DNA of 64,000 nucleotides, from positions 496,001 to 560,000 of the forward strand of contig NZ_FPAT01000001.1 of the NCBI RefSeq assembly GCF_900116555.1. Direction: 5' to 3'. The notes below the pieces were generated by a model. It made no database searches. It was not told the DNA's origin and saw only the letters and a list, made by a program, of their open reading frames with translations. Origin of the DNA: Actinopolyspora lacussalsi subsp. righensis. GTDB taxonomy: Bacteria; Actinomycetota; Actinomycetes; Mycobacteriales; Pseudonocardiaceae. Shown here piece by piece: positions 1 through 64,000 of the stretch (the first letter of the stretch is position 1; every line of letters starts with the position of its first letter). Made by a program: the position numbers and the translations under genes.

Positions 1-1475
1 AGATGCCCACCGTCCTCGACGAACCGGTGCAACCGCTCGGACAACTCGTTCGGCACGACGTGCAGCACCGGGGCGATGACCACCTCGTACCGTTCGAGGG
101 GGACATCGGTGGGTATCACGTCGACAACCACCCCCAGCTCGATCAAAGCCGAGTACCAGTCCAGAGCCTCCCGCCGGTAGTCCAGCAGCCACGTGGGGCG
201 CGAGTCGAGCTCACCGGCCCACCAAGACTCCCAGTCGAACAGGACGGCGACCCGCGCCCGCGCTCGGGACGAGCCCACCACGGCGGAGAGTTCCGCGAGT
301 ACCCCGCCGAGCTCCTTGACCGCGCGGAACGTTTCGGTGTCCTCCCCCGCGTGCGGCAGCATCGCCGAGTGGTACTTCTCCGCCCCGGCGCGGGACTGCC
401 GCCACTGGAAGAAGCACACCGCGTCGGCACCGTGCGCGACGTGGACCAGCGAGTCGCGGCCCAGTTCGCCCTGCTTCTTGGGTTTGTTCACCGGACGCCA
501 GTTGACCGCGCCGGTGGCGTGCTCCATGAGGAACCAGGGTCTTCCACCCGCGAGTCCGCCGGTCAGACCGGCCGAGAAGGACAGCTCGTCCAGCGCCCGC
601 GGCCCCGGGTTCAGGTAGTGGTCGTTGGACACGAAGTCGACCTCGCCCGCCCAGTCCGCGTAGTTCATCCCCTTGGCGTTGCTCATGACCATGAAATTGG
701 TCGTCACCGGAACCGCCGGGGTGACCGAACGCAGCACGTCCCGCTCGGCGCGGAAGTGGTCCTTGAGCGAGTCCGAGCAGAAACGCCGGAAGTCGAGCTG
801 CTGCGTCGGATTCGGGAACGTCGCGGCCAGCCGCGGTGGCAGGATCTCCTCCCAGTCGCCGTAACGCTGCGACCAGAAATCCGTGGCCCACACCTCGTTG
901 AGCCGCTCCAGGGTTCCGTAGCGGGAGCGCAGCCAGCTCCGAAACGCACGCGCGGCGTCCTCGGAGTAGTCGTAGACGTTGTGGCAACCGAGTTCGTTGG
1001 AAACGTGCCAGGCGACCAGGGCCGGGTGATCGCGGTACCGCTCGGCGATCACCCGGACGAGGCGCAGCGCGTACTCCCGGAACACCGGCGAGGTGGGCCG
1101 CCAGTGCTGACGACCGCCCGGCCACAGGGTCCGTCCCTGCCGGTCCACCGGCAGGATCTCCGGATGGCGAGCGGCCAGCCACGGAGGTGGCGAAGCCGTT
1201 GCCGTGGCCAGGTCCACCGCGATCCCGTGCTCGTGCAGCAGGTTCATGACCTCGTCCAACCACCCGAAGTCGTGAACGCCCGGCTCGGGTTCGACACGGG
1301 CCCAGGAGAATATCCCCAGCGACACGATGTTCACCCCGGCCTCGTTCATCAGCCGCACGTCCTCGTCCCAGACGGAACGCGACCACTGCTCCGGGTTGTA
1401 ATCGGCGCCGTAGGCGATCCGTCCCTCCCAACGGGACCCGGTGAACCAGTTCGCCGAAAACGGTCGGTACGACAC
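1..1475 (-). CDS. GH42 beta-galactosidase, 3' end beyond the window
   Basis: Glycoside hydrolase family 42; it would release terminal beta-galactosyl residues, probably in the cytoplasm from an imported oligosaccharide. The minus-strand frame is open from a GTG at 1475 to the window edge, about 491 residues (full GH42 proteins are about 650-700). The TIM-barrel start is typical (IAYGADYNPEQW). The acid/base Glu is in WHVSNELG and the nucleophile Glu in FLMEHATGAVNW. An AGGAG lies 5 nt before the GTG. It is the last visible gene of the sugar operon and starts 63 bp after the DUF2264 gene. The natural substrate is inferred only. Confidence 0.9.
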   Translation of the reverse strand, partial: MSYRPFSANWFTGSRWEGRIAYGADYNPEQWSRSVWDEDVRLMNEAGVNIVSLGIFSWARVEPEPGVHDFGWLDEVMNLLHEHGIAVDLATATASPPPWLAARHPEILPVDRQGRTLWPGGRQHWRPTSPVFREYALRLVRVIAERYRDHPALVAWHVSNELGCHNVYDYSEDAARAFRSWLRSRYGTLERLNEVWATDFWSQRYGDWEEILPPRLAATFPNPTQQLDFRRFCSDSLKDHFRAERDVLRSVTPAVPVTTNFMVMSNAKGMNYADWAGEVDFVSNDHYLNPGPRALDELSFSAGLTGGLAGGRPWFLMEHATGAVNWRPVNKPKKQGELGRDSLVHVAHGADAVCFFQWRQSRAGAEKYHSAMLPHAGEDTETFRAVKELGGVLAELSAVVGSSRARARVAVLFDWESWWAGELDSRPTWLLDYRREALDWYSALIELGVVVDVIPTDVPLERYEVVIAPVLHVVPNELSERLHRFVEDGGH

Positions 1476-1538
1476 GACAACTCCTGTTCGATTCGGCCGG
1501 ATCAGCGTGCTCGCTCGGTAGGGCGAGCGAAAGCGGGC

Positions 1539-3512
1539 TCACGGAGTTCCGGGCAGCTCGACCGTGGTGCTCACCCCGTCGGGCCATGCCACGGTCACCT
1601 CGTGTCCGCCTTCCCCGTCGGGGATCGCCAGCACGGTGGGATCCACCGGTGGCACACCCCCGCGATCGAGGAGGACTCCCCCGGCCAGCACCTCGCCCAC
1701 CGGAACGCCGTCGGTGGCCAGCCACGGAACGGCCGTCCACGCACCGAGCGGACTCGTGCCGAACTCCGATGCGAGGCCGCCGCCGGTGAAACCACGAACG
1801 CCGAACACCAGTGAACGCAGCTCGGAGCTCTCGAACGACACCCGCGTCCGGCGCGTACCGCCCCGAGCCGCGGGGTCGCTGTCGGAAGCGACCGGCCAGC
1901 CGCCCATCCGGACGAAACAGCCCGGAACCCGCGCGTCCCATCCGGCGGCGTCCACCCGAACCAACCGCACCTCCACGCCCGCGCGCAGCACCGAAGCGAC
2001 CGTCAGCAACGGCCCTTCGACCACCGCACCGCGCCTGCCGTAGCCGTGGTCGGCCGTCTCGTCCTCGCGCGCGTCGATCCAGCACGCACGGCCGCGGCTG
2101 GCCGCCGTCAGGACCTCGTCTCCGGCTTCACGGACGTACAGCCGTTCGAAGCCGGTCCGGTGCGTGGCGTTGCCGTCCGCGTCGACGATCGCCACCGTGT
2201 TGTCCACGGGATCGTCCACTGTTGCCCCGGTCAACGGGGGCACCGTCGCCGTGGAGTAGCCGATCCTGGCGTACAGCGCGGAGTCGGACCTGCGCTCACC
2301 GGTCCCGGCGTGGTCGGTGCCGTGGTTGAGCACGATCGCCACACCGTCGGCGCGGCGATGCGAGACCAGCCACCCCGGCGCGGAGATCGCCCGACCGTGG
2401 TCGGAACTCTCACTGGGCAGTGGCTCTTCGACCGCGTTCCAGACGGGATGGTGCGCGGGCAGGGCCAGCCCGAGCATCCCCTTGCTCGCCCAGTACGGCG
2501 ATCCCGCTCCGGAGTAGGCCTGCCGCATTCCCGGCCAGGAGCCGTGCCAGCCCGGATTCAACAAACCGTCCGAATCGGGCACCCCGTGATCCGTGAAGTG
2601 CCGCAGAACACCACTGCACGCCCGCCGCACCACTCCCGGGGAGAGGCCGCCGTGTCCGGTGACGGCACCGACCCAGAACGGTGCCGCGGCGGCGAAGCGG
2701 TAGATCAGGCTGCGCCCCTGCAGCAGCGGCGAGCCGTCGGCCCCCACGAGGTGAAGGAGGTCGTCCAGGTAACGGGCCAGATCGGCGGTCCACGTGCGGT
2801 AGGTTCCGACCGGGCACAACGAGCCGACGACGTCGAACCAGTGCGTCCACAGCATCGGGTACAGGTGCAGCGCCCAGCCGACGTAGTGGTCGAAGGCCCG
2901 CTCCTGCCCGTCGCTGTACCAGCCGTCGCCGCGCCGCAGCGAGGCGTGCACGGCGAGGTCCTCCTCGATGTCGGCGGCCGACCAGGGCCCGCCCACCTCA
3001 CGCAGGAAGGACTCCACCACGACGCGAAACCACACCCAGTTGATGGGCGGGTACGGCTGCCCGACCACCGTGGACAGCCAGTCCACGACCCGCTGCCGCA
3101 CGCGGTCGTCCAGCTCGTCCCACAACCACCGCCGCGTGATCCGCAGGATCAGCGCGATCGAGGCCGCCTCGACCTTGGCCTGTCCCAACTCGTCCGGCCG
3201 GGGCCAGCGTTCCGGGGAAGTCGGATCCGTGCCCGCGTCGAGCCCCTCGGCGTAGCGCTCCAGCAAACCGGTCGGGTCACGTCCCTGCTCTCCGACCACC
3301 CGGAAACCCTGCAACAGAAAAGTGCGGGCGAACCCCTCGAGCCCGTCCGCGCGCGACCCGTTCGCGCTGACCGGACCCGGCAGGTCGAAGCGCGCCCCCG
3401 ACGGGGACCTATACCGCTGGACCGCGTGCAGCAGCCCGTCGGCCGTGCTCGCCCAGTGCTGCCGCGTCCAGCCCGTGTACGGGCTCAGCTCACGGTTCTC
3501 CACCGGTGTCAC
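1539..3512 (-). CDS. DUF2264 domain protein (possible GH154-type glycosidase)
   Basis: Protein of 657 aa that looks like a DUF2264 member: the N-terminal part carries the alpha/alpha-barrel-like run beginning SPYTGWTRQHW, and the C-terminal third looks like a beta-sandwich. Some DUF2264 proteins are classed with GH154 beta-glucuronidases, so a role in degrading the imported glycan is plausible but unproven. I chose the GTG at 3512 because it overlaps the stop of the upstream dehydrogenase (GTGA), as elsewhere in this operon; the longer frame reaching 3743 would overlap that gene by about 230 bp. Confidence 0.75.
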   Translation of the reverse strand: MTPVENRELSPYTGWTRQHWASTADGLLHAVQRYRSPSGARFDLPGPVSANGSRADGLEGFARTFLLQGFRVVGEQGRDPTGLLERYAEGLDAGTDPTSPERWPRPDELGQAKVEAASIALILRITRRWLWDELDDRVRQRVVDWLSTVVGQPYPPINWVWFRVVVESFLREVGGPWSAADIEEDLAVHASLRRGDGWYSDGQERAFDHYVGWALHLYPMLWTHWFDVVGSLCPVGTYRTWTADLARYLDDLLHLVGADGSPLLQGRSLIYRFAAAAPFWVGAVTGHGGLSPGVVRRACSGVLRHFTDHGVPDSDGLLNPGWHGSWPGMRQAYSGAGSPYWASKGMLGLALPAHHPVWNAVEEPLPSESSDHGRAISAPGWLVSHRRADGVAIVLNHGTDHAGTGERRSDSALYARIGYSTATVPPLTGATVDDPVDNTVAIVDADGNATHRTGFERLYVREAGDEVLTAASRGRACWIDAREDETADHGYGRRGAVVEGPLLTVASVLRAGVEVRLVRVDAAGWDARVPGCFVRMGGWPVASDSDPAARGGTRRTRVSFESSELRSLVFGVRGFTGGGLASEFGTSPLGAWTAVPWLATDGVPVGEVLAGGVLLDRGGVPPVDPTVLAIPDGEGGHEVTVAWPDGVSTTVELPGTP

Positions 3513-4507
3513 GCCTGTACCTCCAGACTCCGCCGCGTCACGGGGGCCCTCGCCGGAAGCCCCGAGACGTAGCGATGCAGCTCGTCCAGGGCCGCCGCGC
3601 TCATGCGCCGGGTCTCCTCGCCCAGCGACCCCGCGACGTGCGGGGTCAGCACCACGTTGGACAAGCCGTGCAACGCGGAGTCCTCGGGCAACGGCTCCGG
3701 ATCGGTGACGTCGAGAATCGCGTAGATGTCCCGACCACGACACGCCCGCTCCAGAGCGGCGGTGTCCACCAGGGCACCCCGGGCCGTGTTGATGAGCACG
3801 GCACCGGGTGGAAGTGCCTCCAATTCGGACTCACCGATCATCCCCCGGGTCCGCTGCAGCAGCGGCGCGTGCAGACTCAGCACGTCGGCCCGCGGCAGCG
3901 CCTGCTCCAACGTCGCGGGCGACGCACCGGCCGCGGTGATCTCCGCGGGGTCGGCCACGGGATCGACCACCAGGATCCTGTTCGAGCCGAACTCCCGGAG
4001 CAAGCGGACCACGCGCCTGCCGACCCGCGAGAAGCCCACCACCACGACGGTCTGCTCGTCGAGCACGCGCACCTGCCGGTCACCGTCCCAGGAGTGGGAA
4101 CGGCCGAACAGGAACGGCACCTTCTTGCCCGACCAGAGGACCGCGGCGAGGGTGTAGCGCGCCACCGGCTCCGCGTTGACATCGGCGGCGGTCGTGACCA
4201 GCACCTCCCGGTCGAAGACCTCCTCTCCGACGTGTCCCCGCACACTGCCCGCCGCGTGCAGCACCGCCCTCAGTTCGGGAGCCGCCGCCATGACCTCCGC
4301 GTCCAGCGGGGGGCATCCCCAGGAGGTGATCAGCACCTCCACTTCGGCCAGCCGCCGACGCACCTCGGTAGAGCTCAGTTCCGCGCTGCTGACGGGGTCT
4401 CCCAGCGAGGCCAACTCACGCAGGCGACCCATCTCCTGATCGCCGAACTGGGTGAGCAGGGTTTTCCGGTCCATCACCAGCAGCGCTTCCGGGCGCTCCG
4501 AACTCAT
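3509..4507 (-). CDS. D-2-hydroxyacid dehydrogenase family protein
   Basis: NAD(P)-dependent 2-hydroxyacid dehydrogenase, 332 aa. A Rossmann motif (VVVVGFSRVGRRVVRLL) lies near residue 155. The family signature LINTARGALVDTAAL carries the substrate-binding Arg. The catalytic His is in LTPHVAGSLGEE and the Glu partner in DPEPLPED. The ATG at 4507 overlaps the permease stop by 4 bp. In a sugar operon it probably oxidises or reduces an acid intermediate rather than acting in serine synthesis. The exact substrate cannot be read from sequence. Confidence 0.85.
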   Translation of the reverse strand: MSSERPEALLVMDRKTLLTQFGDQEMGRLRELASLGDPVSSAELSSTEVRRRLAEVEVLITSWGCPPLDAEVMAAAPELRAVLHAAGSVRGHVGEEVFDREVLVTTAADVNAEPVARYTLAAVLWSGKKVPFLFGRSHSWDGDRQVRVLDEQTVVVVGFSRVGRRVVRLLREFGSNRILVVDPVADPAEITAAGASPATLEQALPRADVLSLHAPLLQRTRGMIGESELEALPPGAVLINTARGALVDTAALERACRGRDIYAILDVTDPEPLPEDSALHGLSNVVLTPHVAGSLGEETRRMSAAALDELHRYVSGLPARAPVTRRSLEVQA

Positions 4508-5421
4508 TTCACACTCCCCGCGGTCAAACCGGACCGCCATTGTCGTTGCAGCACCAGGAACGCGACGATTATCGGGAACACGGCGAGCAGTGACCCCGTG
4601 ATCACCAGGGGGTTGTACTGCGGGAACTGGGACACTCGAGTGCTCCACTGATACAGCCCCAGACTGAGCGGAAAGAGCCTGGGATCGGTCAACATCACCA
4701 GCGGAAGGAAGAAATTGTTCCAAATCTGGACAAATTGGAAGAGGATGATGGTCACGAACCCGGGACGCATCATGGGCAGGGCCACCCTGAAGAAGGTCTT
4801 CAGCTCTCCGGAACCGTCGATGCGCGCGGCCTCGAGCACCTCGTCCGGCACCGCGGCCTCGGCGTAGACCCGCGCCAGGTACACCCCGAACGGGTTGGTC
4901 AACAGCGGCAGGAACACGGCCCAGAACGTGTCGACCAGTCGGAGTTCGGAGGCCATCAGGTAGAGCGGCAACGCCAGGGCCGTCGTGGGCACCAGCACCC
5001 CGGTCAGGGTCACCGCGAACAGCGTGCGCCGTCCCGGGAAATCCAACTTGGCGACCGCGTAGCCGCACGCGGTGCAGATCAACGCTCCGAGCACGGCACC
5101 GACACCCGCGTACAGCACGGAATTCCGCGCCCAGGCGAGGAAAACACCGTCCGCCTCGGAGAACAGGGCCCGCAGATTCGCGGGAAGATTCCAATCCGCG
5201 AATTCGAACGCCGAGGTCGTGGAGAATGCTCCGAGTGACTTCGTCGAGGAGGTGACCAGCCACACCAGCGGAAGCACGCTGTAAAGCGCGGCGATTCCCA
5301 ACATGGCGTGGACCACGGTCCGCGAGGTCCACGGTGAGGGTTCCTTCCGACCGCGCCGACCGCTCCGGCCCGGTGGGCCACCGACCGCGGACGTGCCGTT
5401 GACCGTCGTTGCCGCACTCAT
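4504..5421 (-). CDS. Carbohydrate ABC transporter permease (MalG-type)
   Basis: Integral membrane permease, 305 aa, with about six TM helices. The cytoplasmic EAA loop (EAARIDGSGELKTFFRVALP) docks the ATPase. The N-terminus has a basic cytoplasmic tail followed by a first TM near residue 35. It pairs with the permease just upstream, which it overlaps by ATGA. No ATPase gene is present, as is common in actinobacteria where a shared MsiK-type ATPase energises several sugar importers. Confidence 0.93.
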   Translation of the reverse strand: MSAATTVNGTSAVGGPPGRSGRRGRKEPSPWTSRTVVHAMLGIAALYSVLPLVWLVTSSTKSLGAFSTTSAFEFADWNLPANLRALFSEADGVFLAWARNSVLYAGVGAVLGALICTACGYAVAKLDFPGRRTLFAVTLTGVLVPTTALALPLYLMASELRLVDTFWAVFLPLLTNPFGVYLARVYAEAAVPDEVLEAARIDGSGELKTFFRVALPMMRPGFVTIILFQFVQIWNNFFLPLVMLTDPRLFPLSLGLYQWSTRVSQFPQYNPLVITGSLLAVFPIIVAFLVLQRQWRSGLTAGSVK

Positions 5422-6353
5422 CGTGACCTCCGGGCGGAAATCCGCATCACCACGGCCGATAGCACCGCCGAGACCAAACCGAGCAGCACGGAGGCAGCCG
5501 CGGCCCGGCCGTAGTCGCCGGCGACGAAGGCCGAGTCGTAGACGTAGAGGCTGGGTGTCCAGGTACTGGTCACCGCCCCGGTGAAGCTCCGCAGCACGAG
5601 CGGTTCGGTGAACAGCTGCAGCGCACCGATGATCGTGAACACCAGCCCCACGAACAGGGTGGGTCTGATGGAGGGCAGCTTCACCGACAAGGCGGTGCGT
5701 ATCGGTCCCGCACCATCCACCCGGGCCGCTTCCAGCAGCTCACGGGGGACCGTCTGCAACGCGGTGTAAAAAATGATCATGTTGTAGCCCATCCACTGCC
5801 AAGTGGCGATGTTGACCACCGACGGCAGGATTCCGTTCGCCCCCAGCGGGTCGATCGGAGCGATGGAACTGATCGGGCCGATGCCGGGGCTGTAGAGATA
5901 CCCCCAGATCAGCCCGGCGATCACGCCGGGAACCGCGTAGGGCAGGAACACCGCGAGCAACCAGACCTGCTTCAACCGCGCGACCGCTGAGTCGATCAGC
6001 AGCGCCACGACCAGCGCACCGCCGAGCATCAGCGGCACCTGGATCACGGCGTACAGCGCGACGTTGCCGACACCGTGCAGAAAATCGGGGTCGGTGACGA
6101 CATCGGCGTAGTTGCCGAGGGCGACGAAAGCACTACTGGGCCCCGAGAACCCCAACCCGCTCAACCGCTCGGTGAACAGACTCAGGTACAGCGCGTACGT
6201 GACCGGGGCCAGCACCGTGCCGAGCAGTAGCAGGGCGAAAGGCGCGCACAACAGCACCGCCGCGCCGCCGAAACGAGGCATCCGCCCCGACGGGGCTCCG
6301 CCGAGCACGGCTCTGCCGCCGGAACGCGCACCACCGGGAAGACTCCGGCTCAT
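5418..6353 (-). CDS. Sugar ABC transporter permease (MalF-type)
   Basis: Membrane permease of 311 aa with about six TM helices and an EAA loop (EAARVDGAGPIRTALSVKLP). It is the second half of the transmembrane channel with the downstream permease. Start and stop codons overlap those of both neighbours (ATGA), so translation is coupled through the operon. Imports an unknown oligosaccharide. Confidence 0.93.
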   Translation of the reverse strand: MSRSLPGGARSGGRAVLGGAPSGRMPRFGGAAVLLCAPFALLLLGTVLAPVTYALYLSLFTERLSGLGFSGPSSAFVALGNYADVVTDPDFLHGVGNVALYAVIQVPLMLGGALVVALLIDSAVARLKQVWLLAVFLPYAVPGVIAGLIWGYLYSPGIGPISSIAPIDPLGANGILPSVVNIATWQWMGYNMIIFYTALQTVPRELLEAARVDGAGPIRTALSVKLPSIRPTLFVGLVFTIIGALQLFTEPLVLRSFTGAVTSTWTPSLYVYDSAFVAGDYGRAAAASVLLGLVSAVLSAVVMRISARRSR

Positions 6354-7705
6354 GTCGAACTCCCCTCGATGACCGACAGCCCCGAACCGCGCATGGACCG
6401 CACCGCGTCGCGCTGGACCCGCTCGATCGCCTCCGGGAGCGTGCTCCCTCCGGTCGCGACCGGGCTGAACCGGTTCTCCAGGGTCGAGAAGAGTCCGAGC
6501 GCCGTCGGACCCCAGGTCCAGTCGGACACCCGCCGCGTGGCCTCGTCCAGCACGTCGTAGATCGGCTCGCCGAGGAAGTAGCCGCCGCGGTAGCTCTCCC
6601 GTGCCACGGCACGGTTGGGAACGTAGGCGGGCAGCAGTGTGGTGAACGAGGCGGCGATCCTGGGCACCTCGGGATCGGTGCCGAGCCAGCGCAGGAAGGT
6701 CAACGCCGCCTCGGGCACGTCACTTTCGGCCGAGACCGCGAACGCGCTGCCGCCCTGCATCCCGGTCGAGGGAACTCCGTCCCAGGTCGGCAACGTCGTC
6801 ACCGCCCACCGTCCCGAATCCCGCGGGATGGACTTGTGCAACGTCCCGGCGCTCCACGCCGCCCCCAGTAGGCTCCACAACCTGCCCTCGTGCATCGCCG
6901 CGATCCAGTCCTGGGTGCCGGTTCCCTGGCTGCGCACCAGGTCCGCGTCGATCAGCTCCTGCCAGTAGCGCGCGGTACGCAGGGTTCCCGCGCCGCCGAT
7001 GTCGACCTCCCAGCTGTTGTCCCGGATCCGCCACCACGGGTCGCGTGCCTGCCAGGCCATCCCGGCGAAGAACGAACCGTCGTTGAGCGGGAACGTGGTG
7101 AGCCGAGCCGCCGGATCGATCCGCCGCACCTCTTCGGCGGTCGTGCGGAACCGTTCCCAATCGCTCGGCACGGCGAGCCCGTGGGTGTCGAACAGGTCCT
7201 TGCGGTAGTACAGGACCATCGGGGCCACGTCGAAGGGCACCGCCCAGGTCCGGCCGTCCGGCCGGACCGAGCGCCACGCCGCGGCGGAGTAATCCGCGGC
7301 GAGATCGGACACGTCCTCGGTGATCTCGCGTAGTCCACCGGTCGTCAGAACCTGCGGAAGCCCCTGGTACTCGACGTGCATGATGTCCGGCGCGTTGTGC
7401 GCGCGGATGGCGTTGGTCTGTTGGGCGTAGCCACCGGACAGTCCGCCCGCGAGCACGTTCAGGTCGACGACCACCTCGCGCTGCGACGCGTTGAAGGCTT
7501 CCACGTAGCGGTCCATGCCCGTCAACCAGGACCACATCGTGACCCTCGTGGCTCCGGCTGAGGTCTCGCGCGACGCGCATCCGGACAGGGAACCGGCCAA
7601 CACCGCTCCCGCGCCCGTCGCGCCCGCCGTGCGCAGCAGCGTGCGGCGGGAGACGGTAGCTCGCCGTTCACCGGAACGGGGTTCGCCACCTCTCGCTTCG
7701 TCCAT
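6350..7705 (-). CDS. Sugar ABC transporter solute-binding lipoprotein, Tat-type signal
   Basis: Extracellular solute-binding protein family 1, 451 aa. The N-terminus has a twin-arginine motif (SRRTLLRTAG), a hydrophobic stretch and a lipobox (LSGCAS) near residues 40-45, so it is exported folded and lipid-anchored outside the membrane. It is the first gene of the minus-strand operon and faces the regulator at 7944. The signal sequence is a useful contrast with the signal-less family member at 48557-49897. Confidence 0.93.
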   Translation of the reverse strand: MDEARGGEPRSGERRATVSRRTLLRTAGATGAGAVLAGSLSGCASRETSAGATRVTMWSWLTGMDRYVEAFNASQREVVVDLNVLAGGLSGGYAQQTNAIRAHNAPDIMHVEYQGLPQVLTTGGLREITEDVSDLAADYSAAAWRSVRPDGRTWAVPFDVAPMVLYYRKDLFDTHGLAVPSDWERFRTTAEEVRRIDPAARLTTFPLNDGSFFAGMAWQARDPWWRIRDNSWEVDIGGAGTLRTARYWQELIDADLVRSQGTGTQDWIAAMHEGRLWSLLGAAWSAGTLHKSIPRDSGRWAVTTLPTWDGVPSTGMQGGSAFAVSAESDVPEAALTFLRWLGTDPEVPRIAASFTTLLPAYVPNRAVARESYRGGYFLGEPIYDVLDEATRRVSDWTWGPTALGLFSTLENRFSPVATGGSTLPEAIERVQRDAVRSMRGSGLSVIEGSST

Positions 7706-7775
7706 GGAACCTCACGCTCTTTCCGTGGCTGGGTGATGACAGTCACTCCACCCGGTGGCATAGTTCCGAGTCAAC

Positions 7776-7803
7776 ACAATCGCAATCAAGCGTTCACAAT
7801 CGA
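7776..7803. promoter_or_regulatory. Candidate operator: two direct CACAATCG repeats
   Basis: CACAATCG occurs at 7776-7783 and again at 7796-7803, exactly 20 bp apart, roughly two helical turns. The repeats lie in the 238-bp divergent region between the sugar operon and its regulator. Spacing and place fit an operator for the adjacent DeoR/LacI-type protein, but binding is inferred. The region also holds the divergent promoters. Confidence 0.35.
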
Positions 7804-7943
7804 TCAGAAACGAAACCGCCTGCTGTGTGTTCGTGTTGGATCCACTCGTTCGATTCGGATGAACGGGTGCCACCGAACGGCCGGTCCGGCCCGATCGGAC
7901 GGACGTTCGAATCACTCAGCGGTGGTTGGAATCGGAAACGACC

Positions 7944-9077
7944 ATGCCCCTTTCCGCCGAACGGCAGAGACTCATCCTCGCCACCGTTCGTCAGTACGGT
8001 TCAGTCCGCATATCCGACCTCGTCGAGCGCTTGGAGGTCACAGCCGTGACCGTCCGCCGCGACGTGAAGGCGCTGGCCGACAGCGGACTGGTCACGCGCG
8101 TCCACGGCGGGATCACCCTGCCGCAACGTTCCGAGAGCAACGACCAACCGGGCAACTCGTCAACCGGCTCCACCAGGACCCTGGCCGGCATGGTCACTCC
8201 CTCGGTCGAGTACTACTGGCCCGCCGTGATCAAAGGTGCGCAGGCGACGATGGCCTCCTCCAACGGGAGACTGGTGCTGCGCTCCTCCTCCTACGATTCC
8301 ACAGAGGACAGAAGACAGGTCGCCAAACTGCTGGAGCACGGCGTCCAAGTGATGCTGGCGGCTCCGACGACCACCGGCCACGAAGGAGCCGAGCTGCTCA
8401 GGTGGCTCGGCTCGCTACGGGTGCCCGTCGTGTTGCTGGAACGCCTGCCCCCGCCCGAACTGCCCACACTGGCGCTGGACGCGGTCACCTCCGCGCACAA
8501 CGTGGGAGCGGGCCTGGCGATGCGTCACCTGATCACCCTCGGCCACCGGAAACTGGGAATTCTCACCTCCCGGTCCAGTCCCACCAGCAGAATGCTGCGT
8601 CGCGGGTGGAAGGAGGCGATCGACTCATTGGGGGTCCCCGAGACCGACGAACTCGAGGTCGAGGTTCCGACCTACGGCTCAGCGGGGTGGGGCGACGCCT
8701 ACGACGAGGTGCTGCGCCGCTGCAGCCGGGAGGGCATCACCGGGCTGCTCGTGCACTCCGACCGCGAGGCGGTCGGAGTGGTCGAGCGGGCCCGCGACCT
8801 CGGCATCGACGTGCCCGGCGAACTCGCCGTGCTGGCCTACGACGACGAGATCGCGGCGGCCGCGGACCCACCGCTGACGGCGATACGCCCGCCGAAGCAC
8901 CGCGTCGGAGCGCTCGCGGTCGAACTGGCGCTGACCAGGACCGTGGAGAACGCCGACCGGCCGGTGCACCGCGTGCAGCTCTGGCCCACCCTGCACGTGC
9001 GCGAGACCTGTGGGGCCGCCGAGAACACCGAGCCAGGGCGTCGAACACACCGTTTGTCACCGCCACGTGCCGGGTAA
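7944..9077 (+). CDS. Transcriptional regulator, DeoR-type HTH with LacI-type sensor domain
   Basis: Regulator of about 377 aa. Residues 1-60 form a DeoR-type winged helix (RQRLILATVRQYGSVRISDL, then VTVRRDVKAL). The rest is a periplasmic-binding-like sensor typical of LacI/GalR proteins (MRHLITLGHRKLGILTSR; ELAVLAYDDEIAAAADPPLT). This hybrid is known in actinobacterial sugar regulators. It is divergent from the sugar operon and probably represses it until a sugar binds. I chose the ATG at 7944; a TTG at 7926 would add six residues. The ribosome binding site is weak. Confidence 0.85.
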   Translation: MPLSAERQRLILATVRQYGSVRISDLVERLEVTAVTVRRDVKALADSGLVTRVHGGITLPQRSESNDQPGNSSTGSTRTLAGMVTPSVEYYWPAVIKGAQATMASSNGRLVLRSSSYDSTEDRRQVAKLLEHGVQVMLAAPTTTGHEGAELLRWLGSLRVPVVLLERLPPPELPTLALDAVTSAHNVGAGLAMRHLITLGHRKLGILTSRSSPTSRMLRRGWKEAIDSLGVPETDELEVEVPTYGSAGWGDAYDEVLRRCSREGITGLLVHSDREAVGVVERARDLGIDVPGELAVLAYDDEIAAAADPPLTAIRPPKHRVGALAVELALTRTVENADRPVHRVQLWPTLHVRETCGAAENTEPGRRTHRLSPPRAG

Positions 9078-9086
9078 ATCCGATGT

Positions 9087-9450
9087 ATGCGGGGAAAACT
9101 ACGGAAGTACCGGAACAGGCGTGACTTCGGCGGCACCACCGAACCGCACGGTGACACTCGCACGAACGAGGGAAACTCCGGTGCCCGATTCGTCGTGCAG
9201 AAGCACGACGCCAGCTCGCTGCACTACGACTTCCGTCTGGAAGCGGAGGGGTGCTGAAGTCCTGGGCGCTGCCGAAGGGACCGTCCATCGATCCGCGGGA
9301 CAACCGACTGGCCATCCGAACGGAGGATCACCCACTCGATTAAGCGGACTTCGAGGGGGTCATTCCCGAAGGGGACTACGGCGCGGGAACCGTCCTGGTT
9401 TGGGACAGCGGTTCGTACAGCCCGCGCACCAACGGGGACGAGGACGCCGC
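9087..9450 (+). pseudogene. Remnant of LigD-type DNA ligase 3'-phosphoesterase domain
   Basis: Translation from the ATG at 9087 gives MRGKLRKYRNRRDFGGTTEP, then [21 protein letters not shown], the start of the LigD 3'-phosphoesterase domain with its conserved His residues. A frameshift near 9250 moves the match to a second frame ([20 protein letters not shown]), an in-frame TAA at about 9342 interrupts it, and the match resumes as GVIPEGDYGAGTVLVWDSG. Similarity stops near 9450, where another broken gene begins on the other strand. Not functional. Confidence 0.75.
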
Positions 9451-9454
9451 CCCG

Positions 9455-9800
9455 CTGCTCCTTGAGCTCGGCAACCGCGGCAGGGACGTCGTCACCGAGC
9501 AGCGTCGAATTGGGCCACGGCAGGGGCTCGGTCAACGTGGTGGAGGAGACGTACTCGCGAGCGCCGTTGAGCGCCTCGTGGAACGGACTCTCCCGGGTGT
9601 TCCAGAAACCGAGGACTTCCTCGTACGCACAGCGCCTCAGCAGGAACCCCGCCGCTGCCGCTCATCTCTTCACCCCACGCCCGCCGCAGGACATCGTCCG
9701 GGTTCGCTTCGGCCCCCGCCGTGGTGTCCTCTTCCGCCCTGCCGGGCCCCTGCACGACACCGTCCAACGTGACGTGGTTGACGACCACGATCCTCGTGAC
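9455..9800 (-). pseudogene. Remnant of dihydrofolate reductase family (RibD C-terminal) protein
   Basis: The minus strand from a GTG at 9800 reads VTRIVVVNHVTLDGVVQGPG, the typical start of RibD-C/dihydrofolate-reductase-family proteins. A frameshift near 9655 moves the match into the frame reading YEEVLGFWNTRESPFHEALN and then LTEPLPWPNSTLLGDDVPAA. The C-terminal half is missing: the frame runs into the LigD remnant at about 9455. Truncated and frameshifted, so not functional. Confidence 0.7.
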
Positions 9801-10349
9801 GCTCCCAGCGAGCCGATGCCCCAACGCAAACTTGTCGTAGTGTTTCCGGCGGTTACCGCCGAAACTGATCTTACAGTCCCGGGGCAACCGGAAATCACAT
9901 CCGAACACGACTCACGAGCCTCCGAGGACGCGTAACAGCGCTCCGCGGGAAGACCCGCGATCCGGGCACCGGAAATGTCAGCATTTTCCGTCAAGAACGG
10001 TTCAGCAACAATGTACCTTCGGCCACCCACCCTGCTGTCCGAAACAACGAATTCTCATCGAAAGGTCACCGCGGAGAGTCAATCGTATCCGAGAATGATG
10101 TGGTCCTCGCCGATCTCAGGACCTTCTCGTGACTCCTCGACTTTCTCCGGGCGGTCACGGTGACATCGCCGTTCCCCGCCCGATTCGTCCACGAGGGCAG
10201 GAACCGGAGCACACTCCGACATATGAGAACTCCCATCCTACAGCGATTTCTCCTGACCAATAGGTGCAAACGCCGGGAAAATCCGGAAACACACCCCACA
10301 GGGTTCGAGTGCTCGCGCACCGGCCTTTGGGGGGCGGTGAACCGGCCGA
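9801..10349. other. Intergenic stretch without recognisable gene
   Basis: Separates the pseudogene scar from the MFS gene, the last gene of the enediyne core operon. Several short open frames exist but none gives a recognisable protein. This is the apparent left border of the biosynthetic cluster. Confidence 0.5.
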
Positions 10350-11855
10350 CTACACCGTCGTGTTGTGCGAGCGGTTCGAGCTCGACTCCGCTGCTCCCTC
10401 CACTCCGACGACATTTCCGGGTGAACGCACCCTGCGATACTGTCGGCCGAGATACCCTGCGAGCCCCGCGCACACCGCCGCCAGGGCGGAGACCGCCACC
10501 AGCACATCCGTGACCGAGGAAACCAGCGCGCCCAAGAGCAGCGGGCCGGACAATCCGCCCAGACGGTTGTAAAGCGACACGGTCCCGGTCATACGGGTAC
10601 GGCTCGCCGCGTCGGCGAGGTCGGCAACGATGGGAAGGAAGATCGCGGCCATGATGTTGACCGCGAACAACGCAGCGGCCAGGACGAATGCGCTAAGCCA
10701 AGTGGACACGGACACCGCACCGCTGGCCGCCAGCCCGAGCAGAAGCACCGCGGTGAAACCCGCTAGTCCAGCCGCGAGGCGCACGGGGCCGAATCTGCGG
10801 TATCCCAGCAGGATCAGTAATGAGCAGGGCAACATGATCACCGAGGCCACGGTCAGCAGGAGATTCGCGGTCGGGATCGGCACACCTCCGGATCGGGCGA
10901 GTGTGGGCACCCAAGTGGTGAGACCAAACGTAAGTACGCCGACCAACAGTGCGTACAAGCGCTGCAGCCCGCCGGAGAACGCCAAGGTGTGCACCGCTGT
11001 CCCGCTTTCGTGCCGCACCTCGTACGAGCGTCGCACCGATCGCTCCGGGATCCACGGCGTCGAGGCTACGAGCAGCATCCCTGTCGGCGCTCCTATCAGC
11101 CACAGTACGCGCCAACCGAAGATCGGTTCCAACCACAGCGCCGATCCGGCCGCCACCAGATAACCGGCCGCGGTGGCGATCACCGAGAGGGCGACCACGA
11201 CCGCTCCCCGGCGTTCCTCCGACGCAGTATCGGACAATACGTTGATCACCAAGGGCGCCAGACCACCGACTGTCACTCCCATCAGTCCACACATGACCAC
11301 GTTGCCTGCGAAGGTCGGCATCGAGCCACACATGCTGGTCGCTGTGAATCCCAGAGTGGCCAACAGGTAGGAAAGGCGAAGACCGATCCGATCCGTGAAA
11401 ACCCTGTACAGCACCGCACCAGTGGCCGTACCCATCAGTCCCGATACCGCCAGCAACGAAGCGGTTTCGGCCTCAAGGCCGTACTCGGCTCGCATACCGG
11501 GAATGACGAATCCCAGCGTGGATGTCTTACTGATATCGATGGTCAGTGCCGCCGTCCCGAGAACGGCTATCACCGCACGTCCGCGACGCCCCACGTGTGC
11601 GACGCTGGCCTGCTGCCGCCCCGATGTGCTCCGGAATGCTCCACCGAGCAGCACGAGAAGCAACCCCACTGGCGCAACGAACATTTCCGGCATCTGTGAC
11701 AACGGCATGCCGTGCAACGGCTGAGACGCCTGTGACACGATCGACTCCGTTGCCGGCATGTCCATGGTGAAGGCAGCGACGAAACCGATTCCGGAGGAGA
11801 TCAGCACGATGGCGGTACCGCACAACAACAGTGCGTTGGCTAATTTCGCGGGCAT
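10350..11855 (-). CDS. MFS transporter with extra N-terminal membrane pair
   Basis: Major facilitator of 501 aa, last gene of the enediyne core block and probably a product exporter. The usual 12-TM MFS fold starts near residue 90 (ALTIDISKTSTLGFVIPGM) and includes an A-like loop (YRVFTDRIGLRLSYLLATLG). It is preceded by about 85 residues with two predicted TM helices (LLLCGTAIVLISSGIGFVAAF and MFVAPVGLLLVLLGG) not seen in standard MFS proteins. I chose the ATG at 11855; a longer frame to 11990 adds 45 residues of low plausibility. The C-terminal tail is hydrophilic. Confidence 0.8.
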   Translation of the reverse strand: MPAKLANALLLCGTAIVLISSGIGFVAAFTMDMPATESIVSQASQPLHGMPLSQMPEMFVAPVGLLLVLLGGAFRSTSGRQQASVAHVGRRGRAVIAVLGTAALTIDISKTSTLGFVIPGMRAEYGLEAETASLLAVSGLMGTATGAVLYRVFTDRIGLRLSYLLATLGFTATSMCGSMPTFAGNVVMCGLMGVTVGGLAPLVINVLSDTASEERRGAVVVALSVIATAAGYLVAAGSALWLEPIFGWRVLWLIGAPTGMLLVASTPWIPERSVRRSYEVRHESGTAVHTLAFSGGLQRLYALLVGVLTFGLTTWVPTLARSGGVPIPTANLLLTVASVIMLPCSLLILLGYRRFGPVRLAAGLAGFTAVLLLGLAASGAVSVSTWLSAFVLAAALFAVNIMAAIFLPIVADLADAASRTRMTGTVSLYNRLGGLSGPLLLGALVSSVTDVLVAVSALAAVCAGLAGYLGRQYRRVRSPGNVVGVEGAAESSSNRSHNTTV

Positions 11856-12311
11856 AACCCGTCCGTTTCCGATTCGATGAAGGCTCTTGTCACGCGATCG
11901 CGCAACAGGGCAGAAGATGATGTGGTCACCGCCACCCGACGACTCGCTCGGTATGGAACGTCGACAAATCCACTGGAAATCGGGATGCAAACCAGACGAA
12001 CACGCGGTTTACCGCTCAGGCGATGCGGTAACAGCGGCCGCGCGGCGAGAACGGCGCCCTCGTTGACCGGACAGACCGACGCCATGTCGAACCACTCATG
12101 ACGCGGAAACCCGTCACGGCGGAGGACCGCGGTGGGCCTCGCACACTGTCACCGGACGCATCTCCCCGAGCAAGTCGTCCTCCTCATCCCCACGAATACG
12201 TGGCCCCAACTCGGCCTGCTCCCGAAACAGGGGCTTTCAGCCGTGGTGCCCACGTCGCACGACCCCGACTTCGTCCGGGTGATCGTCACTGTGTCGGAAC
12301 ATTGTCCGCGC
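11856..12311. other. Gap between flavin reductase and MFS genes
   Basis: About 455 bp with no recognisable coding sequence. Both flanking genes are on the minus strand, so it could hold a separate promoter for the exporter. No clear hairpin noticed. Confidence 0.4.
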
Positions 12312-12890
12312 TCACAGTGCGGACCTCCTGTCGGGTGCGTCGATCAGGTGGTACTGACCGCCGCAGAACAGCAACGCCCGCGAGTCGTTACCGCGGATCG
12401 AGCTCAGCACCTCCCCGAGGAAGATCGAATGGTCACCACCGCCGTACACATCGACCAGCTCGCACTCCAGCCACGCCAACGATCCTTCCAACAGTGGCGC
12501 ATCGGTGTGCGGGCCGCGACGACAATCGACCCCGTCGAACTGGGCAAGCCCGCGCGGTCGTCCTCGGTCGGCGAAGTACCGGGCGAGATCCCGCTGCTCA
12601 TCCGCGAGTATCGAGACCGCGAACGACCCCGCCGAGGTGATCGACTCGTGCATTCGCGCCGTCCGGGAAACGCAGCACATCACCAGCGGCGGCTCCAGCG
12701 AGACCGAGTTGAATGCGTTGGCGGTCATGCCGTGCCCGTACTCGCCACCCGCTGTGAGCACGGTCACACCGGTTGCGAACCGGGACATGACATCGCGCAG
12801 CGAGGTTTGCGCGGAGAACCGCTGATCCCGCCGTGCGGGCGTCGTCGGCGTCTGCACCGCGCGGTCTGTACCACGATCATTAATGTGCAC
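12312..12890 (-). CDS. Flavin reductase (SgcE6-type)
   Basis: NAD(P)H:flavin oxidoreductase of the HpaC-like FMN-binding split-barrel family, 192 aa. Motifs include the start of the fold FATGVTVLTA, GMTANAFNSVSLEPPLVM and the closing HSIFLGEV. It would supply reduced FAD/FMN to two-component monooxygenases; the window has an HpaB/SgcC-type hydroxylase and two acyl-CoA-dehydrogenase-fold oxygenases that need it. In C-1027 biosynthesis SgcE6 serves SgcC. It starts 12 bp after the thioesterase gene, so probably co-transcribed with the PKS. Confidence 0.9.
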   Translation of the reverse strand: MHINDRGTDRAVQTPTTPARRDQRFSAQTSLRDVMSRFATGVTVLTAGGEYGHGMTANAFNSVSLEPPLVMCCVSRTARMHESITSAGSFAVSILADEQRDLARYFADRGRPRGLAQFDGVDCRRGPHTDAPLLEGSLAWLECELVDVYGGGDHSIFLGEVLSSIRGNDSRALLFCGGQYHLIDAPDRRSAL

Positions 12891-12902
12891 GTTGTCCTCC
12901 GT

Positions 12903-13370
12903 CTAAGTCCTGCCGCTGCGCACTGCGCTCACTGATTGCGGCGCGACCTCGATATACGGTGTCAGCGCTGCGCGCAGCTCCTCAGGCACGCGCGCGGGCA
13001 CGGTGTTGGTGTTCGGGCCTCGCATACAGGCGATGCGCTGCCGTCCCCGAGCGGCGAGAGTCTCGACCGAACCGTCGAGGTGCACGTAGTCGAAGACGAA
13101 CTGGACCTGCGTTTGGGTCAGCTCTTCCAGCCGCATTCGGATGGACAGCTCGTCGAACGCGGTGATCTCGGCGAAGAACTCGCACTCGACCCTGAGCGTG
13201 AACAGCTTCAGGTCGCCACGCACGTCCGCGAGCACACCCGGAGCCTTCTCCTTGAGGAACATCTCTCGACAACGTCCCTGCCAGCGCAGATAGTTCACGT
13301 AATAGACGTTGCCGACCAGATTGGTCTCCTCGAAGCCGACGGTGTGCTGAATCTCGTAGTAGTCCCCCAC
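12903..13370 (-). CDS. Enediyne thioesterase (E10/TEBC-type, hotdog fold)
   Basis: Hotdog-fold acyl-ACP thioesterase of 155 aa that releases the polyene made by the enediyne PKS. It has the family start YYEIQHTVGFEETNLVGNVY and YYVNYLRWQGRCREMFL. As in CalE7 and DynE7, the usual catalytic acidic Asp is replaced (Asn in TNLVGNVYY). I chose the GTG at 13370: it follows the PKS stop by one base and has GAGGAGG within the PKS end as ribosome binding site. One of the five signature genes of all enediyne clusters. Confidence 0.93.
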   Translation of the reverse strand: MGDYYEIQHTVGFEETNLVGNVYYVNYLRWQGRCREMFLKEKAPGVLADVRGDLKLFTLRVECEFFAEITAFDELSIRMRLEELTQTQVQFVFDYVHLDGSVETLAARGRQRIACMRGPNTNTVPARVPEELRAALTPYIEVAPQSVSAVRSGRT

Positions 13371-13371
13371 C

Positions 13372-16300
13372 TCAGTCCTCCTCTCCCGCGAGTACGGCGA
13401 ACACCACCGGCTCGCGCCTGTCATTGACGGTCGTCACCCAGGTCGCGATCCGCGAGTCACCGGCCGACAGCGACACCCAACCGTCAGAGTGGACGCGGTC
13501 GAGGCTGACGGCCTGGGTCATAGCTCCGGTCTTGCGGAGGCACTCCATGACACTCCAGACCCTGGTGCCTGCCACCGTGACGGAATCACCGCACTCCTCG
13601 ATCAGCAGATCGCGGACAGCCAGTAGCTCGGGGCCGAGCAGACCCGCCCAGTCCTCGGTCCCACGTTCGACTGCTTCCTGAACATCGCAGGCCAGACGGC
13701 TCGAACCGGCTACGACCAGAGTCAGCCCCGCACCGTGCGAGGCCGACACCTCGTGATCGTCGGCTTCCGGTTTTCCGTCCGGGCGGTAGCGCAACCGCAA
13801 CGGTCTGCCCACAGCCCTACTGACAGCGAGCTCGGTCCGTACCCTCCGATCCGCGGTCGTCCCCCCGTCGCTGTCGTCCGGGTCCGGTTCGACGACCACC
13901 GAACGACTGCCGCCGAGCACCCGTTCCAGCTCGCGCTCGAGGTGGGAACCGAGCAGGACAGGAACCCACGGTCCGGCGCCGTCACGCTTGCGGACGGCCC
14001 GAAGGGTCAACCCCTCCCAACGCTCCACCAGCGCACCGGACGGATCACGGACATCCAGATCATAGGTATAGCTGTCCCCCTCCTGGGAGCGTTCACGCGC
14101 GTCGAGTAGGAGGTGATCGGTGTCCTGATCGGATGATTCGGCCAGATACAGCCTGGCTATACTCTGCGGCAGCAGAGTGGCGTCGGGCACGCAGCACTGG
14201 ATGGCATGCATCATGGCGTCCCGGATGCCGGGGTCGGCCAGTACCTTTTCCTGTGGCAGGAAGGACGCGAACCAACTTTCCTGTGCTTTCGTCGAGATCT
14301 CGGCCACCGCATGCCGCGCGTTGATCCGCCGGTACGCCGCGAGCCGTTGGAATCTCTTGCCCTGGAACAGCACATTGCCGTAGAGCTCGGCGGCCGGATC
14401 GATCGGGACGGCGGGCAGTTCAGTACCGGACTCGACACGGGCGCCGAGTGCGTCCGGTTGCGGGAATCGGAGTCTGGCTCTGAAGTGGTCGGCGCTGAAA
14501 CCGGTCTCGGAACTACGCACCACCACGTCGACAGTCCCGACGTCTTGAGCCAGTGCGGCCAGCCTGATGGTGGTCGTACCATCGGGTGGTACGACCACCG
14601 GACGCAGGAATTCCGCATTCTCCAACAACGGCGGCCCCTGTTGACCGGTTACCGCCACGGCGATCTGGGTCATCGCTTCCATCCCCATCACGGCCGGAAA
14701 CAGAAGCTCGCGGTCCAGCAGGTGATCGGCCAGGTAAGGATCGCTGCCGTCCGACAGCTCCACCTCGGTGACGAGCTCGATACCGGGATAGTGCACAAGA
14801 GCGCGGTCCACGAAACGTCGCAACGGCAGTTCGCACCGCTGCTGCGGCAATGTACTCAGTCCCGAAGTTCGACCACTGATCACCAGCACCGGACCGGCGT
14901 CCGGATGACCGAGGACCTGCCGCATCACCTCGATACCACTTTCAGTGGAGATCGGCGTGATACCGTCCCGTTTGAGCGTCTCCACAACGCCGAGGCGCTC
15001 TCCCATACCGGCTCCGGACCACACCGACCACTCGAGTGCCAACGCCCGAGCTCGCGGATGTTCGTGCTGGAACCTCCGCGTCAACTCGCTCATCCAATCG
15101 TTGGCGGTGGCATAGTGCGCCTCACCACTCAGACCAGACCGTCCGATAATGCTGCCGAAGGTCACGAGCAGCTTGATCCGATCCTGATCGACCGCCGACA
15201 ACACCGTCCGCAATCCGGTCACTTTGGGTTTCAGCGTCGCCCGGAACGCGTCTTCGGTGAGATTGGACAGTGCGGCAGGCTCGTTGCGACCCGCACCGTG
15301 CAGCACCGCGGTCACCGGGCCGAGCTCTCCACGAATCCGCTCGACCACAGCGGTTACCTGTTCCGGAGAAGTCACATCGGCGCGCTCGTAACGATAGTCC
15401 ACACCGGCCTGTGCCACCCGTTTCAGGTTCGCCGCGAGTTCGGAATCCTCCTCGGGGGAGGCGCGGCCCAGCAGCGCCAGTTTCGCGTGCGACTCCTTCG
15501 CGATGGTCAGAGCACACTCCGCTGTAATGCCCTTGCCACCTCCGGTCACCAGCAGGACGTCGTCCTCTCCCAACGGGGACGGATCCGGCGAGGAAGAAAC
15601 GGGCAAAGTGTTGAGCACGGGTACGCGGCGTGTCAACCTCCCATCGTAATGCGCTTCGGCGAAATCGGTGGTGGCGGCGACCTCCTGCACCACCCTCGAC
15701 ACCAGTTCGTCGACCGTTTTCCCGTCATCGGGCTCGACCTCGGCGAACCGCACGATCGTGGTACGAACCGAGGGGTCCTCCAGTCGCAACGTCTTCGCTA
15801 GGCCTGCCGCTCCGATCTCCTGCTGGACCACGACGAACCTGGTACCAGCCGGGGCGGCCGCAACGGCGCGACCGGCGTCGAGGAACAATCCCGCGTGACT
15901 CTCGTCGCACTCGGCTGGCAGGCACAGCAGCACCCCGTCCCCCACTCCAGCACCTCTCAGAGCCGCGCGAAGTGGTTCGGCCAACGGATGTCCAGGGGTC
16001 GCGAAAACCGTCCAGTCGCACACATCCGAACCGCTGCCGATGTCGACCGCCGGGAGTTCCACCTCAAGGTGGTCCAGGGTGAACGGACGGGTCCACGGTG
16101 CCACCCCCGGAACCTCGCCACCGACCGAGTCCGCGCCCTGCGTGCCCTCGCCCGCGGTCTCGGCGAGCTCGTCCAGCATCTTCGCGAGCTCACCGAGTTG
16201 GACAGTGGCGAAGTTGGGCATCGCCTCCAGAGCTGGACGCCCGAGAGCGCGAGTCGCCTCGTTCACGAGCTGGCCGACCGTGATGGAGCTGAGGTGCAGG

Positions 16301-19221
16301 TCGTCCAACGGGTTCGTATCGGCGGTGATCGTTTCCAGCGGTAGTTCCACCTTGTCCGCGGCCAGCTTGCGAAGCAGCTCAAGAGTGGCCTCGGAACCGC
16401 TGGTGTCCGAGCCGAGAGTCGCGGTGACCGTCTCATCCTCGTCGTGCGTGCTCGCTATCGGACCGGAACTCTCCCCGAGACCCGCCTCGGTCTCCGGAGC
16501 GGATTCGCACGGGTTGGCCAGGAAGGTCATGTCGCCGTCCAGGGACAACGGACGAACGACCCTACCGCCGAAAAGTTCCGTGGTGTTCACCGACGCTCCC
16601 AACGCGAACGCCGCGCCGAGCACCCCGAGCAGAGGAGTCAGTGATTCACTGTCGGTATCGACCGAGAGCACGGGTTTACCGGGAGCGATCTCGGCCATCA
16701 GACCGGCCAGCACCCTGCCGGGACCGGCCTCGATCACCAGGTCGGCCGTCTCCGCGGCACTGGACGCCGCTTCACGGAATCGCACCGGCTGCAACACCTG
16801 GTTTTGCAGCAGTGCCCGCAGGTCTTCCGCAGTATGCAGCACATCACCCGTGACGGTCGAAACCACCGGCCGGACCAACTGCTCGAAATCGAATTCGGCC
16901 AATCGTTCCGACATCGCCGCCGCAGCCGGTTCAACGGCACTCGAGTGGAACGCGTGCGAAACGTTGATCCGGATCGCCTGGATACCGGCGGAACGCGCTT
17001 TCGCGCACACGCGGTCGACCTCGTCGGCAGGCCCTGAGATCACGGTCTGCTTCGGTCCGTTGTAACCGGCGATCACCACATCCTCGTCGGCCATGAATTC
17101 GCCGGTGACTTCCGGAGTCGCGGCGATTCCGGCCATAGCGCCACCGCCCCGACTCGCCTCGGCCATGATCGCGCCGCGTATGCCGGCCAGCCGCAGCACT
17201 CGTGACTCGTCCATAGCCCCACCCCAGTGCAGGGCGGTGAGCTCTCCGAGACTGTGCCCCACGGCAGTATCGGCCTCGATGCCGAGACCACGCAGTACTC
17301 GCAAAGCCGCCAAGGAGCCGGTGACGATGCGCGGCTGCGCGACCTCGGTCGCTACCTGATCACCTTCGGCAGGTAGTCCGGCCGACCGGAAAACCTCCTC
17401 CGCGGCGGGAAACCGGCGCCGGATCGCACCGACCACACCGTGCCCTGATCCCTGGCCGGGGAACAAGTAGGCGATCCGCGGGGCCGTCGAACGGTGGTCG
17501 AGGAAAATCCCCTCCCCGGGGGAGAACACGCTCTCTTCACCGCTGTCGAGCCGTTGGAGCAATCGGTCGAGTTTACGTTGCGCGTCGTCGGGAGTGCTCA
17601 CCACGAGCGCGGCGCGCACCGGCTTCCCGGAGAGTTCGCGGGACAGCGTGCCCGCCAGATCAGTCAGCTCGGCCTGCGCCAGTTTCCCGGCAAAACCCAT
17701 CAACCGTACGAGATCTTCGCGCAGCTGGGCCCTATCGTCGGCGTCCAGCAACAGCAACTCGGCATCCTGACGGCCGTGAACCAACCGCACTGCGCGCGTA
17801 TCGAGTTCGTTCCTGCGCGTGGTGTTGGGGGCTTCTTCGATAGCGACGTGCGTGTTGATACCACCGAACCCCATGGCCGAGACCCCGGCGCGCATCGGCT
17901 CATCACCCGGCCACGGCTCGGCTCGACTCGGCACGTACACGGCCGCCTCGTCGTCGAGCAGCAGCGGATGAGGAGTGTGGTGTCCCGTCGCCGGCGGTAT
18001 CACCTGGTGGTGCACGGCGAGGGCTGCCTTGATCAAGCCCGCTACACCAGCCGCGGCCTTGGTGTGGCCGAAGTTGCCCTTGACCGTGCTCAGCGCCGCC
18101 CGCCGAGACATGGCATCCTCGTCACGGCGAGCCGACGACAACGCTTCGATCTCGGTGGCATCACCGATCGCGGTGCCCGTTCCGTGCCCCTCGAAGTAGG
18201 ACACCGTCTCCAGGCCGTACCCCGCACGCTCATAGGCGCGCTGTAGCGCGAGTCGGTGCCCGCTCGCCTCCGGACGGGTGATACCGCCCTTGCCGTCGGA
18301 TGAGACCCCCCAACCGGTAATAGACGTGTAGATGCGGGAACCACTCGCCAGCGCATCCCGCTCACGCATCATCACCAGCATCCCAGATCCCTCACCGGGC
18401 CAGAAGCCGTTCGAATCGCGGTCGTAGACCTTCATCTCATCGGTGGCCAACGCACCGGTCTTGGCGAAACCGATGACCTCGAACGGGTCGATCGACAGAT
18501 CGACCCCTCCGGCGATGGCGACGTCGATGTCGCCCTCCGCCAGGGCGTTGGCCGCTGTGCTCACCGACAACAGCGAGGAGGAGCAGGCACCGTCCACGGT
18601 GTAGCCACCTCCGCTGAGGTCGAAGTGATTGCAGATCCTGCCCGCGATGGTGTTGGCGAGCCCCCCTGCGAGCGTGTCTTCGTTGATCTCGGGAAACGGC
18701 GCCTTGTACCGCCCTTCGAGATCCCGCAGAAAAGCGGCCGTCTCATCGTCGTCCCATCCGCTATCGGCAAGCGCGGCGGCTACGGTGCGGCGCACGTACG
18801 GCCACCGCAGTCGCATCACGTTCGCACGAGAGAACTCACCCGTCAGGCTGTTGCCGAGCACGACGCCGGTGGACCGCCTCGGCAGCCCCTCCCCGTCAGC
18901 GAACCCGGCATCGGCCAACGCGGAGGAGGCCACATCGAGTGCGAGCCAGTGTGTCTGGTCCGTCACTCGATAGGTGCTGCCAGCGACCTTGTACTTGACA
19001 CGATCGAACTCGAAGTCCCGCAGTACCGCCGCCTTCTCCGTGTAGAACCGGTCCGGTGCCTCCGGATCCGGAGACCAGTAGTCCTCACGGTTCATCCGCT
19101 CGTCGGGCAATTTCCGGAAAGCTCGACGACCGGCCAGCACGTTCTCCCAGAACTGTTCGGAGGAAGCAGCGTCGGGGTACTTGAGTCCGATACCGATAAT
19201 TGCTATCCGCTCACTGCTCAT
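13372..19221 (-). CDS. Iterative type I enediyne polyketide synthase (PKSE)
   Basis: Enediyne PKS of 1949 aa that builds the linear polyene precursor from malonyl-CoA. Domain order: KS about 1-470 (Cys in VDGACSSSLL; His in EGHGTGT and GNFGHTKAAAG), AT about 590-880 (LFPGQGSGHG, VGHSLGELTAL), ACP about 960-1040 (carrier Ser in LHLSSITVGQ), KR about 1170-1370 (VLLVTGGGKGIT), DH about 1440-1700 (YLADHLLDRELLFPAVMGME), and an integrated phosphopantetheinyl transferase from about 1770. Size and order match SgcE/CalE8-type PKSEs. I chose ATG 19221 over GTG 19230. It is followed one base later by the thioesterase. Confidence 0.97.
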   Translation of the reverse strand: MSSERIAIIGIGLKYPDAASSEQFWENVLAGRRAFRKLPDERMNREDYWSPDPEAPDRFYTEKAAVLRDFEFDRVKYKVAGSTYRVTDQTHWLALDVASSALADAGFADGEGLPRRSTGVVLGNSLTGEFSRANVMRLRWPYVRRTVAAALADSGWDDDETAAFLRDLEGRYKAPFPEINEDTLAGGLANTIAGRICNHFDLSGGGYTVDGACSSSLLSVSTAANALAEGDIDVAIAGGVDLSIDPFEVIGFAKTGALATDEMKVYDRDSNGFWPGEGSGMLVMMRERDALASGSRIYTSITGWGVSSDGKGGITRPEASGHRLALQRAYERAGYGLETVSYFEGHGTGTAIGDATEIEALSSARRDEDAMSRRAALSTVKGNFGHTKAAAGVAGLIKAALAVHHQVIPPATGHHTPHPLLLDDEAAVYVPSRAEPWPGDEPMRAGVSAMGFGGINTHVAIEEAPNTTRRNELDTRAVRLVHGRQDAELLLLDADDRAQLREDLVRLMGFAGKLAQAELTDLAGTLSRELSGKPVRAALVVSTPDDAQRKLDRLLQRLDSGEESVFSPGEGIFLDHRSTAPRIAYLFPGQGSGHGVVGAIRRRFPAAEEVFRSAGLPAEGDQVATEVAQPRIVTGSLAALRVLRGLGIEADTAVGHSLGELTALHWGGAMDESRVLRLAGIRGAIMAEASRGGGAMAGIAATPEVTGEFMADEDVVIAGYNGPKQTVISGPADEVDRVCAKARSAGIQAIRINVSHAFHSSAVEPAAAAMSERLAEFDFEQLVRPVVSTVTGDVLHTAEDLRALLQNQVLQPVRFREAASSAAETADLVIEAGPGRVLAGLMAEIAPGKPVLSVDTDSESLTPLLGVLGAAFALGASVNTTELFGGRVVRPLSLDGDMTFLANPCESAPETEAGLGESSGPIASTHDEDETVTATLGSDTSGSEATLELLRKLAADKVELPLETITADTNPLDDLHLSSITVGQLVNEATRALGRPALEAMPNFATVQLGELAKMLDELAETAGEGTQGADSVGGEVPGVAPWTRPFTLDHLEVELPAVDIGSGSDVCDWTVFATPGHPLAEPLRAALRGAGVGDGVLLCLPAECDESHAGLFLDAGRAVAAAPAGTRFVVVQQEIGAAGLAKTLRLEDPSVRTTIVRFAEVEPDDGKTVDELVSRVVQEVAATTDFAEAHYDGRLTRRVPVLNTLPVSSSPDPSPLGEDDVLLVTGGGKGITAECALTIAKESHAKLALLGRASPEEDSELAANLKRVAQAGVDYRYERADVTSPEQVTAVVERIRGELGPVTAVLHGAGRNEPAALSNLTEDAFRATLKPKVTGLRTVLSAVDQDRIKLLVTFGSIIGRSGLSGEAHYATANDWMSELTRRFQHEHPRARALALEWSVWSGAGMGERLGVVETLKRDGITPISTESGIEVMRQVLGHPDAGPVLVISGRTSGLSTLPQQRCELPLRRFVDRALVHYPGIELVTEVELSDGSDPYLADHLLDRELLFPAVMGMEAMTQIAVAVTGQQGPPLLENAEFLRPVVVPPDGTTTIRLAALAQDVGTVDVVVRSSETGFSADHFRARLRFPQPDALGARVESGTELPAVPIDPAAELYGNVLFQGKRFQRLAAYRRINARHAVAEISTKAQESWFASFLPQEKVLADPGIRDAMMHAIQCCVPDATLLPQSIARLYLAESSDQDTDHLLLDARERSQEGDSYTYDLDVRDPSGALVERWEGLTLRAVRKRDGAGPWVPVLLGSHLERELERVLGGSRSVVVEPDPDDSDGGTTADRRVRTELAVSRAVGRPLRLRYRPDGKPEADDHEVSASHGAGLTLVVAGSSRLACDVQEAVERGTEDWAGLLGPELLAVRDLLIEECGDSVTVAGTRVWSVMECLRKTGAMTQAVSLDRVHSDGWVSLSAGDSRIATWVTTVNDRREPVVFAVLAGEED

Positions 19222-19752
19222 ACCAACCACCGAATCCCACGGACAGGCACTGAATTACAGTCAATCGTTGCCAAACACGGTTCATAAAGCCACACCCCCG
19301 CGTCAAACACCTTTTCGGCATCCCGACAACCTCGGGAGATTTCCAGTCATCACCAATTCCAAGATATTTCACGGCCACACTTCGCCGCCCCCCGATTTTT
19401 CGAACCACGGACAAACCACCACCTCGCCGAACCGACGAAGCAGGTGATCGACTTCGTACTCTTGGAACTCGATCCCATCGCCCCCCTCCGCTACTACCAC
19501 CTCCCCACGTCGCACCACCGATCAACACAAAAAATTTTCTCGACCCCTCCAAGCCAAAATTTAATTTTGAAATCAGAGGCCGTCATCACTCACTCCGAAC
19601 ACCCGAAAATCCCGAAGCCGGAGGATCGCGGCGCCCGCAGTAGAGGTTGACATCCCGCTTTCACGCTCGATCCGACAACGACGCGTCACGGAAGTGTTCG
19701 CTTCCGAGTACTGGTACCACTCCCCTGCCGAGAGCGGACGTCTCCCCGTCGG
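19222..19752. other. AT-rich gap upstream of the PKSE gene
   Basis: About 530 bp with no recognisable gene, much lower in GC than its flanks around 19530-19590. It probably contains the PKSE promoter, since the upstream minus-strand gene ends at 19753. No specific -35/-10 pair can be assigned with confidence. Confidence 0.5.
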
Positions 19753-20553
19753 CTACGAGTCGAACTGGCCAGGAACACGCCCCGGCCCCGCCGGCCCGCG
19801 ATAGGCCTGGGCGATGCTCAGCCAATGATCGGCCTCCTCACCAGAGGCCGTCAGATTGAGGTCGTCCCGGTGCCGCCTACGGGTTGCCAACAGACAAAAG
19901 TCCACCGCGGAGCCGCTGATGACCTGTTCCGCCTCAGCATGCCCAAAGGTCCAGCTCTCTCCGGATGGAGCTGTGAGCTCGAAGCGGAACTCGACGTCCG
20001 GCGTCACGAGATCACGCGCCTGATACCCGAAATCCCAGGTACGCACGACAAAGGAGACCAAAGGCTTGATCCGGTCGGTGCGCACGCGTCGCACGCCGAG
20101 CGCATCGGCGATGTCCTGTCCGTGCGCGAAAAGCTCCATCATGCCCGCGCTGGCGAGCACGGCTGGAGGCAACGGGTTGACGAGCCAAGGCACCATCCGC
20201 TCCGCGGGCACACCGGCGAGTGCCTTGATTCCCTCGTCTCGTTCGGCACGCCAACGGGCCAGCAGTTCCTCCGGCGGATCGTCGACGTAGTCGGCCAGCG
20301 CCGCGTTCACCGCCGCGTCAAAACCACCGCCACCGCTGATCCGCTCCGTCATCGCCGTGAATTCCTGCGGGCTGGCCGCGGCCATTCCCGCTATTCGGAA
20401 TATAAATGCGAGGTGACCGATCTGATGAGCGATGGTCCACCCCGGTGCCGGCGTGGGCAGCTTCCAACGATCCTCGTCGATATCAGCCACGAGCCGATCT
20501 ACCTCTTCCGCTTCCGCGGAAAGCTTTTCGATCACTTCCTGCGCTTCAGACAT
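19753..20553 (-). CDS. TIGR03084-family protein (DinB/maleylpyruvate isomerase-like)
   Basis: Protein of 266 aa of the TIGR03084/MDMPI-N type four-helix fold. The N-terminal part has the His-containing segments GWTIAHQIGHLAFIF and MMELFAHGQDIADALG, which are metal ligands in this fold, and a C-terminal domain follows (FGYQARDLVTPDVEFRFEL). Family members can use mycothiol as cofactor, so a thiol-dependent isomerisation or protective role is possible but inferred. It lies inside the enediyne core block between the AhpD-like gene and the PKSE. Confidence 0.75.
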   Translation of the reverse strand: MSEAQEVIEKLSAEAEEVDRLVADIDEDRWKLPTPAPGWTIAHQIGHLAFIFRIAGMAAASPQEFTAMTERISGGGGFDAAVNAALADYVDDPPEELLARWRAERDEGIKALAGVPAERMVPWLVNPLPPAVLASAGMMELFAHGQDIADALGVRRVRTDRIKPLVSFVVRTWDFGYQARDLVTPDVEFRFELTAPSGESWTFGHAEAEQVISGSAVDFCLLATRRRHRDDLNLTASGEEADHWLSIAQAYRGPAGPGRVPGQFDS

Positions 20554-20797
20554 GTGTCCGCCATCTCCCTGTCCAACAGAAACAATCGCGAATCAATTCC
20601 AGGAACCAACAGAGAGCGCACCACTCGCCGAAGGATCCCTACCGCTCAAGTCGAGCACACCAACAAATGCAGGATGCTATTCATAATTACGAACCACACA
20701 CCCTCGTGCTAGCGAACCTAAAACGAGAGCCTCTTCATCGACCCGAGCAACTCGACTCCTCCATACTCCGTCACGGGAATCGCCCCGTCTTCTCCGA

Positions 20798-21811
20798 TCA
20801 GGCTCCACCGCTCAACAACTCACCACTGCGCCTGGCTGCCGCAAGGCTCGCCCAGGCCACACCTTCGACCAGAGTCCGATCCTCCCGATGGGCAAGAGCG
20901 AACTCCCGGACCAGGTCGTCGTCGACCTGATAAGGAGCAATAGCCGTCAGCAGAGCCAGTCGTCCAGCAGTCCTGTCGGAACCGCTCACTCCGGACAGCA
21001 GCGGTTCCACCCAGCTACGGCTCGGCCCCGGCAGCTGGCCGTCCCAGTCCCACAGGGCATCGAGGACCACTTCACGTACGGGAGCGGACAACGCCCGAAC
21101 GCCTGCTTTCTCGACCGCAGTGCTGGCACGGGCGAAAGCATCCGCGACGGTGGAGCTTCCCTCCGCCCACGACAGATCCCCGGGTAGCGTGGCGGCCGGC
21201 AAGAAATCCAGCGATGCCCCGTTACTCGGCAACGCATCTGCCGATGGGAGGAGGAAACGACCGAGCACCCGGCGCGCGTACTTTCGTGCCACAGCAGGTA
21301 CTTCCTGCGGCAACGGCGATTCACCCAGAAAGACGTGCACCATGCGATTCAGGTACTGAAACGTCACAGCCACACCGGTTAGCTCTGCGAGTCGCCCGGC
21401 ATCGCCAGGGGGAATCCCGCCACTTCCCCGCACCCAGTCGGTTACCATGCCGATCTCGACGTTCTCGGCCGCACCGGTGTCATCACGAACCAACGCGTCC
21501 AGCGTCGAGCCATGCACCTCGATGCAGTACGGGCAAACGTTACGGCGTGACACCGCAGTCGCCACCGCTTCTCTGAGCTCGCGGCCAGTGTTCCCACCGG
21601 TCAACAAGGTCTCCCGCAGCATCATCCAGGCAGCCGCGAGTACGTCGGGGGCTGGCGAGTGCAGGCTCACCGGCGGGGCCAGCATTCCGAAGTCGCGCTC
21701 CACCTGATCGTAGACTTCAGCGACCACTCCCCTGGCCTCGTCAGGCCGCACCGGTTCGACATGCCTGATCTGCGACTGAGATCTGCGCAGCGCCGCCCGG
21801 ATAAGTGTCAT
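20798..21811 (-). CDS. AhpD-like / carboxymuconolactone decarboxylase-fold protein
   Basis: Protein of 337 aa with an AhpD-type redox motif: CPYC followed by IEVH (NVCPYCIEVHGSTLDAL) near residue 120. Similar proteins sit in other enediyne clusters, and a role in redox chemistry or thiol peroxide defence around the core is plausible. The ATG at 21811 has a good AGGAG 7 nt upstream; a longer frame to 22021 would run into the GMC oxidoreductase gene, so I rejected it. The region after residue 190 lacks a motif I recognise. Confidence 0.75.
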   Translation of the reverse strand: MTLIRAALRRSQSQIRHVEPVRPDEARGVVAEVYDQVERDFGMLAPPVSLHSPAPDVLAAAWMMLRETLLTGGNTGRELREAVATAVSRRNVCPYCIEVHGSTLDALVRDDTGAAENVEIGMVTDWVRGSGGIPPGDAGRLAELTGVAVTFQYLNRMVHVFLGESPLPQEVPAVARKYARRVLGRFLLPSADALPSNGASLDFLPAATLPGDLSWAEGSSTVADAFARASTAVEKAGVRALSAPVREVVLDALWDWDGQLPGPSRSWVEPLLSGVSGSDRTAGRLALLTAIAPYQVDDDLVREFALAHREDRTLVEGVAWASLAAARRSGELLSGGA

Positions 21812-21926
21812 TACATTTCTCCTTGGCCCGTTGATAAGTGCTTCTCCAGAGCAAGCGCACGACGGTGTGGCGTGAACAACCGGCGAAGCGGCCGGACGAC
21901 CGCAAACACCAGCGGCAGGGTCGTGC

Positions 21927-23582
21927 CTACTCCACCCCCGCGCTCGGCACCATCCGGCCGACTCCACGTCTGCCGCTGGTGGCACCGTCCGGAGCAGGAG
22001 CTCCGTAGCGAACATCGACACCGCGTTCCTGTGCGGCCCGCACGATCTCCGGAACAGCGCGCTCAGCCAGGGCAGCTATGGTCATCGCCGGGTTGACGGT
22101 CAGTGCACCGGGGACGGCCGAACCGTCGGTGACGAAGAGTCCCGGGTGATCGCGTAACTCGTGCCGATCGTCCAGTGCCGAGGTTCGCGGGTCGTCACCT
22201 ATGCGGCAGGAGGACAGCGGGTGCACCGTGTAGGCACCGACCACATCGTTGGTCCACGGTGCTACCTCGGCCAAGCCATCACGCTCCAGAATATCGGCGA
22301 CCTCGGCATCGGCCTGCGCCCACGCACGCAGGGTGTTCTCCGTGGGTTCGTAGCGCAGCGGACCACGACCGAGCATCTGCTGCGATATCCGGTCCGCGTT
22401 CCCGGTCGCGGGCGGTGGGCCGAATACGCCCTCGTTGTCGTCCTCGACCATCTGGAAGATGGTCAGCCAGGATCGCCACCGCTTGAGCAACTCCTTCTTG
22501 GCGGTACCGAACCAGGCCGGATCATCGCCGCCGGGTACCTGGGCCAGAATCGTTCCCAACCCCGGCGGGAAGTAGAGCTGTTCCAGAGAGTAGCGGGAGT
22601 GTTCGGGAAGTGATCCGTCCAAACGGTCCCAGTTCGCGACCGTCGGTCCCTTGCCGATTTGGTTGGCCTCGTAAGCGACCCCGTCTCCACGCTGCAGGCC
22701 GAGCACGTCCCGCACGCGTTCCTCGTCGAGCACCGCCGTGTTGAGCCGCTCACCGTTGCCGGAGAAGTACCTGCCGACCGCGGGCGGCATCGAACCGAGA
22801 GTGGGCTCGGAACGCTGCAGAATCACGGGGGTGGCCCCCGTACCCGCGGCTAGTACGACGATCTTGGCATCAATCGTGCCGCTTCCGGTGTGCACCCGGT
22901 AGTCCTCGTCGTCGACGACGTTGTAGTGCACCCGGTAGCCACCGTCGTCGGTACGTGAGAGCTGTTGCACCTCGTGCAGCGGCCGAATCTCCGCTCCGTA
23001 CGCGACAGCCGCTGGAAGATAGTTGAGCAGCAGGGAGCGTTTGGCATCGAATCTGCATCCGGACATCATCCAGTTACAGTTCGTGCACGTGTCGTTGTCG
23101 ATGGCCACCGGCAAAGGATTGGCGGTGCGACCGGCATGGTGGCAGGCCGCCGCCCACAGACCGCCAGCATAACTGGTGTCACTCCAGCTCTGGGTGGTCA
23201 CGGGCATGGATTCGGCCACTCGGTCGTACCAGGGTTCGAGGCTGTCACGGCTGATGGCGGCGGGCCACATTCGTCTGCCGATACTGCCTCGGCGCTCGAA
23301 CACGAACCGCGGGGCGCGCGGCATCGCCGCGAAGTACACAACGCTCCCCCCGCCGACGCAGTTCCCCCCGAGCACACTCATCCCGTCCCCGACCACGAAG
23401 TCGAAGATCCGCGTGTAGGAGGATCCCAAGAGGAAGTCGTGTTCGAAGTCATCGCTCTCCAGCCAGGGACCGCGTTCCAGGACGGTCACCCTGGCTCCTC
23501 CGGCCGCGAGGTGATAAGCGGTGATCGCGCCACCGAATCCGCTTCCGATAACGAGGACGTCGGTATTTTCACTGCTGGTCAT
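21927..23582 (-). CDS. GMC-family FAD oxidoreductase (SgcE9-type)
   Basis: Flavin-dependent glucose-methanol-choline oxidoreductase, 551 aa. The ADP-binding motif is at the N-terminus (VLVIGSGFGGAITAYHLAAG), the substrate-domain cysteines in DTCTNCNWMMSGCRF, and the C-terminal family signature in VTDGSAVPGALTVNPAMTIA. C-1027 and other enediyne clusters carry a homologue in the core block. The ATG at 23582 overlaps the previous stop by 4 bp (ATGA), pairing it with the small DUF5987-like protein as in dehydrogenase complexes with an accessory subunit. Confidence 0.88.
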   Translation of the reverse strand: MTSSENTDVLVIGSGFGGAITAYHLAAGGARVTVLERGPWLESDDFEHDFLLGSSYTRIFDFVVGDGMSVLGGNCVGGGSVVYFAAMPRAPRFVFERRGSIGRRMWPAAISRDSLEPWYDRVAESMPVTTQSWSDTSYAGGLWAAACHHAGRTANPLPVAIDNDTCTNCNWMMSGCRFDAKRSLLLNYLPAAVAYGAEIRPLHEVQQLSRTDDGGYRVHYNVVDDEDYRVHTGSGTIDAKIVVLAAGTGATPVILQRSEPTLGSMPPAVGRYFSGNGERLNTAVLDEERVRDVLGLQRGDGVAYEANQIGKGPTVANWDRLDGSLPEHSRYSLEQLYFPPGLGTILAQVPGGDDPAWFGTAKKELLKRWRSWLTIFQMVEDDNEGVFGPPPATGNADRISQQMLGRGPLRYEPTENTLRAWAQADAEVADILERDGLAEVAPWTNDVVGAYTVHPLSSCRIGDDPRTSALDDRHELRDHPGLFVTDGSAVPGALTVNPAMTIAALAERAVPEIVRAAQERGVDVRYGAPAPDGATSGRRGVGRMVPSAGVE

Positions 23583-24163
23583 GCAGGGCTCCCTGAGGCC
23601 GTGGTGTCGGGGTGGACCTCGGCCAGCTTCCGGCCGTAGGAATGCTCGGAGAAACGCCACAGACCGTCGGCGTCCGGGTGTGCGATACCCATGGCCGAGA
23701 GGCCTGGGTGCCCCGTCGCGACCGCCTCGGCGGTGTGCAGGTGAGCCGCGCTGTCGAAAGCCATGTTGCTGAACAGGGCAAGCATGACCCAGAATTCCTT
23801 CTCCGGATGGCCGGGCGTCAACAATGCCCGCACCAGCTCGGTTCGGTGCTCGAAGGCGAGTCCGACGAACGGGGACAACGACTCATCCAGAGCTGTCCCG
23901 TGCTCGGAGGCGTACGCCCTGGCGTGTGCGTCGAGCAGGTCGGCGAGCGAATCGAGCCCCTCGGTCACACCTGTCGCCGGTGTCCGGAGCAACTCCAGTG
24001 CCCCGGCCTCGACCGCACCCGGCCCGGTTGAAGCGCCCGCGATCGCGTGATCACCGGTCCAGCGCTTCTCACCGGGAACGATCGTGTCGGCGAATGCCTC
24101 GAGAGTGGCGGTGACGGTTTCCTGCTGATCCGCTGTAGAGGATTGCACGGATTTTCCTTCCAT
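23579..24163 (-). CDS. DUF5987 / gluconate 2-dehydrogenase subunit 3-like protein
   Basis: Small protein of 194 aa, with the sequence LEAFADTIVPGEKRW typical of gluconate 2-dehydrogenase subunit 3-like proteins (DUF5987 type). No signal peptide is obvious, unlike Tat-exported subunit 3 proteins. It overlaps the GMC gene start by 4 bp, suggesting that the two form a complex or are made in fixed ratio. It begins one base after the P450 stop. Function in enediyne maturation is unknown. Confidence 0.75.
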   Translation of the reverse strand: MEGKSVQSSTADQQETVTATLEAFADTIVPGEKRWTGDHAIAGASTGPGAVEAGALELLRTPATGVTEGLDSLADLLDAHARAYASEHGTALDESLSPFVGLAFEHRTELVRALLTPGHPEKEFWVMLALFSNMAFDSAAHLHTAEAVATGHPGLSAMGIAHPDADGLWRFSEHSYGRKLAEVHPDTTASGSPA

Positions 24164-24164
24164 C

Positions 24165-25592
24165 TCACGACGAGTCGTCCTCGTGATCGGCGTAATCGAC
24201 CGCGACGGCTTCGGGGGAAGTTGGTGCCGGCCGCTCCGGCGACACGTTGCGCACCGTCATCGGCAGTCCTCCCCTCAAGCGCAGCGACAACATCGGTTCC
24301 GCAACGATTTCGAAGTTCTCCACTTTGTCCAGGCGCATCTCCCTGGCGACCATGGCGAGCACAAAGGTGGCCTCCATCAGACCCAGGTGATTTCCGACGC
24401 AGAACCGAGGTCCGGCACCGAACGGGATGTGCGCGTACCGTGGCCGATCAGCAGTGTTGTCAGAAGCGAAGCGCTCCGGGTCGAATCGGTTCGGTGATTC
24501 CCAGAAGTCCGGATGGCGGTGCAGCGTGTACGGACAGACGAGCACGTCCGAGCCCGCAGGCACGTGGTACCCGCCGATCACGTCGTCGCTCACCGACTGG
24601 CGGGGGAGAATCCACACCGGAGGGAACAGGCGGATGGATTCCTGCACGACCATCGAGGTGTAGGTAAGCCGATGCAGGTCTTCGTAGGTCGGTAATCGAT
24701 CACCCAGCACCTCGACCGCCTCGGTGTGCAACCGTGACGCCACCTCCGGATGCTGGTCGAGCAGGGAGAACGTCCACCCCAGCGTGCTCGCCGTGGTCTC
24801 GTGCCCGGTCAAGAGCAGAGTGGTCAGCTCATCGTGCAAGCGTCGCCGTCCCACGGCCGAGTCAGTTTCCCGTTCAGTGGAGCGGATCAGGCGGGATAGT
24901 GCGTCGTCACCGTCCGAACGGGGATCCGCCAGGCGCTGTACGACCAGTTGCTCGACTATCCGCCGCAGATCCCTGCGAGCGCGCCGGAAGCGCAGTTGTC
25001 TCGGCAGCGGTACCCACATCGGTACCAGCCCCATAGACTCCATCTCGAACATGGCCTGGTTCTGAACGGCCTCGAATGAACCACCGATCGACTTGTAAGC
25101 CCCGAGGTCGGTGTCGAGTAAGGTGCGTCCGAGCACGCCCAGGCTGAAACCGGTCATCTCCCGAACGACATCGACCGGGCCACCACCCTCATGAGCGCGC
25201 AACCTGTCGACCAGCCTCGCCGCCTCGTCGACGATCGCATCGGCCTGTGCCGCGATGCGCTTGTGCTGAAAGGTCGGCTGGACCGTTTTACGCTGGGTAC
25301 GCCACAGCGCCCCGTCACTGGTGAGTAGGCCGTCCCCAAGCGCGCGCCTGGCCTGGATGTAACCAATCCCCTTGGTGTAATTACCACTGTTGTCGGCCAA
25401 GATGTGCTTGGCGTACTCGGGATGGTTGAAGAAATAGAGTGTCTTCGGACCGACGCGCAAGCGCACGGCATCACCGTAGTTCGCCGCGGCCTCACTCAAC
25501 AGCGAGAGCCGATCCTTCACCAGTTTTCGTAGCAGACCCGGTGTGGCTCGGCGCGGCGGGCCTGGAGGTACGCGCCGAGCTGAGCCGGTCAT
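24165..25592 (-). CDS. Cytochrome P450 (SgcE7-type, enediyne core)
   Basis: P450 of 475 aa. The I-helix oxygen-activation motif is LLTGHETTAS, the ExxR is in VVQESIRLFPP and the heme-binding Cys in FGAGPRFCVGNHLG. It is class-I-like and would need ferredoxin and reductase from elsewhere; none is in the window. Location within the core block and similarity to the E7 type suggest an oxidation of the enediyne core. Its ATG overlaps the UnbU-like gene stop. Confidence 0.92.
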   Translation of the reverse strand: MTGSARRVPPGPPRRATPGLLRKLVKDRLSLLSEAAANYGDAVRLRVGPKTLYFFNHPEYAKHILADNSGNYTKGIGYIQARRALGDGLLTSDGALWRTQRKTVQPTFQHKRIAAQADAIVDEAARLVDRLRAHEGGGPVDVVREMTGFSLGVLGRTLLDTDLGAYKSIGGSFEAVQNQAMFEMESMGLVPMWVPLPRQLRFRRARRDLRRIVEQLVVQRLADPRSDGDDALSRLIRSTERETDSAVGRRRLHDELTTLLLTGHETTASTLGWTFSLLDQHPEVASRLHTEAVEVLGDRLPTYEDLHRLTYTSMVVQESIRLFPPVWILPRQSVSDDVIGGYHVPAGSDVLVCPYTLHRHPDFWESPNRFDPERFASDNTADRPRYAHIPFGAGPRFCVGNHLGLMEATFVLAMVAREMRLDKVENFEIVAEPMLSLRLRGGLPMTVRNVSPERPAPTSPEAVAVDYADHEDDSS

Positions 25593-26599
25593 GCCGCCTT
25601 CTCCGATTCGACCGCCGTCGGCATCGGATGTGGATCCGACTTCGGCTCCGCGTCCGACGGGCCTGCCATTTCTCCTTGCCGCAGGCGTTCACGCTCTTCC
25701 CATTTCTCGCGTTCCTTGTTCGAGAAGTGCAACGACCACAGGAACCCACCGCGGATCAGGCAGACCATTGTCGTGGCGAAGAAAAGCCCGTAAGCGACGT
25801 GAGCGGCCGTCAGCAGACCGTAGACCACCGCGACGCCGGCGCCGAAAGCGAACTGCGAGGCCGGTTTGGACGGGGTCGTGCCGGGATCGGTTACCATGTA
25901 GTTGGTGAACAGCACGAACGCCACACCGGTCATGGAGGCCAGCGCACCGAGAATGGCGATGTCGAACACGACACCGCGTACCACCGCCTGCAGGGCGTAA
26001 ACACCGACCCAACCGGCGATCAACCACATCCGACCGGTGAGCTTGGCGTTGAGCATGGTGCCCGACACAATGATGACTATCGGGATCAGCCAGTCGAACC
26101 AGAAACCGGTCGATTCGCTGAAGTGGTAGGGCGGGGCGATGCTGGCCCAGGGGAAGAGCAGCAGAATCACGGATATACCGAGATTCGAGGGGTTCATGAA
26201 GTGGCGCATCCGACCACGCACCGGCGCGCGCAGTACCCACTTGGCTCCAACTGCCACCGTGACCCCGAATATCATGGCCCACAGCTGGGTATTGACGTAG
26301 ATCAACATATTTACCGCGAGCCCGGTGATGTGAGCGGGATACAGGAACTCCACAACACCGCGTACGCCGTTACCAGTAAACCGGGGGATACGTCCCTCAA
26401 CCCGTGCCGCGACACTCTCGAGTCCGATTTCGACGGTATAGGCGGTGGCCAGTGCGATGAACGGCCACAACCACGGTTGTTCGAACCCGAGGAGAACGTA
26501 CCCGAGAATATTGAACACGGTGATAGAAATAGCGAACCTGCGCAGTGCCGTGATAAATTTCGGCTCACCACGCTGGGGGGTGGTTTTCTGCTCCGTCAT
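25589..26599 (-). CDS. Enediyne core membrane protein (E4/UnbU-type)
   Basis: Integral membrane protein of 336 aa with about eight to nine TM helices, related to RnfD/NqrB-type proteins. Recognisable stretches are RHFMNPSNLGISVILLLFPW and VFDIAILGALASMTGVAFVL. It is one of the five genes common to all enediyne clusters; its biochemical role is not established. The C-terminal tail is charged and cytoplasmic. It begins one base after the UnbV gene and overlaps the P450 start. Confidence 0.92.
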   Translation of the reverse strand: MTEQKTTPQRGEPKFITALRRFAISITVFNILGYVLLGFEQPWLWPFIALATAYTVEIGLESVAARVEGRIPRFTGNGVRGVVEFLYPAHITGLAVNMLIYVNTQLWAMIFGVTVAVGAKWVLRAPVRGRMRHFMNPSNLGISVILLLFPWASIAPPYHFSESTGFWFDWLIPIVIIVSGTMLNAKLTGRMWLIAGWVGVYALQAVVRGVVFDIAILGALASMTGVAFVLFTNYMVTDPGTTPSKPASQFAFGAGVAVVYGLLTAAHVAYGLFFATTMVCLIRGGFLWSLHFSNKEREKWEERERLRQGEMAGPSDAEPKSDPHPMPTAVESEKAA

Positions 26600-26600
26600 G

Positions 26601-28559
26601 TCAGCGCTCCTTGGCCTGGGTCCCGAGTCTGAGGTCGTGCCACCCCGGGGACAGCTCCAGCCGGTCCTCGCGCACCTGCCCGGTGCGGTCGCGCCATCTC
26701 AGGTGTACCCGTACCGGTCCGGTGTCATCGCCCAGACCGACATGAACTTCGTGGCTACGCTTGCCGGAGTGCCCACTTCCACCGTCGACACGTCCGATGT
26801 GCTTACTTCCGTCCGGCGTCGTCACGGTCACTTGCGCACCGACCACTGGGGCTCCCGGAGCGGGCGTGGATCCTGACGACGCTTCTGCTGCACGGGTGAG
26901 CCGTAAGCCGAGGAAGGAGCCTGGATCGGGGCTCTCATTTTGGTAGAAGACCGGTTCGTCCCACTGCCTTGCGACAGCGAAGTCGAGGCTGCCGTCACCA
27001 TCCGCATCGCCGGTGGCGATGCCACGGGTGGGGATCGGAACGTCGAGGCCGAGTTCATCGGCGAGATTGGTGTAGCGTTCGCCGTCGGTCCTGGCGAAGA
27101 AGTTCAGCCGCTGGCTCCCCGCTAAGTCGTCACCGGAGGTGACGTGCGGCCAAGAATCGGGGTCAGCGACCAGCTGATCGTTGACGGTAGCCAACTCCTG
27201 CAACTGCGGCCAGCGGTTGGTCTCGCCCTTGACGAAACCGTTGGTCTGCACGATCTCCGGATCACCGCTGTTGTCGAAGTCGGCCATCTTGACGTCCCAA
27301 CACCAACCGCCCCAGGCGGTACCGAGTTCAGCGCTGCGGTCCTTCCATGGAGCGACACCGTTGTTCAGGCTCTTGCGCAAGTCCCCCCGGTCCTCCGCCG
27401 TCGAGAGGAACTGGAAGTTGCTCTCCTGGATGCCGAACGAGGTGGTGATGTTGCTGACGAACATGTCGTAGAGGCCGTCGTCGTTGAAATCGGCGAAGTC
27501 GATCCCCATGCCCTTGAACGAGTCGGCACCGACCCGTTTGGACTTGGGTGTCATGGGGGGACGTTTCCCCTGTACCGGTTCGAACCTGATTTGACCGGGT
27601 TCGGAACGGTTGTGCAGCAATGCGTCCGGACCGTGATCCTGAGCGATGTATAGTTCGGGGAGCTGGTCGCCGTCCAAATCGTTTGCCGAGGAGGCCAGTA
27701 CCCAGCCCTTTGAGATGTCGGACGGGAGTACGTCTTCCACCTTCTCGTAACGGACAGTGGACTCGGGGCCCTCGGTGACGCCGGCCCACCGGAAGAGGTA
27801 GTCCTCTCCACCGTTGGTCGCGTTGGACAGCGAGCGGTTCATTGCCACACCGCCGTCGGCGGTCTCGTCCAGCACAGGGCTGTGCGGAAAGTAGTTCCCC
27901 AGGTAGATGTCCTCATGACCATCACCGTCGAAATCGGCGATGGCGATGGAATTGCTGTTCCACTCAGGTCCGGTGTAGCTCTCCTCGGAGGAACCGGGAA
28001 CCAATTCCGTGGGGCGGTACGCATCCGCACTCAACCCGTTCGCACCAGGACTGGACAAATAGATGATCGGAGTACGACCCCAGTAGTAGACGAGCAGGTC
28101 GCGTCTGCCGTCCTCGTTGAAATCGCCGGGTGCACACCCCATCGGAGCCATATTGTCGTTCATCGGCAACGGAGCGGGATCGAGCGCGAAGGACGTATAG
28201 CGATCCGACCGTTCTCCGGGGGTCGGTGTCACGACGACCTTGTCGGTACGGGGATCGGTGATACACAGATCATTGGAAAGACCATCACCGTCCAGATCGT
28301 TCATCGCCACACCGGCACCGACCGAGGAGATCCAGGCATCGATGTGCTTGTAATCCTGGTTGACCTCGCGAATCTTCTTCTGCTCGAAACCGCTCGGCAT
28401 GGAGATGGACATCGGCGCGAATTCGAAGTCCTCCGCCAGACGTTCGACTTCGGCCGAGGACGAATCCGGCACGCGCGCGACGACGAACAAAGTGATCATC
28501 AACAAAATTGCTACGATTCCCGCAAGCTGCCTACGTAGCCAGAGCAATGTCGCGGTCAC
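26601..28559 (-). CDS. Enediyne core protein (E5/UnbV-type, ASPIC-UnbV domain)
   Basis: Protein of 652 aa with an N-terminal membrane anchor or signal (IVAILLMITLFVVARVP) followed by FG-GAP/VCBS-like calcium-binding repeats of the type DLDGDGLSNDL, DFNEDGRRDLLVYYWG, DFDGDGHEDIYLGNYF and DFNDDGLYDMFVSN. The C-terminus is an ASPIC/UnbV domain (VTVTTPDGSKHIGRVDGGSG). It is probably extracytoplasmic. Strongly conserved in enediyne clusters, role unknown. The GTG at 28559 has GGGAGG 9 nt upstream and follows the DUF1702 stop by three bases. Confidence 0.93.
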   Translation of the reverse strand: MTATLLWLRRQLAGIVAILLMITLFVVARVPDSSSAEVERLAEDFEFAPMSISMPSGFEQKKIREVNQDYKHIDAWISSVGAGVAMNDLDGDGLSNDLCITDPRTDKVVVTPTPGERSDRYTSFALDPAPLPMNDNMAPMGCAPGDFNEDGRRDLLVYYWGRTPIIYLSSPGANGLSADAYRPTELVPGSSEESYTGPEWNSNSIAIADFDGDGHEDIYLGNYFPHSPVLDETADGGVAMNRSLSNATNGGEDYLFRWAGVTEGPESTVRYEKVEDVLPSDISKGWVLASSANDLDGDQLPELYIAQDHGPDALLHNRSEPGQIRFEPVQGKRPPMTPKSKRVGADSFKGMGIDFADFNDDGLYDMFVSNITTSFGIQESNFQFLSTAEDRGDLRKSLNNGVAPWKDRSAELGTAWGGWCWDVKMADFDNSGDPEIVQTNGFVKGETNRWPQLQELATVNDQLVADPDSWPHVTSGDDLAGSQRLNFFARTDGERYTNLADELGLDVPIPTRGIATGDADGDGSLDFAVARQWDEPVFYQNESPDPGSFLGLRLTRAAEASSGSTPAPGAPVVGAQVTVTTPDGSKHIGRVDGGSGHSGKRSHEVHVGLGDDTGPVRVHLRWRDRTGQVREDRLELSPGWHDLRLGTQAKER

Positions 28560-28562
28560 GTC

Positions 28563-29579
28563 TCAATACCTCCCTAGAGATACGAATTCATCTGCGATGC
28601 GTCGTCTCCAGATCTCGTAGGCCGGCGAATCACCCACGTCCGAGCGGCCGGGACGCACTTCCCGGGTCAGACTCGCAGCCCGCTCCGTCGTGGTGCCGCA
28701 GAGCACCTCAACGGCGAGCTCGGTGTCCGGCACCATCACCCCCCCGTGCAACCGGGCTTCCGCCGCGAAAGCGGCGCCCTGGGCAACCTGGGCGCGGTGT
28801 TCCCCCGCACGCTCGCGGAAACGCCGCAGCTCCTCCTCGCTCGCACCGCCCGCGTAAGCGGCCGCGAGCCCCGCACCGCCGTACAGATCGGATCGACGAG
28901 ACACGGGAAACTTCTCGATCATGGTGGCTACGCGCTCGGCATCGGTACCACCGACGAACCACATCGCCCTCCCGATGCCCTGGTCGACGGCCCGGTTCTG
29001 GTAGGAACCGGTTCCGCGAGCGGGCCAGAACAGTTTGTCGTTGCGAAACTGCTCGTACACGTAGCGACGAGTGTGAAAATACGCTTGATGGAATCCGTAG
29101 CCATCGAGGACCAACCAACGCAGCAACGGATCGAACGTGTCCACACGCGGCCATCGGAACCTGGGTAACCGTGCCATCGCCCAGCCGATACCGACATAGG
29201 CCGTGTAGACATGCCGCTCGCCAACTCCGGCAAGGAATTCCGCGAGATGTCGTCTGCCTCCGACAGGTAGACCATCGAGGACCGTATATCCCATGGCCGC
29301 ACCTTCGTAGGCGAAACCACGAAACTGTTCGGGAACTTCCTCCAGCCTTTTTTTCAACTCAGCGGTCGAATTCACCTCCACCGCATCCCCGTAACCGGAC
29401 AGGAATTCCTTCCCCACGGTTTCCAGCAATTCGCAAGAATCCGGATCTTTCTTGTGGAAACCACGCACTTCGAGAGAAGTGGCAGATACGTGAGGCGTCA
29501 GCATACGACGTCTGAGCGTGCGCCAACCCTTGCCCACTCGGCCTCCTCGTCGAAAAGGAATCAAATCATCGATCCTCAC
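28563..29579 (-). CDS. Enediyne core protein (E3/UnbL-type, DUF1702)
   Basis: DUF1702 protein of about 338 aa, the UnbL member of the five-gene enediyne cassette. Characteristic stretches: RGFAYEGAAMGYTVLDGLPV, YVGIGWAMARLPR, LVLDGYGFHQAYFHTRRYV and AVDQGIGRAMWFVGG. It starts at a GTG (29579); a ribosome binding site is very close, so a slightly later TTG at residue 6 is possible. It is one of two tandem DUF1702 genes. Function in the polyene-to-enediyne conversion is unknown. Confidence 0.92.
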   Translation of the reverse strand: MRIDDLIPFRRGGRVGKGWRTLRRRMLTPHVSATSLEVRGFHKKDPDSCELLETVGKEFLSGYGDAVEVNSTAELKKRLEEVPEQFRGFAYEGAAMGYTVLDGLPVGGRRHLAEFLAGVGERHVYTAYVGIGWAMARLPRFRWPRVDTFDPLLRWLVLDGYGFHQAYFHTRRYVYEQFRNDKLFWPARGTGSYQNRAVDQGIGRAMWFVGGTDAERVATMIEKFPVSRRSDLYGGAGLAAAYAGGASEEELRRFRERAGEHRAQVAQGAAFAAEARLHGGVMVPDTELAVEVLCGTTTERAASLTREVRPGRSDVGDSPAYEIWRRRIADEFVSLGRY

Positions 29580-29655
29580 CCTCCAATCTTCACGATCAGC
29601 CGTTACAGATCTACTTCACACTTGCCGACCCCCCCAAAAACGCTTGATCATTTTT

Positions 29656-30627
29656 TCAGCGCGACGTGAAGCCGGCGCGTATCCTGTCGCGCCATACTTC
29701 GTAAGCGGGGAGCCGCGTGGACACGTGCTCTTCGACTACGGTGCTGTCGGCGAGGCCGACCGCCTCCGCCACGGACAGACCGGTAAGGGCCCGCACTCCC
29801 TTTGAGGAATGGTCGGGAATGTACTCGGAGTAGCTCCGCGCCTTCGCCGTGAATACCGCACCCAGTGCGAGCTCGACATCGTGCCGTCCTGCGGCGTCGA
29901 GCAGGTCTGTCAGATTCTCGGCCCCTCCCGCGAAGGTCGCCGCGAGTCCTACCCCACTCCACAAATCAGCCTGCCTGTGCTCGGCGAACCTTCGCACCGC
30001 GGCAACGACGGCGGCTATCCGTCCACCGTGGATGAACCACAACGCACGACCGATTCCCTGGTCCACCGCGCGCAAGAAGTACTCGGGCAGCCCTTCCCAA
30101 GCATAAGGCGCGGGCACCCACTGCTGATCCACCCAGCGGTGAGTGTCGAAGTAGGCCCGGTCGAATCCGTAGCCGTCGACGGCGAGCCAGCTCATCGTCG
30201 GGTGGTACGGCGATCCATCGAGATCGGGAACGACGTTCTTCCATAATCTCCGCGGCAGACGAGCCATCGCGAAACCGATCCCGATGTAGGTTAGAAACAC
30301 ATGGCGGTGACCCGGTCCTCGAAGCAGCGCCTTCGTCCTGTCGCTACGCCCACCGGGCATAGCATCCAGCAGGGTGTACGCCATCGTCGCACCCTCGTAG
30401 GCGAACCCGCGCAACTCGCCGTCCACCATGTTCAACCTGCGCTCGATTTCCCACAGATCCGAGGTCTCAAGAGCCCATTCGAACCCGCAAACGACCGTTT
30501 GCGGAACCGCTTCTAACCGTTCGAAGTCACCAGCGGAGGCCACGGGAAAATCACGCCCGCGAAAGGTCACCTCGGCCAGACGCGGAGCCAGCACACTCTT
30601 GCGCAGCGCTCCCAGCACTGTTGACAT
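29656..30627 (-). CDS. Second DUF1702 (UnbL-like) protein
   Basis: Paralogue of the downstream UnbL-type protein, 323 aa. It shares RGFAYEGATMAYTLLDAMPG, YIGIGFAMARLPR, WLAVDGYGFDRAYFDTHRWV and AVDQGIGRALWFIHG. ATG 30627 with GGAGAAAA upstream. The two copies are clearly diverged, not a recent duplication. It is the first gene of the enediyne core block, 93 bp from the AraC-type gene. Either copy could be the true E3. Confidence 0.9.
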   Translation of the reverse strand: MSTVLGALRKSVLAPRLAEVTFRGRDFPVASAGDFERLEAVPQTVVCGFEWALETSDLWEIERRLNMVDGELRGFAYEGATMAYTLLDAMPGGRSDRTKALLRGPGHRHVFLTYIGIGFAMARLPRRLWKNVVPDLDGSPYHPTMSWLAVDGYGFDRAYFDTHRWVDQQWVPAPYAWEGLPEYFLRAVDQGIGRALWFIHGGRIAAVVAAVRRFAEHRQADLWSGVGLAATFAGGAENLTDLLDAAGRHDVELALGAVFTAKARSYSEYIPDHSSKGVRALTGLSVAEAVGLADSTVVEEHVSTRLPAYEVWRDRIRAGFTSR

Positions 30628-30720
30628 CCGTTTTCTCCTTCCGGGGACTCGGGGCCTCAGCCGCGCATCACCGTCGTCTTCCGGCGTTCCAGTTGCGTCT
30701 TACGGCATTCGAACCGCGCC

Positions 30721-31536
30721 TCAGGCGGCCGAACGCAACGGCCGGTGTCCGGAAATATCGCCATTTGTCGAACCGTGGGAAGCCAAAGTGATCGCGATCG
30801 GCGGATCCGACGGGCGCAGAGCTCGCATCCGCAAGGTCACATCGGTGGATCGACCGGAGATTACCTTGACCGGTCGGCCAACGGAGCCGATGAAGAGAGG
30901 GGATTCGGCCGACACGTCATCGGCACGTTTGGCAATCGCCATGACGTTCCACTGGCCCGGTGGCACGTTCGGGATCGTCAGCCTGGAGGAGCCCACATTC
31001 GCCAGGTACTGGTACGATATCGGACCGCTTTGCGGGATGGCATCGTCGAACACTCCGACCAGGACATTCGCAGGAGCTGCTTCCACCGGCAACTCGATCG
31101 CACCGGTAACGTAAGTGCCCACTCCCGTCGCCGAGTCACGACTCCTTCCTCCCGCGTGCGGCTCGTCGAACGACGGTAATCGACGGAAGTCCTGAGCCAC
31201 AGCCAGGAGCAGCTCATCCACTTCCGGAGCTCGGTACTGGGTGGGGGTCATCCCCACGAGCCTGGTGAACCGGCTCGTGAACGTGCCGACACTGTTGTAG
31301 CCGACACTACAGACGATGTCCGATACGGTCGACGAGGTCGTCAGCAAGAGACGTTTGGCTTCGAACAACCGCACTGCCGTCAGGTATCTTCCCGGAGTTA
31401 CCCCCGTTTCCCGCGAAAACACCCTCGAAAAGTGGAACGGGCTGAAAAAAGCCTCGGACGCCAGGTCTCCCAAGGAGATCGGATCATAATACCTAGTACG
31501 AATCATCGAAACAGCTCTCTGAATTCCCAGCTGCAT
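30721..31536 (-). CDS. AraC/XylS-family transcriptional regulator
   Basis: Regulator of 271 aa with the DNA-binding AraC domain at the N-terminus, residues 5-100 (SLGDLASEAFFSPFHFSRVF and VGYNSVGTFTSRFTRLVGMT). This is the reverse of the usual order. The C-terminal half looks like a beta-rich ligand-binding or interaction domain (PPGQWNVMAIAKRA). ATG 31536 has AAGGAG 5 nt upstream. It is upstream of and co-directional with the enediyne core block, so it probably controls this operon. Confidence 0.88.
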   Translation of the reverse strand: MQLGIQRAVSMIRTRYYDPISLGDLASEAFFSPFHFSRVFSRETGVTPGRYLTAVRLFEAKRLLLTTSSTVSDIVCSVGYNSVGTFTSRFTRLVGMTPTQYRAPEVDELLLAVAQDFRRLPSFDEPHAGGRSRDSATGVGTYVTGAIELPVEAAPANVLVGVFDDAIPQSGPISYQYLANVGSSRLTIPNVPPGQWNVMAIAKRADDVSAESPLFIGSVGRPVKVISGRSTDVTLRMRALRPSDPPIAITLASHGSTNGDISGHRPLRSAA

Positions 31537-32437
31537 GATCACTCCTTCAATGACACGGCACGCATTTCCTGAACACGCTCGCGAACGATCGGCAAAAATC
31601 GCGTGTGCAGCACCGACGACGGACTACCGGGATACCGAAGCGCTATCGGGTGACCGCGCCACCAAGAACACGGTCGCTCCCGACCCCAGCCGTCACCCTG
31701 CCCCGAGGTACGCCCCGAGCCTCACAGCGAGATCTACGCTCCACACAGGACGAGCAGCAGCGGAGCCTCGGAGCCTTTGACCTCCATTACCGCACAACCC
31801 CACTCGACACGACCTCGACAGCACAGTTCGACGACCACGGCGAACGGGAAAAGCGCTTGTAGTGCCACTCCCGGCGTGTTGCTCGCCGTAGAGCTCCACA
31901 CGATCCGTTTGCACAGCGCCACCATGCGGTTCGACGCTCGAAACGAGTTCAAAGGAGAGTCGAGACGGGAACGACGACTGTTACCTTCGGCGTTCAGTAC
32001 ATTACTCAAGGTATTTGGATCGCGGACGTGCGAGGGGCGCTGTGTGGCACGTGGCAAGCCCCCACCCCGCACGAGTCGGCATGGTCAACTCGTGACTTGT
32101 CAGTAACCTCTACAGGAGTCGGACCTGCGTGTTCACGCCCGCTGTCGAACACTGATTCGAGTTCTCGAACGGTCCCCGGGACAGGCCCACAGGCCCACAG
32201 GCCCACAGGCCCACGCCACGATCAACGAAACCGCATCACGTGGGACGAGCTCCGAGATTTCAACGAACTCCTACGCAACGAGACTGAGGTCCCATCACTT
32301 TGGGGTAATCATACCGCAAGGTCACTTTACTTTCCGTAACGAACAAACCGTTGTTGATACTCCGCTTGGGGCAATCTCATTCCCGAACAGATGACAAACT
32401 AGGTCACAACACACGATTCGAGGATGGAGGACGGACG
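31537..32437. other. Long divergent control region with an 8-bp tandem repeat
   Basis: About 900 bp between the AraC-type gene (minus) and the response regulator (plus), with no recognisable gene on either strand. It contains four perfect copies of ACAGGCCC at 32181-32212 and an AT-richer stretch at 32280-32400 likely to hold the response regulator's promoter. Both flanking genes are regulators, so this is probably a signal-integration region. Confidence 0.5.
32181..32212. repeat. Four tandem copies of ACAGGCCC
   Basis: Perfect 8-bp direct repeats start at 32181, 32189, 32197 and 32205, continuing partly to 32215. Regularly spaced short repeats near a promoter could be protein-binding sites or just a slippage-prone microsatellite. 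Confidence 0.8.
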
Positions 32438-33043
32438 TTGATCGAGGTACTGCTGGCCGAAGACGTGCACATGGTCCGCGGGGCCTTGGTCACATTGCTG
32501 AACCTGGAGCCCGACATCCGAGTCACCGCGGAGATCGCAGCGGGCGATGAGATCCTGCCGGCTGCCTGCAAGCGCCAACCGAACGTCGCCATCCTCGACA
32601 TCGATCTGCCCGGCAAAGACGGACTGACCGCAGCAACCGAGATCCACGAGACACTGCCGGAGTGCCGCACACTGATCCTGACCAGCCTCGGACATCCGGG
32701 CACTGCGCGCCGCGCCCTCGCGGCGCGTGTGCACGGCTTCATCCCCAAAGACTTGCCATCGAACAAGCTCGCCAAGGCGGTCCGCGATGTCGCCGGTGGC
32801 CGCAGGGTCGTGGACGGGGACTTGGCCCTAGCAGCCTGGGAGGCAGCAGACTACCCGCTGACCAACAGGGAGCACGAAATCCTCCGACTAGTCGCGAAAG
32901 GACACAACGCCGACGGCATCGCCGCTCAACTGTTCCTGTCGACCGGCACTGTCCGCAATTATCTCACTTCGGTGGTGCACAAGCTCAACGCCCGTAACCG
33001 GGTGGATGCCATCCGCATCGCCACCGAATCAGGCTGGTTGTGA
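32438..33043 (+). CDS. NarL/LuxR-family response regulator
   Basis: Response regulator of 201 aa. The receiver domain (1-115) has the acidic pocket in LLAEDVHMVRGAL, the phosphorylated Asp in ILDIDLPGKDGL and the conserved Lys in GFIPKDLPS. The C-terminal LuxR HTH is PLTNREHEILRLVAKGH followed by LFLSTGTVRNYLTSVVHKLN. The TTG at 32438 has a strong GGAGG about 7 nt upstream; the ATG frame starting at 32351 lacks one. It ends 9 bp before the convergent histidine kinase gene. Confidence 0.9.
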   Translation: MIEVLLAEDVHMVRGALVTLLNLEPDIRVTAEIAAGDEILPAACKRQPNVAILDIDLPGKDGLTAATEIHETLPECRTLILTSLGHPGTARRALAARVHGFIPKDLPSNKLAKAVRDVAGGRRVVDGDLALAAWEAADYPLTNREHEILRLVAKGHNADGIAAQLFLSTGTVRNYLTSVVHKLNARNRVDAIRIATESGWL

Positions 33044-33052
33044 GACGACCGA

Positions 33053-34270
33053 TCATGACGTCCGCGTCAACGGGACAGTCACGCGCAATCGGTACCAGTC
33101 GTCGTGTTCGGCACCGGCGGTGAGCGTACCCCCGAGAGCTCCTACGCGGTGGGAAAGGTTATCGATTCCGTTACCCGTTCCTTCGGATGCCGAATCGACT
33201 CGGCTGCGGGGCAACCCGTCGTTGACGATGTCGACACACGCGTTTCCGTCCACCGTTTGGACGGAGATCTCGCACACCTCCGCCTTGCTGTGCCGCAGCA
33301 CGTTGGCGACACCCTCGCGCAACACGGTGGCCAGCACGGCATCGACCGGACCGGAGAACGCGTTGCCGTCCCGCTCGACACGCACGTCGACTTCGGCGGC
33401 GGTCAGGATCGACCGGGCCGATCGACACTCGTCCTCCAGCGAGAGGCTGCTGTATGCGCTGGCCACCGATCGGGTGTCGTTCAACGCCTTCCGGGAGATC
33501 TCCAGAACCTCCTCCATTTCCCTCTTCGACGTTTCCGGCTGTTCGGCGAGCGCCTTGATACTGATTTCACTTTTCAGAGTGATCGCGGACAGGTTCGGTC
33601 CGAGCAGGTCGTGGAGATCTCGCGCGAATCGAAGACGCTCCTCGGCAACCGCCAACCTGGCAAGCTCTTCCCGGGCCGAATAGAGCTCGCCGACCAGACC
33701 CGCTAATCGGGTCAGGCCGTAGACGACCAGTCCCGTAATGACAGCCGAGACAACAAGATGGACGTTCGCGATCAATCCACGTCCGTAGAGCGCACCGAGT
33801 ACCCCCATACTGGTCACAATCACGACGAACACGGGCACCGCAACCGAAGGACGCAATGTGAGCAGTATGCTACCGGCAAGTAATCCTGGTAAACCGATCC
33901 AGGAATCACTGAACTGCAACATCGGCAAGTACACCAGACCGGCCTGCGTCAGCAAAGCCGGATAGCATACTGAGGGACGAAGCCGGACTCCCGGCCAACT
34001 GAAGTACCCCAGCTGCAAGCCCAGTAGCACGATCAGATAACCGAGTCCCATCATCACCTGACCAGACCCGTACCCTGCGGCCAACACGCTGATGAACGAA
34101 ACCAGCCCAATGGCGCAGAACACTGCGACGACAATGCCGTTGGCCAGCCTCGGCGCCAACGAGGTGACAAAACGGCCGAGCACGACGTCCGGTGAGGTGC
34201 CCGAGCCCCGCTCCGTACTCGACATCTCCCCTTCGGCTGATGTTCCGAGCGACTCCCACACGAAGTACAT
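33053..34270 (-). CDS. DesK-type sensor histidine kinase
   Basis: Membrane histidine kinase, 405 aa, with about six TM helices (residues 45-200), a HisKA_3 domain (His in RFARDLHDLLGPNLSAI, near residue 220) and a HATPase with N box LREGVANVLRHSKAEV and G box GNGIDNLSHRVGALGG. HisKA_3 kinases pair with NarL-type regulators, and one lies convergently 9 bp away, so they are probably partners despite the unusual tail-to-tail arrangement. The signal is unknown. Confidence 0.9.
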   Translation of the reverse strand: MYFVWESLGTSAEGEMSSTERGSGTSPDVVLGRFVTSLAPRLANGIVVAVFCAIGLVSFISVLAAGYGSGQVMMGLGYLIVLLGLQLGYFSWPGVRLRPSVCYPALLTQAGLVYLPMLQFSDSWIGLPGLLAGSILLTLRPSVAVPVFVVIVTSMGVLGALYGRGLIANVHLVVSAVITGLVVYGLTRLAGLVGELYSAREELARLAVAEERLRFARDLHDLLGPNLSAITLKSEISIKALAEQPETSKREMEEVLEISRKALNDTRSVASAYSSLSLEDECRSARSILTAAEVDVRVERDGNAFSGPVDAVLATVLREGVANVLRHSKAEVCEISVQTVDGNACVDIVNDGLPRSRVDSASEGTGNGIDNLSHRVGALGGTLTAGAEHDDWYRLRVTVPLTRTS

Positions 34271-35204
34271 TTACATCCCCTTCGCAACGACCCGCCAGAC
34301 ACAAACTGCCCAAAAAGATACATTAATCCCGATGGCTCGGGTTTCAACGAAGAAAATCCATGCCACATGGCACGTGAAACTTTTGGCGCTCATCCGAACG
34401 ATACATCGCTCGCAAGCACACTCCACACCATCTCAATGGAACGATCACAACGCTCGACCAATATCGCACGCCGCGCTTCGGACCGGACAAAACAATCGAA
34501 ACGGAGAGATATATCCACCGTACACCAGACGGTGAAATAATCTCCTCACGCTTTCTGCGAACACCCCTCTTAGCGAGCAGGAAAAACACACGATGCAGTT
34601 AATCGTGCGCGTCAACGCAGTTGAGCAACTGGCCGTAGCGAACTCTCGTGAAACGCGTTCGACCAAGGATTCAATTGAAAGCCCTGTCCGAACGACTCAC
34701 CGTGAGCATGACACAGGATTTCATGCTGAAAACACGGCGTAGCGTCCCGTGTGGAGTTCCACTGTCAGCTCCTCGCCGCACCGTCACAGATCGTGAATCG
34801 GAGCCAATCACGAGCCGAAAGCAGCCGTCGACACCACAAGCGTAACCGGAATCCGGCGACCCCAGCGGATTTATCGGAATGCGGCACACTCGCAGTACGC
34901 TGTAGATTCTCGCCGATCCGGCGTCGAGGTGGTGTTAAACAGCGAACTCGGACCGAGGGATCATCCGTTACAGCGGATCACGCCACCAGACACCAGTCCT
35001 GCGGAGTTCGCAGTCGCTCCGTCATGCGACGACGAACACTCCTGCTGTGCTGGTCCGCCATGAGAGATCATCTCTCATTGACCATAACCGCACCCTCAAC
35101 GGGGCATAACCACTGGATCGGTAGCACAAACAGCTTCTCCACTGAATTCCCGAGGAGAACACCGACTGCGCAGCTCCTCCATCGTCCCGATATGGCTCGC
35201 CTCC
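34271..35204. other. Gene-free stretch between kinase and YcaO genes
   Basis: About 930 bp of lower GC content with no recognisable protein in any frame. It contains the kinase promoter (right to left) and the 3' end region of the YcaO transcript. I looked specifically for further RiPP genes or a second short precursor here and saw none with a convincing start. Confidence 0.45.
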
Positions 35205-37499
35205 TCACAGAAAAAGGGGAAACGGGTTAAGCTCCTCGTACGCAGTAGGTTCGGTCAGCCTCCCGAGCTCGACGGGTACTTCGTAGAGTCTCCCATTGCC
35301 GAACCTCGCCCAGAAATGACGCATCCCCGGCACGATCATCTTCACCACCGGGAGGTCGATATCGGGCCGTGTCTGATCGAGGACGAGGGTATCGAGCCCC
35401 TTCTCGGACAACACAGCGACGACCGATTCGATGTCCTTGGCGAGGTCACGGCGAGGAACGTAGTCGAAGCTCTCCGGTACCCGTAGGGCTTCGTCAGCGT
35501 CGGGGATCAGATAGGGCTGGTTCCGCACAGTCGCATACCGCCACCATGCCCACGCGTCCGGATCGTCGACAGCGACCTCTTCTCCCCTCCCGTTCGGGGC
35601 AGCGGCGGAAGTGAGCTGGTTGAGCTCGGTCAGTGCGCGGCGCAACGCGATCCGGGGATCGAAATGTGCCCCGAATCCGAACATTATGTGCTCGTCGACA
35701 GAATCAATGCGTCTCGACATCGCCACCATCACGGGGATGTTTATATCGGAGGTCACGTCGAGAACCCAGATTTCCCGTCCCATACGGGTGTAGGTCCAAC
35801 GCAGCTCCTCGATCCACTGCTCGTGAAAGGCATCGAGATCCACACCCGGAACTGGAGTACGGTTGTACCACCAAAGGGCCACAGCATCACGCTCCACCAG
35901 CTCTAACAACCCCTGGACGATGGCATCCTCGAGACTGCTTCCAGCAGCGTTGCCGTTCGAATCAGCACGCAGATCGGGGCAGCCCTGCACAGCAGGCGCT
36001 CCGTAGTAGAGCATTCCCGTCGGCAGCAACCGTTGTCGCTGCCACGTCAGCGACCAAACAGGAGTCCAGTCCGTAACGGCACATTCGTCGAACGGCTCAC
36101 ACACATGTTGGAAAGGCGCGTGCGCGGCGTTCCATTCGAGTCGCGTCGCATACTGCCGTTGGTGGAACAGCATGCACTCGTTCGGGTGTACGGCGATATC
36201 CCCCAGGGATCGCAGAGTCCCCTGGATGCGTTCTTCGTCACCGTGGAACCGTCCACTGTAACGCTCGAGCGCTTCACACAGCGCGCTCGCTTTCGCATCG
36301 GTGGCACTCACCCCCTTGCCGCCACTCTCGTCGCGCATGCTCCTTCGCAACGTGTCCATACCGGTGGCCTTCGCACTGAAATTGGGGCCGGAACGAAACG
36401 AGTTGAACAGCTCCGGAGCATTCCGATCCCGCTTGATCTCCTTGACCACGCCGGTCACCGGACTGATGAGGTGCTGATACTTGTCCAGTACCTGCTCCGG
36501 AGTCGACGAACGATGCCCACTCCCCGAGCCCAGCACCTTCCCGACCGAACGCAATACCACCGGTTCGCGTGTTCGCGCAGCCACGAGCGAGACATCCCCG
36601 CACTCCGAACACTGGGGTCTGGCGCGCAGTTCGTGGAGTCTCCCGGAAAGATCGGTGGTGTCAAGAGTCCGAACTCCCCGTTGGCCGGGATGTCGATGGC
36701 CGGCGAGCCACTTCGTGGTCTCGAGCGAGACGAGATTGGCCGCCATGGCCGTCGACGCCGGAAGCGAAGCAACCGGATGCGGAGCAGGTCCCTCGCGCCC
36801 GAGTGCGGCCTGCGCACACGCCTCGGCGTGACGATGACCCCACAGCCGGGTGGCGAGGCAGTGCCAGCACCCCGTCACTCCGGGTTGGAACACGGGGCCG
36901 ACCCACACGTGGACGCCCGTCGGTTTCGCGAGCAACCACTGTCGGCCCGAAGAGCGGCAGGCTCGATCGATCTCGGCGAGCGCTGGATTAAGATAATCGT
37001 CACAGAGCACCACTGTAAGATCAGCCGTTTCGGAGAGGGCTTCCCAGGGAGCCGCATCGACAGCGAAACCGGCTGTTCGCAGCGCTGTCTCCACCGCCGT
37101 GACGTCGACCGCCTCTCCAACAGTCAGGAGGCGAATGCTCATCACACGACTGTGCACGGCCGGGGTGCGCTCGACACCACAGGCATCCCAGTAGGCAAGC
37201 GCGCGCTCGTCGGTACCCGGTTCGGGTGCGGGACGAATCGTCAGCAGCCCCGCGTCCACGAGTTGACCGACCATCTCGCTTATCCGCCTCGAATCCAGCC
37301 CTCCCGGCTTTGCGTCGACCAGGCTCGCGAAGTCCCTGGTGCCGTCCAACACGGCAGCCAGGGACTCGACGCGCATCCCGCGCAACGCCGTCACGCCGTC
37401 TTCCGAGAAGAGGAAAGCTCCGTTCCCCTCGGCGAGTTCGAGACGAAGGTGGCGTTTGAATCCGGCTACGTGAGCACTCGCGGGATCGATCTCCGTCAA
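35205..37499 (-). CDS. Fused E1-like / YcaO cyclodehydratase (TOMM, SagC-SagD-type)
   Basis: Protein of 764 aa, the size of fused cyanobactin-type cyclodehydratases. Residues 1-90 look like a peptide-recognition winged helix, about 100-320 an E1/ThiF-like domain with two CxxC pairs (GCWHCLATRLWGH, PQCSECGD) for zinc, and 345-764 a YcaO domain. The YcaO ATP-site motifs are present: ATDAKASALCEALERYSG and LEDAIVQGLLELVERDAVAL. The C-terminus ends NPFPLFL, a variant of the PxPxP tail. Such enzymes turn Ser, Thr or Cys into azolines in a ribosomal peptide. I chose the TTG at 37499: it overlaps the stop of the 57-codon ORF and AGGAGG lies 12 nt upstream. No azoline dehydrogenase (SagB) is visible. 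Confidence 0.88.
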   Translation of the reverse strand: MTEIDPASAHVAGFKRHLRLELAEGNGAFLFSEDGVTALRGMRVESLAAVLDGTRDFASLVDAKPGGLDSRRISEMVGQLVDAGLLTIRPAPEPGTDERALAYWDACGVERTPAVHSRVMSIRLLTVGEAVDVTAVETALRTAGFAVDAAPWEALSETADLTVVLCDDYLNPALAEIDRACRSSGRQWLLAKPTGVHVWVGPVFQPGVTGCWHCLATRLWGHRHAEACAQAALGREGPAPHPVASLPASTAMAANLVSLETTKWLAGHRHPGQRGVRTLDTTDLSGRLHELRARPQCSECGDVSLVAARTREPVVLRSVGKVLGSGSGHRSSTPEQVLDKYQHLISPVTGVVKEIKRDRNAPELFNSFRSGPNFSAKATGMDTLRRSMRDESGGKGVSATDAKASALCEALERYSGRFHGDEERIQGTLRSLGDIAVHPNECMLFHQRQYATRLEWNAAHAPFQHVCEPFDECAVTDWTPVWSLTWQRQRLLPTGMLYYGAPAVQGCPDLRADSNGNAAGSSLEDAIVQGLLELVERDAVALWWYNRTPVPGVDLDAFHEQWIEELRWTYTRMGREIWVLDVTSDINIPVMVAMSRRIDSVDEHIMFGFGAHFDPRIALRRALTELNQLTSAAAPNGRGEEVAVDDPDAWAWWRYATVRNQPYLIPDADEALRVPESFDYVPRRDLAKDIESVVAVLSEKGLDTLVLDQTRPDIDLPVVKMIVPGMRHFWARFGNGRLYEVPVELGRLTEPTAYEELNPFPLFL

Positions 37500-37669
37500 G
37501 GTAGGATCTCGCCTCCTTCGGACTTGCTCCAAATAGTTCCCCCCACCTGTAATCCATTCGGATTACTCCACTGATCGAAGTGCTCGATCAAGATCCCCTC
37601 CGAAGGCTCCGACAGTCGAGACTCCACCGGCTTCCCCGGTCCTTCCGCAAAGCTGGTTTTCTCGTTCAC
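37496..37669 (-). CDS. 57-residue ORF coupled to YcaO: candidate RiPP precursor
   Basis: Short ORF from GTG 37669 to TGA 37496, preceded by AAGGGG 5 nt upstream. Its stop overlaps the YcaO TTG start by 4 bp (TTGA), the classic arrangement for coupled translation. The protein begins MNEKTSFAEGPGKPVE, is acidic and hydrophilic (many Glu, Gly), has a short hydrophobic stretch (GILIEHFDQW) and ends in a Gly/Ser-rich tail (GGTIWSKSEGGEILP) with no Cys. A leader-like first half plus a Ser/Thr-bearing tail fits a YcaO substrate, but no database family is known to me. Alternative: a non-substrate coupling peptide. Confidence 0.6.
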   Translation of the reverse strand: MNEKTSFAEGPGKPVESRLSEPSEGILIEHFDQWSNPNGLQVGGTIWSKSEGGEILP

Positions 37670-37929
37670 GTCCACCCCTTCACGTTCTCTTGTTCGGCAT
37701 GCATTAACCTACGAACCCGAAGTGGACGCCACCAGTGATCATGTCATTTCCGAGGCATGTGCCCCTCATAGTCGGCAAGGAAAAAATCAGGGCATCTCAC
37801 ATAGCCACGTCACTCTCGTTCGCGAATTCGATCGAATAGATTTGAACAGCGCTTGTTTCTGGATCGCACCACGGTCGAACCGAGCAGCACTCACTCACGA
37901 AGCAAACAGGCCAGGGGGAGAAAATCCTG
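37670..37929. promoter_or_regulatory. Divergent promoter region, YcaO unit and SARP gene
   Basis: Region of 260 bp between the divergent 57-codon ORF and the SARP gene, lower in GC than the flanks. It must hold both promoters. The SARP gene has GGGGGAG 8 nt before its ATG. A SARP often binds direct repeats next to its target promoter, so the YcaO unit is a candidate target, by inference. Confidence 0.45.
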
Positions 37930-38760
37930 ATGTCTTCAGAATTAGCAGCATGGGATAGAACTCTCGATACTGAACTAACCAGCTTTCGTGACACCTCCGA
38001 CGACATCCTGAAGTTCACCCTGCTGGGACCGTTGGAAGTACTCAAGCATGGTGAGGATCACGCACCGACCGCGCCGAAACCCCTGCAACTGCTGGCGATG
38101 CTGTTGATGCGCCCGGGAAAGGTGGTGCACACCGACTCCATCGTTCACGAACTATGGGGGGACGAACCCCCTCGAAGCGCCCGAACGACCATGCAGACTT
38201 ACGTCTACCAACTGCGCAGATGGCTCGAAAAGAGCGACCTGACCTCCGAAAACGCAGTTCTGGCCACCAAGCCACCCGGTTATGTGCTCCAGGTGGAACC
38301 CGCTCAGACCGATCTGTTCACTTTCCAGCACTTACGCCGTCAAGGGGAGGCGCTGATGGAGTCAGGAAGCTACTCAGAAGCGGTCGACTCGCTCCGATCC
38401 GCGTTGTCGCTGTGGTCCGGCCCTCCGCTGGCCAACATCAACTGCGGTCCCGTACTCACGGCCTATGCGGTGAATCTTCAGGAACAGCAGCACAACACGC
38501 GCTACCTCCGCATCCAAGCCGAGATCGAGGCGGGCATGCATCGCGATCTGATCGCCGAACTTCGATCCCTCGTCACGATGAACCCCCTGGACGAGGAACT
38601 GCACGAGCAGCTGATGCGGGTGCTCAGCCGCAGCGGTCGGAGGCTGGAAGCCCTGGCGATGTACCGCGAACTGCACAGAAAGCTCAACGAGGAGCTGGCG
38701 CTGGAACCGAGTGACGAGCTGCAACGACTGCACCGCGAGCTCCTCTCAGTCGGCCAGTGA
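37930..38760 (+). CDS. SARP-family transcriptional activator
   Basis: Streptomyces antibiotic regulatory protein-type activator of 276 aa. An OmpR-type DNA-binding domain (LKFTLLGPLEVL, HELWGDEPPRSARTTMQTYV) is followed by the bacterial transcriptional activation domain (TDLFTFQHLRRQGEALMES; EALAMYRELHRKLNEELALE). It lacks the NB-ARC/TPR extension of AfsR, so it is a small pathway-specific SARP. These are typical activators of antibiotic clusters, and this one sits in the middle of the cluster, divergent from the YcaO unit. Confidence 0.92.
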   Translation: MSSELAAWDRTLDTELTSFRDTSDDILKFTLLGPLEVLKHGEDHAPTAPKPLQLLAMLLMRPGKVVHTDSIVHELWGDEPPRSARTTMQTYVYQLRRWLEKSDLTSENAVLATKPPGYVLQVEPAQTDLFTFQHLRRQGEALMESGSYSEAVDSLRSALSLWSGPPLANINCGPVLTAYAVNLQEQQHNTRYLRIQAEIEAGMHRDLIAELRSLVTMNPLDEELHEQLMRVLSRSGRRLEALAMYRELHRKLNEELALEPSDELQRLHRELLSVGQ

Positions 38761-38768
38761 GGTGTGAA

Positions 38769-38795
38769 CTCGGTCGTGGGTGACCGGTGACCGAG
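38769..38795 (+). terminator. Weak hairpin just after the SARP gene
   Basis: Inverted repeat CTCGGTC (38769-38775) / GACCGAG (38789-38795), 13-nt loop, starting 9 bp after the SARP stop. Short stem and no T-run, so termination is only suggested by position. Confidence 0.3.
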
Positions 38796-39807
38796 GCGCC
38801 AGCTGAGAAGCGGTGATCCCGCGACAGCGGGCGTATCCGCCGGAGGACACCCACGACCAGAGGAGCCTCGTAATCCCCGGTCGTACTCCGAGTCGCCCGC
38901 TCACCGCGAGGCCGTTCGGGCCACGGCGCCCTGCCGGCGAACGCTGATCCGGCAGTTCTCCGCCACCGGGGGGAGGTAATCCTGCGCTCGAATTCTCCGC
39001 CCGCGACAGCGTCGGCACCCCGGGAGATTCCTCCGGCCGGCCGAAGACCGACGAACGAGATCCGTCCGGTAGCGATCCGACGCTACCGGACTCGACGACA
39101 AATCAAGACCGAGCAATCCTCGTGTCACTTTTTTGATCGATCCGAGAAAACCGCGCGAGACAGTCGCAACGTATTGCCCACACCGAATCGAAACCAGCCT
39201 TTACCTTTCACTGGTCCGGGTACGATCGACCCGCCAAGGACAACGTTGCGCGCGCTGGATCCCGAACACCCTGGATTCGCCGCGCGTGGCCGAATCTGCC
39301 CGAGCGCCGGCGGCTACTGCGCGGCATTCGCAAGCGACCGAGCACGGCCCGACTCAGAATAACGGTCATCAGAGCTTTCCGGCGTTACTCGCAAACAAGA
39401 CGCAGCCTGCCGGCCATCCACCCTCGGGGGCATCGTCGAGCCCGTTCCAATCGGGATCGACGATGCCTCTCCGGGATTAACTCCAATTCCCCTTTCAAGC
39501 GAATCATCATTATACTGATGCGCGCGAACCACGATGGATTCCACACACATTCCACATGATCAAATTTTCGGGATCGCCCTGGGAATGCGACTGACTCAGA
39601 ATCCGTCGTCGGACGACACCACGCTGCCACTGCCGCAACAACCCGTAAGCGGCCTCCGAGGACCGAGGCGCTCGGGTAAGTCGCGCCGGTGCGCCCCTGC
39701 CCGTGCGGCGGCGGGTATCACGCGCTACGCGCGCTGTTGGTCGTTCGGCCGCGATGCCCGCTCTGCGCTTCGTACCGGTGCGCGGCGGGCATTCGTCCGC
39801 GACCGGA
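38796..39807. other. Gene-free stretch between SARP and flavin oxygenase genes
   Basis: About 1 kb without a recognisable gene. Frames of over 100 codons exist on both strands but read as low-complexity Arg/Pro/Ser-rich shadows. It divides the core and regulatory half from the peripheral-unit half of the cluster. Confidence 0.45.
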
Positions 39808-40995
39808 CTAGATATAGTCGGTGTTGGGTTCCAGACCACACAGAATCCGACCGTAGAGCTCGTAGTTGGTGTTCGGGTGCAGGATCGCGTGAAGGTTGAT
39901 CGTCTGCACGTCGCGCGCGATGCGCTGGATGGGCACGTCCCGATAAATCGACGACCCTCCGCTGGCCATGTTCAGGGTGTCCACCGCCTCCTTGGCGCGT
40001 TGGCACGCAGCGCCGAGATCCAGTCGCATCCGAGCACGCTCCTGTAGCGACCACTGCTCCCCGCGGGAGCTCTTTTCATCCAGTAGGTCAGCGGTCCGTC
40101 CGACGTGGAACACCGCCTCGTCGGTCTTCACCGAGGCCTCGGCGACCTGGAGGTGAGTCAACGGCGCCTCCTGCTGACTCTCGTAGCTTGTGTAAGTGAT
40201 CTTCCGCCCGGGCAACCGTTCGAAGAACGCATCGTTGGCCGCCTTCGCCAGTCCCGCCACCGGGGCGCTGATGGTCGCGCAGGCCGTGGGCATGAACGCA
40301 GCACCGTAGATCGGCGACCGCGCGTTCACTTGCGACTCGTGCTGTCCCTGGAGCACGGGAACCAACGAGAGCACGCGTTCCTGCGGAACGAACAGATCCT
40401 CGGCTACGGTGGTGACACTGGCCGAACCGCGCAAACCGGTCGTGTACCAGTCATCGACAATCTTCAGGTCCTTGAGCGGTACGGCGATCATGACCGGTTC
40501 GTGACTGCCATCAGGATGGGCCAGCACAGCCGCGTTGGTGTTCCACGTAGCCTGCGGAGCGCCCGAGTTGAATGCCCACTTGCCGTTCACCACGACACCG
40601 CCGTCAGTCGGCACCGCCATGGCGGTCGGGCTCAGGATTCCGGTCACCCGAACGTCTTCCGTGGCGAAGACCTCGTCCTGCACCTCGTCCGGAAACAGGC
40701 CCATCATCCAGGTACTGATTGCCCAGACCGCAGCGGTCCAAGCCGCTGCCCCGTCGCCACGCCCCAGCTCGGCGATCACGTCGACCACGGTCCGCATATC
40801 CGACTCGTAGCCACCATAACGTGCGGGACTTCGCATCTTCATAATACCGGCGTCGGCCATCGCCTCGATCGTCTCGTCGTGCAACCGCCGGTGCTCATCC
40901 CCCCATTGTGCGTGTTTACGCAGCAGTGGAACGAGGTCACTCGCACGGCGAAGCAGCTCGGCGCGCGATGGGCGTGTCTCAGTAGTGTTCAACAT
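39808..40995 (-). CDS. Acyl-CoA dehydrogenase-fold flavin monooxygenase (HsaA-like)
   Basis: Protein of 395 aa with the acyl-CoA dehydrogenase fold of two-component group D monooxygenases: N-terminal helical domain (MKMRSPARYGGYESDM), beta domain (NGKWAFNSGAPQATWN; TTGLRGSASVTTVAEDLFVP) and C-terminal helical domain (ASGGSSIYRDVPIQRIARDV). Lacking the catalytic Glu context of true dehydrogenases, it probably hydroxylates an aromatic or polyketide intermediate using flavin from the reductase at 12312-12890. It is a distant relative of the protein at 51509-52747. Substrate unknown. Confidence 0.82.
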   Translation of the reverse strand: MLNTTETRPSRAELLRRASDLVPLLRKHAQWGDEHRRLHDETIEAMADAGIMKMRSPARYGGYESDMRTVVDVIAELGRGDGAAAWTAAVWAISTWMMGLFPDEVQDEVFATEDVRVTGILSPTAMAVPTDGGVVVNGKWAFNSGAPQATWNTNAAVLAHPDGSHEPVMIAVPLKDLKIVDDWYTTGLRGSASVTTVAEDLFVPQERVLSLVPVLQGQHESQVNARSPIYGAAFMPTACATISAPVAGLAKAANDAFFERLPGRKITYTSYESQQEAPLTHLQVAEASVKTDEAVFHVGRTADLLDEKSSRGEQWSLQERARMRLDLGAACQRAKEAVDTLNMASGGSSIYRDVPIQRIARDVQTINLHAILHPNTNYELYGRILCGLEPNTDYI

Positions 40996-41153
40996 TGCCT
41001 CCAGGCAACATGCGCAACAGCGCTGATGGGTCGAATCAGTACCGGTCCGGTAGCGATCGCCGGGCGGTTGACGAAGCGGGGCGTTGCCACAACCGTGTCA
41101 CTCCGTGCGGAACCTGGACGTCTTCCCGAGTGCGCCGCGCCTCCCCCGCTTTC

Positions 41154-41357
41154 TCAGGTCGCCCATGTGCCATTCGTCCCCTTGCTCACGAGTAAGCTGG
41201 AGACGTCCGACCCGATCCAGGTTGACGGCGCGGCCACGACGGGTGCCACTCCATGCCGCCGACCGAAGTCGGCGACCGGGTGGGCACAGCGATCCACGTC
41301 GTGCCCACCAACAGCGTTCGCTGGATGGTAGCCGCAGTTCGGACAGAGCCCGTCCAC
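41154..41357 (-). CDS. Possible small CxxC protein (67 aa), uncertain
   Basis: Frame from GTG 41357 with a GGAGG-like sequence just upstream. It begins VDGLCPNCGYHPANAVGGHD and then DRCAH, a CxxC-X15-C-X-H pattern like half a zinc ribbon. It fills part of the 460-bp gap between the flavin oxygenase and SgcJ-like genes. The remainder has no motif. It may be a small regulatory or redox protein, a gene remnant, or chance. The rest of the gap (41000-41150, 41360-41457) shows nothing. Confidence 0.25.
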   Translation of the reverse strand: MDGLCPNCGYHPANAVGGHDVDRCAHPVADFGRRHGVAPVVAAPSTWIGSDVSSLLVSKGTNGTWAT

Positions 41358-41457
41358 CTCCGTTCCTCCCGATGATCTCCCGGACCGGTTTTCGCCGCGG
41401 TGAACAGGCACGGGGCGAAGGCCAGCAGGGCCCACCCCTATCTCCACTGGGAAGAGT

Positions 41458-41880
41458 TCAGGCCGACTGCTCCGCAGGAGCGTTGTGGTACGCCGCCAGC
41501 TGCCAGTCCGACTTACCACGGCGCACCACGACCCAGGTGGCCTTAATTCGCCGCGATACGTCGGGTTCCGTCTCTCCTGGCATCAGCACACCGCCCTCGG
41601 TCACAACGATCGTCAAATCGTCACCGATAACGCGGACGTCCACTGGAGTACCGGTCACTCGGGTACCCCGGTACGGTCCCGCGTATCCCTTGCTCATGAA
41701 CTCCGCGATCGCTTCCCGGCCCTTCACATAGACACCGGGCAGAATCATGGTCGCGTCCTCGGTGAAAACCGAGGCGAAAGCGGAGGCGTCGTTGTTTGCC
41801 CATGCCTCCGTGATCCTGGCGATCGCCTGGACAGCCGGGGGGCCGTCGGTTGCCGTGTTCTGCTGCTCGGTCGTACTCAT
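41458..41880 (-). CDS. SgcJ/EcaC-family NTF2-like protein
   Basis: NTF2/SnoaL-like protein of 140 aa, a match in type and size to the SgcJ/EcaC family named for C-1027 biosynthesis. Typical stretches: AWANNDASAFASVFTEDATM, GVYVKGREAIAEFM and WVVVRRGKSDWQLAAYHNAP. SgcJ-type proteins are found in enediyne clusters and are thought to act on core intermediates; the chemistry is unclear. It is the last gene but one of the minus-strand run that starts at the A-PCP gene. Confidence 0.85.
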   Translation of the reverse strand: MSTTEQQNTATDGPPAVQAIARITEAWANNDASAFASVFTEDATMILPGVYVKGREAIAEFMSKGYAGPYRGTRVTGTPVDVRVIGDDLTIVVTEGGVLMPGETEPDVSRRIKATWVVVRRGKSDWQLAAYHNAPAEQSA

Positions 41881-42047
41881 AGCGATCCTTTCTCTCTTCC
41901 TTCATTCAAGCCCCGGCAGAGGGTTCTGCTGTGATGCGCAGCGGAGTTACCGTCGCAGAACTGGCCCGGGCGGGAAACGAATTCTCAACCAGTGTTTCAA
42001 CGGTCGGCCCACTCTCCGAGCAAGAGAATTCGAGGTATTTCCCGAAC

Positions 42048-42884
42048 TCAGCTCGCTCCGCGGATGTCGTCGGCCAAACTGGTGGCCGCTTCGCGGAAGG
42101 CGCCACCAAGACGGGGGACCTGGCCAGCCTCGGAGTACTGTGGGGACTTGACCTCGGCGGTCTTGCGGATCACCGTCAGACTGTTCTGCCGCAACTTCTG
42201 ACTCTCCAACAGGCTCAGGAGCTCGAACTCACCGGCGCGCAATCGCTGCGAGTCCGCCAGGTACTCCAGGATGGCCTCCCCCTCTGGATAGGTCATCAGA
42301 TAATGCATGACGACCAAACCGCCGTTCGGGTTGATCAGATCCCAGAAATTCTCGAAGAAGTACAGACACTCCCAGGCATCGACCCACGCGAAGTCGATGG
42401 GCGCGAAACCGTCGGGGAGTACTTCCCGGCAGTCCCGCAGCTGCCCGTTGACCACGGTGACTTGCTCGGAGAGTCCCAGTTCATCGAGCACCTCGGTTAC
42501 CTCACCGGCCGAGGATCCCCCATCGGACAGGTCGTCGACCGCTACGAACCGGACATTTCGACGCTCGTTGTAGAAGCCGGGGACCAGCAGCGCTGGCGGA
42601 GTATCGATCCATTCCTCGTCGAGGTCACGGCCCTCCCGCAGATACGACTCCGTCTTGTCCACCAGGGCCGCTCGCTCGGCCTCGACCTGCTCCTCAACCT
42701 CGGCCAGTGCCTTGGCGAGGAACGGCGTGGTATACCCCATCCCGACTTCGAGAACCCGAGTGGGCCGCACCATGTGGATCAGGTTGGACAACAGCGGCGC
42801 CACGACCTCGGTGCCCATTCCGGGAACCCACAACCGCTGGACGGCCGCACCGAATGACTGCTTGGACGTCTCGTCGTCGAACAC
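42048..42884 (-). CDS. Class I SAM-dependent methyltransferase
   Basis: Methyltransferase-like protein of about 278 aa. The SAM-binding motif I is VLEVGMGYTTPFLAKAL, then an acidic loop FVAVDDLSDG and FAWVDAWECLYFFENFWDL followed by NGGLVVMHYLM. The fold resembles O-methyltransferases, and the neighbours suggest methylation of a catechol hydroxyl on the hydroxymandelate-derived unit (inferred). I chose GTG 42884, which has GGGAGAGGGAA before it; a TTG at 42914 would add 10 residues. It lies 33 bp downstream of the HPPD-family gene. Confidence 0.78.
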   Translation of the reverse strand: MFDDETSKQSFGAAVQRLWVPGMGTEVVAPLLSNLIHMVRPTRVLEVGMGYTTPFLAKALAEVEEQVEAERAALVDKTESYLREGRDLDEEWIDTPPALLVPGFYNERRNVRFVAVDDLSDGGSSAGEVTEVLDELGLSEQVTVVNGQLRDCREVLPDGFAPIDFAWVDAWECLYFFENFWDLINPNGGLVVMHYLMTYPEGEAILEYLADSQRLRAGEFELLSLLESQKLRQNSLTVIRKTAEVKSPQYSEAGQVPRLGGAFREAATSLADDIRGAS

Positions 42885-42917
42885 TTCCCTCTCCCTCGTA
42901 CCGGCAAAGCCCAAGCG

Positions 42918-44006
42918 TCACGCGGCGGAGTCTCCCGGTTCCCGCGTGCGTTCAACAGCCTCATACAACGCTTTGATGTTGCCGCTACCGAATCCCCTGG
43001 CCCCGAGTCGTTCGATGATCTCCAGGAAAATCGTGTTCCGCGGGTGCACCGACTTCGTGAAGATCTGGAACAGCTGCCCGTCGTGGTCATTGTCGACAAG
43101 GATGTTGCGGGCACGTAGTTCGTCTACCGTGTACCGGGCAAGGTCCACTCGCTCCGGCAGGGCAGAATAGTAGGCATCCGGTGTGGACAAGAACTCAACA
43201 TCGCGCTCACGGATTATGTCCACCGCTCGCACGATATTGTTTGTGTTGAAAGCAATGTGTTGCACACCTGGTCCGCCGTGATTGGTCAGGAACTCATCGA
43301 TGTGTCCGGACACTCCGGTCGCGACCGGCTCTATCAACGTCAGCGTCACCTTGCCGGAACGGCTTTGCACCACCTTGGTGATCATCGCCTGCTCACCCAC
43401 CTCCACGTGCTCGGTGAAGATCAGGTCGAAGTCCAGGACGTCCCGATAGAATGCCACGGTGTCGTCAAGATCGCCGGGGTGCACGCACACAGCGAAATGG
43501 TCGATTTCATTTATCCCGCTGTCCGGACCGTATGCGAAACCGGAAGTGGCCCAGAGCCCCGTTTGAGGGGGATCTCCCATGTCGGCTCGCCGCTCTACGA
43601 AGGTGTGCGTCACATCACCAAAAGCACCGATGGTTGCGGTCATCACACCGTCCCGCTCAACCGGCTCGGCCACCGGGGTCGCACCGCGCCGCACCGCCTC
43701 CCTGAAGGCAGTCGTGGTGTCCGCCACTCGTAACGCGATATCCGCGACCCCATCGCCGTGCCGGGCGAGATAACCAACAGCAGAATGCTCGTCCACCAAC
43801 GGCTGTGTGAGTAGCAGCCGGATCCGGTTCAAACCAAGGCCGATCGAGTGCGCAGTGGCTCCGGTGGCGGGAGTGTCCTCCTTCGCGTACACCGTGAAGC
43901 CGTACCCGGAGGAGAACCCCTCCACAGACTTCACGAGATCGTCGACGTAGAACTCGACGTGGTCGACATGCAAATCGTCGAAGGCATGCTTACCAGATAC
44001 GGACAT
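42918..44006 (-). CDS. 4-hydroxymandelate synthase / HPPD family dioxygenase
   Basis: Non-heme iron alpha-keto acid dioxygenase of 362 aa acting on 4-hydroxyphenylpyruvate. Two vicinal-oxygen-chelate halves are present; the likely Fe ligands are His in IDHFAVCVHPG, His in GVQHIAFNT and Glu in FLEIIERLGARGFGSGN. The end (GSGNIKALYEAVERTRE) resembles hydroxymandelate synthases (HmaS) of glycopeptide clusters. A catabolic HPPD would be unexpected here, next to MbtH and an A-PCP protein, so hydroxymandelate formation is favoured. The HmaS/HPPD split is an inference. Confidence 0.85.
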   Translation of the reverse strand: MSVSGKHAFDDLHVDHVEFYVDDLVKSVEGFSSGYGFTVYAKEDTPATGATAHSIGLGLNRIRLLLTQPLVDEHSAVGYLARHGDGVADIALRVADTTTAFREAVRRGATPVAEPVERDGVMTATIGAFGDVTHTFVERRADMGDPPQTGLWATSGFAYGPDSGINEIDHFAVCVHPGDLDDTVAFYRDVLDFDLIFTEHVEVGEQAMITKVVQSRSGKVTLTLIEPVATGVSGHIDEFLTNHGGPGVQHIAFNTNNIVRAVDIIRERDVEFLSTPDAYYSALPERVDLARYTVDELRARNILVDNDHDGQLFQIFTKSVHPRNTIFLEIIERLGARGFGSGNIKALYEAVERTREPGDSAA

Positions 44007-44034
44007 TGCGCTTCTCCTCCTTATCGGGTGATAC

Positions 44035-44244
44035 TCAGCCCTTCAGCTCGACCACGAGTCGCCGCGGCCGCAAATCGCCCCAGTTCGCATTCACGTACTC
44101 GAGGCACTCAGCGCGGCCGGAAGGACCATGCACTACCGACCATCCAGCAGGAACGTCGACGAACTCCGGCCACAACGAGTGCTGTCCCTCCGCGTTGACC
44201 AGCACGGAGTACGAGCCGTTCTCGAGATCAAAAGGATTGGTCAT
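44035..44244 (-). CDS. MbtH-like protein
   Basis: MbtH-family chaperone of adenylation domains, 69 aa. It has the invariant NPFD start and the signature SLWPEFVDVPAGW with the conserved Trp residues, plus CLEYVNANWGDLRP. It overlaps the A-PCP gene by 4 bp (ATGA), so is co-translated with its partner and probably needed for its solubility or activity. Confidence 0.97.
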   Translation of the reverse strand: MTNPFDLENGSYSVLVNAEGQHSLWPEFVDVPAGWSVVHGPSGRAECLEYVNANWGDLRPRRLVVELKG

Positions 44245-46007
44245 CCAGCTTTCCCTTCTGTCGCCGCGCGTTTCTCCAAGTGCGCGTCGAGTTCACCGAT
44301 GGTGGGTGCGTCAAAGAACTCGGTGATCGTCAAATCGACGCCGAGAGCTGCCCGGACACGACTGATCAGTCGCATTCCCTGCAGCGATTGCCCACCGAGG
44401 TCGAAGAAGCTGTCGTTGATACCGACCTGTTCGATGCCGAGCACGGTGGCGAACAGCGAGCAGAGCAGTTCCTGTCGCTCGGTCGACGGTCTCCCACCCC
44501 CGGAGCCGCCCTTGAAATCGGGTTTCGGCAATGATTCTCGGTCCAGCTTTCCGTTGGGTGTCAACGGAAGCGCGTCCACTACCAGGAATGTGTTCGGTAC
44601 CATATAGTCGGGCAATGCCTGCGCGGCGTAAGCGCGCAACGCTTCCACATCGAACTCGTCAGTCTCCGGCACGACGTAACCGACCAGCAGGTTATCGCCC
44701 GTAGCAGTAGCCGTCGTCACCACTGCGACGTGTGCCAGACCGGGATGACTCGCCAACACTGCCTCGATCTCGCCCAGCTCAGCCCGGAAACCGTTTATCT
44801 TCACCTGGTCATTGACTCGACCAACGAAGTCGACCCGACCATCCGACGTAGCTCGCACCAGATCGCCGGTGCGATACATCCGCTCGCCCGACTTACCGAA
44901 GGGATTGGCGACGAACCGTTCCGCGGTCAGGTCGGGGCGGCCGTAATAGCCGCGGGCCAGCCCCCTGCCGGCGACGTAGAGCTCGCCGATCTCTCCGATG
45001 TCGACCGGGCGTAGTCGTTCGTCCAATATGTAGGTCCGAACCCCGTCCATCTCGCGTCCGACCGGAATGGCTCTGTCCTCGACGTGGGGGGCGGTCATAG
45101 GTTCGTGCGTGGAGAAAAGGGTCAGTTCGGTAGCTCCGTACATGCAGCGCACCACGATGTCCGGATTAGCCCGTAGCACGCGGCGCACCGCTCCGGGTGC
45201 GATCACGTCGCCGCCGGTGAGCACCTCGCGCACGCCGCCAAGGACCTCCGGAGCCTCCTCGGCGATCACCCTGAACAGGCCGGCTGTCAGATGCACACCG
45301 GTAACCTCGTTTTCCGAGATCAGTAGCTGTAGCGTGGCCACGTCGGGGTCTCCGGGCGGCGCCACGACGATCCGTCCACCGCGCAACAACGGCACCCAGA
45401 ACTCATAGGTGGACACATTGAACGCGTAGGGCGCAACCATCAGCACACGCTCGTGTCCCCCTCCGTCCCAGATCCGGTCCGATGCGAGGCCGAGCGCGTC
45501 GGAGTGGGCAACGGCGACGCCCTTGGGGTGCCCCGTCGAACCGGACGTGTGAATCACGTAAGCAAGCTGGAGCGGGTGGGCAGGCACCGCGGGGTCGGTG
45601 ACAGGCTGCGCGGCAAGCTCGGCGTCGGTATCGACGAGGACCAGATCGTCGGTCTCCGGTAGGCCGCGATCGGTCGTGGCCGTGTCAGCCAGCAACACAG
45701 GCCGGTCGGCATCGTTGATGATCCACTGCATCCGCTCCAACGGATAAGCACTGTGCAACGGCAGGTAACAGGCTCCGGCCTTGAGCACACCGAGCAGCGC
45801 GACCACCAACTCGATGGAACGATCCATCAGCACCGCGACAGGTGCTTCCTGACGCACACCCAGCGCCAGCAACCGGTGCGCGAGCTGGTTGGCTCGTTTG
45901 TCGAGCTCCCTGTAAGTCAACGTCCGATCACCGAAAGACACCGCCACCCTGTCCGGCGTTCGCTCCACCTGCTCGGCAAAGGTGCCCTGAATGGAATCGG
46001 AAACCAT
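44241..46007 (-). CDS. NRPS A-PCP didomain, Asn at the Asp235 position
   Basis: Adenylation domain (about 1-500) and carrier protein (about 515-585, Ser in DLGGQSLQGM), 588 aa. Core motifs: AYVIHTSGSTGHPKGV (A3), MYGATELTLFSTHEP (A5 region), GEIGELYVAGRGLARGYY (A6), YRTGDLVRATSDG (A7) and VKINGFRAELGEIEAVL (A8). In A4, APYAFNVSTYEFW has Asn where amino-acid-activating domains have Asp235. My reading of the pocket is N-V-Y-G-L-G-M-L-F. Asn at this position is also seen in aryl-acid-activating domains, so an alpha-hydroxy or aryl acid such as 4-hydroxymandelate fits better than an amino acid. No condensation domain in the protein. ATG 46007 chosen over GTG 46010. Confidence 0.93.
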   Translation of the reverse strand: MVSDSIQGTFAEQVERTPDRVAVSFGDRTLTYRELDKRANQLAHRLLALGVRQEAPVAVLMDRSIELVVALLGVLKAGACYLPLHSAYPLERMQWIINDADRPVLLADTATTDRGLPETDDLVLVDTDAELAAQPVTDPAVPAHPLQLAYVIHTSGSTGHPKGVAVAHSDALGLASDRIWDGGGHERVLMVAPYAFNVSTYEFWVPLLRGGRIVVAPPGDPDVATLQLLISENEVTGVHLTAGLFRVIAEEAPEVLGGVREVLTGGDVIAPGAVRRVLRANPDIVVRCMYGATELTLFSTHEPMTAPHVEDRAIPVGREMDGVRTYILDERLRPVDIGEIGELYVAGRGLARGYYGRPDLTAERFVANPFGKSGERMYRTGDLVRATSDGRVDFVGRVNDQVKINGFRAELGEIEAVLASHPGLAHVAVVTTATATGDNLLVGYVVPETDEFDVEALRAYAAQALPDYMVPNTFLVVDALPLTPNGKLDRESLPKPDFKGGSGGGRPSTERQELLCSLFATVLGIEQVGINDSFFDLGGQSLQGMRLISRVRAALGVDLTITEFFDAPTIGELDAHLEKRAATEGKAG

Positions 46008-46300
46008 CACGCACTCCTAATCCGTACATTCATTCACACAGGTGCCTGACCAACATTCATCTTCACACCGATAAGAGCAGGATCACGTCTTCGAATTTGC
46101 GGGCTTACAGCGCAATCGCGGAGATGCTGTCCGCGCGGCCCGTGGGCAGATTTTCCGGTGGGAGATTCCACATCCACCGTCACCGGTTTTCCGGGAGGCC
46201 CCATGAAACTTCCGTCGAGTACAGAACTGTTCGGACGGGTCGTGCGCGAGCTCGATCACACCCCCCGGTACACCTGATCGCGATTGTCGAGGACTCTGCC
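46008..46300. promoter_or_regulatory. Divergent promoter region, A-PCP and P450 operons
   Basis: About 290 bp between the minus-strand A-PCP/MbtH/HmaS run and the plus-strand P450/ADH/solute-binding run. No strong promoter motif can be assigned by eye. AGGAG precedes the A-PCP ATG. Confidence 0.5.
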
Positions 46301-47530
46301 ATGAAAAGTCGCTGCCCCGTCGCGCTCGACACGTCCGGCTCGGATATCCATGCTGAGGGCGCAAGCATCCGCGAAAACGGACCAGTGTCCCAGGTGGAGC
46401 TCCCTGGCGGGGTACTTGCCTGGTCGGTGGCCGGCCAGCGGGCCGCCCACCAGGTGCTCTCCGACCGGAGGTTCTCCAAGGATCCACGAAAACACTGGGT
46501 CGACTACCTGAACGGCAAGGTCGACGAGAATTTCCCACTTATCGGGTGGGTCCTGATGGATAACCTGACCACGTCCTACGGCAATGATCACAGTCGACTG
46601 CGCAAGCCGTGCGCCAACGCGTTCACACCGCGGCGGGTGGAGGCACTGCGACCCGCGGTGGAACGCACCGCTACCGGGTTGCTCGACGAGCTAGCCGCAC
46701 TTCCCCCCACCGAACCGGTCGACCTCAAAGCCAGGTACTCCCACCCGCTGCCGTCCCAGGTGATCTGCGACCTTTTCGGAGTGCCCGAACAGGACCGTAT
46801 GGAGATGCTCCGCGGGGGCGAGATCAATGTGGACACCAGTATCTCGGCCGAGGAGGCGGCAGCCAACGTCGAACGCTGGCACCAGCAGATGCTCGAGTTC
46901 GTCGAGAGCAAACGACAGTTCCCAGGAGCGGACCTCACCAGCGATCTGGTGGCCGCTCAGGAAGAGGACAGCTCCCGGCTGACCGATTCGGAGATGGTCG
47001 GCACGTTGCACATCATGCTAGCCACCGGGACCGAGCCGGTGAAAAACTTGATCAGCAACGCCGTGTTCGCCTTGCTGACCCACCCGGAACAGCTCGAGCT
47101 GGTCGGTAACGACCGAGCGACCTGGGAGGACGTCATCCAGGAAACGCTGCGAGTGCAGGCGCCGGTGGCTCATCTGCCGTTCCGGTTCGCCGTCGAGGAC
47201 GTCGAGATCGACGGCGTCGAGATAAAACGGGGCGACCCACTGCTAGTAAACTTCGCCGCCATCGGCCGAGACCCCGAAGTCCACGGCGAGACGGCCGACA
47301 GGTTCGACATCACCAGAACGAACAAAGACCACCTCTCCTTCGGTCAGGGCATCTACCGCTGCATCGGGCAGCCACTCGCCCTTCAGGAAGCGGAGATCGC
47401 GCTACGCGCGCTATTCGAGCGCTTTCCGCATCTCACGCTCGCGGTACCGCCGGAGGAGATCAATGCGCAGGGCACGTTCATCATGAACGGCTTGGACACA
47501 CTTCCCGTGCTACTCAAGGAGGATGCATGA
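46301..47530 (+). CDS. Cytochrome P450, altered I-helix motif
   Basis: P450 of 409 aa. Heme-binding Cys in FGQGIYRCIGQPLALQ; ExxR in IQETLRVQAP; I helix LHIMLATGTEPVKNLISNAV. The usual A-G-x-D/E-T becomes A-T-G-T-E-P: the conserved Thr is Pro. Some P450s without this Thr work by substrate-assisted proton delivery, so it may still be active. It is the first gene of a plus-strand run and likely oxidises the carrier-bound peripheral unit. ATG 46301 has GAGGA before it; the longer frame is the shadow of upstream sequence. Confidence 0.9.
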   Translation: MKSRCPVALDTSGSDIHAEGASIRENGPVSQVELPGGVLAWSVAGQRAAHQVLSDRRFSKDPRKHWVDYLNGKVDENFPLIGWVLMDNLTTSYGNDHSRLRKPCANAFTPRRVEALRPAVERTATGLLDELAALPPTEPVDLKARYSHPLPSQVICDLFGVPEQDRMEMLRGGEINVDTSISAEEAAANVERWHQQMLEFVESKRQFPGADLTSDLVAAQEEDSSRLTDSEMVGTLHIMLATGTEPVKNLISNAVFALLTHPEQLELVGNDRATWEDVIQETLRVQAPVAHLPFRFAVEDVEIDGVEIKRGDPLLVNFAAIGRDPEVHGETADRFDITRTNKDHLSFGQGIYRCIGQPLALQEAEIALRALFERFPHLTLAVPPEEINAQGTFIMNGLDTLPVLLKEDA

Positions 47531-48543
47531 AGGCCGCAGTGGTCGCCGAGGCCGGATCCCCGTGGGAGATCCGTGAGGTCCCCACCCCGGAACCGGGCCC
47601 CGGTGAGGTGTTGATCAGGGTCCACGCGAGCGGCGTGTGTCACAACGACGTCTGGCTGACCAACGGCGTCCTTCCCTTCCCGTCGATCAATCCGACGATC
47701 GCCGGACACGAAGCGGCCGGCGAGGTGGTCGCGGTCGGCGCGGGCGTCACGTCCCGCGTCGTCGGTGACCGGGTCGGCACCACCTGGGTGCAGGGCGGTT
47801 GCGGCAGATGCGACTACTGCACGCTGAACCTACCGGTCACCGGGCAGACCGCGATGCACTGCGCTGCTCCGACTCTGACCGGAATGACGGCGCAGGGCGG
47901 GCATGCCGAGTACATCGCGGTGCGGGCCAGCAGTACTGTGCCACTTCCGAAGGAAGTGGCCTACGAGCACGCCGCCCCCGTACTGTGCGCCGGTTACACC
48001 GCACTCAGCGCGCTGCGGGCGAGCGATCCCCGTCCGGGCGATCGCGTCGCGGTGCTCGGTCTCGGTGGACTCGGGCATTTGGCGGTGCAATTCGCAGCCG
48101 CGTTCGGGCACGAGGTGGTCGCGATCACCCAGTCCCCGGACAAGTACGACTCGGCCCGGCGGCTCGGCGCGTCGGTCGTCGTGACGAACGGCGAGGAGCT
48201 GCGCGACTCCGGCGGCGCCGATATCATCCTTGTAACCGGCACGTCCTACGCTGCGGGCGCGGATGCGATGCTGGGCCTGCGGGTCAACGGCCGGATCACG
48301 CTGGCCTCGATCGATCCATTCGCCCCGTTCACCATCGACCCCAGTGCGCAGTTCTTCGCGCAGGGGCACCGAGTGACCGGAGCCAGTCACGATGGCATGA
48401 ATCACCTTACCGAAGCGCTGGCCCTCGTAGCGGCAGGCGAAGTGACCCCTTCCATCGAGCTCTTCGACTCCACTCGGATCGCCGACGCCATCGACAGGGT
48501 CGACAAGGGCGACGTCCGGTTCCGCGCGGTCATCACCTATTGA
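47527..48543 (+). CDS. Zinc-dependent alcohol dehydrogenase (MDR family)
   Basis: Medium-chain dehydrogenase/reductase, 338 aa. Catalytic Zn residues: Cys in ASGVCHNDVW and the GHEAAGEVV motif; structural Zn in GGCGRCDYC and later TAMHC. The NAD(P) motif is VLGLGGLGHLAVQFAA. It overlaps the P450 stop by 4 bp, so the two are coupled. It could reduce or oxidise an alcohol/aldehyde of the mandelate-derived unit, e.g. a diol. Confidence 0.93.
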   Translation: MKAAVVAEAGSPWEIREVPTPEPGPGEVLIRVHASGVCHNDVWLTNGVLPFPSINPTIAGHEAAGEVVAVGAGVTSRVVGDRVGTTWVQGGCGRCDYCTLNLPVTGQTAMHCAAPTLTGMTAQGGHAEYIAVRASSTVPLPKEVAYEHAAPVLCAGYTALSALRASDPRPGDRVAVLGLGGLGHLAVQFAAAFGHEVVAITQSPDKYDSARRLGASVVVTNGEELRDSGGADIILVTGTSYAAGADAMLGLRVNGRITLASIDPFAPFTIDPSAQFFAQGHRVTGASHDGMNHLTEALALVAAGEVTPSIELFDSTRIADAIDRVDKGDVRFRAVITY

Positions 48544-48556
48544 GGACGGCTCTCTC

Positions 48557-49897
48557 ATGAAATGGAATACCGATCAGACCGTCATCACGATGTGGATGCC
48601 CCATTACCCGGTCATGCCGTGGTTCATGGGCAGGGTGTCGGAGGTCGCGAAAGCCTTCAACGAGGCACATCCCGAATATCGGGTCCAAATAGAGGGATTC
48701 GACTGGAACGACCTACCCGAGGCCGTACACCGAGCGACGTCGGAGGGAAATCCGCCCACCATCGCGCAGTACTTCTACACGTCGGCTCAGGAGGCACACG
48801 ATGCCAGGACTGCCGACGGCACACCGCTGTTCACCTCGGTCGAGCGGGCGATCGACGGCCGCACCGAGATCCTCGGCGAACCGGTCGTACTGGACGACCT
48901 GCTGCCAGCTTCCCGAGGTTACTACCTCTACGACGGCGCGACAGCAGCGATGCCACCGCTCACCTCGACGACCCTGTTGTACGCCAATACGACCATGCTC
49001 AGGGCCGCCGGCATCACCGAGGTTCCGAGGACTTGGGACGAGATCGACAGGGCCTGCAAAGCGGTCGTCGATATGCCCGGCGGACCTTCACACGCGATCA
49101 CCTGGCCCAATCACGGTTGGCTGTTCCAGCAGTCAGTAGCCCAGCAGGGCGGCCTGCTCGCTGATCACGACAACGGGCGGTCTGGGCGGGCGGAAACCGT
49201 CCACCTGGACTCGGACGAGATGATGGCATACGTCCAGTGGTGGCAACGGCTGTATCGGGAGGGTCACTACCTCTACCTGTACAACGGAACAGAGGTGGAC
49301 TGGGACAGCAACTTCCAGGCGTTCGCCGACCAACGAGTGGCGTTCGTGCTTACCACCTCGGTCGAGGCCACACGTATGGTGGAGGCGGGTGAACACGGTG
49401 GTTTCGACGTCAAGGCATGCAGGATGCCGCACAACGGTGAGGTCCCCTACTCCGGCAACGTCATCGGCGGCGACGCGCTGTGGCTCGCGAACGGCCTCGA
49501 TGAGTCGACTCGGGACGGCGCCCTGGCGTTCATCCAGTTCCTGAACAACCCGGCCAACGCAGCGAAACGGCATCGGGAGACAAACTTCGTTCCGGTCACC
49601 AAGGGCGCCATCGAGTTGCTGAACGACCAAGGCTGGTTCGCCGAGAACCCGCATCACTGGACGGCCGTCGACCAGCTCAGTGCCAATGATGGCACACCAG
49701 CAGGCAAGGGCGCTCTGCTCGGCGACTTCGCCGCGATCCAAAAAGCGATGACCAAGGCTATGCACGACGTCCTGGCCGGCGGCGCCGACGCGAACACGCG
49801 GTTCCGGCAGGCCACCGGCGAGGCGCAGCGGCTGCTCGACAACTACAACGAGTATTGCCTCGGACAACGGTCACGCGGACCGATCCTGGTCGGCTGA
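48557..49897 (+). CDS. Solute-binding-protein family 1 fold, no signal peptide
   Basis: Protein of 446 aa from the UgpB/MalE-like solute-binding family (start ITMWMPHYPVMPWFMG, then KAFNEAHPEYRVQIEGFDW). Unlike transporter components it starts MKWNTDQTVITM with no signal sequence, lipobox or Arg-Arg motif, and no permease or ATPase gene is nearby. It follows a P450-ADH pair 13 bp away, in a biosynthetic run. It may bind or shield a small molecule in the cytoplasm, or have been recruited as an enzyme. The upstream sequence offers no better start, since the ADH stop lies 13 bp before it. Confidence 0.8.
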   Translation: MKWNTDQTVITMWMPHYPVMPWFMGRVSEVAKAFNEAHPEYRVQIEGFDWNDLPEAVHRATSEGNPPTIAQYFYTSAQEAHDARTADGTPLFTSVERAIDGRTEILGEPVVLDDLLPASRGYYLYDGATAAMPPLTSTTLLYANTTMLRAAGITEVPRTWDEIDRACKAVVDMPGGPSHAITWPNHGWLFQQSVAQQGGLLADHDNGRSGRAETVHLDSDEMMAYVQWWQRLYREGHYLYLYNGTEVDWDSNFQAFADQRVAFVLTTSVEATRMVEAGEHGGFDVKACRMPHNGEVPYSGNVIGGDALWLANGLDESTRDGALAFIQFLNNPANAAKRHRETNFVPVTKGAIELLNDQGWFAENPHHWTAVDQLSANDGTPAGKGALLGDFAAIQKAMTKAMHDVLAGGADANTRFRQATGEAQRLLDNYNEYCLGQRSRGPILVG

Positions 49898-49916
49898 CCG
49901 GGAGCGGGAAACGAGT

Positions 49917-49955
49917 GAGCCCCCGGACTCCGCCTCGTGCGGAGTCCGGGGGCTC
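49917..49955. terminator. Perfect 17-bp stem, bidirectional terminator candidate
   Basis: GAGCCCCCGGACTCCGC (49917-49933) pairs perfectly with 49939-49955 around a 5-nt loop. It lies between two convergent genes, the solute-binding-type gene (ends 49897) and the condensation gene (ends 49978). Strong GC-rich stem; no clear T-run on the plus strand, normal for actinobacteria. Confidence 0.85.
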
Positions 49956-49977
49956 CTCGACTACGCCGCTCCTGACT

Positions 49978-51318
49978 TCACCGGTTCAGCGGCGCCTCCG
50001 GGTCAGTGACACTCAGGCGCAGCACCGTGAGGTACTCGGACACCATGGCAGCGATCGTGCTCTCGTGGAACAGGTTGCTGTTGAACTGGACGGCCGCCAC
50101 CACATCTCCCTCTGGATCGAAGTTGAGCGTCCACAGAGCACCGTTCGGCACCTCACTACCGACCGGCTGAGAACGCAGTCGTCGGCGCACTTCGGTGTAC
50201 ACAAGGTCTCCGATCGGTTCACCGTCGAGCAGGAAGGGGAACGGGAAAGCCTGGAACACACAGGCGGCCCGGTCGTCCTCCGCCGCCGGATCCATCAGGT
50301 TCGGGGCCTCGTCGAGGATCAGACCGGTCGGCACATGGTCGTGCGAGTAAGCATCCATACAGCTCCGTCTGACCCGGTCGACCAGTTCCCCGAAGTCACG
50401 GCAGCCGTCCAGGTCGATCCGCACCGGCAAAAGGTTCAAGAACAACCCGACGGTTTCCTGGAACTCCTCCTCGGAACGTCCCGGAGTGAAGGTGGGCACG
50501 ACCACATCGTTCGTGTCCGAGATCCGTTGTACGAGGCGCGTGAAACCGGCCAACAGCACCATGAACGGCGTACAGCGCTTGAGCCTCGCGATCTCCAAGA
50601 CGGCCGTGACCACCTCGGTATCGATCAGGAATCGGTACACTGCGGTGGATTCGGGGATCCCTGCCGACTTCGGGTAGTCCGTCGGCAGGGAGAAGATCCG
50701 CCCACCCCGCAGAGCGTCCCGCCAATACTCCCGGGACGACTCCACAGCGGGCTCGGTTACGCTGGCACGTTGCCGGACGGCGTACTCCCGGTACGGCCGC
50801 GCGGGAGGCAGCTCACCTACGTCCAATCCACGCCGGACGGCATACCGATGCGCGAAATCCCGAATCACCAGTCGGACCGACCACCCGTCGGCGGCGATGT
50901 GGTGCACGATCAGCACAAGGATGTGGTCGTCGTCGTCGAACCGACCGAGCAGCCCCCTGATCGGCGGAAGCTCTCCCGCGCTGATGGTGCCGGACTCCAC
51001 CTCGGTAATCAGTTCGGTCGCGGCCTCGTCCCGGTCGGCAGGAGTCACGTACGACAGATCACGGGTCTCTAGGGTTACCGGCTGAGGTGGCAGCACCCGC
51101 TGGTGACCCGACCCCCCGTACCGAACGATTTCCGTGCGCAGTGCCTCATGCCGGGTCACCACGTCGTCCAGCGCCGCGCGCATCGTATCCACTGCGACCT
51201 CACCTCGTAGCCGCCAACCATGCACGACGTGGTGGTGCGGGCCGAACGGACCCGCCTCGTCTCCCTGGTCGAACTCACACATGAATTGCTGGTTGAAAGA
51301 CAGCGGAATCTGGTCCAC
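49978..51318 (-). CDS. Stand-alone NRPS condensation-domain protein (SgcC5-like)
   Basis: Free-standing condensation protein, 446 aa. The active-site motif HHxxxDG is intact (LIVHHIAADGWSVR). Other C-domain regions: SFNQQFMCEFDQ, RHEALRTEI, TFTPGRSEEEFQETVGLFLN, SHDHVPTGLI. In C-1027 SgcC5 joins a carrier-bound amino acid to the core alcohol, so here it may form the ester or amide between the PCP-bound unit and the enediyne core. GTG 51318 with GGAGG 9 nt upstream. It is transcribed toward the terminator at 49917. Confidence 0.9.
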   Translation of the reverse strand: MDQIPLSFNQQFMCEFDQGDEAGPFGPHHHVVHGWRLRGEVAVDTMRAALDDVVTRHEALRTEIVRYGGSGHQRVLPPQPVTLETRDLSYVTPADRDEAATELITEVESGTISAGELPPIRGLLGRFDDDDHILVLIVHHIAADGWSVRLVIRDFAHRYAVRRGLDVGELPPARPYREYAVRQRASVTEPAVESSREYWRDALRGGRIFSLPTDYPKSAGIPESTAVYRFLIDTEVVTAVLEIARLKRCTPFMVLLAGFTRLVQRISDTNDVVVPTFTPGRSEEEFQETVGLFLNLLPVRIDLDGCRDFGELVDRVRRSCMDAYSHDHVPTGLILDEAPNLMDPAAEDDRAACVFQAFPFPFLLDGEPIGDLVYTEVRRRLRSQPVGSEVPNGALWTLNFDPEGDVVAAVQFNSNLFHESTIAAMVSEYLTVLRLSVTDPEAPLNR

Positions 51319-51508
51319 TAGGAGCTCCCTCCGGATTCAATTCACGAAAAAGGTAACAGCACCGTGTCGCTACCAGGTCTTTCACATTGCCCGATTCGGG
51401 ATACCAGAACTACCTGTCGAATCACTCAGCAAGGCGGGAGACGCCCATCCGGAGCGCCATCGGGAAACTTACCCGCGGAGCCAGTCGAGACAAGGGAGCC
51501 GCTCAGCG
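51319..51508. promoter_or_regulatory. Divergent promoter region
   Basis: About 190 bp between the condensation gene (minus) and the flavin oxygenase gene (plus). Both operons probably start here. AAGGGAG precedes the plus-strand ATG by 10 nt. Confidence 0.5.
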
Positions 51509-52747
51509 ATGACCGTCGCCAACAATATTTCGGACCACGAATTTCCGCTCCCGCCGGAACCGAATCTCACACCCGCCGAAGTGATTGCCAGGGCAGAGGC
51601 GATCGCCCCTTCTCTTGTCGAGCGGCAGCGTGAGACCGAGCAGCGCACGTTCTACGCACCTGACACGCACCTGGAGTTCACAAACGCCGGTTTCTACAAA
51701 ATCCTGGTTCCACGGCGCTACGGCGGTTATGAGTTCGGTATCGACACATTCCTGCGCGTGACCATGGCCCTCGCCAGAGGATGTCCCTCGACCGGCTGGA
51801 TGTTCTGCCTAGGTGGGACACATGCCCTCCAGGTCGCGACACTGTTCGATGAGCCGGCACAGGCCGAGCTCTTCAGCGGAGGCGATTTCATCTGCCCCGC
51901 GACCATCGCGCCGAGCGGCACAGCCGAGCGTGCCGAGAACGGAGACTGGATCCTCAACGGTACTTTCGCCTACTGCTCAGGAGCACCTTACGCCACGCAT
52001 TTCCTCGGACACACTCCGGTTTCGCTGAACGACGGGGAAGCTCCGGAGCCCATGTTGTTCGTCGCGCCGAGCAGCGAATGGCAGCGCTTGGACGACTGGG
52101 GGAACCAGCTCGGCCTGAAGGGCAGTGGTTCGCACAGCATCAAATTCGACAACGGCCGCATCGCCGATCACTTCACCCTGCCCGCTACGCACATGAGCGA
52201 AGTCGACGTCACCAGGACGCCGGGCCGCGTGCTGCACGGAAACCCCGAGTACGGCGGCGGCCCGCTGAGCTTCATGCTGCTCGAAATCTCCGCCCTCGCG
52301 GTCGGGATGGCGAAGGGCGCACTGGACGCCTACGAGGAGCTGATGCGGACCAGGACCACCCTGTTCCCCCCTCGCGTCACCAGAGCGGAGAACTCGGATT
52401 ACCAGTGGTGGTACGGCCAGGCAGCCGGTATGATCGCAACGGCCGAGGCTGCCGTGCTCAACGCCATCCGGCAGTGGAGCGACATCTGCGCCCTGGGCGT
52501 GGCCGAGTTCACCCGCGAGCAGGATCTGCGCCTCGCCATGATCTGTCGGGAAGCGATCCAGCTATCCTGGCATGCTGTCGAGGCGCACTTGTTCCCCACG
52601 GCAGGATCCAGTTCCGTACGCCAGGGCGAGCGGATCGAACGCACCTGGCGCGATATGTCCACTATGCACAGCCATTCGGGTATCGGTGTTCTGCTGGCCT
52701 CGGTGGCCACCCGTGAGCTCGCTCAGGCACGGTTCGGCATCAACTGA
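51509..52747 (+). CDS. Acyl-CoA dehydrogenase-fold flavin oxygenase
   Basis: Protein of 412 aa with the acyl-CoA dehydrogenase/group D monooxygenase fold (ILVPRRYGGYEFGIDTFLRV; CPSTGWMFCLGGTHALQVAT; DDWGNQLGLKGSGSHSIKFD). Features of two-component flavin hydroxylases, no clear acyl-CoA dehydrogenase base. It may hydroxylate a phenolic or polyketide intermediate with reduced flavin from the SgcE6-type reductase. ATG 51509, preceded by AAGGGAG; the longer frame to 51134 overlaps the condensation gene and its divergent promoter, so is rejected. Followed 12 bp later by the FAD oxidoreductase. Confidence 0.82.
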   Translation: MTVANNISDHEFPLPPEPNLTPAEVIARAEAIAPSLVERQRETEQRTFYAPDTHLEFTNAGFYKILVPRRYGGYEFGIDTFLRVTMALARGCPSTGWMFCLGGTHALQVATLFDEPAQAELFSGGDFICPATIAPSGTAERAENGDWILNGTFAYCSGAPYATHFLGHTPVSLNDGEAPEPMLFVAPSSEWQRLDDWGNQLGLKGSGSHSIKFDNGRIADHFTLPATHMSEVDVTRTPGRVLHGNPEYGGGPLSFMLLEISALAVGMAKGALDAYEELMRTRTTLFPPRVTRAENSDYQWWYGQAAGMIATAEAAVLNAIRQWSDICALGVAEFTREQDLRLAMICREAIQLSWHAVEAHLFPTAGSSSVRQGERIERTWRDMSTMHSHSGIGVLLASVATRELAQARFGIN

Positions 52748-52759
52748 GGGGAAGAACTG

Positions 52760-54154
52760 ATGACCACGAGGAACGAACCGCACACCGACATCGCCCTGCC
52801 CGGCGACGACGCCTTCGAGACGGCCACGCGGGTGTTCAACCTGGCCGCTCCTGCCCGCCCGACAGCCGCAATCACCACACACGACGCCGATCAGGTCCGG
52901 GCCGCGCTGCGGTATGCCACAAGGGCAGGACTTAACGCGCGGATCCAGACCACTGGGCATGCCAGTGCTAGTGCTCGCCCCATGAACGGCTCGGTACTGA
53001 TTCGCACCGAACAGGTCGAGCCAGTGGAGGTCGATGTGGAACGCCGCGTCGCACGTGTCCCCGCAGGAACCCGATGGGGGACCGTTGTTGAGGCGGCCTC
53101 CCCGCACGGGCTGGCCGCCCCACACGGATCGTCACCGGATGTTGGCGTGATCGGGTACTTGCTGCGCGGTGGCGTGAGTTTCTACGGTAGGCGGGTCGGC
53201 CTCGCTGCCAACAGTGTCCGCGCCATCGAGATGGTGACGGCGGACGGTAAGTCGCGCCGGGTATCCGCGTCGGCCGATCCAGAGCTGTTCTGGGCACTAC
53301 GCGGCGGTGGTGGAGGGTTCGGCGTGGTGACTGCTGTGGAAGTCGGACTGTTCCCCGCTGCCAAAGTAATCACCGGGATCGCGTTCTGGCCTGTCGAACA
53401 CGCCGAGCGGCTGATGCGAAGTTGGCTTGCCTGGACTACGACGGCTCCCGAGACGGCAACCACGTCCCTGCGGGTAATGAACCTGCCGAGCATCCCGGCG
53501 ATCCCTCCGGAGCTGCGCGCCGGCCCGGTGATCTGCGTCGACGGAGCGGTGCTCGCGGAGACCGAAGAGGACTTGCCGACAGCTCGACATCACGCCGCCG
53601 ACCTGCTTGAACCGATGCGTTCGGTGGCCGAACCACTGCTGGACACGTGGTCACCGGCCCTTCCTTCCGCGGTAACCGAGACTCACATGGATCCGTCCGA
53701 ACCGGCGACGGTGCACGGGGATCATATGCTGCTGTCCGGCCTTGATGACAGCGGAGCCGAGGCGTTCCTCGGAGTCACCGCTGAACCCTCCGGATCTCCA
53801 CTGGTCAGTGCCGAGCTCCGACAGCTCGGTGGGGCACTGGCCCGATCTGATCCGGCGGGCGGCGCACTGGATCACTTCGACGCTGACTTCGCCTACATCG
53901 GCGCCGGACTACAGACGGCGGACGTGACAGCGGAAAAGATCACCAGCCGCCTTGAGAACGTGCGCACCGCTCTGCGGCCGTGGAACACCGGACGGACCGC
54001 ACCGACGTTCGTGGAGAGCTTCCGACAACCCCAAGGAGTTCTCGAACCGGACACGGTACGTGCGGTCGACCGGGTACGGGCCAGGGTGGATCCGACCGGG
54101 CTGCTCGCAGGCGACATCGCCCGGAACGCCACCGCGAGACGAGATGGCCCGTGA
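52760..54154 (+). CDS. FAD-binding oxidoreductase (BBE/PCMH-type)
   Basis: Berberine-bridge-enzyme-like flavoprotein of 464 aa. The PCMH FAD domain is in the first half (ARIQTTGHASASARPMNGSV with the His of RxxGH; PHGLAAPHGSSPDVGVIGYL; LFWALRGGGGGFGVVTAVEV). The Cys that gives a second covalent flavin bond in bicovalent enzymes is absent, so attachment is probably through His alone. It would oxidise an alcohol, amine or phenol. Operon with the preceding flavin oxygenase. Confidence 0.9.
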   Translation: MTTRNEPHTDIALPGDDAFETATRVFNLAAPARPTAAITTHDADQVRAALRYATRAGLNARIQTTGHASASARPMNGSVLIRTEQVEPVEVDVERRVARVPAGTRWGTVVEAASPHGLAAPHGSSPDVGVIGYLLRGGVSFYGRRVGLAANSVRAIEMVTADGKSRRVSASADPELFWALRGGGGGFGVVTAVEVGLFPAAKVITGIAFWPVEHAERLMRSWLAWTTTAPETATTSLRVMNLPSIPAIPPELRAGPVICVDGAVLAETEEDLPTARHHAADLLEPMRSVAEPLLDTWSPALPSAVTETHMDPSEPATVHGDHMLLSGLDDSGAEAFLGVTAEPSGSPLVSAELRQLGGALARSDPAGGALDHFDADFAYIGAGLQTADVTAEKITSRLENVRTALRPWNTGRTAPTFVESFRQPQGVLEPDTVRAVDRVRARVDPTGLLAGDIARNATARRDGP

Positions 54155-54234
54155 CACCCTCGAAATCCGATCGGACCGGACAGTCAAGCCGTCCGAGCAC
54201 CGGATGCGAAGAGCATCACGGGCATCCAGCGGAA

Positions 54235-54261
54235 GGACCCGCCCGGTCAAGCGGCGGGTCC
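54235..54261. terminator. Hairpin between convergent FAD oxidoreductase and YciI genes
   Basis: GGACCCGCC (54235-54243) pairs perfectly with GGCGGGTCC (54253-54261), 9-nt loop. It lies in the 131-bp gap between genes ending at 54154 (plus) and 54286 (minus), so can serve both. Confidence 0.75.
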
Positions 54262-54285
54262 CGAGAACACTCCCGTACAGGCGAG

Positions 54286-54648
54286 CTACTCCGCTCCGGC
54301 CTCGAACATCACAGGACGTACCTCGATCCCGGTGTATTTTGCGTCCGGAATCTGCGCGGCCAGTTCGAGCGCCCGGTCCTTGCCCGTCACGTCCACGACG
54401 TAGTAGCCGCACATGAACTCGGCCTCCCCCGGTAGGTACGAGCCGTCAGTCGAGAGCGGCGCACCGTTACGCACCCTTACCGTCGTACTGGACGACGGTC
54501 CGCCCATCGCCTTGGTCGCGACGAACTCGCCCGAGTCCTTGGCCAGCTTGATGAACTCCTCCTGGCCCTGGATGACCGCGTTCTGGTCCTCCTCCGACAA
54601 CGAAGCCCAGATCGTCGGGTTCATGTGCAACTGCAGTACGAATTTCAT
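54286..54648 (-). CDS. YciI-like (YCII-related/DGPF) protein
   Basis: Small protein of 120 aa of the YCII-related fold (start MKFVLQLHMNPTIW; body DGSYLPGEAEFMCGYYVVDV). Such proteins are ferredoxin-like dimers sometimes with lyase or isomerase-like activity. ATG 54648 has GGAGTGG upstream. It is transcribed alone in this gap; no partner can be assigned. Confidence 0.75.
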   Translation of the reverse strand: MKFVLQLHMNPTIWASLSEEDQNAVIQGQEEFIKLAKDSGEFVATKAMGGPSSSTTVRVRNGAPLSTDGSYLPGEAEFMCGYYVVDVTGKDRALELAAQIPDAKYTGIEVRPVMFEAGAE

Positions 54649-55329
54649 GTTCCACTCCAATGAGTTACGTGACGCCCAGTCGGCGCTTTAACGCACCGGC
54701 CGGAAAACACCGCCCGACCTCGACACTTTCGACCGATCGACGACACGGGGTACCGAGTATCCTCGTGACCCACCGACCTTCGATCGTCGGCAGCGCATAA
54801 CCGACGAAGCCGGACGGAGCAATTCGAAGAAATCGCCGTTCCACTGCATGGCGAAATCATCATAAGATCAAAATCATGAACACCGAGCTGCACACTTGTC
54901 AACATCCTAAAACCGACTTCGGTTTGCAGGTGCGTCAGTAGTGTTGGGCCGGAATCCACTGAAGACTTGGCTGGGTTTGTACTATCCGAATTCCTCCGGG
55001 ATGCGATCGTTGATGTCGTTGCCGCGGCGCGTGATGATGGCGGACAGGTACGCACGCTCGACCACATCGTAAAGTACGCGTGATGTGTCGTCCCTTTCAC
55101 TCGCTGCCGCACAATGCTGCTTTTCAGCAAGAAGGAAAAGCGTTCCGTCCTCGCTGGCCAGCAGGTAAGCGACACATCCGGCACGCAAGACCGCCATCCA
55201 GCACCGGAATCCAAATGCCCCATGCGATACGCCGGACACCGAAGACAGCCACTTTTCCCACACCGAACGACCATCTTCCCGAACCTCTTCTTTCCGCCGA
55301 CACAGTGTTACCGCGGAGACACCTCGGAG
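54649..55329. other. Gene-poor stretch between YciI and MFS genes
   Basis: About 680 bp without a gene I can recognise. A 93-codon minus-strand frame at 54982-55263 ends in a fairly natural-looking tail (ITRRGNDINDRIPEEFG), but has no homologue known to me and no clear ribosome binding site. Confidence 0.4.
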
Positions 55330-56895
55330 TCAGTCGACCTGCACTCGCTCCTCTTTCTCGTTGTCCTCACCATCTGACTGGGTACCGGTCGGAGGAACGT
55401 CGCGCAGCAGACGGACGATCAGCACGGCAACGACAGCGAGGATCGCGGCACTGATCGCGGCGACCAGGTGCAGTCCGCTGACGAACGCCTCCCGCGCCGG
55501 CGCGAGCAGTGCCCGGGCCTGATCCGCGGGCAAGTCCTTGGCCGCGACCACGGCGTCGGCGAGGCTCTCCCGCGCGGCATCGGCGGCCTCGGCCGGAACA
55601 CCGTTCGGCGGGGTGAACAGGTTGTTGTACACAGCCGCACCGATGCTGCCCAGCGCGGCAAGCCCGAACGCGAAACCGAACTGGCCACTGGTCTCGTTCA
55701 GCGCCCCGGCGGAGCCGGCCTTCTCCGGCGGAGCGGAGGCCATGATCAGGTGGATGCTCAACGTCACGAGCGGCCCAGCCCCGAGGAAGATCAGCGCGAA
55801 TCCGGTCACGAGGGTGGTCGGACCGGACGTCGTGTCGGTCTGGGTAAGCACGATCAGACCGGAGACCGAGATTGCCAATCCGGCACCGATCACGTATGCG
55901 GGTCGGAACCGGCGGGCAAGGATCGGCGACACGATGAACGACACCGTGTTTGCCACGATGGCGGGCATCATCCACAGCCCTGCCGCGAACGGCGAGAGCC
56001 CCTCGACCAGCTGCAGGTCCCGGGTAATGAACAGCATGATGGCGCCCATCAGCAACGTACCGAACATCTGGCCCCCCAGGGCCGTACTGAACGGTCGGCT
56101 GGCGAACAGCCGCAGGTCGAGCAGCGGGTGTTCCAGCCGCTGTTGCCTACCGACGAAGAGGACGGCGAAGGCCAGCCCGATCACGATCCCCGCGACCGGC
56201 AGCACCTGCCAGCCGTTCTTGGCCAGCTCCTTGAGCCCGTAGATGACAGGCAGTATGGCGGCGAGCGACAGCGCCACGCTGGTCAGGTCCAGCTTCCCGG
56301 CGTCCGAAGCTCGGTACTCGGGCAGCAGGAACGGACCGGCCACGAGCAGCAGCACCATCGCGGGGACACCGAGCAGGAAGACCGATCCCCACCAGAACTG
56401 CGTCAGCATCGCGCCACCGATCACCGGGCCGATCACGGCGCCCGCCGAGAAACACGTTCCCCAGAGCCCGATCGCCAGCCCCATCTGCTTGGGATCCCGG
56501 AAGAGGGTGCGAATCAGCGAGATGGTGGAAGGCGTCAGGATCGCACCGGCCACACCGAGTACGGCGCGGGATGCGATCAGCATCGCCGGGCTGGTCGAGT
56601 ACGCGGCCACCACGGAAGCGGCGCCGAACGCCGCGGCGCCGATCAACAGCAGTTTCTTCCGACCGATCCGGTCGCCGAGCGTTCCCATGGTGATCAGGAA
56701 GCCGGCGAGCAGGAACCCGTAGATGTCGGTGATCCACAGCTGCTCGACGCTGCTCGCGCCCAGGTCAGCCGTCAGTTGGGGAAGCGCGAGGAGGAGAACG
56801 TACACGTCGATGGAGACCAGCAGTGTCGGCAGAGCGAGCACCGCGAGCGCGATCCATTCCCTCCACCCGGCTTTCACCGGGATCGTGTCGTTCAT
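55330..56895 (-). CDS. MFS exporter, EmrB/QacA type (14 TM)
   Basis: Drug:H+ antiporter of 521 aa with 14 TM helices. Antiporter motifs: the first TM region YVLLLALPQLTADLG, motif A MGTLGDRIGRKKLLLIGA, motif C GAVIGPVIGGAML. Similar exporters protect enediyne producers (SgcB in C-1027). ATG 56895 with GGAAGGAC before it; the frame to 57033 is longer but less plausible. Transcribed away from the HpaB/SDR genes with a divided spacer; the second exporter of the window. Confidence 0.92.
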   Translation of the reverse strand: MNDTIPVKAGWREWIALAVLALPTLLVSIDVYVLLLALPQLTADLGASSVEQLWITDIYGFLLAGFLITMGTLGDRIGRKKLLLIGAAAFGAASVVAAYSTSPAMLIASRAVLGVAGAILTPSTISLIRTLFRDPKQMGLAIGLWGTCFSAGAVIGPVIGGAMLTQFWWGSVFLLGVPAMVLLLVAGPFLLPEYRASDAGKLDLTSVALSLAAILPVIYGLKELAKNGWQVLPVAGIVIGLAFAVLFVGRQQRLEHPLLDLRLFASRPFSTALGGQMFGTLLMGAIMLFITRDLQLVEGLSPFAAGLWMMPAIVANTVSFIVSPILARRFRPAYVIGAGLAISVSGLIVLTQTDTTSGPTTLVTGFALIFLGAGPLVTLSIHLIMASAPPEKAGSAGALNETSGQFGFAFGLAALGSIGAAVYNNLFTPPNGVPAEAADAARESLADAVVAAKDLPADQARALLAPAREAFVSGLHLVAAISAAILAVVAVLIVRLLRDVPPTGTQSDGEDNEKEERVQVD

Positions 56896-57423
56896 GACAG
56901 GTCCTTCCAGTACTTCGCAGGGTGCCGGTTGGCCCGCCCGCACACGGGACGAGCCAGTTGTCATGGGGAGGTCGAAGCAGACGAGCGATTCTTGACATCC
57001 GGCGCGAAACGGAGCGAGAGGCGATCGCGCCACGTGGGCGCCCCCTCGACGAGTGCCGCACCGTTCCGCGTTCGATTCATCCCGGTTCTCCTCGGCTCAT
57101 GGTCTGTCGTTCCCGTATGCGGTCGGAGCGGACCGGCTGATCTTGCGCCCTTCCCGCGCCCGTGTTCGCGTTCTCCCGCGGGAAGCCCGCGGGAGGTGTG
57201 TCGTCTCCCCGCCCTCGGTGATCCCAGGTAGTGCTGTCACCTCGGGAGGTGACGAAGAACTGAACAGGGCTCCCCGTTCAGGGGATACTCGTGATGAGAT
57301 ACGCCGCCCGCGGACATCGGGATCGGCGACCAGGACGCGACAGGCCGAGGACCACGACCCGAGGACACTGCCAATTACCGGCGTTCGGTTCTACTTGTTC
57401 CGTCCGGCCTGCAGCTAGTGTGA
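56896..57423. other. Gap upstream of the MFS gene
   Basis: About 530 bp, with no recognisable gene, that presumably contains the exporter promoter. It leads into a transposase remnant at 57424. Confidence 0.4.
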
Positions 57424-57558
57424 TCCGCTGAAACCAAGCAGCCCCTGATCAAGGGAACCTTCACCTGTGATCAATGGGAGTACGTCGCGAGTCGCGATCT
57501 GAACACTGCTCGCGACTTTGAAGTGGCGGAAATCGACCCCACCGAAAACCTCGCATAA
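57424..57558 (+). pseudogene. C-terminal remnant of an IS200/IS605-family TnpB
   Basis: Translation from 57424 to the TAA at 57556-57558 reads SAETKQPLIKGTFTCDQWEY, then VASRDLNTARDFEVAE. This matches the tail of actinobacterial TnpB proteins (TFTCDxCG...DRDxNAAxN), where the second zinc knuckle and the conserved Asp lie. Here the second Cys of the knuckle is Trp (CDQW). Preceded by a stop; no more of TnpB is visible. A short element relic. Confidence 0.6.
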
Positions 57559-57583
57559 GACCAGTAATCTCTGCGGTGGGTGT

Positions 57584-57633
57584 CGTCACGGAATCGACCC
57601 CGACCTATCAAGGCCGGGGTCGATTCCGTGACG
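57584..57633. terminator. Perfect 19-bp inverted repeat next to the TnpB remnant
   Basis: CGTCACGGAATCGACCCCG (57584-57602) pairs perfectly with 57615-57633 around a 12-nt loop. It begins 26 bp after the TnpB stop and lies 96 bp downstream of the SDR gene end on the minus strand. Either the SDR/HpaB operon terminator or a palindromic right end of an IS200/IS605 element. Confidence 0.7.
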
Positions 57634-57728
57634 CCGAGAAATCCGAGGGGCCGCCCTGCCGATGCGAGGTCCGGCCATCGTTTCCTTCGGCCCACTGGCT
57701 CCTCCGGGCTTTCTTGGCTGAGCGGAGA

Positions 57729-58502
57729 TCAGCGGTGGAACTCGCCGCCGTTGACGTCGAGGCACTGCCCGGTGATCGCGCTCGCTAGGTCCGAGAGAAG
57801 GAAAAGCACCGCGTTGGCGACCTCATCGGGGGAGGGCAGCCGGAGCAGATCGAGGTTGGTCGCGGTTTCGTCATAGATGTGCTGTACGGTCGTGCCGCGC
57901 TGTTCTGCCATCGACGCGAACCCGGCCTTGAGCGCGTCACCCCAGATGTAACCAGGTGCCACCGTGTTCACCCGCACACCCTGCGGACCGAGCTCCGCCG
58001 AGAGAGTCCGGGCCAACGAAAGCAGACCCTCCTTGGTCATCTTGTAGACGCCGAACGGCGATCTCGAATGCCTGATCACCGCCGAATTGATCATCGTTAT
58101 AGCACCCGAGTGCTCGGCCAGCGTCGGGGCGAACAACCGACTCAGCCGTAGTGCGGCGAACACGTTGGTTTCGAATCCGGAGTGGATGTCCTCGATGTCC
58201 ACTTCGGTCAACGGCTGTAGCGGTGGGACGGCGAAGGCGTTGTTCACCAGCGCGTCCACGCGACCGAACTCTTCCAACGTGGTCCGTTTTAGCGTCTTCG
58301 CCGACACCTCGTCCGTGATGTCGGTCGGCACCACCAGCGCTCGACGACCGACCGCCTCGACTTCGCGCGCGACCTCGGCCAGACGGGTCTCGGTACGGGC
58401 CGCCAGCACTACGTCGGCCCCGGAAGCGGCGCTGCGCAGCGCCAGGGACCTCCCCAGACCGGGACCTACCCCGGAGACCACGACAACTTTGTTCTCCAGC
58501 AC
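57729..58502 (-). CDS. Short-chain dehydrogenase/reductase
   Basis: Classical SDR of 257 aa. The cofactor motif is VVVSGVGPGLGRSLA, the NAG-type motif VNNAFAV, the catalytic Ser in MINSAVIRH and Tyr/Lys in YKMTKEG. It would reduce or oxidise a ketone/alcohol of the peripheral unit or core. GTG 58502 has AGGAG 6 nt upstream. It follows the SgcC-type hydroxylase gene by 33 bp, so is cotranscribed. Confidence 0.9.
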   Translation of the reverse strand: MLENKVVVVSGVGPGLGRSLALRSAASGADVVLAARTETRLAEVAREVEAVGRRALVVPTDITDEVSAKTLKRTTLEEFGRVDALVNNAFAVPPLQPLTEVDIEDIHSGFETNVFAALRLSRLFAPTLAEHSGAITMINSAVIRHSRSPFGVYKMTKEGLLSLARTLSAELGPQGVRVNTVAPGYIWGDALKAGFASMAEQRGTTVQHIYDETATNLDLLRLPSPDEVANAVLFLLSDLASAITGQCLDVNGGEFHR

Positions 58503-58535
58503 AGTGCACTCCTTTACTTCTGGCGGCTCGGGCAC

Positions 58536-60113
58536 TCAATCCACGAACGGTTTGGTCCGACGCAACTCTTCGAACGACGAGAGATCCGGGACGGTCCAGC
58601 CGTTCAGGTCGTACTCGCCCATACATTCGTCCACAAATGCCTTGTAGTTTTCCGTTTCGCCGCTGGCCATCTGGTCAAACAACAGTTCCAAGCGAGTGTT
58701 CTCGTGGTTTCCCGCATAGTTGCGCTCATACAGCTCGTGCCGCCCCCCGAACTCGGTTCCAACCGCGTCCCACAACAGCTTCATCAACTTCGTCCGTTCC
58801 ACAGCTTCGACACCGTCCGAACCGCGCAGGTACTTGTCCAGGTACGGCCGAACATCGGAATTGGCGAAATCGTCCGTGCTGGAGTTGACGTAGATCAACC
58901 CGCTCGCCACGTCCTGCAGGATGATCTCGCGAATACGCGGATAACCCAGCTGCATGAACCACCGGTAGGCGAGCCCGTACTGGGAGTTCGGCAGCAGAGC
59001 ACCGTTCTTCCACTCCACCGGATTGCGCGCGGCGGCGTCGGACAGTGCCCAGAACAGGTTGCGCCAGGCCAAAACCTCGCCGACCCGGGACTGCACACCG
59101 CGGAAGTCCTTGGTACCGCCGGTCTCCAACGCCTTGAGTAGCAGACCGGCGAGGAACTCGAGCTTCACCGCGAGCCGAGTGCAACCGTGGAAGGTGAACC
59201 GTTCGATGAAACCGGACTGCCCTGCGAATAATCGAACCTTGCCGATGTCGCCGTAGACGAACACGTTCTCCCACGGGATGAGAACCTTGTCCAGCACGAG
59301 AATCGTGTCGTTCTCGTCCAACCGGGACGAGAGCGGGTAGTCGAACGGACTTCCCATAACGGCGGACATGGTCGTGTAGGACGGCCGACAGATCAGCTTC
59401 ATCCCAGGGGCGTCCATTGGCACCGCAGCTACCAGGGCGAACTCTTTCTTCTTGATTGGCAGTCCGTAATGGGCGATGAAGTTGTGATGAGTGAGCGCCG
59501 ACCCCGTAGCGACCATCTTGGCACCGCTGACGATCAGCCCGGCGTCGGTCTCCTTCTCCACATGTATGAATACGTCCTCCACCTCGTCCGGCGGACGGTT
59601 ACGATCGACCGGCGGATGCACGATGGCATGATTCCAGTACAGGACCTTCTCCTGAGCCTCGGCATACCAGCGTCGCGCGTTGTCCGAGAACGGCTCGTAG
59701 AAATCGGCGTTCGCGCCGAGTGTTCCCAGGAAAGACGCTTTGTAGTCCGGGCTTCGCCCCATCCAGCCGTAGCTCAGCCGGGACCACGCCGCGATCGCCT
59801 GCTGGTCACCGACCATGTCATCAACACTGTGCGGTGTAGTGAAGAACCGGTGCGTGTACCCACCGCTACCGGTGTCGGTCGTGGAGGTCAGCACGTCACG
59901 GGTCTCGGGGTCGTGCAGAGCATCGTAGAGCCGTGCGGTCATACGGACCGGGTTGGAGAACGCAGGGTGCGACGTGACGTCCTTGACCCGGTCACCGTAC
60001 AGGTACACCTCACGACCGTCGCGGAGACTTTCGATGTATTCCGCACCTGTGAACGGTCGCGTCCTCATCTCCTGGTGCCCTGTGCTCGTGCCGGGATACC
60101 GCTGATCGGCCAT
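58536..60113 (-). CDS. HpaB/SgcC-family FAD-dependent phenol hydroxylase
   Basis: Two-component flavin monooxygenase of 525 aa, close in size to SgcC (tyrosine-PCP hydroxylase) and HpaB (4-hydroxyphenylacetate 3-hydroxylase). Typical stretches: [59 protein letters not shown]. Acts with the flavin reductase at 12312-12890. It would ortho-hydroxylate the phenol of the hydroxymandelate-derived unit to a catechol, possibly while PCP-bound as in C-1027. ATG 60113 with AGGAG 9 nt upstream chosen. Confidence 0.92.
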
Positions 60114-60587
60114 CAGGTCTTCTCCTACTTCCGTTGACTCAGACACTCAGGAGGAGCGTCGTCGGAGCCGACGACGTGGACGAGTACCTCACTACACGCT
60201 CCAATTCGATTCGCGGTGGTCGTGCATCATCACGAGAATCCTCGTCCGCTCGACCTCGATGCCGCATCTCTCGAATTGCGGAGTTGAGCCCCCGGGGAAG
60301 AAAGGCAGGAACCGGACACTCCAGGAACGTTCTACGGCGCCGGGAAACGGCGAACACTTTCTGAACCGCTACCGTGCTGACGAAGACCGTGAACGTGGAG
60401 CTTCAGGATATTCTGCATTCGTTCCCCCGTGGAAGTGAGCAAGATAGAGGACGAACGAGTTCGGACCACAGACCTAAATTCGGTTCCTCTGACACGAACA
60501 TCGTTCGTGGACGGGAGAGGGCCGAAGGAAGAGCTGCCCCACTGTCGCACGCTGAGGGCGTTCAATCGAAATGAAAGGTGCTGTAGC
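60114..60587. other. Divergent region between hydroxylase and LLM-type genes
   Basis: About 470 bp between the minus-strand hydroxylase/SDR operon and the plus-strand luciferase-like gene, presumably with both promoters. No recognisable coding sequence. Confidence 0.45.
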
Positions 60588-61751
60588 GTGAGTGCACTCG
60601 CCGACGATCCGAATAACGTTAAGTTCATTTACTGGGACAATATTACCTATTCACCACCGGGATCACGGGCTCCGGAGGAGTGGGAGGGCAAGCTCGGAGC
60701 CGAGCTCTACAAGAGCTACCTCGACCACTGCGTCGACGCAGAACGACTCGGTTACGCGGGCGTCAGCATGCCGGAGCACTTCGGCCCATCGTCACCGATC
60801 CCCCACCCGGTCATCATGATGGCCGCGCTCGCCGTAAAGACAAAATCGGCACGGATCATCTCCGGAGCGAACATTCCTCTCTGGCACGAGCCGATGGAAC
60901 TCGCCGAGCAGCTCGCCATGATCGACGTCCTCTCCGGCGGACGACTGGAAGTCGGTCTGGGCCGACATGGTGATCGCGTGACGCAGGACAACGCGGTCGA
61001 CCTCATCGACGGTGTTCTCCACAACGTGGACCATCCGGTAGCGAAAGCCGACCTGAGGCCGATGCAGGCTGCGTTCCTCCAGGACGCGGAGATCGCGAAC
61101 TTCAACGCGTGGCCTCGACCGGTGCAGAAGCGAGTGCCGCTGTGGGCCCCGGCGAGCACGGAGGGTTCCCTTGAGGCTGCGGCACGCCGTGGCATGTCCG
61201 TGTTCACCGGTCTGAACACCAATCCGACTGCGGATGGCGTACTCCCGATCACATTGGACGAGGTTGGTACGCGCCTGCAACGCTACATCGAGATCGGACA
61301 GGAGACGGGACACGATCTGTCGATGGCAAATGTCGCGGTGACCTGTTACACGGCTGTCGCCGACACCGACAAGGAAGCCGCCGACATCGTTCGCGACGGT
61401 TTCATCAACCACGTTCAAGCCGCTTCAGAACACACTGGGAGGCTGGCCGGGACCATCAAGCCCGGTCAGGACTCGTCTTCGCTGGCAGAGCTGGAGAACG
61501 AGGACATGAAGGCGATACTCGAGGCACCGGCCGAATCCTATCTCCGAAACCCGTTCGCACTGGTCGGATCAGTCGAGACGGTCAGGGAAAAGTTGGAGGC
61601 TCTGATGTCCGCCGGTATGCGACGGTTCGTCGTACTCTGCGGTGGGGTCGGCACGCAGCACGAAATCGGATGGCAAACGGCGAAGGCGTTGGCCGAAGAC
61701 GTAGCACCTGATCTGTTCGCGAGCGCGAGGGCTGAGATGTCGACGGACTAG
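60588..61751 (+). CDS. LLM-class (luciferase-like) flavin oxidoreductase
   Basis: Flavin-dependent monooxygenase of the bacterial luciferase-like family, 387 aa. Recognisable: YAGVSMPEHFGPSSPIPHPV, LAEQLAMIDVLSGGRLEVGLG, VPLWAPASTEGSLEAAARRG and the C-terminal ALVGSVETVREKL. Uses reduced flavin supplied by a reductase. GTG 60588 with AAGGTG upstream. A tailoring oxidation is likely; substrate unknown. Confidence 0.88.
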   Translation: MSALADDPNNVKFIYWDNITYSPPGSRAPEEWEGKLGAELYKSYLDHCVDAERLGYAGVSMPEHFGPSSPIPHPVIMMAALAVKTKSARIISGANIPLWHEPMELAEQLAMIDVLSGGRLEVGLGRHGDRVTQDNAVDLIDGVLHNVDHPVAKADLRPMQAAFLQDAEIANFNAWPRPVQKRVPLWAPASTEGSLEAAARRGMSVFTGLNTNPTADGVLPITLDEVGTRLQRYIEIGQETGHDLSMANVAVTCYTAVADTDKEAADIVRDGFINHVQAASEHTGRLAGTIKPGQDSSSLAELENEDMKAILEAPAESYLRNPFALVGSVETVREKLEALMSAGMRRFVVLCGGVGTQHEIGWQTAKALAEDVAPDLFASARAEMSTD

Positions 61752-61892
61752 TCCCCCATTACCTTTTGGGTGGCCCCGCAAGGGGACTCCCGGCCTTTGG
61801 GCCCGGCAGGACTGTTCCCCCTGTTGTTCATGATCCGGGGGTGGTGTCGCCGGGCTCGAAGGCATCGTAAGACCGCTGCTAGCGGCTGGAGC

Positions 61893-62160
61893 GTCACCCC
61901 GAACAGCAAGAAGGTGCTGGACAAACGGCTGCCCAACAACGAGGCGAAGCTACGGGCGATCGTCGACGAGCCGCAGGCCAAGCACGGCACTGTGCTGGTG
62001 GTGGTCGACCAGCCCGCCGCCGCCCGCACCATGCCCCATACCTTGCGAGATCTGGACCCCGACGATGACACCGTGGCCGCCCTGTCGATGCTGTGCGGCC
62101 ACGACGACCTGGCCGCCTACGCCGGACTCGCCCCCACCACCCACAACCCCTCGACCCAAC
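61893..62160 (+). pseudogene. Internally deleted IS110-family transposase remnant
   Basis: The frame reads KKVLDKRLPNNEAKLRAIVD, GTVLVVVDQPAAARTMPHTL, DDTVAALSMLCGHDD and then LAAYAGLAPTTHNP. Each block matches a different part of IS110 transposases (DEDD N-terminal region, middle, and C-terminal transposase_20 region) but the intervening sequences are missing. Two deletions kept the frame. Start and catalytic residues are gone, so inactive. Confidence 0.75.
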
Positions 62161-62189
62161 CCATAGAAACACCCCGGAAACCGTTAAGG

Positions 62190-62226
62190 TGCGGCGGGCG
62201 GCCGTTTGGTACGGTCGCCCGCCGCA
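62190..62226 (-). terminator. Hairpin terminator of the epoxide hydrolase operon
   Basis: GCGGCGGGCGGCCG (62191-62204) pairs with CGGTCGCCCGCCGC (62212-62225), with one G-U pair and a 7-nt loop. It lies 23 bp downstream of the epoxide hydrolase stop on the minus strand. Confidence 0.8.
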
Positions 62227-62248
62227 TCTTCAATCTTTTCCGGGGCTC

Positions 62249-63406
62249 TCAGCGCAGTGGCCGGACGAACGTACGAACGTCGTCGACCAGCGATTCGGGT
62301 TGCTCCATGGCGGCGAAGTGGCCGCCCCGGTCGAACTCGCTCCAGTGGGCGAGAGTGGGCAGTAGACGGCGGGCCCACGAACGGATGGGGCGCGCGGCGT
62401 CGGCAGGGAACACGGCAACCCCGACCGGTTGGTCCAGCGGCCACGGCCCGCCCCAAGTGTCGGCGAACGCCGCGTCGCCACGCGCCGATTCATAGTAGAG
62501 CTGCGCACTCGAACCCGCGGTCGCGGTGAACCAGTAGATCGACACGATAGTGAGCAGCTGGTCCCGGCCGACCGCCTCCTCCGGAGATTTCTCCGAATCA
62601 GTCCACTCCTTGAATTTCTCAGTGATCCAGGCGAGCTGTCCGGCCGGCGAGTCGGTCAGCGCGTAGGACAAAGTCTGGGGCCGGGTGGACTGGATCTTTT
62701 GCCATCCCATGCCGTCCTGCTGGAACCTGGCTCCGAACTCCAACCGAGCCTGTTCGGTCTCACTCAGTTCGGCGAACGCGGTCGGATCGTCGGGCGGAAA
62801 GGTCACGAAAAAGTTGACGTGGACCCCGGCCACGTGCTCGGGATCGGCGAGCCCCAACTCGAGCGAGATAGGTGTCCCCCAGTCACCGCCCTGAACGAAG
62901 TAGCGCTCGTAGCCGAGTCGGCTCATCAACTCCGCCCATGCGCGAGCGACCCGCTTGACATCCCAACCGGTCTCGTTGGTCGGCCCGGAAAACCCGTAAC
63001 CAGGGATGGACGGAATGACGACGTGGAAAGCGTCCGCCGCCTCCCCACCATATGCCTCGGGATCGGTCAACGGCCCGATCACGTCGAGGAACTCGGTGAC
63101 CGATCCGGGCCAACCGTGTGTGATGATCAGGGGAACAGCCGTGGAAACGGCCGAACGAATGTGCAGGAAGTGCACGTCCGTGCCATCGATCTCCGTGATG
63201 AACTGCGGGAACTCGTTCAGCCGACGTTCGGCGGCGCGCCAGTCGTAGCTCTCCCGCCAGTACTCGGCGAGCTCCTTGACGTAGTCCAGGGGGACGCCGC
63301 GGTCCCAGCCGATACCGGGAAGCTCCCCAGGCCAGCGGGTATCGGCGAGTCTGCGGTTCAGATCATCGAGGTCATCCTGCGGTATACGGACATGGAACGG
63401 GCGCAT
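62249..63406 (-). CDS. Epoxide hydrolase, SgcF/EphA type
   Basis: Alpha/beta-hydrolase-fold epoxide hydrolase, 385 aa, with the N-terminal EHN domain (MRPFHVRIPQDDLDDLNRRL) and size of SgcF-type enzymes. Oxyanion Trp in ITHGWPGSVTEFL, nucleophile Asp in QGGDWGTPISLEL, catalytic His in FDRGGHFAAMEQPE. SgcF-type hydrolases open an epoxide on the 9-membered enediyne core to a diol, so its presence supports a 9-membered core. ATG 63406 preceded by GGAAGGTGG; GTG at 63424 is an alternative that overlaps the neighbour's stop. Confidence 0.92.
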   Translation of the reverse strand: MRPFHVRIPQDDLDDLNRRLADTRWPGELPGIGWDRGVPLDYVKELAEYWRESYDWRAAERRLNEFPQFITEIDGTDVHFLHIRSAVSTAVPLIITHGWPGSVTEFLDVIGPLTDPEAYGGEAADAFHVVIPSIPGYGFSGPTNETGWDVKRVARAWAELMSRLGYERYFVQGGDWGTPISLELGLADPEHVAGVHVNFFVTFPPDDPTAFAELSETEQARLEFGARFQQDGMGWQKIQSTRPQTLSYALTDSPAGQLAWITEKFKEWTDSEKSPEEAVGRDQLLTIVSIYWFTATAGSSAQLYYESARGDAAFADTWGGPWPLDQPVGVAVFPADAARPIRSWARRLLPTLAHWSEFDRGGHFAAMEQPESLVDDVRTFVRPLR

Positions 63407-63423
63407 TACAGGTCCACCTTCCA

Positions 63424-64000
63424 CTATGCGGCTTTGTCGGACGCTTCGGGAGGCTCTGATGCTGGCAACGAGGCCGCGGGGGAGGCGGATCGGCGCCAGG
63501 AGTGCCGCAGCACGCGAATAACGTTTCCGGGGCGCAGTAGCGCTTGCGGCGAGTCAACCAGCCCCGCGACCCGGATGAACGCGTTGGTGAGCGTGGAGTC
63601 GTGCACGGCGGCGTCTTGTAGCTTGGCCACATAAGCGTTGACCATCCGCACCTTGGGCGAGCGCCTTCCCGCCACCTCGTCGTAGCCGAGATCGGCACCG
63701 GCCGAGACGTCCCATGCGGGCGCGATCAACTTGGCTATCGCCTTGAAGTACCCTCGGGCGGTGGGTAACGCCCCGGAACGCAATTGCTCCCGCAGTACCA
63801 GAGTCTCCAGCGCGGCCACGGTCATGCCCTGCGCATAAATCGGGTTGAAGCTGCACACAGCATCCCCGAGCACCAATAACCCCTCGGGAAACTCGCTCAG
63901 CCGCTCGTAGTGACGCCACACGCTGGCCGGGTACTTGAACGTCACAGGGCTGTCGAGCGGTTCGGCATCCTTGACAGCTTCGTAGATCTCCGGAACGGGC
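63424..64000 (-). CDS. FAD-dependent oxidoreductase, 5' part beyond the window
   Basis: C-terminal part (about 191 residues) of a group A flavoprotein monooxygenase/oxidoreductase. The frame continues open to the right edge (reads VPEIYEAVKDAEPLDSPVTF from the edge). The FAD-binding GD motif is LLVLGDAVCSFNPIYAQGM. It ends 18 bp upstream of the epoxide hydrolase ATG, so the pair is cotranscribed. This could be the enzyme that makes the epoxide or oxidises the core; only the C-terminus can be assessed. Confidence 0.82.
   Translation of the reverse strand, partial: PVPEIYEAVKDAEPLDSPVTFKYPASVWRHYERLSEFPEGLLVLGDAVCSFNPIYAQGMTVAALETLVLREQLRSGALPTARGYFKAIAKLIAPAWDVSAGADLGYDEVAGRRSPKVRMVNAYVAKLQDAAVHDSTLTNAFIRVAGLVDSPQALLRPGNVIRVLRHSWRRSASPAASLPASEPPEASDKAA

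Follow-up and report, generated by a model that had tools for sequence, protein, structure and literature searches.

A candidate YcaO-modified peptide signalling module in an enediyne-type cluster of Actinopolyspora and its recurrence in related actinobacteria

In the ComQXPA system of Bacillus, a short and variable pre-peptide is encoded beside a modifying enzyme, a membrane kinase of the HisKA_3 class and a regulator of the LuxR/NarL type. The peptide and the sensor half of this kinase co-vary more than the kinase half does. Pherotype diversification typically combines a hypervariable peptide with matching divergence of the sensor. In a second described system, the cyanobactins, the N-terminal region of the heterocyclase LynD binds the leader of the precursor peptide.

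Here, we describe a comparable module in a stretch of 64,000 nucleotides (the window, whose coordinates are used throughout) from Actinopolyspora lacussalsi subsp. righensis. The module shares with ComQXPA a variable pre-peptide, one adjacent modifying enzyme, a HisKA_3 kinase, a LuxR/NarL-type regulator and covariation of peptide and sensor. However, a YcaO cyclodehydratase takes the place of the isoprenyl transferase ComQ; thus the module would work like ComQXPA but is a different system, and it also differs in its attached SARP and biosynthetic cluster and in belonging to actinobacteria. We put at roughly three in four the probability that it is a pheromone circuit in which a YcaO-modified peptide gates biosynthetic clusters, with chemistry, export and activity proposed from sequence. 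Among the matches listed in the full-text PMC literature, which mostly lacks subscription papers, no description of a precursor-YcaO-kinase-regulator module was found.

The presumed substrate is encoded by a 57-codon ORF on the minus strand (37496-37669), whose stop overlaps the gene for a 764-aa fused E1-YcaO protein (35205-37499, minus strand) by 4 bp. The overlap reads TTGA, the TGA of the small ORF occupying 37496-37498 and the TTG start of the YcaO gene 37497-37499. Translation would begin at a GTG (37669) with AGGGG just 5' of it, in agreement with the first-pass annotation, which had described a coupled ORF with its own ribosome binding site; use of a second in-frame GTG (37675) would extend the ORF to 59 codons. 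GC content by codon position is 0.57/0.45/0.65, and the 57-aa peptide matched no family in NCBIfam or Pfam. The leader motif ILIEHFDQWSNP (37559-37594, minus strand) is kept in relatives and is likely the recognition strand for the E1/leader-binding domain. It is followed by the variable core NGLQVGGTIWSKSEGGEILP (37499-37558, minus strand). Relatives have the same layout of a conserved leader, [LV][VI]I[DE]xFDxWxNP in the closer ones, and a hypervariable core. The nearest relative core (L097 = L146) reads GGTIWTKT where the window has GGTIWSKS, and in L004, L052 and L218 the core is repeated. Nonsynonymous/synonymous codon differences number 0/1 in the leader and 7/4 in the core between L147 and L148, and 3/3 over the whole ORF between L048 and L176.

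A stringent scan of 113 loci for the FDxW-type motif returned 24 matches, 21 of which lie 96-162 bp 5' of a YcaO gene. The remaining three comprise two that look like precursors placed elsewhere (L151 and L062) and one that looks like chance (L164). Such concentration 5' of YcaO argues for a precursor family over chance, and the 57-codon ORF belongs to a real precursor family coupled to YcaO, as expected from the earlier proposal of a leader-bearing precursor at this position.

The YcaO gene itself encodes a fused leader-binding E1/ThiF-like and YcaO cyclodehydratase, which scores above cut-off for both TIGR03882 (143 bits; cut-off 36.9) and TIGR03604 (262 bits; cut-off 219) and matches PF02624 with an E-value of 9e-100. 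Residues 14-762 match LynD (4v1t; E 1.7e-171), and the cyanobactin heterocyclases LynD and TruD are relatives over nearly the full length, N-terminal region included. Cyanobactins, however, have cores of their own, PatA/PatG-type proteases and macrocyclisation, none of which is known in the module. The CxxC pairs C211/C214 and C297/C300, read at first pass as the zinc sites of a complete fused enzyme, are invariant in an alignment of 14 rows (the window and 13 relatives). PADLOC gave no family for either the YcaO protein or the kinase.

This C-D (E1-like plus YcaO) cyclodehydratase is a feature of TOMM pathways, which, according to Cox 2015 (PMC4603692), combine a fused C-D cyclodehydratase with an adjacent leader-bearing precursor and often an FMN dehydrogenase. 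The 20-residue window core contains 5 Gly, two Ser at precursor positions 48 and 50, one Thr at position 45 and no Cys; at 40% Gly/Cys/Ser/Thr it lies below the 45-65% given there as a criterion for TOMM precursors, some of which also fall under that range according to the same source. The window locus differs further in having no dehydrogenase and in its linked kinase, regulator and SARP; the main text of that paper makes no mention of two-component, histidine kinase, polyketide or quorum.

Scanning genome contigs with the single sequence yielded no relative, and scanning with the 14-row alignment yielded 80 named loci, the best 80 of 508. The recurring module consists of a SARP, a precursor, YcaO, often a ThcOx/SagB-like dehydrogenase, one or more membrane HisKA_3 kinases, a LuxR-type regulator and a common operator; its neighbours are enediyne, other KS/PKS, or AMP-binding/NRPS-type genes. 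Kinase and regulator are present together in 70 of 93 neighbourhoods and a SARP in 56. For the 80 named loci (best 80 of 508), the corresponding counts are 66 and 53, with an operator score above 15 in 57 and a loose-motif precursor in 52, at least one of which (L276) is a likely chance match. The expectation that the short ORF would be kept with YcaO homologues was borne out in part: 41 of the 93 neighbourhoods have a strict-motif ORF immediately 5' of YcaO, 37 of them together with kinase and regulator, and the other 52 have none at YcaO. About 14 of these 52 have a looser version recognisable by eye and five have a precursor elsewhere; the remainder have no precursor match or are other YcaO types. 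L100-L116 have short flanks, and most of them show no motif. L049, L052, L057 and others possess a precursor and no such kinase or regulator nearby.

In the window, the kinase gene (33053-34270, minus strand) encodes a membrane sensor histidine kinase of the HisKA_3 type, with a HATPase match below its cut-off; its N-terminal half has some 4-5 hydrophobic segments, which make up most of the sensor half. It is convergent with the gene for the LuxR/NarL-type response regulator (32351-33043, plus strand; start codon uncertain), to which the regulators of relatives are mostly 59-76% identical. The SARP-type activator (Trans_reg_C and BTAD; 37930-38760, plus strand) is divergent from the precursor, a position that recurs in relatives. 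An AraC-type regulator (30721-31542, minus strand) adjoins the module and is also found in several enediyne relatives. Beyond it, all on the minus strand, lie two DUF1702 proteins (28563-30627), an UnbV/ASPIC FG-GAP protein (26601-28559) and an NQR2/RnfD-like membrane protein that falls short of the Pfam cut-off (25589-26599), followed by an iterative enediyne-type PKS (KS-AT-KR-DH; 13372-19230) with a 4HBT thioesterase beside it (12903-13424). With the iterative PKS, both DUF1702 proteins, UnbV, the membrane protein and the thioesterase all found, the cluster is of the enediyne type; it also contains a P450, and the PKS of relatives' clusters is 67-71% identical to that of the window (80% in one fragment).

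This setting had suggested that the peptide is appended to the enediyne as a structural part, complexed with it as a ligand, or made for self-protection. The YcaO module does lie near DUF1702 genes in 20 of 113 loci, the window included, so the idea that the pair recurs in enediyne clusters was sound. However, the fetched flanks of the other 93 loci, each about 9 kb or less, showed no DUF1702, related enediyne clusters have strongly divergent cores, and the precursor of five enediyne loci accompanies the kinases and not YcaO. Modules without the enediyne marker, core-sensor covariation and precursors beside kinases are easier to reconcile with a signal than with a building block, and we regard a partnership of peptide and enediyne as very improbable. 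The appended-peptide and apoprotein versions were rejected on module distribution, core variability and placement of the precursor with kinases.

In these five loci (L039, L040, L149, L150 and L151), there is no precursor at YcaO; it stands 5-27 kb away, next to a kinase pair and the regulator, the nearer distance being that of L151. Extra flanks were taken for L039, L040, L149, L150 and L143; in all but L143 they revealed a precursor next to kinases and regulator. The 9-kb contig of L062 carries a precursor-like ORF at +5485. Kinase and regulator are kept at L143 and at six Amycolatopsis-type loci (L153-L155, L157, L159 and L160), where no precursor was found; the latter six lack the strict motif and were read by eye at YcaO (L153, L160) and at the regulator (L153, L155, L160).

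Similarity between cores was compared with similarity between the accompanying proteins. Across 17 Lentzea loci, it correlated with the two sensor halves at rho 0.52 and 0.34, values that none of 3000 permutations reached, against 0.13 and -0.01 for the kinase halves and 0.01, 0.05 and 0.02 for the dehydrogenase-like protein, SARP and response regulator as controls. YcaO gave 0.23, and 0.38 when its third codon positions were used. De-duplication to 13 loci gave 0.51/0.34 for sensor and -0.03/0.01 for kinase; proteins in this set were extracted by reference, and the regulator of L191 is truncated. For Streptomyces, 36 loci were supplied (30 newly fetched, 6 older) and the 26 with a motif precursor and kinase were used, near-duplicates L223/L225 and L235/L239 being kept. 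Here, the core correlated with the sensor at 0.55 (partial 0.50; 0 of 3000), with the kinase half at 0.29 (partial 0.06; 842 of 3000) and with YcaO at 0.32 (partial 0.15).

A mixed set of 31 loci (33 offered; L272, lacking a precursor, and L275, lacking a kinase, were dropped) correlated only weakly with the sensor, at rho 0.23-0.26 (partial 0.09-0.14; 257 and 151 of 1500 permutations), and better with YcaO (0.28, partial 0.27; 4 and 1 of 1500). Once this result was known, the core was redefined as starting after the WxNP leader end and the set was narrowed to the 19 single-kinase loci, the window included, which then gave 0.56 for the sensor (partial 0.41; 0 of 3000), 0.19 for the kinase half (partial -0.07) and 0.44 for YcaO (partial 0.40). 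Since YcaO correlates too, part of the signal reflects shared history. The locus with the core closest to that of the window (L146) also has the closest sensor (0.61; next 0.55). Core similarity thus tracks the membrane half of the kinase more than the catalytic half in Lentzea and Streptomyces, the mixed set being weak at first and significant after core and loci were redefined.

Covariation with a sensor would also be expected of an autoinducing antibiotic such as nisin, which is induced through sensing by a kinase and regulator. The YcaO product might likewise be a bacteriocin-like RiPP antibiotic that kinase and regulator only autoinduce, its location in clusters being incidental; the known YcaO peptide families include many bioactive products, and kinase and regulator are missing from the neighbourhood of certain members, the multi-core L052 being one. 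Such a reading is unlikely given that the SARP recurs (53/80, best 80 of 508, and 56/93 loci) and that the module adjoins enediyne, other KS/PKS and AMP-binding genes. Moreover, a non-systematic look at five annotated plasmid loci showed no immunity or export gene common to them. That no shared exporter or protease was seen there also counts against the pheromone reading.

Between the SARP and the precursor lies a conserved operator-like element (37729-37772, minus strand), a TATGA....CAT dyad followed by TGA...CACTGG. It was discovered in 40 regions with the window among them; the matrix was built from 30 loci chosen for a clear site, with the window left out. This matrix scores the window site at 17.1, with the next at 6.4; among 20 random 64-kb strands, a single one had a site as high as 17.2. 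The dyad is conserved upstream of precursors and also of YcaO genes without a precursor; the relocated precursors of L199 and L206 have no operator score above 8. Alongside a gene family with leader/core architecture and conserved synteny, the comparison therefore provides core-sensor covariation, precursors beside displaced kinases and a shared operator, and these last three together point to signalling.

In the proposed pheromone circuit, the YcaO protein would bind the leader strand of the 57-aa precursor with its E1-like part and may convert core Ser/Thr to azolines or make another backbone change. After a putative cleavage and export, the adjacent HisKA_3 kinase would detect the trimmed peptide through its membrane half and phosphorylate the LuxR-type regulator. 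This candidate dyad-binding protein would act between SARP and precursor, presumably in a positive direction, generating feedback and switching on the SARP, which in turn would activate the enediyne genes. No exporter was identified and hydrophobic segments account for most of the sensor half, as might suit a precursor that works inside the cell, where the modified or unmodified peptide would be a cofactor bound to the regulator or to the membrane domain of the kinase. We consider this quite improbable, as pherotypes typically diversify with sensors diverging in step with hypervariable peptides and the leader/core/follower layout suggests maturation.

The interval between kinase and YcaO (34271-35204) contains no dehydrogenase-like gene. 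A ThcOx/nitroreductase-type gene, or a shorter relative, occupies this place in 47 of 61 loci of the same family, and 57 of the 93 neighbourhoods have a dehydrogenase-like gene. No remnant was found in the interval, a weak test in that ORFs were wrong or missing for most relatives compared. A TIGR03605 search with a working control found no SagB/ThcOx-type dehydrogenase in the window's genome, a search of that genome with the L036 protein gave no match (control positive in 3/3 relatives); PF22767 matched nothing in this or the other genomes and so carries no weight. With no dehydrogenase found in the genome, azolines would be expected in preference to azoles; azoline formation on this precursor is itself conjectural, its core having Thr and Ser but no Cys.

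On balance, we lean towards these modules forming a large and apparently undescribed class of actinobacterial peptide hormones in Pseudonocardiaceae and Streptomyces, YcaO-modified, pherotype-specific, each with its own membrane kinase, and acting as plug-in switches that turn on the clusters for enediynes, polyketides and non-ribosomal peptides. If so, many silent antibiotic clusters of Streptomyces, Amycolatopsis, Lentzea and relatives would be gated by modified peptides readable from the genome, and peptide-receptor pairing would be directly testable. It would also explain the YcaO genes annotated 'TOMM' that sit within unrelated clusters, as they do at the five annotated plasmid loci. YcaO relatives occur in 94 of 392 genomes of Streptomyces, a genus assigned here through an identical plasmid copy that bears a name. 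In the family to which the window belongs, 136 of 390 genomes have them, and this prevalence suggests a common layer of control beside the small-molecule hormones of these bacteria, γ-butyrolactones and the like. Some Streptomyces members carry a longer stretch before a [LV]VIExLD motif that resembles, by unscored comparison, an NHLP leader, whereas the window precursor has a short leader without that stretch.

The fused E1-YcaO gene (35205-37499, minus strand) and the 57-codon ORF preceding it (37496-37669, minus strand), described in the first-pass annotation as a cyclodehydratase and its candidate precursor, were both recovered, as were the TTGA overlap joining them and their enediyne-type surroundings. 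The E1-YcaO protein passed both TOMM model cut-offs, and its alignment with LynD and TruD spans residues 14-762. The precursor core (the variable part following a conserved leader motif) contains one Thr and two Ser. A perfect 7-bp inverted repeat, GTAATCC-ATTC-GGATTAC, lies within the ORF near the leader/core boundary (37549-37566). Searches of the window's genome for a SagB-type dehydrogenase, with TIGR03605 and with the dehydrogenase-like protein of a relative (L036), were both negative; the L036 query did match in 3/3 control relatives. Azolines or another YcaO change would therefore be expected, rather than azoles. The region of about 0.9 kb between YcaO and kinase (34271-35204) holds no convincing gene; many relatives carry a dehydrogenase-like gene at the equivalent place, with ORFs of 476-493 aa in L036, L037, L042 and L146. 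The L036 protein matched ThcOx plus nitroreductase, and for a short 209-aa version (L003) no Pfam family scored.

On sequence grounds, the precursor peptide is real. DNA upstream of fetched YcaO relatives was read in all frames, and the proposed coupling of short ORF and YcaO recurred: an ORF with the strict leader motif lay directly upstream in 41 of 93 neighbourhoods, 37 of these 41 also possessing the kinase and regulator. The strict motif was missing at YcaO in the remaining 52; about 14 further neighbourhoods showed a looser motif, as judged by eye. The ORF usually ends within about 30 bp of the YcaO start or overlaps it. Close relatives of the window share the leader motif [LIV][VIT]I[DE]xFDxWxNP; its counterpart in Streptomyces is [LV]VIExLD, a loose-motif ORF being present in 27 of the 30 best loci. 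A stringent FDxW scan of 113 loci gave 24 matches, 21 directly upstream of YcaO and two elsewhere in the locus (L151, L062); the match in L164 is probably due to chance.

The cores are hypervariable, containing Ser/Thr/Cys and often Trp. Across 17 loci of inferred Lentzea origin, cores averaged 0.30 pairwise identity and the preceding stretch 0.74, with conservation of an EVLAA-type tail. Between L147 and L148, the leaders differ by one synonymous and no nonsynonymous codon change and the cores by seven nonsynonymous and four synonymous; L048 and L176 differ by three of each over the whole ORF. Some cores are repetitive, with five RGSAHDPVL-like units in L052, FTLCAGP twice in L004 and FTFCA units in L218. 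The core of L146 (inferred Saccharopolyspora indica) is nearly the same as that of the window (GLQVGGTIWSKS against GLRLGGTIWTKT).

At E<=1e-30 the YcaO was detected in 32 of 150 relatives; at E<=1e-130 it occurred in 136 of 390 genomes from the window's family, Pseudonocardiaceae, and in 26 of 394 from its class. A Streptomyces query (E<=1e-180) found it in 94 of 392 genomes of that genus. Around the pair recur a usually divergent SARP gene, the dehydrogenase-like gene, one or two membrane HisKA_3-type kinases and a LuxR-type regulator. Kinase and regulator were present in 70, SARP in 56 and the dehydrogenase-like gene in 57 of the 93 neighbourhoods. Among 80 named loci (flanks up to 10 kb, some incomplete), the corresponding counts were 66 for kinase and regulator, 53 for SARP and 52 for a loose-motif precursor. 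In nine of ten loci whose YcaO shows <=41% identity (L059-L061, L134-L139), kinase, regulator and SARP were all missing; the tenth, L140, has kinase and regulator. Biosynthetic genes next to the module vary: DUF1702 (enediyne) was matched in 20 of 113 loci, a ketosynthase in 11 others and the AMP-binding/adenylation probe in 10 others, while 72, many with short flanks, matched none of six probes. Streptomyces sp. CB03234 (L290), a tiancimycin producer, possesses the module, with no enediyne cassette genes in the fetched 22 kb.

Five enediyne loci (L039, L040, L149, L150, L151) have no precursor at YcaO; theirs lies instead next to a kinase pair and regulator, 5 kb off in L151 and as much as about 27 kb in others. 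A regulator is additionally retained near YcaO in L150 and L151. Thus, the location of the precursor follows that of its sensor genes. In L199, L206 and L209 a displaced precursor (e.g. core GCFTTVCTTAPPLAEAS) adjoins a kinase pair plus regulator, and the enediyne PKS is close by. No precursor was found in L143 and six Amycolatopsis-type loci, though kinase and regulator are kept. Conversely, ten loci (L049, L052, L057, L162, L167, L279, L280, L286, L288, L308) hold a precursor-like ORF with no such kinase or regulator nearby, some with repeated cores (L052, L167); here the peptide may have another function or yield a different product.

A motif search of 40 upstream regions revealed a dyad, consensus ggTATGAaAAattCATAt...TGA...GCAcTgg, located in the window between SARP and precursor (37729-37772). 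This was by far the best site in the window (score 17.1, next 6.4); since a score of 17.2 turned up in one of 20 random 64-kb strands, part of the case for the site rests on where it lies. Scores exceeded 15 in 57 of the 80 named loci, several of whose genomes also supplied matrix training sites. The element also precedes YcaO genes without an adjoining precursor (L143, 31.1; L039, 28.9; L040, 26.1; L149, 25.2; L151, 13.8). Displaced precursors scored more weakly (L212, 19.6; L151, 10.5; L209, 9.5), with nothing above 8 in L199 and L206. The dyad would be bound by the LuxR-type regulator, driving both the signal operon and SARP; SARP itself may also bind it.

Covariation of core and sensor (the N-terminal membrane half of the kinase) was assessed with loci taken as exchangeable and history controlled only through other genes. 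In the 17 Lentzea loci, core similarity correlated with similarity in each membrane half of the double kinase (rho 0.52, 0.34), versus 0.13 and -0.01 for the catalytic halves, 0.01 for the dehydrogenase-like protein, 0.05 for SARP, 0.02 for the regulator, 0.23 for YcaO and 0.38 for the third codon positions of YcaO. Partial correlations on all controls were 0.48 and 0.27 (0 and 4 of 3000 permutations); 13 de-duplicated loci gave rho 0.51/0.34 and partial 0.47/0.28 (0 and 33 of 3000). Linkage alone is not the explanation, because the dehydrogenase-like gene lying between YcaO and kinase shows nothing. In 26 Streptomyces loci the sensor gave rho 0.55, partial 0.50 (0 of 3000), the catalytic half 0.29 and 0.06, and YcaO 0.32 and 0.15. 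A mixed set of 31 loci showed a weak sensor signal (partial 0.09 and 0.14; 257 and 151 of 1500 permutations), YcaO correlating better there (partial 0.27). After this result the set was narrowed to 19 single-kinase loci, window included, with the core counted from after the leader; the sensor then gave rho 0.56, partial 0.41 (0 of 3000), with partials of -0.07 for the catalytic half and 0.40 for YcaO. The window's nearest core and nearest sensor both belong to L146 (0.61, next 0.55); its nearest YcaO is, by a small margin, that of L037. L037, L054, L056, L170 and L181-L194 carry a single ORF of about 780-820 aa in which two kinases, each having a separate membrane half, are joined head to tail.

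We consider it likely, with a probability of roughly three in four, that the module is a peptide-signalling circuit, the whole case being computational. This estimate was brought down slightly on account of the 52 of 93 loci without a strict motif at YcaO and the two displaced precursors without the operator. The E1-like domain would bind the leader, as suggested by TIGR03882 and LynD similarity, and YcaO would modify the core. Cleavage and export would follow; no gene for either step was recognised across five annotated plasmid loci. The modified peptide would be sensed by the kinase membrane half, as covariation and co-location support, and the regulator would act through the dyad on SARP and hence the cluster, consistent with synteny and the operator. 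A literature search, extending to few subscription papers, found no description of a YcaO-peptide-kinase module. ComQXPA systems combine a variable modified peptide, its modifying enzyme, a HisKA_3 kinase and a NarL/LuxR regulator; the window module would share this logic but differs in its YcaO chemistry, SARP and attachment to biosynthetic clusters.

More distant YcaO relatives (L087, L088) have Cys-rich precursor-like ORFs (AGTDCCCCSGLCTCTG), and Streptomyces precursors in L066, L117, L235, L239-L242 and L244-L246 have a longer stretch ahead of the motif, presumably resembling nitrile-hydratase-like leaders.
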